Source of the DNA: a virus
Direction: 5' to 3' (one strand)
IMG/VR virus record: IMGVR_UViG_3300037963_002628
Span: 850-33,708 of that record
DNA: 32,859 nucleotides
Both the position numbers and the translations under genes were made by a program. The notes beneath the pieces are model-generated. The model did not search any database and was not told the origin of the DNA. It was given only the letters and a program-made list of their open reading frames with translations. Of the stretch, positions 1 to 32,859 are shown in pieces; positions within the stretch are counted from its first letter, which is position 1; the number at the start of each line of letters is the position of its first letter.

Positions 1-688
1 TTGTAGCAACGAGTTCTCCATCTGGAGAAAAATACTCACTAGCAGCTACATCGACATTATAGCCTTCTTGTAGTGCTAGATAAGTGTAATGTATATTGCC
101 ATTGCTTAGCATCCACTCTGCTAAAGGATCATACCCGTACGGTTCGGATAGTCTTTGAGCAAGCCCAGCATTAAACGACAATTTGTCATTAGCTTTATAT
201 CTATATCTTTCAGATGTTTCAAAGTATTTAATGTCTGCAAAGCCATCCTCTAAATACTCACCTTTAAGTATATACTTGTTGTCAACAAATCTTATAAAGT
301 GATGCTGATCTAAATATTCATTACCTTGTTGTCTTTTGTAATCTATTTCAAATAAAAATTCTAACCCTTTTACTTTCCCCACGTTAGCGCCGTCTGACCA
401 TGAGTTTTCAGTACCATCGTAAAATGTTTGTGCTCTGTTTTCATATCCAAACCTAGCTATTTTACGTATACCTAATGCTAGATTGTAATCATATGGCGTT
501 TGTATTGTGGCTGTTTCAAGTCCGTTTGTAACTGAAAAAGTTTCTACGTCTGATATAGACGTACCACCATTTGCAGCTGCATAAAATGTTGAAAACTTAA
601 ATATTTTTTTTATATTTTGACTACAGCATTTTTTAGGCGCCGCACAGGCAACCAATGCTATACACATTATTACGAGTAATTTTTTCAT
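1..688 (-). CDS. Phage-encoded lipoprotein, partial (C-terminus off the left edge)
   Basis: The frame opens with ATG at 688-686 and stays open for 229 codons to base 1, so the C-terminus is missing. The first 15 residues are a lipoprotein signal: two lysines, a hydrophobic run, then a lipobox L12-V13-A14-C15, with Cys15 the expected lipidated residue. Two more cysteines follow (C21, C22). The rest is rich in alternating aromatic and polar residues (for example LEFLFEIDY and ERYRYKANDKLSF), which suggests beta strands, possibly a barrel or sheet facing the periplasm or outer membrane. I do not recognise the family. The gene starts one base after the stop of the giant ejection protein, so it belongs to the late operon. 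Possible roles are superinfection exclusion by masking a receptor, a lysis accessory or a virion component; none is shown by the sequence. It is far too long for an Rz1-type spanin. The lipoprotein call is strong; the function is unknown. Confidence 0.8.
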   Translation of the reverse strand, partial: MKKLLVIMCIALVACAAPKKCCSQNIKKIFKFSTFYAAANGGTSISDVETFSVTNGLETATIQTPYDYNLALGIRKIARFGYENRAQTFYDGTENSWSDGANVGKVKGLEFLFEIDYKRQQGNEYLDQHHFIRFVDNKYILKGEYLEDGFADIKYFETSERYRYKANDKLSFNAGLAQRLSEPYGYDPLAEWMLSNGNIHYTYLALQEGYNVDVAASEYFSPDGELVAT

Positions 689-689
689 A

Positions 690-3600
690 TTAGTTAGTTA
701 GTTGTTTTGCTCTTTTTAAACTTTTACTTTTACTTTTTGTTTTTCTTCTTTTAGTTTTTGATCTTTGTTCTATACGGTCGTCTATACCAAGACCCCATCT
801 ATCCCAGCCCATGAATAAGAAAAATCTTTGCCAAGCAGCATTTTCTTCATTCATAACTTCACTTATATTAATATATTTTTCTCTCATCCTGTCTACAGGC
901 GCATTGGTAACAGCTTCAACACCTTTAGTTGTTATTTCCCACACTGGATTATCAATATCAAATAAAGGCATTTCAAATATAAGATCTTTATTAAATCTAT
1001 ATGTTCTTTGTGCTTGAAGTAGCTTTCTAGCTTTACTACCTAATGGTGGTGAAACATTTAGCAGTTCTACCAAAGGCGAAGCTTCTGTTGTACTAAATCC
1101 TTTTGTATTTTCTTTTACAAGTGCAAATATATAATTTTTAACCATAGAAACAGCGGCACCATAAATACCCGTACCACGTAAAAATGAATCGGCAACACCG
1201 TTCCATAATCTAAATGTTTTTGTTGCATTTTTTTCTCTTTGCTCTTCACTTTCGTCTTCGTCAAAAGCTAAAGCAAATAAAGCTGTTTGTAAGCTGTAAA
1301 ATATAACATTTTGAACAAAGCCATAATATAATATTCTAGATAAATTTGATATATCACTTTGCAACTGTGTTCCGTCTTCAGTTGTATTTCTTCTGTTTAT
1401 TAAATCAAGCGCAGCTTTCTTTTGTAAACGAGTCATTTGCATTGGTGTGTTTGCAAAAGCTAAAATAAAGTGACCTAATAAAGAAGCTTGTTGTTGCGAT
1501 AATAAATCAGGCCTTGAAGACTGTTGAGTTTCTTCAGCAAGACGTGTAAAATCTTTAAACGTCTGTTCTTTAGCTTCTTTAGCTGATTTACCTTGTTTTA
1601 TATACTTATTGTATCTATTTCTATAAAACGCAGCGCCACCTAAAGCTATTGCAAAACTATCTGCCATTTTTGTAGGTAAAAATCCTTTTTCTAAAATAAA
1701 ACCTATCATTGCTTTTATTTTACCAGTAGCAGTCTTGTCTTTTGAGTTTCTAATAGACTGTAACATTTCAGCGGCATTTAAATCTTGCTTCATACCTTTA
1801 CGTCTTTGTTTTAAGTATGAAGAGTTAAATAAAAATACAAAGTCTTCTATAAACTGTGGAAAGTTTGCATAAGCTTTTGCAACAGCAAACAAATTATTAT
1901 CTTCGTAGTTTACAAAGTTAACAAAAGATATAGTCTGTAAAGCAGCAGATCTACCGTTAAAAAACATAATTGTACTTACACCAGCGTTTATAAAGTTTAA
2001 AGCAGAGTTTGTTAACCTATTTAAACCTTTTGGCCTACTTCTACCAGTTTCCATACGGTATAACATGTCTTCTAAAGCTTCTCTAAAATTTAAACCAAAG
2101 GCCGCTTCAATTTTATTTAAATTCTTTTCTGAAAATATTATATTTTTTCTTTCTATCCACTCTGCTAAAAACTGTTTTCTGCTTACATCTTGCGATAAAG
2201 AAAATAAATCTGCAGCTATATTACCGACCAACCAGTTCTCTGTTGGCTGTACATAACCTTCTGGTAAACCTGTTATTCTAGACAATGCTAAAGCAAATGT
2301 TTTTAAATCGTTATTATTTTCTACATATTTAACTAACTCGTCTAAATCTTTTTTAGATAAACCAGGTATATCATAACCAGCCATAGCCCAAGCGTATACT
2401 CTTATAGCATCTGAGTTTGTATAATCACCAAAAGCTTTTTTATTTAGCTTTTTTCTTACATTAGGATATTTTTTTAACAAAGCCTCATATTCATTTTGAA
2501 CTCTCTGCTTAGCCTCATTTAATTTTATATAAGCTTCGTTAAACTCTTTAACCATAGTATCTAACCACCATTTTCTATGCGCAGTACCTTGTTTACCTTT
2601 ACCCATAAAATTATAAAGTAATCCCATAAAGTCTTCAGCTCCTGGTGGAATAAAAGGTCTAAATTTACCTTTATTAGCACCACGTTGACTAGCTTTAACT
2701 CTACTAAATTCTTTTTTAGCATCAATACCAGTAACTTCTTCTAATATTTGATTAAACTCTGCGTCTAAATTTGTTTTAGAAAACTTTAACTTAGCTTGTT
2801 GTACTTTTGACTTAACATCAAATTGATCTAATATATTTTTTACAGCCTGCACGTTTTGTAACGCATCGTCAGCAAAGTAAAAATCATTGTAACCTTCTGC
2901 GGCTTTATCAGCAACCCAAAGTGCTTTTGCTTCTGCCGTAGAGTTTGCTAATCCAGTTATATTTTTTAAAGGTATATTTAAACCATTAGCTTTTAAAAAC
3001 TCAAATATAGCAGGTGCAGCTTCAGCAGGTCTTGCTGTTAATACAAACATATTGCTAGGACCAAACTTCTTTTGTAACTTTAATGCTTTTTGAAATAACG
3101 GAGCTATTTTACCATCAACAACTTTATTAAACTGTGAAAAGTCAAACTTATAGCCTAAACCTAATAAATCTTGGTATGTGCTAGCATATTCAGCAGGTGT
3201 TAATGTTCCTTTTACACCTTCTGGTGTTACATATTCTATAAGAGAACTACTAGTTGCTAGTGTGTCATCAAAATCTAAAATAGTAATACCTTTTGTAGGA
3301 TTATTAATAGACTTAGAAAACTGGTAAGCTTTACCTAAAATTTGACGTTGATTAAACTTTAAAGGCGACTGTAACTTTAATAATTCAGCAGCTTCAACAA
3401 AGTCTTTACCCATAAATTCTTTATCAGTGCCTTTATGCTTAGGGTCTAAGCTAATTAAATAATCTAATGTAGGCTCACCAAAAGTAAACATGTTATAGTA
3501 TCTATTACCAAACAAAGGCATTTTTGATCTAAAACCTTTATCTGTTAAAGTAGTGTCCATATTAGAAGGTATAATAGCAACATGATAGTCTTCAAACACC

Positions 3601-6600
3601 ACGTCTCTATTCATCTTACCATCGTTAACGTAGCTAGCCAACATTCTAAGCATAGCTACAACTTGTGGTACCATATGTTCATACTCAAGCTCAGAACCTC
3701 TTTTGTTTACAGGCACATCTAACGCTGTTGAACTTATATAAGCTAAGTTTGCTGCTTTACGCATAATACTAGTCATACCAGACCCCATACTTGTAGCCAT
3801 CATTGCTAAGTCCAAATAATCAAAGTTAGATTTTTTAGATTTAACTTGAGCAAAGTTATAGTCCATAAACAGCTCTATAGCATCTTTAACGTCTTCAGAA
3901 GAGTTTTTTCTACCTTCATACTCACCGTAAGGATCTTTTAAAGCTTCTTCACTTTTTTCAGAGTAAGATGATTCAAAATTATATTTTTTTCTTATTTGAC
4001 CAGGTGTCATTCGCTTACCATTTTTAATAACTTCAACACCATTTATCTGGTTAAGCATGTTAAATATAAAATCATCAACATTAGCAAAATACTGTTTTCT
4101 ATTTTTAGATGGTTTTTTACCATCTTTAACTCTTTGTTCTTGTATTTTTGCCCATTCAGCTTCAGGTACTTCTGTAAGCAAACCAGTTTCTACATCAACT
4201 TTAATTCTTCCATCAGCTATTCTAGTAGCACCAGCAAGCATACCTTTAAAAAACTCTTGGCTGTAATAAACAGCTTGATCAATAGTTAGTTGTTTATTTT
4301 TTATAGCTTCGTTAAAAAAGTTAATAACATGAGCTCTAGCTTTATTAATTCTGTTTATATCTAAAAACCCTTCACCTATATTTTTAACGCCTTTAATTAA
4401 ACCCATATTAGTAAAGAAGTTAAATATAGCTGTTTCTTCATTTTCAAATATATAAAATTGGTTTATATATTCATCTAAAGCTATAGGTAAAACTACTTTT
4501 TTACCACCAACACCAGTGTGTACTTTTTTTAATCTACTATAATCTTTAATAACATTGTGAACTTCTTTAGCAACAGCTTTTTTACCTTTATCACTTATAG
4601 TATTTTTAAATGTTTTATCTAAAGCGTTTATTATAGACTCTATATTGCCATCATACATTTTAGCTATATTACTAGCGAACGTAGTTCTACCTTCTTCAAA
4701 TATAGCCTGCTCACCTTGAGGTAACTTTTTAGAAAATCTAAACGGCGCTTTACCGTCGTTTAAAGCTTGTGATATTAAACTACTAGGATTGTCTATAGTT
4801 TCAACAACAGCTTGATTTACAAATAACACAGCTGTTTCCATAACCGCCGCTCTAATTCTAGAGCTAGTATTGTCTTCTTTTTTATAAAGATTATCAGCAG
4901 ACCCTTTTGTTTCTGTTATACCAAACACACCTAGTATATAGGCCTTATTAAGATTTTTTATTTTTCTTTGTATTTTTAAATTAGAAGGTCTTTTAGCTTT
5001 TGTTTTAACCTCTATTATATTACCTTGCTCGTCTTTAATAATATCAGGAACTTCTATTTCTTCATAAAAAACATCTCTAGGTTCTTTCAACTTGTTTTTC
5101 TTAGTAGGTCTTTCAGTCATTAAAACAGATGTTGTACCTGTTGATTTATTATCGCTATTGTAACCTTCTGGAAAATTACCGTGTATAACGCTATAGTTAA
5201 ACTCTATTTTTAACTGAGCATTTTTAATATCTGTTTTTGTTAAATTACCCGGCTTAGGTTTTATACCGTAAAACTTAAACACCATGTCTATTATCTCTTG
5301 TGGTATTATACCTCTCACGTCTTTATAGCTTGACAAAACTTTAGGATCAATTTTACCTTCTTTTATCATTTTAACTATAGCTGCGTGTATTTCTTTAGCG
5401 GTAACAGTGTATTTTGTTTTATCATTAAAAGGCACAACCCAAGGATATTGATACAGTTTTAAATCTCTTTTCTTTATATCTTCATCTTTCTTTTTAGTAT
5501 CAGCTGCTTGTGAAGCTGCTTTTTTTGTTCCAACTTGTTGTTCAAAAAAGCCAGGTATTTGTCTAGCGGCAGCTGGTATTCTTAAAGGTATTAAACCATA
5601 TATATGAGTTGTTAGTTTAGCTTTTAGCGGGTTCCATGTATTAACCATAAAAGGTACACCGTTTTCGTTTTCAATACCTAAGGTTAAATTAGTTATCAAA
5701 TCATTTCTTAATGTAAAATCTTTAGTACCATCTTCTCTTAGCCTCATACCAGCATCAGGAGATAACTTTGATTTTATTTGAGCTAAAGTATATAGTTGCC
5801 ACTCTAAACCTATTTGATAACCTATAACAAGCTTATCATCTTTGCTTAATTTATTCCAAATATCTGCTTGCTCTTGTTTGTCTAAACTAGAAAAGTTAGT
5901 TACATCATGTAACATTTCCATTGACTCGTCTAACGCTTTGTTTACATTATCAAATAATTCGCTTTTGTTTTGTTTTTTGTCTTCTATAGGTTTTGAATAT
6001 TTTATACCTAAAGCATCTGCTATTTTTTTATTTAATTTTTCTTGTTTTTTTAGCAGTCTATTATATTGGTTTGCTACTTTTTTAACCTCACCAGATACTT
6101 CAAAACCTTCTTGAGCTCCTTTTTTAATAGCATCATTTATTCTACCTTTTTCTACATTGTATTGAAAGTCACGTAAAAAATTAAACACATCTCTACCGTT
6201 TCTAAATTTAATTTCCACACCAAAACGCTGCATTATTCTTCTTATAATATCACCTAGTTTTGTAAATACGTTTTCATTAAATTGTATATCACCACTTCTA
6301 AGAGCATCAATAAATAAAGTTAAACTTTCTTCAGCTTGAACATCAGCACCCATTTCAGCATAAGCTCTTAATCTTTTAACCATATTGCTATCTTGAACCA
6401 TAGAAGGATCTATGTTCATAATATATCTATTAAGTACATTAGCTAAAGCTAAAGCAGTTTGTGGATTGTCTAACAGCGTTTTTGCCAATACTCTGTGTAA
6501 AAACTCGTGAGCAGCTACATTAACATTACCACTTCTAGCAGCAACATCCATGTTAATATATATTTTTGTATTACCGTTTTTATCTGGCTTGCCTATAAAA

Positions 6601-9600
6601 CCTTCTGATTTTTTAGCTTCTTCAACCTGCTGGTTTATCAAAGCTACGTCTTCTTCTGATAACTGCTCTCCAGTTTCTTTGTTTATAAACTTACCGTCTT
6701 CAAGTACAAAAACTTCGCCAAGCTCTGTTTCAATGTTTTCTAATATACCAGCCTCAACAAGGTCTTTTACATCTTCATTACTTATTATTTCTATAGAAGT
6801 TTGACCTTCAGGGTACATTTCTTCTAATATTTTTCTTACCTTTTTTACATCTTCTTGTATAAGTTCTTCTGCAACTTCGTATATTATATCACCTTTTTTA
6901 TCAGATAATTCTTTTATTTTATTTTGTACTTCTTTTATTTTTTTCTTTTTAGACTTTGTTTTGTTTTCAGGATCTTGTAATTCTTCTAATTCTTGTCTAA
7001 GATTATCTAGCTCCTCGTTTATACCTATAACGTCTTCTCTTTCTTCTTTACTAAGTCTATTTAATATTTCTATTTCTCTAGCTTTAATTCTATCTGCTTT
7101 TCTTTTCTCATACTCTAGTGTGTCAAGATTTTCTGAGTTGTTAGAGTCTTTTAATATTTTTTCTGTTTCAAAATATCCTACAAAGTTACCTGTTATTTTT
7201 ACTTTTTTATCACCTAACTTACCACTATTAACTAAGTTTTCAAGATCTGTTTTAAATTCTGAATAGTTAGTGTACATCTCTTCACCTATCATCATTACAG
7301 GTGGTTTGTTACCAGTTACAAACTGATGACCCATGTTTATACCACCAAATACAACTTGAGCAACGCCGGTTACAGTAAACATATCTTTTAAAAATTCACC
7401 CCCTTCAGTCCAGTCTAATACAATATCTCCGTCTTCATCAGTTACTGGGTTTCCGTTTTTATCTAATTTTGGCGAAGCAAGACCAGTATACCATGGTTTA
7501 CCCATAATAATACTAGATAACGGTTGGTTAACAACTTCTTCAAAAACTTCACCAACTATACCGTTCCAACCAACGTTATTTTTCATAAAATGATTACTAG
7601 CAGCTAAACCACTTAATCCTTTTTTACGTAAATAGTTACCAACAACAAGCCTTTTCATCCAATCAGGATTGTTCATAACGTCTTTTCTTAAATATCTACC
7701 AAACATAGGTATTAACTCACCAAGTCTTTCTGTAAAAAACTCAGACCAAGTTATACCATATGCTCTACCAGCAGCTTCAAAGCTAGACATTTCAGTACCT
7801 TTTTTAAATGACGTTGTCATTTCTATGTTACCCATGTCTAAAAATTCACCAGACTCAATAGCATCTACTATGTCTATTATTTCGTTACCACCTTCAGTAA
7901 ACATGTAATACATTTCAGGCGTAATGTTTTCTGTAAAATGTTTTAAATATTGCTGTGGGTTTGCAGCGGCTTGAGCAGCTGTACCAACCATAAAAGACAA
8001 AGCATTTATACTTCTGTTAACAGCTACAATTTTACCAGTTTTCTGCATGGTACTTCTTAATACTGTTTTTTTAGCCGCGTCAGTTAATGCTTTTTTAGTA
8101 GCAGCTCTTGTACCAGTAAAAACACCACTTGTCAATATAAACTCACCAACGTATGGTACCATTTCAGCTAGCATTCTACCTCTTCTAAACGAAGGTGAAG
8201 CTTTTTTAGCAACTTCATTAGCCTGCTGTTTCATAGAATACATGTTTAAAGACAACGCTTCAAACTCAGTATAGTTTTCAGGATTTTTTTCTGAAAGCTT
8301 ATGTAACTCTATAAGATCAAATATTTCAGGTATTGCACCAATAAAAGGTACATATTGTTCACCTCTTAAACTTTTAAAACCATCAAAGAAGTTTTTTGTA
8401 GCAGACTTACTATATGACTCAGGGTTATTTATTATGTCTTCAGCAAACTTTTTTACATTTGATAATGCAATAAACTTTTCACTCCATTGAGCTGGTGTTA
8501 AAGGCCCGCCTGTAGAGTTGTCATAACCAACAGGGTTATTACCAGGAGCCATCATATACGCTTCACAAACCTCTATTTGTTTGTCTATATTTTGAGTTTC
8601 TAAAGTGTTAATTGCAAAATCTCTTAATGCAAAAGGTGTCATGTTACCGTTTTCGTCTTCAACTATTTTATCGTAGTAAGTATCATAAAACTCTTCTTTC
8701 ATTTGTTGAACAACGTTTTCATCGCTAAGCCCATCACCTAACAATGCTTTTTCCATTTCAGTCCAAATATTGTCTAGCACAACTCTTTTTTCTCTAGCTG
8801 GTAAAGTCATCCAAGCAGCTTTGTCTAACAGTTGATTTATTTTTTCATAATCACGATCAGGTATTATGTTAGGTACTTTAAACTCAGCAATAAAATCTTC
8901 CATACGCTTGTCAAACTCAGCAGAGTGCGCGGCTACAATATCTTCTTGTATTAAACGCATACGATCATTTATCTCTTTATTGTACAGATCATTTATTTGA
9001 TCCTCGTTCATATTTTCAAATTGACCTAAATAATATCTACGCCTAAAATCTTTTTGAACTATATCTTCTACAACAGGTATTTGTTCTCGCATAAGGTTGT
9101 TTACCTTTTCTTGCAAGTCCATTAATACAACAGCTTGTTCTGTTTCTATCGCGCTTTTTATTTTACCATGTTTAATTTGCTCTGCTTTAAACTGGTATTG
9201 TTTCCAATCAATATAATCGTAATCTACTCTTTTAACTTCTTTAAATAGTTCAGGAATATTAATTTTATCTTTTTTATCTTTTATATCTAAACCTCTAACT
9301 CTATTTTTTAAACGAGCATCTCTATCTGCTTTATATCTAACATAGTCTTTATTAATTTCAGCTTTAGCTTTTTTACTAAAAGTTTTTTCTAATAAATTCT
9401 TTTTTTCTTTTTCTAGATTTTGCAACCATACAGTTGCTTTAAATTTATTAATATCTTCTTGTGTAGCAGGTGTTCTTCTACTAGGGGTACCAGAATAACT
9501 TGGGTGCTCACTGTTGTAAGTAAACACTTGCTTACCATCTTTTTCATCCATAGTAATACCGTTAATATTTAACGCTTTTGTACCTGGAAAATGATCTGAA

Positions 9601-11666
9601 TCAGTATATGTTATTTTGGGATTTTTAAACGATGCGTTTTTTTGTTGTTGCTCTATAGCTTTGGCTTCATCTACCTTGCCTTCAACATCCACAGGTCTAC
9701 CACCTAACTCGTCTGGCAAAGCTTCTTGTTGTGCCGCGGATCCAACAGGTGCTGTTGTTACAGGTTCAGCTACATAAAGAAAATCATTAACATTAAAATA
9801 AGGGTTTACAACAGGCGTATTGTCAAAGTTTTCTCTTGTATTAGAACCATCTTCACCTTTGTTTTCATTTTGAATAATTTCTATTTCATCAGGATCTTGT
9901 AAGTTATCATCAAACTCCATGCCTTCAAGTTCAGATTCTTCAGCTTTCATTTCATCATAGCGTTTTTGCTGTTCTTCTGACATAGGTGGCATTTCACCTT
10001 CACCCGTAATATATCTTACTTCACTTGACTCACCATCAGGTGATGTTACTTTTTGAGTCATACCATATTGTGGTATGCCATTGTCATTTACACCAATAAA
10101 ACCAAAACCACCTGATATTGTAGAACCAGCTACTGCCTCTCTTCTTTGTTTTGCAAATTCTTCTGTAATGTTTATTTCATTGTTTTCTACCGTTCCTTCA
10201 CCTTCTGTTCCTGTGCTACCTGTAGTTCTTTGTCCTTGTGGTAAAAAAGAGTTTGTACCTCTTAATGGATCGCTTATATCAATATTAAACGGGTTTTGCA
10301 AATTAATTCTAGGTGTAAATGTTTGCTCGTCACTTCCAGGTGTTTGTTCAGCTACTGGACCTGTAGGTGGTTTAGTTAAGTCTACTTCAGGTTCTTTAAC
10401 TTTTATTTCTTCACCAATTTTCTTTTCAATATTTTTTATAAGATCATCTGTTTGATTTGGTTGAGTACCTTCGATATTAAAATCAGGATCATACTCTTTA
10501 AATTTTTTATCAGGCTGTATATAAAAATCATCGGTAGTTATGTTATCATCATCACCTGGATCTATAGAAAAAGGATCTGCTTTTTTGAGCTTTGGATCTA
10601 ATCCAGTTATTGGTAATTTTTTTATAGGTAACTTTTTTATACCTTGCTCACCAGCATCACCTTGTATATTTACCTGTGGCAAAGTGCCACCACTATAAAT
10701 ATTATCATCTGACGCGGTTGGATCGCCAGCTCCACTACCTGTTTGTCCATCGCCAGGACCAGGGCCAGTTCCACCTTGGTTTATAATCTCACCTGTGCTT
10801 GGATCAATAACTGTTTGGCCACTTATAGGGTCGCCTTGCTCGTTACGCTCTATATTGTTAAATTCGTTTATTCTTTCAACTTCAGAAGTCGTGTATACGT
10901 TACTACCGGCAACACCATCAATAACACTGTAGTTTTTAAACATTATATCAAACTTGTCTCCTTCTTGACGATTAAATCTTTCTGCAGGATTTATACCATT
11001 ATCTGTGTTAAATCTTAAGTTTCTACCACCATCTGTTTGAGTGTTTAAGTATTCTGTGTTCCACCCTTTTTCTGTACCCTCAAAATCCAAAGCTACATCA
11101 AGGCCAATATCAAAATACTTAGGATCTTCTAAAAGATCTAGCATCTCTGTAACGCTTTTGTAGTTTTCTCCAGTTTCTGGATTAACTTGTGATAACACGT
11201 AGGCCTCAAACCTTGCTGCTCTTTCCGGATCGTAAAGCTCACCTGTAGCAGGATCACTTTGGATAGTTGTTTGCAAAGCACCTATACCACCACCAAAACC
11301 ACCATATCTAGCTATGTTTTTTTCTGTATTTGATAGCTTGTTATAAGCTTTTTCAGCTGCAAACTCGTCTATTTCACCATTATCTTTAACATAACCATTT
11401 TTTTCAGCCCACCTGTCTAGTCTTTGGTTTATTTTAAACCAATTTTGCCTTATGTCATTTTCTTCGTATGGGTATATTTTTGACCCACCCTTTTTACGCT
11501 TTCTATTTTCCGCCCAAGAAGGTGGAACTTCTTTGGTTGCTTTAAAAGAAGTTTCTAACTCTATATTAGCTAAAATAGCATTAATACCCTGATCGTTGAT
11601 ACCAGGGTATTTTGCTTTTATTTTTTTAACAGCAAGAGCTTTATTTTCTTTTGCAGTATTAGCCAT
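690..11666 (-). CDS. Giant multidomain ejection (internal virion) protein with lysozyme-like, metallopeptidase-like, HAD and LPD38-like regions
   Basis: This is one uninterrupted 3658-residue frame. Residues 1-190 look like a muramidase or transglycosylase (helix with E36 and E38, then a glycine-rich RYGGFGGGIGALQ stretch at 120-132). Residues 270-790 are low-complexity linker rich in P, G, D, E and T. Residues 790-1050 are charged and helical. Hydrophobic patches lie near 1165-1190 and 1425-1450, and a strong coiled coil at 1520-1590. HEFLH at 1720-1724, with E1779/E1780 downstream, marks a zinc metallopeptidase-like domain. D2798-F-D-D-T2802, T2877 and D2933-D2934 mark a HAD phosphatase fold. 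Residues 3205-3525 resemble LPD38, a domain of phage polyvalent proteins. Position as the last and largest of three ejection-type genes, with lysozyme at the N-terminus, parallels T7 gp16, although it is almost three times longer. Its length also recalls the N4 virion RNA polymerase, but I found no polymerase motifs. Domain calls rest on motifs read by eye. Confidence 0.85.
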   Translation of the reverse strand: MANTAKENKALAVKKIKAKYPGINDQGINAILANIELETSFKATKEVPPSWAENRKRKKGGSKIYPYEENDIRQNWFKINQRLDRWAEKNGYVKDNGEIDEFAAEKAYNKLSNTEKNIARYGGFGGGIGALQTTIQSDPATGELYDPERAARFEAYVLSQVNPETGENYKSVTEMLDLLEDPKYFDIGLDVALDFEGTEKGWNTEYLNTQTDGGRNLRFNTDNGINPAERFNRQEGDKFDIMFKNYSVIDGVAGSNVYTTSEVERINEFNNIERNEQGDPISGQTVIDPSTGEIINQGGTGPGPGDGQTGSGAGDPTASDDNIYSGGTLPQVNIQGDAGEQGIKKLPIKKLPITGLDPKLKKADPFSIDPGDDDNITTDDFYIQPDKKFKEYDPDFNIEGTQPNQTDDLIKNIEKKIGEEIKVKEPEVDLTKPPTGPVAEQTPGSDEQTFTPRINLQNPFNIDISDPLRGTNSFLPQGQRTTGSTGTEGEGTVENNEINITEEFAKQRREAVAGSTISGGFGFIGVNDNGIPQYGMTQKVTSPDGESSEVRYITGEGEMPPMSEEQQKRYDEMKAEESELEGMEFDDNLQDPDEIEIIQNENKGEDGSNTRENFDNTPVVNPYFNVNDFLYVAEPVTTAPVGSAAQQEALPDELGGRPVDVEGKVDEAKAIEQQQKNASFKNPKITYTDSDHFPGTKALNINGITMDEKDGKQVFTYNSEHPSYSGTPSRRTPATQEDINKFKATVWLQNLEKEKKNLLEKTFSKKAKAEINKDYVRYKADRDARLKNRVRGLDIKDKKDKINIPELFKEVKRVDYDYIDWKQYQFKAEQIKHGKIKSAIETEQAVVLMDLQEKVNNLMREQIPVVEDIVQKDFRRRYYLGQFENMNEDQINDLYNKEINDRMRLIQEDIVAAHSAEFDKRMEDFIAEFKVPNIIPDRDYEKINQLLDKAAWMTLPAREKRVVLDNIWTEMEKALLGDGLSDENVVQQMKEEFYDTYYDKIVEDENGNMTPFALRDFAINTLETQNIDKQIEVCEAYMMAPGNNPVGYDNSTGGPLTPAQWSEKFIALSNVKKFAEDIINNPESYSKSATKNFFDGFKSLRGEQYVPFIGAIPEIFDLIELHKLSEKNPENYTEFEALSLNMYSMKQQANEVAKKASPSFRRGRMLAEMVPYVGEFILTSGVFTGTRAATKKALTDAAKKTVLRSTMQKTGKIVAVNRSINALSFMVGTAAQAAANPQQYLKHFTENITPEMYYMFTEGGNEIIDIVDAIESGEFLDMGNIEMTTSFKKGTEMSSFEAAGRAYGITWSEFFTERLGELIPMFGRYLRKDVMNNPDWMKRLVVGNYLRKKGLSGLAASNHFMKNNVGWNGIVGEVFEEVVNQPLSSIIMGKPWYTGLASPKLDKNGNPVTDEDGDIVLDWTEGGEFLKDMFTVTGVAQVVFGGINMGHQFVTGNKPPVMMIGEEMYTNYSEFKTDLENLVNSGKLGDKKVKITGNFVGYFETEKILKDSNNSENLDTLEYEKRKADRIKAREIEILNRLSKEEREDVIGINEELDNLRQELEELQDPENKTKSKKKKIKEVQNKIKELSDKKGDIIYEVAEELIQEDVKKVRKILEEMYPEGQTSIEIISNEDVKDLVEAGILENIETELGEVFVLEDGKFINKETGEQLSEEDVALINQQVEEAKKSEGFIGKPDKNGNTKIYINMDVAARSGNVNVAAHEFLHRVLAKTLLDNPQTALALANVLNRYIMNIDPSMVQDSNMVKRLRAYAEMGADVQAEESLTLFIDALRSGDIQFNENVFTKLGDIIRRIMQRFGVEIKFRNGRDVFNFLRDFQYNVEKGRINDAIKKGAQEGFEVSGEVKKVANQYNRLLKKQEKLNKKIADALGIKYSKPIEDKKQNKSELFDNVNKALDESMEMLHDVTNFSSLDKQEQADIWNKLSKDDKLVIGYQIGLEWQLYTLAQIKSKLSPDAGMRLREDGTKDFTLRNDLITNLTLGIENENGVPFMVNTWNPLKAKLTTHIYGLIPLRIPAAARQIPGFFEQQVGTKKAASQAADTKKKDEDIKKRDLKLYQYPWVVPFNDKTKYTVTAKEIHAAIVKMIKEGKIDPKVLSSYKDVRGIIPQEIIDMVFKFYGIKPKPGNLTKTDIKNAQLKIEFNYSVIHGNFPEGYNSDNKSTGTTSVLMTERPTKKNKLKEPRDVFYEEIEVPDIIKDEQGNIIEVKTKAKRPSNLKIQRKIKNLNKAYILGVFGITETKGSADNLYKKEDNTSSRIRAAVMETAVLFVNQAVVETIDNPSSLISQALNDGKAPFRFSKKLPQGEQAIFEEGRTTFASNIAKMYDGNIESIINALDKTFKNTISDKGKKAVAKEVHNVIKDYSRLKKVHTGVGGKKVVLPIALDEYINQFYIFENEETAIFNFFTNMGLIKGVKNIGEGFLDINRINKARAHVINFFNEAIKNKQLTIDQAVYYSQEFFKGMLAGATRIADGRIKVDVETGLLTEVPEAEWAKIQEQRVKDGKKPSKNRKQYFANVDDFIFNMLNQINGVEVIKNGKRMTPGQIRKKYNFESSYSEKSEEALKDPYGEYEGRKNSSEDVKDAIELFMDYNFAQVKSKKSNFDYLDLAMMATSMGSGMTSIMRKAANLAYISSTALDVPVNKRGSELEYEHMVPQVVAMLRMLASYVNDGKMNRDVVFEDYHVAIIPSNMDTTLTDKGFRSKMPLFGNRYYNMFTFGEPTLDYLISLDPKHKGTDKEFMGKDFVEAAELLKLQSPLKFNQRQILGKAYQFSKSINNPTKGITILDFDDTLATSSSLIEYVTPEGVKGTLTPAEYASTYQDLLGLGYKFDFSQFNKVVDGKIAPLFQKALKLQKKFGPSNMFVLTARPAEAAPAIFEFLKANGLNIPLKNITGLANSTAEAKALWVADKAAEGYNDFYFADDALQNVQAVKNILDQFDVKSKVQQAKLKFSKTNLDAEFNQILEEVTGIDAKKEFSRVKASQRGANKGKFRPFIPPGAEDFMGLLYNFMGKGKQGTAHRKWWLDTMVKEFNEAYIKLNEAKQRVQNEYEALLKKYPNVRKKLNKKAFGDYTNSDAIRVYAWAMAGYDIPGLSKKDLDELVKYVENNNDLKTFALALSRITGLPEGYVQPTENWLVGNIAADLFSLSQDVSRKQFLAEWIERKNIIFSEKNLNKIEAAFGLNFREALEDMLYRMETGRSRPKGLNRLTNSALNFINAGVSTIMFFNGRSAALQTISFVNFVNYEDNNLFAVAKAYANFPQFIEDFVFLFNSSYLKQRRKGMKQDLNAAEMLQSIRNSKDKTATGKIKAMIGFILEKGFLPTKMADSFAIALGGAAFYRNRYNKYIKQGKSAKEAKEQTFKDFTRLAEETQQSSRPDLLSQQQASLLGHFILAFANTPMQMTRLQKKAALDLINRRNTTEDGTQLQSDISNLSRILYYGFVQNVIFYSLQTALFALAFDEDESEEQREKNATKTFRLWNGVADSFLRGTGIYGAAVSMVKNYIFALVKENTKGFSTTEASPLVELLNVSPPLGSKARKLLQAQRTYRFNKDLIFEMPLFDIDNPVWEITTKGVEAVTNAPVDRMREKYINISEVMNEENAAWQRFFLFMGWDRWGLGIDDRIEQRSKTKRRKTKSKSKSLKRAKQLTN
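1092..2054 (-). other. LPD38-like C-terminal region of the giant protein
   Basis: Residues about 3205-3525. From memory this matches the Large Polyvalent-protein associated Domain 38 seen at the C-termini of giant phage proteins: hydrophobic helices, then LPTKMADSFAIALGGAAFYRNR, EETQQSSRPDLLSQQQAS, HFILAFANTPMQMTRLQKKA and a further membrane-like segment IFYSLQTALFALAFDEDESE. Several helices are hydrophobic enough to enter a membrane, which fits a part of an ejected protein that forms a channel or anchors in the inner membrane. The function of the domain is not established. Confidence 0.6.
2802..3299 (-). other. HAD-superfamily phosphatase-like domain of the giant protein
   Basis: Residues about 2790-2955. 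All the main HAD motifs are visible in order: motif I ITILDFDDTLATSS with nucleophile D2798 and acid/base D2800; motif II MFVLTARP with T2877; a plausible motif III lysine in the AEAKALWVADKA helix; and motif IV DFYFADDALQN with D2933/D2934. The spacing (about 135 residues between motifs I and IV) suits a small, nearly capless HAD such as nucleotidases or polynucleotide 3'-phosphatases. The substrate is not determinable from the sequence. All catalytic residues look intact, which argues for an active enzyme. Confidence 0.8.
6267..6599 (-). other. Zinc metallopeptidase-like (HExxH) domain of the giant protein
   Basis: Residues about 1690-1800. The motif AAHEFLHRVLA supplies H1720, E1721 and H1724. 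About 55 residues later VQAEESLTLF supplies E1779/E1780, the place and helix type expected for the third zinc ligand of gluzincins. Metallopeptidases are known components of phage polyvalent proteins. Possible roles are self-cleavage of the giant protein in the virion or attack on a host protein after ejection. A chance HExxH is possible, but the hydrophobic helix around it and the downstream EE make that less likely. Confidence 0.6.
11097..11666 (-). other. Lysozyme / lytic transglycosylase-like N-terminal domain of the giant protein
   Basis: Residues 1 to about 190. The helix AILANIELETSFK (30-42) matches the pattern in phage tail lysozymes and transglycosylases where a catalytic Glu precedes S/T-x-F; E38 is the best candidate and E36 the alternative. 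The Gly-rich GGFGGGIGALQ segment (122-132) resembles the substrate-loop glycine-leucine-glutamine motif of lysozyme-like folds. Expected role: local cutting of peptidoglycan during DNA entry. The exact family cannot be settled by eye. Confidence 0.6.
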
Positions 11667-11688
11667 ATATATTTATATTATATTAGTT

Positions 11689-12912
11689 TTATTCTTGGTT
11701 TGTTACTTTAGAACCAAATTCCATTTTAAACAGCCTTTTTAGCTTTTCTATATCCATGTTTTTAGGATAGTATTCTCTATTAACCCACTCACCGTTACTA
11801 TATACTTCAACGCTGTACATGCCGTTTTCGTCTGGATCTTCTGACAAATCACCGTCTGATATTCTAACAGTGGCAGTACGCATTGTAGATAAGTCAAAAG
11901 TGTTGTCTTCTTCATTGTAAGAGTTTTCTACCATTCTGTTAATATCAGCATCTATTCTACCGCCTCTAGTGTTATCGCCTTTGTTCATTGCTAATCCAGC
12001 GTTGTACTCTTTATTTCTAATATCATTATAATAGTTTATAGCCTCTCTTTTTAGTCTCATCTCATCAAAATCTTCGTGATCTATATTAGCCCAGTTCATA
12101 GGATCTTTAGGATTTTTCATTTGATAAGATTTTACAAAACTTGGTTCGTTAGGAGCATATGGATCCCACGCAAAACTAACAATATCGTTAGTATTATCTA
12201 ACAAGTCATTATAATCAGTAGTAGTTCTTATATTGTTTTGATTATCTCTTAAAACATTATTACCATTTAAACCAGCTGTTTGTATATTTTTTAAATCCGC
12301 TACAACAGCATCTTTTAGTTTTGAATTAAATAAAATTACATTTTTATCTAAATCATTTTGGCTAACAAACTCAAAAGTACCATCGCCATCAATATCAACT
12401 TCAAACTCGTTAGTTCTTGTATCAGGGTTCCATCTTACGCTTTTATAGTTTTGGCTATGTACTTGCTCGTTAAAAGCCAATGTATTTGTAGATGAACCTT
12501 CTGAATAATACGGTTTACCATTTTTTCTACCATTTCTATTTGCATTATATGCTACTTTGTCTTTATCTAAGTTGTCAATAGCAGCATTAAAATCTGCAGA
12601 AAATCTGTCAGCTTCATATTTGTACTGTGGGTTTAAATAATCAGAAGCTATATTAGCTTTGTGTGTTTGAAACTCATTAAAACCTAATGCAGCTAATTTA
12701 GGATCTGTAATTTTTATATTTACTTTACCTTGATTATTAGTTACTTGTTTTAAAGCAGCGTTTCTAATAGCTGCAGTTTGCTTTTGCCTTAAAGCTTCTT
12801 GTTTTTGAAAGTTTTTTAAAGCATTAGTTATAGGCGTAGCTATAAGTTCAGACTTGAACTCAACAGGACCTCTTAACCCTTTTTCTCCTTGTATTAATAG
12901 TTTATTTGCCAT
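11689..12912 (-). CDS. Probable internal virion / ejection protein (T7 gp15 position)
   Basis: 407 residues; I do not recognise the family. The N-terminal 60 residues are helical and rich in K, Q and A; the middle is asparagine- and aspartate-rich with many polar turns; there is no signal peptide or membrane segment. A single D-x-D-G-D-G loop (VDIDGDGTFEF, about residues 171-181) resembles a calcium-binding loop, but there is only one. The gene lies between the Q/A-rich 238-residue protein (3 bases upstream) and the giant lysozyme-bearing protein (22 bases downstream), which is the place of gp15 in the T7 gp14-gp15-gp16 set. The assignment as a virion ejection or cargo protein is by position only. 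Confidence 0.55.
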   Translation of the reverse strand: MANKLLIQGEKGLRGPVEFKSELIATPITNALKNFQKQEALRQKQTAAIRNAALKQVTNNQGKVNIKITDPKLAALGFNEFQTHKANIASDYLNPQYKYEADRFSADFNAAIDNLDKDKVAYNANRNGRKNGKPYYSEGSSTNTLAFNEQVHSQNYKSVRWNPDTRTNEFEVDIDGDGTFEFVSQNDLDKNVILFNSKLKDAVVADLKNIQTAGLNGNNVLRDNQNNIRTTTDYNDLLDNTNDIVSFAWDPYAPNEPSFVKSYQMKNPKDPMNWANIDHEDFDEMRLKREAINYYNDIRNKEYNAGLAMNKGDNTRGGRIDADINRMVENSYNEEDNTFDLSTMRTATVRISDGDLSEDPDENGMYSVEVYSNGEWVNREYYPKNMDIEKLKRLFKMEFGSKVTNQE

Positions 12913-12915
12913 AGT

Positions 12916-13632
12916 TTATGGATTAAAAATCTTTTTCATTTGTTCTAGAAAACTTCCTCCTTCAACTTTTGAAGGTGAAGATAAACCAGCTTGCATCAAA
13001 CCTCCTGCGGCAGCGCCAACTCCACCAACTAATCTATCCATTGATCTTTGCTCTGCGGCTCTAGCGTCTCTTAACCTTGTTTGTGACATACCAAGCAATG
13101 TTTCTGTTCTATCTTTTATTAAACTTCTAGAATATACATCACCTTGTCTTTGTAAATTTTGTAATCTACTTTCCTCTTGTAGTCTAGCCATTTGATTAGC
13201 TTGTTCTTGTTGACCAAGACTTATTGAAGCTTGTCTAGTGGCTTGAACACCTTGATTAGCTAGTGTTTGTGCTAACGCAGCTATACCACTACCACCTGCA
13301 GCGCCTTGTAAGTTTTGTAATATATTAGCTTGTTGTTGTTGTATTTGTTCAGCTTGAAAATCAGCCTGTTGAGTATTTACTCGTAAATCTTCATAAACAT
13401 TCTCCATGTTGTTATAAGGATTACTAGTGTCTAATGACATGTAATCTGCTTTTCTAGTATCATACTCGTCTCTAGCATCTCTTATTTCTTGTAAACGCTC
13501 ACCCTTACCTCTTCTAGCCATTAAACCAGAAGCCACTTGTAAGCCAGCACCAATAAGCATAGGTGCCCACGCAATCGCATGGTTTACTCCTTCAGCTTGG
13601 TAAGTTAATATTTCTAAAATTAAGTCTATCAT
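12916..13632 (-). CDS. Probable internal virion / ejection protein, Q- and A-rich helical (T7 gp14-like)
   Basis: 238 residues. A hydrophobic stretch near 19-38 (IAWAPMLIGAGLQVASG) is followed by a basic patch MARRGKGERL and then a long helical, glutamine- and alanine-rich body (QQADFQAEQIQQQQANILQ; LQGAAGGSGIAALAQTLA; LGQQEQANQMARLQEESRL) and a final glycine-rich GGVGAAAGGLMQAG. The pattern of an amphipathic or membrane-seeking N-terminus plus a Q/A-rich coiled body is that of T7 gp14-like ejection proteins and similar proteins in uncultured marine phages. ATG at 13632 is preferred for its A/T-rich leader; Met25 is an alternative start that would place the hydrophobic segment at the very N-terminus. 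Confidence 0.65.
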   Translation of the reverse strand: MIDLILEILTYQAEGVNHAIAWAPMLIGAGLQVASGLMARRGKGERLQEIRDARDEYDTRKADYMSLDTSNPYNNMENVYEDLRVNTQQADFQAEQIQQQQANILQNLQGAAGGSGIAALAQTLANQGVQATRQASISLGQQEQANQMARLQEESRLQNLQRQGDVYSRSLIKDRTETLLGMSQTRLRDARAAEQRSMDRLVGGVGAAAGGLMQAGLSSPSKVEGGSFLEQMKKIFNP

Positions 13633-13671
13633 ATTGTTAAATTGTATTTATATAGTTACACTTTTTTGTAT

Positions 13672-14073
13672 TTATTTACTACTTAATAGCACCTCTGACC
13701 CAACAGCAAACAGCTCTATCTTGCCATCTGATGAGTTTTTCATTTCTATTTCTGCGTAATAACCTAATATACCTGATTTATTTACGGCTGTATCTTTAGC
13801 AAATAATATAAAATCATCAGCAACAGGAGTTCTAATATTACCAGTATATGTAACGGTAATCGTTTTTCTATCACTACTAATATCTGTACATGTACCTAAA
13901 TATACAACTTCAGTATCGCCGTCTTGAACAAAATATATATTGTCCCAACCACCAACATCATTAGCAACAGACTCACCATAATTTGTTGTGTTTTGTCCAG
14001 ATGCTACAGTTGCTGTTTTAGCTTGTAAAGATGCGTTTACCTCGTTAGTAAATGTTATTGTCATTGTTGCCAT
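13672..14073 (-). CDS. Small beta-rich structural protein (virion, decoration-like)
   Basis: 133 residues, mostly predicted beta: MTITFTNEVNASLQ at the start, an alternating DRKTITVTYTGNIRT strand pair, and ILGYYAEIEMKNSSDGKIEL followed by LFAVGSEVLLSSK at the end. The C-terminal pattern (GYYAEIEMKN followed by ELFAVGSEV) is one I associate with short structural proteins of marine phages. It sits 11 bases after the 758-residue protein and before the ejection genes. It is probably a tail or capsid decoration protein; no enzymatic motif is visible. Its start has the leader AAATAAATATATG, one of the clearest examples of the leader type in this window. Confidence 0.65.
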   Translation of the reverse strand: MATMTITFTNEVNASLQAKTATVASGQNTTNYGESVANDVGGWDNIYFVQDGDTEVVYLGTCTDISSDRKTITVTYTGNIRTPVADDFILFAKDTAVNKSGILGYYAEIEMKNSSDGKIELFAVGSEVLLSSK

Positions 14074-14084
14074 ATATATTTATT

Positions 14085-16361
14085 TTATGATGTTGGACTA
14101 GCTACTGTATCAGCTTCTATAAAAGCACCTAAGTCTAAATCAATATCAACGTCATAAGCACCAATTGAACTTAGTTTTAATTGACCTTCTATTGTAACAT
14201 TAGACTGCGTATCAGTGTTAGACGCGTTAGTACCTTGCGTCATTACAAACTTTAAATCAGAAGCGTTTACTATAGTTGCTGGCTCGTAAAAATATACAGT
14301 TATACCTTTTGCTATAGAGCTAGCGGGTGAAGATGATAATGTTATATATTTTCCATCTTCTATATTTTTTATATAAGTACCAGAATTTACACCAGCGCCT
14401 CTCACCTCCATATTTTTTTGTAATCTTGGGTTTGCCGCTGTTAATTCTAGAATAAAGTTTTCTGGTTTAGTACCGTTCCATAATTTTAGCGCTGTTGTTC
14501 CATTTAATCTGTTAGTTTCAAAAACTGTCTTTTTTAAAGAAATATCACTTATAGCACAAGAGGTGTTTGCACTAGTATTATTGTTTTGTATTCTAAGCCA
14601 ATGGTTACTTTGCTGACCACTGTTAGAGTGAAAGTCTACAGCCTCGTCATATTGCCCGCCGTCAATTTGATCTCCTTGCGTAAAATATACTGTGTGAGTA
14701 CCTATAGAAGTTGGTAAAACTACATCGCCATTTGACGCATCAACACCAGGTAATATAAGCGATCCATCACCTATACCCGCTGCAGAAACAGTATAAGTTA
14801 AAGCGTATGTCTGGCCTTCATCTAAATATGGTGAATTTAATTTTCCAACAATATAACCAGCAGTGCTAGTAGGATTTATATCAGTGGCATCTGCTGTAAA
14901 AGCACTTACACCACTTTCTCTATCCCAATTACTAGTACTACTAAAGTTATTTCCAGAAACTAATAAATTTGGATTACTACCTGTACTAAGATTTCTTGTT
15001 ATAAAAGTTCTTTGCGTACCGCTTACCAAACCTAATTTATTTATATTTTTACCAAGCTCACCACCAGCGGCTGAAATATCGTTAGTAGTCCCACCACTTA
15101 CACTAGACCAAGCCGTAGCAGGGTTTGAGCTTGAGCTATGAAACGATATTAAATCTGTTTGTGGTGTATAAGAGCTTGATGCATTAAAAGTAACAGAGCT
15201 TGTAAAACCAGAACCCCCAAGATTTGTAAATGTAGCACCGGCGGCGTTATAATTAATATGTTTGGCTGTATTTCTTGCAGTTACACTAAATCTTAAGCTT
15301 GAGCTTCCATATGCAGTTGCAGATCCAGTGGTAGAAGCGTTAGCAGCGGTGTGAGTACCGCTAACAACCCAAGTACCTTGATTATTACTGCTTGTTGTTC
15401 CTAAACTAGAATAAGATCTAACTACGGGTTGAATAATTTGGTGTATACCTATAGTTTCAGGACTAACTAACTCTACAAATAAACTTGTATCAGTAGCTTC
15501 AGATATTGTAAATTGAAAATATGTGTTTGAAGTAACTTTGCCAAATCTAATATTTTTTGTATATACACCACCAGTTGGTATTGTATATGTTGTTTCAGCA
15601 AGTTTGTCACTAAAAGCAGCAAAATTAACAGATTTTTGTATTCTTAGTTTAAATTTAGCACCTTCATCTCCGTATACTTTTAGTTCTCTCGTGCCTCCAT
15701 GCCAAGGTAAATCGCTTGTGTTTAAAGAATAATTTGTAATTTCATTAACAGAAGGATTAAAACCAGCCTCTGCCTTTGCATCAAAAGTTAACGTATCACT
15801 ACTTGATGTTTTATTTATTTTTACAGTTACAGTAAATTGTCTAGCTGTTAAAAATCCAGCTGAATTTTTTGTGTCAACTATTGCAATTGTATAATCAGCG
15901 GGATTTGCACAATTTTTTAAACTTATACTTGGTGGTGTTTTAAAAATGTGATCAGTATCTGCTGTAAACGTTTTTATAAAACTACTTTTATCGCCTGGTA
16001 CCCCCGTGTTTACAAATGAATTATCAATTAAACTAGAACTACCACTAGTACGCGTAGTTGGTGTTGGTCCTTCGTTTGTAAAAGTTAATGTTGCACTTCC
16101 ACTTACACTGTAATTAGCCGCGGCATTGTCAGCTGGCGCTCCAAAACTAATTTTTAAACCTGTTGCTACTTTTTCAATAGTTTTTACAAGAACGCCTACT
16201 GGACTACCTGTTAAACCAGATATAGTCATACCAACTTGTATTTGATCATTATCACCAACGATCACAAACGCAGCATTAGACGCTCCATCAGAGTCACATT
16301 TTGCTGTTGTTGTTAAAGTTTCCGTACAATTTATTAATATATCATTTATAGTTCCTGCCAT
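14085..16361 (-). CDS. Large beta-rich tail/appendage protein with carbohydrate-binding-like module
   Basis: 758 residues, almost all Ser/Thr/Gly/Asn-rich beta structure with no transmembrane or enzymatic motif. Residues about 30-90 form a V-G-M-x-I-S-G beta module (QIQVGMTISGL ... KISFGAP), and a second such module lies near 644-694 (RLQKNMEVRGAGVNSGTYI). Between them, residues about 459-612 look like a jelly-roll carbohydrate-binding module: NLLVSGNNFSSTSNW, GQTYALTYTV, GTHTVYFTQGD, HWLRIQNNN and ISDISLKK. The middle, about 290-450, is rich in serine-glycine repeats. The gene is 4 bases after the nozzle-like gene, so it is likely a tail appendage or receptor-binding component. Direct fibre signatures such as collagen repeats or a chaperone domain are absent. 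Confidence 0.65.
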   Translation of the reverse strand: MAGTINDILINCTETLTTTAKCDSDGASNAAFVIVGDNDQIQVGMTISGLTGSPVGVLVKTIEKVATGLKISFGAPADNAAANYSVSGSATLTFTNEGPTPTTRTSGSSSLIDNSFVNTGVPGDKSSFIKTFTADTDHIFKTPPSISLKNCANPADYTIAIVDTKNSAGFLTARQFTVTVKINKTSSSDTLTFDAKAEAGFNPSVNEITNYSLNTSDLPWHGGTRELKVYGDEGAKFKLRIQKSVNFAAFSDKLAETTYTIPTGGVYTKNIRFGKVTSNTYFQFTISEATDTSLFVELVSPETIGIHQIIQPVVRSYSSLGTTSSNNQGTWVVSGTHTAANASTTGSATAYGSSSLRFSVTARNTAKHINYNAAGATFTNLGGSGFTSSVTFNASSSYTPQTDLISFHSSSSNPATAWSSVSGGTTNDISAAGGELGKNINKLGLVSGTQRTFITRNLSTGSNPNLLVSGNNFSSTSNWDRESGVSAFTADATDINPTSTAGYIVGKLNSPYLDEGQTYALTYTVSAAGIGDGSLILPGVDASNGDVVLPTSIGTHTVYFTQGDQIDGGQYDEAVDFHSNSGQQSNHWLRIQNNNTSANTSCAISDISLKKTVFETNRLNGTTALKLWNGTKPENFILELTAANPRLQKNMEVRGAGVNSGTYIKNIEDGKYITLSSSPASSIAKGITVYFYEPATIVNASDLKFVMTQGTNASNTDTQSNVTIEGQLKLSSIGAYDVDIDLDLGAFIEADTVASPTS
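14525..14985 (-). other. Carbohydrate-binding-like module in the 758-residue tail protein
   Basis: Residues about 459-612. The order NLLVSGNNFSSTSNW, GQTYALTYTVSA, GTHTVYFTQGD, HWLRIQNNNTSANTSCAISD, ISLKKT parallels the second module in the nozzle protein (FSDASKW, YKLTYT, THTIYFRQG, RLRFFVGN, LSLKP). This is consistent with a surface sugar-binding jelly roll. Called by pattern only. Confidence 0.5.
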
Positions 16362-16365
16362 TATT

Positions 16366-19300
16366 TTAGTTTTGTTTTAAATAAGCTGTTCCTGTTACGT
16401 TACGTGTTTGTTTAACATCTGCACTTGGTGTCGATGTAGTTTGTGTTACTCCAACCCTGATAATATTAGTTGTAAGACCAACGTGCGCTGAAGAAGCCGC
16501 CCAAGTACCATTATTATTGTAACCATCTTCATAACTTAATGTACCACTACCACTACAAACAAAGCCACCGGTAATTGTATCAACAGTATAATCATTACCA
16601 TTAACATTTAAACCATGTACATAAAAATAATGACTTGTTGCCGTGCTTGCATTAGCTGCTATAAATAAATCAACTTCTTTGCTTGCTGTTGTAGAACTAT
16701 CTGTTACGCTACTTGTTACTCTCCATTTAACAGGCACATCAGCATCAGATTCAGTTGAAGTTATTGTTACGCGTATTAATCTATAGACAGGGCTAGGGCC
16801 AGCCACACTTAAAGCTGTACCTATACCTTGCACAGCTAATTCTTTTAAATCTATATTAGTAGCATCGGTATCTACACCTTTTATATTATTAAACCATTTA
16901 CCTTCTTTCTCTACAAACTCTAATATTTCACCAGATTGTTTGTCTGTAGTTATTGATGAAGCATACCAACCTTCTGTAGTAACACTGTTAGATGTATATG
17001 CTTGCGATTGAGTTCCTTCATAAGACAAAGTTTTAAACACTTTAACGTCTGATGGATTTTCATTAAGTAAAAACTTAACGGTAGAGTCATATTCAACACC
17101 ATAAAATTGGTTTCTATTTTCATTTAAATTATGTAGCCATAAATTACCATCTTTAAAAGTATAATAATAACCTTTTAGTGAAACACCACTTTCAGGTATA
17201 AAAGACTTAAAACTATTCCAACCATTTACATTGTCATTAAAACTAACAGTATAATTATTTAGTGTTAAATTGTAATTATCTTTATCTTCGTCGTAAGTAC
17301 CAAGTATTGTTGATGCTGGTTTTAAATTATCTTTAAACCAACTATCCATGCCGTAAACAGATATATCTGTTAAGCCGTCTCCAGAAAGTCTTAATACAGC
17401 GCTTCTATTTTTATCAACAAAATATATTCTATAACCAAAATTAGCAAATGATTCTGGATTTTTAGCTATACCATATTCACCGGCAAAAGGTATTGTTTGG
17501 CCTAAAACATTGTTTGTTGATGTTAAATTTGTATTACCATCAGCATTAAACAAAGCATCTTTATTAGCCAATACTTTTAGTATTTTATTTTCACAAAAAG
17601 CAAGTACGTTTGTATTTCTAGTAAAAAGTTTTTGTATTGAACCATAATCAGGGTTTACAAATTTAGTTATTTTTTCAGCTTGATTAAACTCGTTTAATCT
17701 ATTAACCCCGCTGTCATAATTATATATACCTGAGTATATTATACCGTTTTGATTATGCTCTTTTCTATATGGCACTTTAAGCACAGAAGAAACTCTAGCA
17801 CCTTTATCTATAATCGCCGAATTAAAATCATCTCTAACTCTATTTGACTCAACGCCATTACCAAAAGAAAAGCAATTATAATACTTAAGGTTGTGTAAAG
17901 GTAATACTATTCTTTGATTTACAGACGTTATAGGCCCAGAAGTTGTAGATCCACTTCTAGTGGCTTGTACATATATAGAACCAGGTTTTACCAACTTGTA
18001 AGATAAAACAAAAGACCTACTGTGAGTTACATTGCCATTATTGTCTAAGCGGTGTATTTTAAATGTTTCACCAGCTGGTATATCACATGTTTGTTTTAAG
18101 CTACTATAAGTACCATTAGTTTTATTGTGCGTACCGTGATCAATATAAAATTGCTCTGGGTATCTATCGTCACAAGTTATAGTTGCTGTAGAAAGTAAAG
18201 CGCTAGCGTTTGTGGAGTCATCAATATAATCTGTTGTAATTTTCATACCTGTTTTAGGTATTAATATAGCGTCAGAAGTTTCGTAATATAAGTTTAAATC
18301 AACTCTTTCTTTTGGTTCTGACTCAAATATAGCTGGTGAAGAACTGGCAAAAGTATCTTCATTTGGTAAATCCTGAAGTATTTCTAATGTAGATGTGTTT
18401 GCTAGTCTATAAGGACCAGTTAAACTTGTGTCGTTATCTAATGGTGATATATAACCATCACCAGTACTAGAACTTGTAACACCAACACCAAAAACTTGCT
18501 CACCAATTAACGCCGTGGGATTTGTAGGTGTCCAAGCTATAGGCTTATCTAATTCTACATGTATTCTAACACCTTGATTTGATCTTTTATGAAAATCACT
18601 ATCATCATCGTCATTTGTGTAATTATTAACATCTAAAACTTCAGCGGCGCTAATAGTGTAAATTGTATTAGTTGGATCACTTTGCCATCTAAACTTTGTG
18701 CCAGCAGTTCTTAGCTTATCATATATAGGCCAGTTTTCAAAAAACTGTTTAAACACGCTAGATTTTCTATCAAACTTATAACCCTCGTTTTGATCGTCGC
18801 CAGGCTCAGTACCATCACCAATATTTATAACCCTAAAGTCAGCGTGCTTATTACCAAGTAAAAAACCACAACCCATGTGTTTACCCATATTGCCTGTAGT
18901 ACCAGTATTATTATGTTCTTTTTTAGAATTTCGTAAGTCCTTTTCTTCTTTTTGCATCCAACCAAAACCACTATCTATAACCCACATTTGGTCTGACTTT
19001 GCAAACACACCGGGATTTGTTATTGCCAAAGCCCCTCTTACCTCGTTTGGAATTCCCCCTAAAGAACCATCATCAACAGGCCCTACTATAGTAGTGTCTA
19101 AAGATAAAGTTTGCTCGCTTTCAGCAAAGTTAAATGTGTCTTTTTGATGATCTAAATCATCACTTTCGTAACCTTCCGAGTTTTGGCCACTAATATAATT
19201 GTGCAACCAATGTAATTTTTGGCTAGCAACAACGCCATATTCTCTTGTAGGCGTTGAATAAGTTTTAAGTATATGATTATTAAACTCTAAATCTTTTATT

Positions 19301-22300
19301 ATTTTAACAAAAAATCTACCATCAAATTCAGCTTTGTAATCGTTTGGATTGCTTTTATAAAGCTCTAAATCTAAAAGTCTGCTTGAACTACCAGGAGCTG
19401 GACCAGTAAAAGATATATCATCTCCAAAAGCATCTATAAGCTCAAACTCGTAATAATTAACACTGTTGGCTAAATCATAAGTAATTTTTTCTACTTTATA
19501 ATAATTACTAGCTGTACCCTGCTTGTTAGAATAAATCCTAATAAAAGTATTGTCCATTATTTTTCTAGTACCAACAGTTTGTTCTGGTAATATATCCAAA
19601 GCGGCTTGAGTGCTAGCAAATTTAGTAGCGTTTACTCTTACTATAACTCTACCTTTTAAAGGATAACCAGTTGATTCGTTTATAGAAGACGTGGTAAAGT
19701 TACAGCTTGTTGCAACACCTACTAATTTTTTTTCATTAGCAACAAAAGTAGGTGGTGATGTTTCAATAGCCATAACTTTATATCTAAATACTTTTCCTGC
19801 TGTAGCTTGAAAATCATCAGTTCCATCGTGAGATTTTTTTAATATTAAATAATCTTCTTCTTTAATTTTGTTTATATCTGAAGATGGAAATGAAATCCAA
19901 ACTTGATCAGATTCTTCTGCTGGATAAAATCTATCCATACACAAATTGTAGTATTCTGCCGAAGGATCTTTTACGTAAAATTTATAATGAGTTGCAAAAT
20001 CTGGTGGTAAACTTGTTAGTTTTGCTTTTAAAGTGTTTGATTTATTTGATAATTCTTGACCTAAATTAACAACGTTTAAACTATCATTAGAAAAAACAGG
20101 TGTTGTTCTACCATACTTATCTAATAAAGCAACACCAACTTGGTATTTTCTTAACGATTTTATAGACTCTTTAGGTAGTTGACCTTGTTCAACTTTATTT
20201 GACGCTACTATACATTTTATAACAGGTTCTTCTTGTAAATCATATTGTTGTTCATAGTTTCCATACAAAAGTCTATTAGCTGTTACTTCTTGAGCTTTTG
20301 CTGTTCTAGGAACATTATCATATTGTCTTAATAATTGATTTTCTGGTAAAACTGCATGTACCATTTCTGAAGTTATAGATACTTCCAGCGGATCATCAGC
20401 TAAAGAAGATAAAGAGTTTAGCGAATATGCTGAATCACCAGCTTTTATTGTTTTTAAAGAGTAAACAGCTGTTGAATTTGAAGCTTTATATAAAATATCA
20501 ACTTCAACAACATCTTCTGGTGCTGGGTCAAAATTATTTAAAGTTATTCTTCTAACATCGTTGATCATTGATTTATTAAAACCTTCTTCAGTGTCATAGT
20601 CATATTCACTGCTTGGTAAGAAAGCTACTTTTGTAAATGGTGAAAAAGCTGAGTATTGATTGTCTTCATATTTCCATCTATAAGCAAATCTTGCAAAGTT
20701 TTCTTGATGTAAAGCTTCTTTTTTAACACGCACTGCGTTCCATTTTTTAGCTTGACCTGGTGTTAATTGAGCTACAGAATCGTCTATAGAAACTATTTCA
20801 CATTCAAAAGCTTTTCTTGATTGATTAGATCCAGTAGGCTTAAAATCTATTTGACCAGACATCGTAACTGGCTTTAAACTAAGGTTACTTAGCTCAAGGT
20901 CTGGATCATTGCCTACAAAAAATCTAAGCCTATCAGTGTCCTCAGTACCTTGTCTAAAATATATAGTGTGAGTAGCGTTGTTTGATAATAATTTTACAAT
21001 AGCATTTGAACTAGTATCGCTTAAGTTAAAAGCTTGCCCAGTTAGTTGTAAACATTCAGAACCTGTGTTTGTAGAATTAGTTAATGTATAGGTAAGTTTG
21101 TACCAATTACCAGCAACTAAAGAAGTTGTTAAACCACCATTACTTGTTGTTGCGTCTAAAGTACCAGAAGCGCTTGTTGCGCTTGTTGCCTTGTTACTAC
21201 CTATTGTCCAACCACTACTACCAATTGTCCACTTACTAGCATCTGAAAAGTTAAGAGCACTTGCGTGCAGTACTTCGGTACCAACAGTTGTTGCTGCTGT
21301 GTAAGTAGGAAACTCAGTAACACTAGTTGTTTGTATATTTTCTCTTGTTAAAGCAACTTTTATTTTAACATCTGCGTCTGTATTTAAAGGATTGTCCGCT
21401 AACGTAAGTTCTACAGTATCTCCAACAGTGTAGTCAGGTTTTCCATAAAACATTAACTCTTGTATTCTTACAGGTCTTGGCTTTGTTATACACTCTACGT
21501 TAATATTTTTAATTGTACCAGCTGTTTTTATGTCTTTTATAAAAATTAAACCAGCACCTGATGGTGTGTCCCAACTTCCACCCATACCGGTAGAAGGCGC
21601 ATTAAAATCACCGTGCGGATCATATTGAAAAATACCACTAATACTTTTACTTCCTGTCGTGGTAAATGTTGCTCTAAGGTCTTTTCCAACACCAAAGTTA
21701 TTTCTAATCGATATAGTTTCAGTACCACTTGTTGTGCCTATTGCAGTAAGAGTAATATCCATGCTTACTTTATAAAAATGCCCAGGTATTAAACCATCTC
21801 TATCAGAACTGTTTTCTGGTATAGCTCTATACAAAAACTGGTCATCATCAGTAAGACCAGTGTTTGTACTTGCACGCATCAGCAAGCCATTTGGCATTAT
21901 AAAAGTAACTCTAGTTTTGTTAGAAGAGTCAGTAGAAAAATGTTCTGTAACAGCTTTATCTAGCTTTATTATTTGAGGACTACTACCAGTAACGCTTACT
22001 ACTTTTGTGAACTCTTGAACAACCTCATCAACAGCACTAGTAACAACCATACCTACTAAAATATCTGATGCGTTAGTAGAATCATATATAATTTGAGCGT
22101 CAGAGCTGTCAGCATACATATCATTATAACCAGGGTCTGATCCTGAAATATTTGCTACAGGCGCTAGTTTGTGCCAACCACTTAGCGCTGAAGTGGTTTG
22201 TTGACCACCACCACTTGGCGCTGGAATAGCACTATCAGGACTACTAAGTATAATGTCATCTTTATCAAATCTTGGTGTAAAATCTACACCGCTACCATCA

Positions 22301-23529
22301 TTAAGAAAACCACCATCTTTTAAATAAGTGTCATCATTTTCTAATTTACCAATATTGTTTGTTCCAGGTGGTTTTGGTAAAATTTTAGCATTAGAATCTT
22401 TATACGTCCAAAAGCTTTCATTGTTAAACTCTTGTAAGTGATGAGTTAGAATAACTCTTTCACCTATATTAATAGTAAGTGCAACTGCATCACATTTTAA
22501 GTATATTCTACCTGTTGTGTGATCAATACCACCTGTGTGATGAGTTTCGTCTATTTCATATCTTCGAATTTTACCATTGGTAGTTATATGCTTAACATGC
22601 CTTTCGCTATCACAACCAAGCCATGTTTTCCACTCTTTAGCAGTTGTTAAGGTACTTGGATCAACAAATATAACATTAGGAAAAGCATCACCAGTTGCGT
22701 TTGTAGCTCTAACAGTATCAAAAGCAACTTCGTTGTTAAAAATAAGTGCGGCTCCAGACGTAGATGAGTATATATTGTCATGCAAAGCGCCTAAACCAGC
22801 ATCTATAGGTACTGATATATGAGTGGTTTTAGTTGGATTATGTATTGTCGATTCGTCTGAGCCCTCTGATATTCTTTCAGTATCACTAAGACTTATATTA
22901 GGCGCACTAAAAGGAGCTTTTTTTATTATAGTAATATGTTTTTCTTCAACATAGTTATCAGTATCATCATCACCTTTACTAATAATACCACTTTCTTTAA
23001 CTAGCACATTTGTTTTTCTCCAGGGATCAGAACCGTCTACACCCCTTTTCATATTGCTAATATTTATTTTTTTAGGTTCATTTATACCATCAGTCCAAAA
23101 TAGCATATCACCTATTATATTAATACCAGTTATAATGTTTGTTGATGAAAAATTTAAAAACTTAACTTGATTACCTTTGCTAGCGTCTGTAAAGTTGTCT
23201 ATAAGTATTGGCTCTACAACTTCAGTTTCTGGATCATATTCTACTATAGCATCAATATTACTACCGTTTACAAACCATATAATAGTTCCTTTTTCTTTAT
23301 TAACTATAGAACCTACACAAGTTGCATTGGCTATATAAGAACCGTTATTTATAAAACTACCAGACTTTAATGTATTACCAAAAGAATTTTCAATAGCACC
23401 GACATCGCTTGTTTCTGAAGTAGAAACATCAACGTTTAACGCATCTCTATATTCTCCATTGGGTACTAGTCTTTCGTCAAGGTCTTTATTCATTTTCCCT
23501 GACGTAAAAGTATTCTTAATTTCTGGCAT
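16366..23529 (-). CDS. Giant tail nozzle / muzzle-like structural protein
   Basis: 2387 residues. The N-terminal signature GKMNKDLDERLVPNGEYRDA (11-30), followed by VGAIENSFGNT and FWTDGINEPKKINIS, is one I associate with the stabilization or muzzle proteins of crAss-like and uncultured marine podoviruses, the counterpart of the T7 gp12 and P22 gp10 tail nozzle. The C-terminal part keeps GEYGIAKNPESFANFGYR (near 2013-2030), FVDKNRSAVLRLSGDGL and LGTYDEDKDNYNLTLN, typical of the same family's propeller blades. Between lie many inserted beta modules: a VGM-type module at about 474-541 and two carbohydrate-binding-like modules at about 542-697 and 747-886. It starts 3 bases after the 373-residue ring gene. 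It should form the distal end of a short tail. The length is at the top of what I know for the family, because of the insertions. Confidence 0.75.
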   Translation of the reverse strand: MPEIKNTFTSGKMNKDLDERLVPNGEYRDALNVDVSTSETSDVGAIENSFGNTLKSGSFINNGSYIANATCVGSIVNKEKGTIIWFVNGSNIDAIVEYDPETEVVEPILIDNFTDASKGNQVKFLNFSSTNIITGINIIGDMLFWTDGINEPKKINISNMKRGVDGSDPWRKTNVLVKESGIISKGDDDTDNYVEEKHITIIKKAPFSAPNISLSDTERISEGSDESTIHNPTKTTHISVPIDAGLGALHDNIYSSTSGAALIFNNEVAFDTVRATNATGDAFPNVIFVDPSTLTTAKEWKTWLGCDSERHVKHITTNGKIRRYEIDETHHTGGIDHTTGRIYLKCDAVALTINIGERVILTHHLQEFNNESFWTYKDSNAKILPKPPGTNNIGKLENDDTYLKDGGFLNDGSGVDFTPRFDKDDIILSSPDSAIPAPSGGGQQTTSALSGWHKLAPVANISGSDPGYNDMYADSSDAQIIYDSTNASDILVGMVVTSAVDEVVQEFTKVVSVTGSSPQIIKLDKAVTEHFSTDSSNKTRVTFIMPNGLLMRASTNTGLTDDDQFLYRAIPENSSDRDGLIPGHFYKVSMDITLTAIGTTSGTETISIRNNFGVGKDLRATFTTTGSKSISGIFQYDPHGDFNAPSTGMGGSWDTPSGAGLIFIKDIKTAGTIKNINVECITKPRPVRIQELMFYGKPDYTVGDTVELTLADNPLNTDADVKIKVALTRENIQTTSVTEFPTYTAATTVGTEVLHASALNFSDASKWTIGSSGWTIGSNKATSATSASGTLDATTSNGGLTTSLVAGNWYKLTYTLTNSTNTGSECLQLTGQAFNLSDTSSNAIVKLLSNNATHTIYFRQGTEDTDRLRFFVGNDPDLELSNLSLKPVTMSGQIDFKPTGSNQSRKAFECEIVSIDDSVAQLTPGQAKKWNAVRVKKEALHQENFARFAYRWKYEDNQYSAFSPFTKVAFLPSSEYDYDTEEGFNKSMINDVRRITLNNFDPAPEDVVEVDILYKASNSTAVYSLKTIKAGDSAYSLNSLSSLADDPLEVSITSEMVHAVLPENQLLRQYDNVPRTAKAQEVTANRLLYGNYEQQYDLQEEPVIKCIVASNKVEQGQLPKESIKSLRKYQVGVALLDKYGRTTPVFSNDSLNVVNLGQELSNKSNTLKAKLTSLPPDFATHYKFYVKDPSAEYYNLCMDRFYPAEESDQVWISFPSSDINKIKEEDYLILKKSHDGTDDFQATAGKVFRYKVMAIETSPPTFVANEKKLVGVATSCNFTTSSINESTGYPLKGRVIVRVNATKFASTQAALDILPEQTVGTRKIMDNTFIRIYSNKQGTASNYYKVEKITYDLANSVNYYEFELIDAFGDDISFTGPAPGSSSRLLDLELYKSNPNDYKAEFDGRFFVKIIKDLEFNNHILKTYSTPTREYGVVASQKLHWLHNYISGQNSEGYESDDLDHQKDTFNFAESEQTLSLDTTIVGPVDDGSLGGIPNEVRGALAITNPGVFAKSDQMWVIDSGFGWMQKEEKDLRNSKKEHNNTGTTGNMGKHMGCGFLLGNKHADFRVINIGDGTEPGDDQNEGYKFDRKSSVFKQFFENWPIYDKLRTAGTKFRWQSDPTNTIYTISAAEVLDVNNYTNDDDDSDFHKRSNQGVRIHVELDKPIAWTPTNPTALIGEQVFGVGVTSSSTGDGYISPLDNDTSLTGPYRLANTSTLEILQDLPNEDTFASSSPAIFESEPKERVDLNLYYETSDAILIPKTGMKITTDYIDDSTNASALLSTATITCDDRYPEQFYIDHGTHNKTNGTYSSLKQTCDIPAGETFKIHRLDNNGNVTHSRSFVLSYKLVKPGSIYVQATRSGSTTSGPITSVNQRIVLPLHNLKYYNCFSFGNGVESNRVRDDFNSAIIDKGARVSSVLKVPYRKEHNQNGIIYSGIYNYDSGVNRLNEFNQAEKITKFVNPDYGSIQKLFTRNTNVLAFCENKILKVLANKDALFNADGNTNLTSTNNVLGQTIPFAGEYGIAKNPESFANFGYRIYFVDKNRSAVLRLSGDGLTDISVYGMDSWFKDNLKPASTILGTYDEDKDNYNLTLNNYTVSFNDNVNGWNSFKSFIPESGVSLKGYYYTFKDGNLWLHNLNENRNQFYGVEYDSTVKFLLNENPSDVKVFKTLSYEGTQSQAYTSNSVTTEGWYASSITTDKQSGEILEFVEKEGKWFNNIKGVDTDATNIDLKELAVQGIGTALSVAGPSPVYRLIRVTITSTESDADVPVKWRVTSSVTDSSTTASKEVDLFIAANASTATSHYFYVHGLNVNGNDYTVDTITGGFVCSGSGTLSYEDGYNNNGTWAASSAHVGLTTNIIRVGVTQTTSTPSADVKQTRNVTGTAYLKQN
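20870..21905 (-). other. Two tandem carbohydrate-binding-like modules in the nozzle protein
   Basis: Residues about 542-697 and 747-886. The first contains GHFYKVSMDITLTAIG, RATFTTTGSKSISGIFQYD and KNINVECI; the second contains VLHASALNFSDASKWTIG, GNWYKLTYTLTN, NATHTIYFRQGTEDTDRLRF and LELSNLSLKPV. Both follow the jelly-roll order: N-terminal W/F-containing strand, W/F-Y-K-x-x-Y/M-x-x-T strand, H-T-I-Y-F strand and closing S-L-K strand. The second resembles the module in the 758-residue protein. Confidence 0.5.
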
Positions 23530-23532
23530 ATA

Positions 23533-24654
23533 CTAGTGTTTTATTATTTTCGACTTACCTCTCATTACCTGAGCAAGTTCTTCTGTTTTAAGATTAGATA
23601 ATCTTAGTTTAGCAGTTCTTATAGCTGCAAATCTTTCTTTTTTGTATCTTCTAACTACAAACTCTTGTATATTAGGTCTTGTAGACAATATAGCGTATGC
23701 TATACACTTATACATTGCTTCTTCTGCAAACTTGTGTATTACCATATCTCCTTCAGCGCCAAGCCCATCACTTATGTATTTTAAAATAACATTTTTACCC
23801 GACATATTAGAACTAAAGTGTATGTTGCCTTTTAACTGGTCAATATAGTAATTACCGTTATTATGTGCTTCTGTAGGTTCTAAACCATATCTATTACCAA
23901 GTAAAAAATCAAAATCATCAGTGTCATAGTTTTTGTTAATATCACCAGAGTCTGTGTATGCGTGGTTTTTAAATGTAGTCCAAATTTCTGAGTCAGAAGC
24001 TACAATATGATTACCGTCACTATCAAATATATATTCACCTGATGTTTCAGTTGTAGGAGCTGTAGGATTTGACGACCATCTCATAGGTTGTAAAACTCTT
24101 TCTACACCAACACTATCTGTTTTAGTAATTTTAACATAATTAACATAATCATGAGGTAACTTCATTAATAAGTTTGTTCCAACGGTAAATTCTATAGCTT
24201 TTGTAGATTTTAAAGTGTCGTAACTAAGCTCTTGTAAAGATCTCATGGCGTGAAACTGAATATCAGCTCTTCTAGCTTTTGATATAAGTTTGCCCTCACC
24301 GACATAACCAACTATAAAGTTTGCTACAACATCGTCTATTGTTATATATTGATAATTACCTATATCAGGGCTTTTTAATATTACTTCAACATTACCACCA
24401 GCATCAGGGCTATGGCTTAATACAAGTCTACCTGTATTTGGATTATACTCGCTAATAGTAACACTGTAAACAGATAGCAATGTTCTTTCTGTTTTTGTCA
24501 CACCATTAGCAGTTCCTGTTAAATAAACGTCAAAATCACCTGTAGAACTAGGAATTGTTGGAAAGTCTATTGTGTATATATTCCTATTAGAAGCAGGTAC
24601 TGTAAAAGCGTTAAAGCCGTAATATTGTTCTATTGTTCCTTTAAATAATGACAT
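23533..24654 (-). CDS. Ring / tail tubular-type connector protein with N-terminal beta domain
   Basis: 373 residues. From residue 101 on, the sequence has the ring-protein pattern: NYQYITIDDVVANFIVGYVG, KARRADIQFHAMRSLQELSY, LMKLPHDYVNYVKITK, and the C-terminal helix KKERFAAIRTAKLRLSNLK ending QVMRGKSKIIKH. I know this pattern from crAss-like and uncultured marine podoviruses, where it is part of the portal-tail ring stack (T7 gp11-like position). The first 97 residues (FTVPASNRNIYTIDFPT, DFDVYLTG, GRLVLSHSPDAGGNVEVIL) form a separate beta domain that I believe is not usual at this place and that resembles the head-proximal domain of T7-type tail fibres. The stop is TAG at 23535-23533; the nozzle gene follows 3 bases later. 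Confidence 0.7.
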   Translation of the reverse strand: MSLFKGTIEQYYGFNAFTVPASNRNIYTIDFPTIPSSTGDFDVYLTGTANGVTKTERTLLSVYSVTISEYNPNTGRLVLSHSPDAGGNVEVILKSPDIGNYQYITIDDVVANFIVGYVGEGKLISKARRADIQFHAMRSLQELSYDTLKSTKAIEFTVGTNLLMKLPHDYVNYVKITKTDSVGVERVLQPMRWSSNPTAPTTETSGEYIFDSDGNHIVASDSEIWTTFKNHAYTDSGDINKNYDTDDFDFLLGNRYGLEPTEAHNNGNYYIDQLKGNIHFSSNMSGKNVILKYISDGLGAEGDMVIHKFAEEAMYKCIAYAILSTRPNIQEFVVRRYKKERFAAIRTAKLRLSNLKTEELAQVMRGKSKIIKH

Positions 24655-24657
24655 ATT

Positions 24658-25614
24658 TTATTGTTTTTCTTGTTGAATAGTTTTTAAGTCTTCGTTTGAA
24701 GCTATTTGATATATACTAGGATCTTCTATTATAATACCTGCTAAAGCTAATATTTTTCTAACAAGCCTTGTTTCTTCAGACGCGTGTAATTCAAAATTAG
24801 TTGAAGATGCGCTATTATATAACGCTGTACCATTTATAGTTGTATAACCCCAACTAATATCAGTAGGTCTTTTGATATAGTTACATTTTATATCATTTTC
24901 AGCATAAGTTAAAGTTGGCGTTGCACTACCACCTGTAGTTGCATTGCTTAAAACAACTTCAGTAGCAGAAGCTGTAGATGGATTAACGCTAACAACAGAG
25001 GTATCAGCTGGTATACCTGTACCAGTTACTAACTGCCCAACTGCTATTTTAGATATATTACCAGTTGCAAAATCGCCTAACGTAATAGTTGTGCTATTAT
25101 TTATAATTGCATTTTCTGTAAAGCTAGCAGGAGCTATATCAGATGGATATATTCTTATAGTTGTTGCTGAATCTCTAACAAAAACAGGACGTTTTGTTGA
25201 TGGTCGCGTCAGAGGAGACGCGTTTATTTCTAAGTAATCTTTTTCTGATAGTTCAGATAAAGTTTTTTCACCGGTAGCTGCATCTAAATAACCAGATAGT
25301 CTAACAATACTACCTAGTCTATATACATCTGTTGGTAAAGTTCCGACACCAGCTGTAGTTCCTACTGTAACCTGTTGGTGTCTTTGTTGAAAAGGCATAA
25401 GCTTTTCTTGTAGTAAATCTGTAATGTTTGAATATTCTGTTTCGTTACCAGGTCTTCTACCGTGTTGGCTAATATCGTAAAAGTATTGCTCAAATATATC
25501 CATCTGAGCTTGATTTGCTAATAAGTTAAATTCTTGGGGTGTTATATAACCTCTTTGCTCTTTGTTAGCTATCGCTAATACTCTTTGATATACCGTATCT
25601 ACGTTTACTGCCAT
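24658..25614 (-). CDS. Ring / head-completion connector protein
   Basis: 318 residues. The N-terminal half MAVNVDTVYQRVLAIANKEQ, RGYITPQEFNLLANQAQMDI, FEQYFYDISQHGR is a pattern seen in the proteins that sit directly below the portal in crAss-like and related marine podoviruses (adaptor/ring, comparable in place to P22 gp4). The core continues with TLPTDVYRLGSI, RPVFVRDSATTIRIYPSDI and, after an interruption, IKCNYIKRPTDISWGYT; the end is a helix TRLVRKILALAGIIIED. Residues about 162-240 break the core with a T/S/G-rich beta module. The gene is preceded by a hairpin (25628-25670) and followed after 3 bases by the second ring gene, so both rings are translated from one message. Confidence 0.7.
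   Translation of the reverse strand: MAVNVDTVYQRVLAIANKEQRGYITPQEFNLLANQAQMDIFEQYFYDISQHGRRPGNETEYSNITDLLQEKLMPFQQRHQQVTVGTTAGVGTLPTDVYRLGSIVRLSGYLDAATGEKTLSELSEKDYLEINASPLTRPSTKRPVFVRDSATTIRIYPSDIAPASFTENAIINNSTTITLGDFATGNISKIAVGQLVTGTGIPADTSVVSVNPSTASATEVVLSNATTGGSATPTLTYAENDIKCNYIKRPTDISWGYTTINGTALYNSASSTNFELHASEETRLVRKILALAGIIIEDPSIYQIASNEDLKTIQQEKQ
24895..25131 (-). other. Inserted beta module inside the ring protein
   Basis: Residues about 162-240 of the 318-residue ring protein. The stretch KIAVGQLVTGTGIPADTSVV, SATEVVLSNATTGGSATPTL is an Ig-like or beta-sandwich module, placed between IRIYPSDI and IKCNYIKRP, which I expect to be adjacent in the family. Similar V-G-M/Q-x-V modules occur in the 2387- and 758-residue proteins. 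Confidence 0.5.
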
Positions 25615-25627
25615 AATTTCTTTTTAA

Positions 25628-25670
25628 TTTGTAGTTTGCAATCGCCCCGTAGAGCGACTGCTTCTACAAA
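25628..25670 (-). promoter_or_regulatory. Long stem-loop between the 268-residue gene and the first ring gene
   Basis: Outer arms tttgtag (25628-25634) and ctacaaa (25664-25670) pair over 7 bases. Inner arms gcaatcgc (25638-25645) and gcgactgc (25654-25661) pair over 8 bases around an 8-base loop, with a small 3/2 internal loop between. The one non-Watson-Crick position in the inner stem is a G-U pair in minus-strand RNA but would be an A-C mismatch in plus-strand RNA, so the fold fits the transcribed strand. No U-tract follows, so it does not look like an ordinary terminator. It starts 5 bases after the stop codon and ends about 13 bases before the next ATG: a candidate processing, stability or attenuation element. 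Confidence 0.7.
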
Positions 25671-25675
25671 GGTTT

Positions 25676-26482
25676 TTACTTCAATTGTTTTTCAATATTT
25701 GTGTAAATTTCCATACCTTCATCAGTTTTAAACCAAGCGGCTAAAGCTGAATAAGGGTGCTCGTCAAATGGAACGTTCATTAGTTTTCTACTATTAGAAC
25801 CCCACATAAATGTTCTTTGATCTGCAGATAATTTCAATATACCCATTTCAGTTGCTCTAATACCAAAGTTTCTAAGAACAACATTATCATCGTTAACTAA
25901 ATCTAAGAACAGTTCTGGATTACGTTTAGCATATAATAGTAAATCTCTTTTAAGTTCTTTAGAACTCATGCTAGATACCTCAGATCCGATCTCTACACGC
26001 ATAATTGCTTCAGCCATATCTATATCCATAGTTTTAGCAGCGTTTAATGCTTCTATTTCCATTTCTAACATATCTATTTCATCAGCAGCTTCTTGAACAG
26101 GCATATGCTCTTCATAAAGCTTACCTCTGTGTGGATGGTATAATGATAAAAGTTTTTGTAATACTGTTTTGTTTTTAGGCACGTGCAATACTCCGTTTTG
26201 GAATATAATATGCTCTAATCTTTGATCACCTAACATTTCGTCAACAAAACAAGTTTTTTGGTTAACACAATACTTAAGTTCTCTTTCGTATCCTTTTTCT
26301 TCATCAAACCAATATATGTTTGAGCTTCTTATCATATAACTCAAAGGAGTCATATTGTTAGTAAGAAAATAATGTCTATCTTTAATTTCCCATTTAGGTT
26401 TTTTTGGTTCAACCTTTTTAGGTTTTGGTTGCTCTACAACCTGTGGCTCTTCAATAGCCACTTCTTTTTGTTTTTTTGCCAT
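25676..26482 (-). CDS. Conserved-looking structural-module protein of unknown function
   Basis: 268 residues; I do not assign a function. The first 35 residues are a charged K/E/P/V-rich tail (KKQKEVAIEEPQVVEQPKPK). The body begins WEIKDRHYFLTNNMTPLSYM and holds FDEEKGYERELKYCVNQKTC, ILKLSADQRTFMWGS and a C-terminal helix AAWFKTDEGMEIYTNIE. The stretch around 125-190 is strongly helical and acidic. Two cysteines sit close together (C-V-N-Q-K-T-C), but no further metal-site residues are clear. The gene is isolated by a terminator hairpin upstream (26511-26554) and a long stem-loop downstream (25628-25670), unlike any other gene here. Lying between capsid and ring genes, it could be a capsid vertex, auxiliary or head-completion protein. 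Confidence 0.7.
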   Translation of the reverse strand: MAKKQKEVAIEEPQVVEQPKPKKVEPKKPKWEIKDRHYFLTNNMTPLSYMIRSSNIYWFDEEKGYERELKYCVNQKTCFVDEMLGDQRLEHIIFQNGVLHVPKNKTVLQKLLSLYHPHRGKLYEEHMPVQEAADEIDMLEMEIEALNAAKTMDIDMAEAIMRVEIGSEVSSMSSKELKRDLLLYAKRNPELFLDLVNDDNVVLRNFGIRATEMGILKLSADQRTFMWGSNSRKLMNVPFDEHPYSALAAWFKTDEGMEIYTNIEKQLK

Positions 26483-26510
26483 AATAATATATAATATAAG
26501 TTAATAAAAT

Positions 26511-26554
26511 AAAAGGAGGGCAGAGAGCGTTTACATGCATGCCGCCCTCCTTTT
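26511..26554 (-). terminator. Rho-independent terminator after the major capsid gene
   Basis: A perfect 11-bp inverted repeat, aaaaggagggc (26511-26521) and gccctcctttt (26544-26554), with a 22-base loop. On the minus strand the stem is followed by TTTTATTTTATT. On the plus strand it is followed by ttttt-type sequence too, so it could stop transcription in both directions. It begins 13 bases after the capsid stop codon and lies about 28 bases before the next start. It would separate high capsid expression from the downstream tail genes. Confidence 0.85.
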
Positions 26555-26567
26555 TAATAATAGGTGT

Positions 26568-28052
26568 TTACTTTAATAACATAAAGTTGTTACCACCTTG
26601 TACAACTAAACATCTTTCAGATAGCATGTTAATTTGCATAGCATCTAAATCAGATGTTACAGCTCCAACAGAACCAGTAACCCAAGTCTTCATTTTTCTA
26701 GACTCAGTTTGAGAAGCTCTGTATCTAACATGTAAGAAAGGTCTTTTCATGTTCTTACCTACAACTTGGTCATAAACAGAAGATACACCCGCTGGAATAA
26801 CAACACCTCTAACAGCGTTAGTAGTGTCTATAGCGTTTATAAATCCTCTTGTAGCCTTGTCGTTTAAGTATTTCCAGTCAGACTTGTAGAAGTCATAAGA
26901 ACCTCTTCTGAAACCAGAGAAACCTAGGTTAAGTGCCATATCTTCAGAGTTGTTGAATACTCCGTAAGAAGTACCACCAGCACCGTAAGAATTCATTGAA
27001 GCTAACATATCATCCATTGCAAGAGCTGTATCTCTATTAACAAATAACATATTTTCTTCAATAGCACCGTTTTCGTCAAACTTAGCTAACATAGCGTCAA
27101 ACTCAGCTAAATCAGTAGCAGCGTTAACACCAGTTACACCAGTAGAAACGTGACCTCTTGATTCAATAGCAGAGAATAAACCTTCAGTACCAACGTTAGT
27201 ATCTGTACCTAAACCACCAGTATGATCGTGAATCTCAGATGTAGAATCTCCTTTTTGTGCTTCAATCATAGTCATTTCTAGGTAATCAGCGAAACGAGCT
27301 CTAGTCTCAGCTTCAGCTTTTAAGTACCATAAATAACCTGTAGTACCGTCTTCAGCAGCTACTTCAACCCAACCAATTTGAGAAGCATCAGATCCTGAAA
27401 TCTCATATAAGTCTTTCAAAATAATTGGTTTGTTAGTATGAGATTTGTGCTGTGGCTTGTTACCAGCAGCTTTACCTTCAGTACCTTTAGCATGCTCAGA
27501 TCCATAAACCATAATTCTAACAGTGTCATCAGAATCAGACCACAAAGAACCTGTACTTAGTTCTGCTTGTCCATAAGGTAAAACAGTAATGTATTGATCT
27601 GCTCCAGCAGTAGTTTGAACTGCTCCAGAATTATTTTGGTTAACTTGAGCTACATAACCTCTAGTTGTTGTTCCAGCTTTAGCTAATAAAACTTGATCAC
27701 CAACTCTAATACCGTGATTAGCGCCTATTGTATTTCCATCAACATCGTTTACTATTTTTACTAAAGATGAAGATGCAGTTTGAATCTCACAAGTGTAAGT
27801 TAAGTGAAGTCTACCTTGCTCAGACCAAACAACTTGGTCAGCAGTCATAGCTTCCTCAGCTCCTACTTGTGCTAAGAATCCTGATATTGTTCTGTTACCG
27901 AAAATATCAACTTCTTTTTCCATCAAATCTGGTAGATATTGTTGTGACCAGTCTACCCCTGATCCCGTTGCGAAGTCTATATAATTAGAGACTAACGCAG
28001 CTTGTATTGGTGCAGCAGCAAAAGTACCGCTACCATAACTTGAAATTGCCAT
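26568..28052 (-). CDS. Major capsid protein
   Basis: 494 residues, placed after portal and scaffold as expected and followed by a strong terminator, as is common for the most abundant virion protein. The N-terminus (APIQAALVSNYIDFATGSG, DWSQQYLPDLMEKEVDIFGN) matches capsid proteins of marine podoviruses and myoviruses in my memory. The middle (about 90-165: GIRVGDQVLLAKAGTTTRGY, ITVLPYGQAEL) looks like a beta insertion domain. The C-terminal half holds ETRARFADYLEMTMIEAQ, the spine-helix-like region, and ends with CLVVQGGNNFMLLK. An HK97 fold is inferred from context rather than from a catalytic motif. Codon use is conservative and GC is higher than in the neighbours, as for highly expressed genes. 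The leader AAATAAATAAATATGGC has no Shine-Dalgarno. Confidence 0.85.
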   Translation of the reverse strand: MAISSYGSGTFAAAPIQAALVSNYIDFATGSGVDWSQQYLPDLMEKEVDIFGNRTISGFLAQVGAEEAMTADQVVWSEQGRLHLTYTCEIQTASSSLVKIVNDVDGNTIGANHGIRVGDQVLLAKAGTTTRGYVAQVNQNNSGAVQTTAGADQYITVLPYGQAELSTGSLWSDSDDTVRIMVYGSEHAKGTEGKAAGNKPQHKSHTNKPIILKDLYEISGSDASQIGWVEVAAEDGTTGYLWYLKAEAETRARFADYLEMTMIEAQKGDSTSEIHDHTGGLGTDTNVGTEGLFSAIESRGHVSTGVTGVNAATDLAEFDAMLAKFDENGAIEENMLFVNRDTALAMDDMLASMNSYGAGGTSYGVFNNSEDMALNLGFSGFRRGSYDFYKSDWKYLNDKATRGFINAIDTTNAVRGVVIPAGVSSVYDQVVGKNMKRPFLHVRYRASQTESRKMKTWVTGSVGAVTSDLDAMQINMLSERCLVVQGGNNFMLLK

Positions 28053-28077
28053 ATTTATTTATTTTTTAAATTATTGT

Positions 28078-29235
28078 TTAAATTTGTTTTTTTACTCTAA
28101 AGGTTGGCTGAGTTTTATCATCAAGTATTCTAACTTTAGGACCGCTAGTGTTTTCGTTTGTTAACACTTTTCTAGGATCCATATTAACGTTTTTAGATTT
28201 AGCTATAGTTTCTTTTAACGCATCAGCTTTTCCTTGCTCATAAAAATGATTAGCAATAGCATCTGAGTTCATAGCTGTAAATAAAGATTTATGATAACCA
28301 ATAGCATCTGACATTTCGTTGTTTTCATTCAAGAACTTCTTGACAAAATTATTAATGTCGCTTTGGTTTTCTTTTACTTTATCAACATCTTTAACATTAA
28401 ACCTATACCTTTTGTCACCAACTTTGTATTCAAAACCTTTAAAGTCATTAAACACTTCGTTTGTTTTATTTAAAAAAGTATTAGTTTGTTTTTCTACTAT
28501 CTTGTTATTTTCTTCCGACTCTTTATTGTATCTATTAAAAAAATTAATTGCTTTTTGTTGCTCTTTTGTGAGTTTTGATCCAGCTTTAATTTCTTCATAG
28601 TATTTAGACTTTTGCCCGTCTAAATGGGCTTTAGCGCTGGCAACTTGCTCTTTAAGCGCTATTTTCTTTTTTCTCACATCTCTTTCTTCTTCTATCTCTT
28701 CATTGTAAATAAAATTATCTTCAATTAAAAAGTTTATTTCATCTTCAGTTAAGTGAGGTTTTGTTTGTTTATAAAACTCTTTCAATATAGCCATATCATC
28801 GTAATTGCCATAGTCTTGATTAAGTTTTACATAATCTTCTAAACTACCACCAGTCTCTTCCATAAAGTCTATTACTTTTTGTAATCCTTCTGGTATAGCT
28901 TGACCGGTTTGCTCTTCTACTACACTTTCTATATTTTCAACAGGTTTTGTAGTTTCTTCTGTAACTTCTTCTAATACTGGAGTTTCTTGTGTTTCAGCTT
29001 CCGGTTGTACTTCTTCTTGTTTTTCTGTGGGCTCGGCATCTTTAGACTCTGCAGCCACTCCGCTGTCGTCAGCGTTATCTTCTTTAGTTTCATTTTCTTC
29101 TTCTGGTTTTGGTGGTTTACTTAAATCAACCTTAATGACATTGTCATCTCCGGCGCTTTTAAATTTACTTTCATCAACTGTTTGTTCAGTTGGTTGTGTA
29201 GTTTCTTCAACTACATTTTCTACATTTTCTTCCAT
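28078..29235 (-). CDS. Capsid scaffold-like protein
   Basis: 385 residues. The first 130 residues are highly acidic and disordered (E, T, V, P repeats such as EENETKEDNADDS and QEEVQPEAETQETPVLEEV). The remainder is lysine- and glutamate-rich helix with coiled-coil character (EEIEEERDVRKKKIALKEQV; EEIKAGSKLTKEQQKAINFF) and ends in a basic tail VRILDDKTQPTFRVKKQI. This acidic N-terminus plus helical body plus basic C-terminus, encoded directly between portal and major capsid genes, is the signature of scaffold proteins. I see no serine protease motif, so no prohead protease is claimed. The frame ends at the TAA 25 bases before the capsid start. Confidence 0.75.
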   Translation of the reverse strand: MEENVENVVEETTQPTEQTVDESKFKSAGDDNVIKVDLSKPPKPEEENETKEDNADDSGVAAESKDAEPTEKQEEVQPEAETQETPVLEEVTEETTKPVENIESVVEEQTGQAIPEGLQKVIDFMEETGGSLEDYVKLNQDYGNYDDMAILKEFYKQTKPHLTEDEINFLIEDNFIYNEEIEEERDVRKKKIALKEQVASAKAHLDGQKSKYYEEIKAGSKLTKEQQKAINFFNRYNKESEENNKIVEKQTNTFLNKTNEVFNDFKGFEYKVGDKRYRFNVKDVDKVKENQSDINNFVKKFLNENNEMSDAIGYHKSLFTAMNSDAIANHFYEQGKADALKETIAKSKNVNMDPRKVLTNENTSGPKVRILDDKTQPTFRVKKQI

Positions 29236-29261
29236 AATATAATATAATAATTAATAATAAT

Positions 29262-31685
29262 TTATCTAGGCTCAAAGCTACCTAAATCAAAGCCTCCTCC
29301 TAATATATCATTACCTGCAGACTCAAAGTTTTTAGGTGTATTACCAGTATTTCTTTGTTCTATAAGTTCACTTTGTTGTGTAGCTTGTATTCTAGTTCTT
29401 TCGTCTTTACGATTTTCTTTTTCAGTTTCTTTCATTGTGTTAGCCTCAGACTCCATTTGTTTTAATTTCATGTTGTAATTAAATTCAACTTCCATTAACT
29501 CTTTTTTGTATTTAACCTCTTCTGCTTGTCGCTGAGATTCTAACTGTGATTTCATTTGTTCCAACTGCATTTCAAGCTCCATGTTTGCTTGATTTTTTTG
29601 TATTTCAGCCTGCGCAGCAGCTTGTGCAGCTTGCTGATTAGTTTGAGACTGCATTTGCATATTTTGTTGTTGTCTAAGCTGATCTTTATCTTGCTTTTTC
29701 TTTCTACGTATTTTTAATAGTTGATTAGCAAGTTTTATATTTTTTATTTCTCTAAGATCAATAGCATCTTCTAACTCTATATTTTCTTTTGACAAAGCAA
29801 CTTGTATATTGTTTTCTAGTATTTGTTTTTCTTCTTCGTCAGGTTGTAGTTCTAAAAATATACCAAAATCATATAAGTGTAATTCTTTTATTTCTTCTAA
29901 AGTAGCAACGTTGTGAGCGCCTATTTGTTGTATAAAAGCATCTTTTGTCGGTGAATACTCTAGTATATCAGAAACTCGTAAAGATATTTGCTCAGCAACT
30001 TCAGAAGTTAAATATAAACCAGCTTGCAATATGTGCCTTGTAGCTGTATTACTGTTTGCCGCAGCTAGTTTTTGCACTCCAACTAAAGCATTTTTATCTG
30101 GCATAGTACCATCTCTAGCTTCATTAAGACCAGTTGCATCTCTGATCATTTGCATGTAATAGTTGTATGTACCTATTAAGCTTTGCATTTTAGCACCTCC
30201 ATTACCACTAGTTATTTCTTGTATTGGCACTTTTCCAGGATTCATATCACCGTCAGATGTAAATGATCTACCAATTATCGAACCTGTTTGAAAGAACATA
30301 TTTAAAGCTTCTTGTGGGTTGTAGTTTGTGCCATTACCTAAATCTATTTCAGCCAAACCATCAGCATCAAGATATATACCATCTGGCACCATGCGAGACA
30401 TTACTTGCTGTAACTTTAAGTGGGTAAGCTGTATCATATCAGCAAAACCAGTTACTCTACCAACTAAAGACTCTATACGCCCTTTATACATACGTGGAGC
30501 AACAATAGAATAATTCATTTTTACTTTAGTATGATCGCTTTTAGGTCTCATCATATTTTTAGACAACTCCCATTTCAATATTCTATCAGAACCTAATATT
30601 ATAGCGCCCTCGTAAAGAACTTCTATTTTTCTTGATATTTTGCTAAAATCTTCAACGTTTTCCGGTGGATTAAAACTATCATCTTTTTCTATAGCTTTTT
30701 GACCACCGTCTTTTTTATTTTTTAACTTATAAGTTTCGTTGTTATAAGTTTTATAATTAAAATATAAAACATCTATTTTGTTTTGATCAGACTCTTCGTC
30801 AGAATACATATCTCTATTATCCATCGATGTCATCCTTCTACTACTACTTTTATGTATACTTTCTAAATCAGCTTGAGTAAGATTAGGAAATTGCTTTATT
30901 AATTCGTTAAACGGTATAGTTTTAACTTCACCACAATAATATATATCATCAAAATATGGTGAGTCAGTGTAAGAATAAACTAAATCAACTGGATCAACAT
31001 AATCTATAGTAACACCTTGAGAAGTATCAAAGTTTGTTCTTACTGCTCCAATACCTATAGTTGTTAAATCATAATAAAAACGTTTTTTAGTTAATTCGTA
31101 GTTATTACCATTCATTAAAACATTTAATGCTTGCTCTTCAGCTAATTCTATAGCCTGCTTATATGTTAACTGCATGTGAAGCTGTAACTCTTCTTCTGTT
31201 TCTGGTAAATCTTGTACGTCGTTTTCTCTAATATTAATACCTAAGTTTTGTTCGGCAAAATTAGCAAGATCTTTTGTTCTTATATCAGCAAGCATAGATT
31301 CCATATACTCAGTTCTTTTACTTACTCCATACGGATCTTGTGAATAAGCTTTAATATCAAAAGTTCTTTCTGCAATACCATTTACTACTATATCAACAAA
31401 CTTAGGTATAATAGGTACAGGCTTCCAATCTAAATTTAAATAAGACAAATCACCGTTTATAGATAACTCATCTTTATATTTTTGTATTGACTGCTCTCCT
31501 CTAGCATAAAGCCTTAATGAGTGAAAACTGTTCCTGTTTTTTATGTATTTATTGTGACCTTTGTCATTGTGAAACCACTCACTTTCAATTGCTTTCGCAA
31601 CCTCAAGTCCGTAGTCTTTGCTAGATTTTTCTGCATCACTAACCACTTGACTAGGAAAATAATTTTTTATAACTTTTTTATACAT
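29262..31685 (-). CDS. Portal protein, crAss-like type
   Basis: 807 residues. It forms the dodecameric DNA channel at the head vertex. The N-terminal part RLYARGEQSIQKYKDELSIN, SYLNLDWKPVPIIPKFVDIV, VNGIAERTFDIKAYSQDP is the pattern I recognise from portals of crAss-like and related marine podoviruses. Further family landmarks are VRTNFDTSQGVTIDYVDPVD, the stretch DATGLNEARDGTMPDKNALV and GVQKLAAANSNTATRHILQA. The last 150 residues are a long Q/E/K-rich coiled coil (QQNMQMQSQTNQQAAQAAAQ onward) before a glycine-rich tail, in keeping with the helical barrel or crown of long portals. It starts 2 bases after the terminase stop; the stop codon itself is part of the leader AAATAAATATG. Confidence 0.9.
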   Translation of the reverse strand: MYKKVIKNYFPSQVVSDAEKSSKDYGLEVAKAIESEWFHNDKGHNKYIKNRNSFHSLRLYARGEQSIQKYKDELSINGDLSYLNLDWKPVPIIPKFVDIVVNGIAERTFDIKAYSQDPYGVSKRTEYMESMLADIRTKDLANFAEQNLGINIRENDVQDLPETEEELQLHMQLTYKQAIELAEEQALNVLMNGNNYELTKKRFYYDLTTIGIGAVRTNFDTSQGVTIDYVDPVDLVYSYTDSPYFDDIYYCGEVKTIPFNELIKQFPNLTQADLESIHKSSSRRMTSMDNRDMYSDEESDQNKIDVLYFNYKTYNNETYKLKNKKDGGQKAIEKDDSFNPPENVEDFSKISRKIEVLYEGAIILGSDRILKWELSKNMMRPKSDHTKVKMNYSIVAPRMYKGRIESLVGRVTGFADMIQLTHLKLQQVMSRMVPDGIYLDADGLAEIDLGNGTNYNPQEALNMFFQTGSIIGRSFTSDGDMNPGKVPIQEITSGNGGAKMQSLIGTYNYYMQMIRDATGLNEARDGTMPDKNALVGVQKLAAANSNTATRHILQAGLYLTSEVAEQISLRVSDILEYSPTKDAFIQQIGAHNVATLEEIKELHLYDFGIFLELQPDEEEKQILENNIQVALSKENIELEDAIDLREIKNIKLANQLLKIRRKKKQDKDQLRQQQNMQMQSQTNQQAAQAAAQAEIQKNQANMELEMQLEQMKSQLESQRQAEEVKYKKELMEVEFNYNMKLKQMESEANTMKETEKENRKDERTRIQATQQSELIEQRNTGNTPKNFESAGNDILGGGFDLGSFEPR

Positions 31686-31687
31686 AT

Positions 31688-32859
31688 TTATTTTATTAAT
31701 TTAGAAATACTACCTGTGTTTTTATATTTAGCAATATTTATATTTAATTTTGGTTTTTCTATATTTGCATTTGGCCTGTATAAATGTCTATTACAAGCCA
31801 TAATAGCTAAACCAGAACTTATTGCAGCATCAAATTTTGTTCTTTTGTTTATATCAAATCTAGCCCAGTCATTTAATAAACTGTTAAAATACAAGTTACC
31901 ATAATTACCATCTTGTTTTAAACCAACATGATCTTGTATATACATTTCAATTGCAGCTGCATGAGCTTGTTTTATGTCTTCACTTGAGTTTGGTATACCA
32001 CCAACCTCTTTTTCTGCCGTAGATAATTTGTTCCAAACTTTATCAGGTCTATTCATACTAAAACCTCTATAACCTCTACGCCTTAAATAATATAATAATC
32101 TTGGTTTGTTGTTTTCTGCAAGTATTGGCATACCATAAAATACTAATGCCATTAAAACATCTTCAAAAAATATTTCCGCTGTTTGAGGTCTAGCTAAATA
32201 TTCTAAAAACATCATGTTTGAAGGAGCTTCTTCCATGCTAAATTTAGTTAACCCATGTAGTGCTCCTTTAGATCCTATACCATCAACAGTTCCTGATATA
32301 TCATAACTATCACAACCAAAAGCGCCTAAATGTTCATTAGCAGGATATTTTACACCACCTTTTAGTATAACTCTGTTTTGTAAGTGTTGAGGTGGCACCC
32401 AACTTACTTTAAATCTACCTTGTGGATTAGGATAAAATATTACTTGTGTGTCTTTTTTTCCATTAACCCATTGAAAATTACCTATTGTTATAGGTAGTGT
32501 AGTTGATAAATCATCGTTATAATCTATCTGTTCGTATATTTTTACTAAGTTAAATATACTATTTTTTGTTTCATCTCTAAACGCGTGCTCTGTAGTTCTT
32601 GGAAACTGTCTGTAAAACTCGTTTAATGCATCTTGATCGTTTTTTAAACCATCAGCTTCGTTTTGCCAATTATCTATTACACCTATATCTATTAACTCTC
32701 CATGGGGGTCAAAGATGTCATTACTTGGAGTATTGAAGACTGGACTTCCGTGTTCATCAATAAATCCTTCGTAGTTCCACTCCATTGGGATAAAAAGAGA
32801 ATATAAACCAGACGCTGTTTGTCCATTTCTGTTTCGCTTAGTAACATCTGATGCGTTGT
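31688..32859 (-). CDS. terL: Terminase large subunit, C-terminal part (N-terminus off the right edge)
   Basis: The frame is open to the right edge: 24 codons lie before the first Met in the window (ending GQTASGLYSLFIP), so the ATPase domain is outside. What remains is the linker and nuclease. GLYSLFIPMEWNYEGFIDEH and NEFYRQFPRTTEHAFRDETK are typical linker-region motifs. The RNase H-like nuclease has its first acidic residue in FGCDSYDISGTVDG, a probable second in MPILAENNKPRLLYY and the C-terminal acidic residue in RTKFDAAISSGLAIM. It cuts concatemeric DNA during headful packaging. The N-R-N-G-Q-T-A-S-G-L-Y run resembles crAss-like and marine podovirus terminases. Confidence 0.9.
   Translation of the reverse strand, partial: NASDVTKRNRNGQTASGLYSLFIPMEWNYEGFIDEHGSPVFNTPSNDIFDPHGELIDIGVIDNWQNEADGLKNDQDALNEFYRQFPRTTEHAFRDETKNSIFNLVKIYEQIDYNDDLSTTLPITIGNFQWVNGKKDTQVIFYPNPQGRFKVSWVPPQHLQNRVILKGGVKYPANEHLGAFGCDSYDISGTVDGIGSKGALHGLTKFSMEEAPSNMMFLEYLARPQTAEIFFEDVLMALVFYGMPILAENNKPRLLYYLRRRGYRGFSMNRPDKVWNKLSTAEKEVGGIPNSSEDIKQAHAAAIEMYIQDHVGLKQDGNYGNLYFNSLLNDWARFDINKRTKFDAAISSGLAIMACNRHLYRPNANIEKPKLNINIAKYKNTGSISKLIK

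Follow-up and report, generated by a model that had tools for sequence, protein, structure and literature searches.

The genes of the internal proteins gp14, gp15 and gp16 of phage T7 lie in small-medium-giant order. To our knowledge, zincin and HAD domains are absent from gp16. Phage polyvalent proteins in which lysozyme and zincin domains are fused have been described, and their injection has been predicted (Iyer et al. 2017; PMC5512222). The zincins of these proteins combine an HExxH motif with a Glu in the following helix; that of N4-like proteins was linked to lethal factor, and zincin cleavage before packaging has been documented for DdrB of phage P1 (Iyer et al. 2017; PMC5512222). So far, polyvalent proteins have mostly been predictions from scattered architectures. 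The virion RNA polymerase gp50 of phage N4, a protein of approximately 3500 residues that is ejected, carries an HExxH domain and a large helical C-terminus without known homologues (PMC12633501). Storage and proposed ejection of large proteins have also been described for the cargo proteins of crassviruses, in a Bacteroidetes phage. The giant protein presented here belongs to a family of at least 584 members in which one core and one HAD domain are kept almost without exception, hydrolases are swapped, and a kinase is sometimes added.

The phage genome is incomplete, since the window, i.e., the whole stretch of DNA analysed, comprises 32.9 kb of a 33.7-kb IMG/VR record. Its G+C content is 0.33. 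Open-frame calling and translation revealed that the giant, P0001, is encoded on the minus strand in a single intact frame of 3658 codons starting with ATG (690-11666), in agreement with an earlier note on this DNA. A frame of this length would stay open at the composition of the window with a probability of about 1e-145; its G+C content by codon position is 0.45/0.33/0.19. The gene is the last of a structural operon that runs from the C-terminus of TerL via the portal, a 385-aa protein, a capsid-type protein and three more structural or unassigned genes to a 2387-aa structural protein and proteins of 758, 133, 238 and 407 aa. It is thus located among the late virion genes, after those of TerL, portal, capsid and tail-type proteins, as is the case for polyvalent proteins. 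The 238-aa protein (12916-13632, minus strand) is a candidate internal or ejection protein homologous to gp99 of Cellulophaga phage phi38:1 (8e-26) and to proteins of the elemo, Panino and phi46:3 phages. The 407-aa protein is encoded between this gene and that of the giant (11689-12912, minus strand); no homologue of it was found when the neighbours of the relatives were searched. A terminator-like hairpin 3' of the giant gene (545-563, minus strand) may mark the end of the operon, although the signal is weak, with one hairpin found by the consensus scan versus 0.4 expected.

By most testable features, the giant is a phage polyvalent protein. Like those described before, it is multi-domain, adjoins virion genes and has a zincin of the same layout; for them, lysozyme-type domains have been named as partners and injection is predicted (PMC5512222), as we predict it for the giant. 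Domains of several unrelated activities are united in the one polypeptide, as both a zincin and a HAD with invariant active sites are present. Differences also exist: the C-terminal core of the giant has no LPD match above cut-off, and in its family one core is fixed and hydrolases are swapped behind one linker. The giant has a HAD domain, while the words "haloacid" and "phosphatase" are absent from the main text of PMC5512222; relative to that main text (Iyer et al. 2017), the conserved HAD, the core family, the swapping of hydrolases and the kinase inside the HAD are new. Both T7 gp16 and the giant are encoded by the last of three internal-protein genes, which for the giant would be those of the 238- and 407-aa proteins and its own. 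The N-terminal transglycosylase of gp16 has its counterpart in the SLT domain of the relatives L135 and L191, but the giant itself is nearly three times as long as gp16 and its N-terminus is not recognisably SLT. With N4 gp50, the giant shares its size, an HExxH motif and a large helical C-terminal part. The likeness noted is one of size and layout, and no RNA polymerase domain was found in the giant.

The source is an uncultured marine podovirus-type phage, probably with a host among the Bacteroidetes. Its structural operon is of the podovirus type and related to those of Elemovirus and phi38:1. The portal and TerL proteins match those of the unclassified phage MW202828 at 53% and 62%, respectively, and also those of Maribacter phage Panino, the Flavobacterium elemo phages and phi38:1 (Pervagoviridae); more distant matches are with Tenacibaculum phage Gundel and the phi46:3-type Cellulophaga phages (Pachyviridae). 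In a portal tree, the window and 12 uncultured IMG/VR phages form one supported clade with the cultured relatives outside it; some cultured branches are very long, which makes the order among the cultured relatives unsure. Metagenome bins are the source of all genome contigs that encode members of the giant family, and a good number of these bins are of Bacteroidetes, as expected of phage contigs binned with their hosts or by mistake. Because these contigs may have been binned rightly or wrongly, we infer the host rather than observe it. Maricaulis, Woesearchaeota and Aliivibrio are among the labels of metagenome-assembled genomes in which family contigs also occur (L210-L228), probably through binning contamination.

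Giants at the equivalent operon position are annotated as structural in the elemo phages and in phi38:1, the annotation notes of the latter pointing to similarity to phi18:1. The elemo and MW202828 giants (3694 and 3859 aa) and phi38:1 gp101 share the operon position of P0001, and the former two contain HExxH. No homologous HAD or C-terminal core was found in any of them and only the elemo zincin is weakly similar; the C-terminus of P0001 showed no homology to the giants of cultured relatives by tblastn, jackhmmer or hhalign. As neither the C-terminal core (at tblastn sensitivity) nor the HAD has a homologue in the annotated phage collection, the "structural" annotations concern positional equivalents of P0001, not proven homologues over the whole length.

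Searching IMG/VR with an alignment of the C-terminal part yielded at least 584 relatives, of which 80 were kept for analysis. Single-sequence patterns detected no relatives of P0001, and the full-length alignment of giants was too variable for seeding a search. The 69 complete giants among the matches listed have lengths of 2032 to 3620 aa (median 2713). All 69 carry the C-terminal core, which is by construction since the loci were chosen on core similarity; this does not apply to the counts of the HAD (68 of 69), the common zincin (62) and a domain with an EHxxP motif (30). In the family to which the giant belongs, the C-terminal core is conserved and the cargo exchangeable. The core spans residues 2960-3658 (693-2789, minus strand), with residues 2960-3654 forming a conserved family of their own that is 39-50% identical to 12 aligned members (alignment A5), and it is modelled with moderate confidence as mostly helical. 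Its conservation suggests that it binds the virion or drives packaging. By a simple hydropathy scan, the giant of the window has no 21-residue stretch of strong hydrophobicity, and 17 relatives have one in their C-terminal part.

The earlier note had also postulated an LPD38-like region at residues 3205-3525. At the sequence level this assignment (PF18857) was rejected: neither 15 giants nor the C-terminal piece gave an hmmscan match that passed the curated cut-off. A family search for LPD38 was empty, as were its controls; a distant kinship is possible. The sole LPD-type signal in the giant is a weak LPD14-like stretch at residues 1349-1390 (7497-7622, minus strand; PF18827, E 3.2e-5), with a score of 24.4-25.1 bits that is under the cut-off of 27. 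The EHxxP domain (residues 2560-2790; 3297-3989, minus strand) has an invariant EH that is usually located 130-200 residues before the HAD, and is without family match.

The HAD phosphatase domain comprises residues 2788-2963 (2778-3305, minus strand). All elements of the HAD signature (DxD.T, T/S, K and DD) are present in the giant, and 85-88 members show little or no variation in the motifs DFD(D/E)T, LTAR, K and DDAxxNV. D2798, D2800, T2802, T2877, R2879, K2914, D2933 and D2934 are invariant across the 85-88 aligned sequences. In a VIA-align comparison using a model of residues 2560-3658, the matches fell on model residues 229-404 and were mostly HAD-superfamily proteins, so that both the conserved residues and the predicted fold bear out the HAD domain that had been recognized before. 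T4 Pnkp ranked first with its 3'-phosphatase domain (129 residues aligned at rmsd 3.0 Å, Z 11.9), and other Pnkp entries were also among the best; rows at most one Z unit apart are tied, so the rank of Pnkp is a lead and not proof. It agrees with an independent, weak sequence signal: of 13 members compared with phrog_415 ("polynucleotide kinase"), 6 gave a match, at best with 2.6e-7. PDB sequence searches using the HAD, zincin and C-terminal profiles gave no credible match. In four relatives (L140, L142, L144 and L150), a P-loop kinase (AAA_33/Zeta_toxin, GGxGSGKS) is inserted between HAD motifs I and II, the offset of which is 277 versus about 79 usually. Kinase and phosphatase are also joined in T4 Pnkp, but there the kinase precedes the phosphatase whereas in the relatives it is inside the HAD; the HAD of the giant is without kinase. 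A phmmer search of the PDB with the kinase of L150 gave no match, which leaves Pnkp-type and Zeta-type inseparable. By their sequences, the four relatives would be Pnkp-like kinase-phosphatases, while a Zeta-like kinase could do other chemistry.

The zincin-like metallopeptidase domain (residues 1626-1854; 6105-6791, minus strand) was delineated by an alignment of 63 sequences, a model and fold comparisons. Its HExxH motif is HEFLH, at residues 1720-1724 (6495-6509, minus strand), and E1780 (6327-6329, minus strand), in a helix after the HExxH helix, is the candidate third zinc ligand. H1720, E1721, H1724 and E1780 are invariant in all 63, and the domain thus combines HExxH with a conserved Glu in a later helix, as do the zincins of polyvalent proteins. 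The protease-like domain postulated earlier could in this way be traced to 62 of the 69 listed giants. HExxH of any kind occurs in 68 of these 69 full-length giants versus 0.9% of shuffled sequences. Seven complete giants miss the common zincin; one has no HExxH and six have it in another setting. In those six (L142, L148, L155, L157, L168 and L184), a different mid-protein motif (HEL.H) apparently is a non-homologous replacement. The model (mean pLDDT 78.6) has strands followed by the HExxH helix and, later, the helix with E1780. Foldseek retrieved no match from the PDB. When the fold of the catalytic part was compared a second time, the only match was a weak one, with the zincin-fold protein anthrax lethal factor (171 residues at rmsd 5.4 Å, Z about 5). 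The second match in a fold comparison with a viral library (E 0.03, prob 0.92) was a phage protein whose name refers to a large polyvalent protein-associated domain. A family search for MPTase-PolyVal (PF18818) was empty, with no match above the curated cut-off in 10 records. Since PF18818 is unmatched, the zincin belongs to a clade other than MPTase-PolyVal or is too divergent for the PF18818 model.

Residues 1-283 (10818-11666, minus strand) constitute an exchangeable N-terminal slot, which is followed by a linker at residues 284-352 (IDPSTGEIINQGGTG...; 10611-10817, minus strand) common to the relatives L134, L135 and L229-L232. By blastp, the linker is homologous to those of L134 (8e-9) and L135 (3e-6). 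In all linker-sharing loci found, a wall hydrolase scoring above cut-off precedes it: GH108 in L134/L230 and SLT in L135/L232, L229 and L231, where L230 is on the same contig as L134, and L232 on the same contig as L135. SLT was also found in the giant L191 and GH108 in L149. For the SLT domain of L135, matches were obtained with a lytic transglycosylase of solved structure (7.6e-11) and with an "internal protein" of a phage (7.4e-5). An exchangeable wall-hydrolase slot is thereby established in the relatives. In the slot of P0001 itself, NIELETSF (residues 34-41) and GGGIGALQ (residues 125-132 approximately) lie about 90 residues apart. By eye, they recall the order seen in lysozymes, where GxxGLxQ comes after a catalytic Glu; the counterparts in L135 are IEKESAF and GATGLIQ. 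No credible Pfam, PHROG, NCBIfam or PDB match was obtained with residues 1-200. The N-terminal domain is a singleton, without homologues in IMG/VR, genome contigs, phages, plasmids or any of the fetched loci, and a Phage_lysozyme2 family search was empty. The lysozyme-like nature that the earlier note gave to this part of the giant is thus supported indirectly, by the slot that SLT or GH108 occupies in linker-sharing relatives. The first 200 residues of L179 contain NPGNI and a lysozyme-like pattern without a Pfam match, and are possibly a further type of hydrolase in the slot.

The domain order, the intact active-site motifs, the last place in the operon and the modular exchange among relatives can be read directly from the genes. 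They fit an ejected multi-enzyme protein in which a wall hydrolase would be merged with delivered enzymes, as had been proposed from the DNA before; the combination as such has already been described (PMC5512222). We consider it probable that the giant is a virion-packaged, ejected polyvalent protein with a conserved core and exchangeable cargo. It and its 238- and 407-aa neighbours would be packaged and expelled together, their small-medium-giant succession being that of T7 gp14-gp15-gp16. The N-terminal lysozyme-like domain would open the peptidoglycan locally, the zincin would mainly cut its own chain and free the domains before or after entry, and the HAD domain, once freed, would act in the cytoplasm of the host, where its most likely task is that of a phosphatase for 3' ends of nucleic acids. 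Catalysis as well as packaging and ejection are what we infer, the latter two from the operon position, the homologous 238-aa neighbour, the "structural" positional equivalents, and the precedents of the polyvalent proteins, N4 and the crassviruses. The giant could, instead, be an inner-core or assembly protein only, which organises the portal vertex and uses its protease and HAD in assembly or maturation without delivering any enzyme. The location of its gene at the end of the structural operon and the zincin cleavage of P1 DdrB before packaging (PMC5512222) would suit such a role. We regard it as improbable, since it is hard to see what assembly would gain from the HAD, kept in nearly all listed relatives, or from wall hydrolases at the N-terminus.

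Other alternatives concern the separate domains. The lysozyme-like motifs of P0001 could be fortuitous and its N-terminal domain no wall hydrolase, as the lack of credible family matches and of homologues in any collection searched would suggest. This is rather unlikely, since the motifs stand in the right order, with the Glu of NIELETSF before GGGIGALQ, and SLT or GH108 stands at that place in every linker-sharing relative found. The argument from position is stronger than that from motif likeness; because of it, the domain of the window is probably another hydrolase occupying the slot. For the zincin, a role as an injected effector cutting host proteins, as claimed earlier, was named as possible by Iyer et al. 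(PMC5512222) and would agree with the weak fold likeness to a host-cleaving zincin toxin. Self-processing is at least as likely, for nearly all listed giants have an HExxH irrespective of their further cargo, usually another one where the common zincin is missing, which suits general processing better. Most likely, the zincin mainly processes its own chain, and we give the effector role little credence. The case of the HAD is more evenly balanced. Its fold is common to many phosphatases, the leading Z values are tied, the match of highest probability in Foldseek was the HAD effector phosphatase Ceg4, and the kinase inserted in relatives matches Zeta_toxin too. Action on nucleotides, small phosphorylated metabolites or phosphoproteins is, therefore, a serious contender with a little less than an even chance. 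The T4 Pnkp rows at the top of the fold ranking and phrog_415, which are independent of each other, argue against it. Because of this Pnkp resemblance and the inserted kinase, we prefer healing of nucleic-acid ends, by phosphatase action on 3' ends, as the role of the HAD. A more specific proposal, put forward tentatively and with more doubt than confidence, is that this large, uncultured clade of marine phages brings in a 3'-phosphatase of the Pnkp type, accompanied by a kinase in some members, as part of a giant ejection protein that processes itself, and could so mend strand breaks made by host nuclease defence before any phage gene is expressed.

The family displays, as a clean series provided by nature, how ejection proteins of widespread marine phages exchange their modules, and lets the entry of ready-made enzymes together with the genome be put to the test. 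With a member in culture, one could test directly whether the protein is delivered and cleaves itself, and what an injected phosphatase does.

Two further observations were made on neighbouring genes and annotations. The MW202828 giant (L003:741-12320, 3859 aa) contains two HExxH motifs, at residues 1615 and 2500, and its annotation as a "reticulocyte binding/rhoptry protein" is likely a misannotation. In the window, phrog_18548 matches two proteins: its first half aligns with the C-terminal part of the 2387-aa one (16366-23529), its second half with the 133-aa one (13672-14073). As one phrog spans parts of both, these proteins may be one gene in other phages that is here separated by the 758-aa gene.
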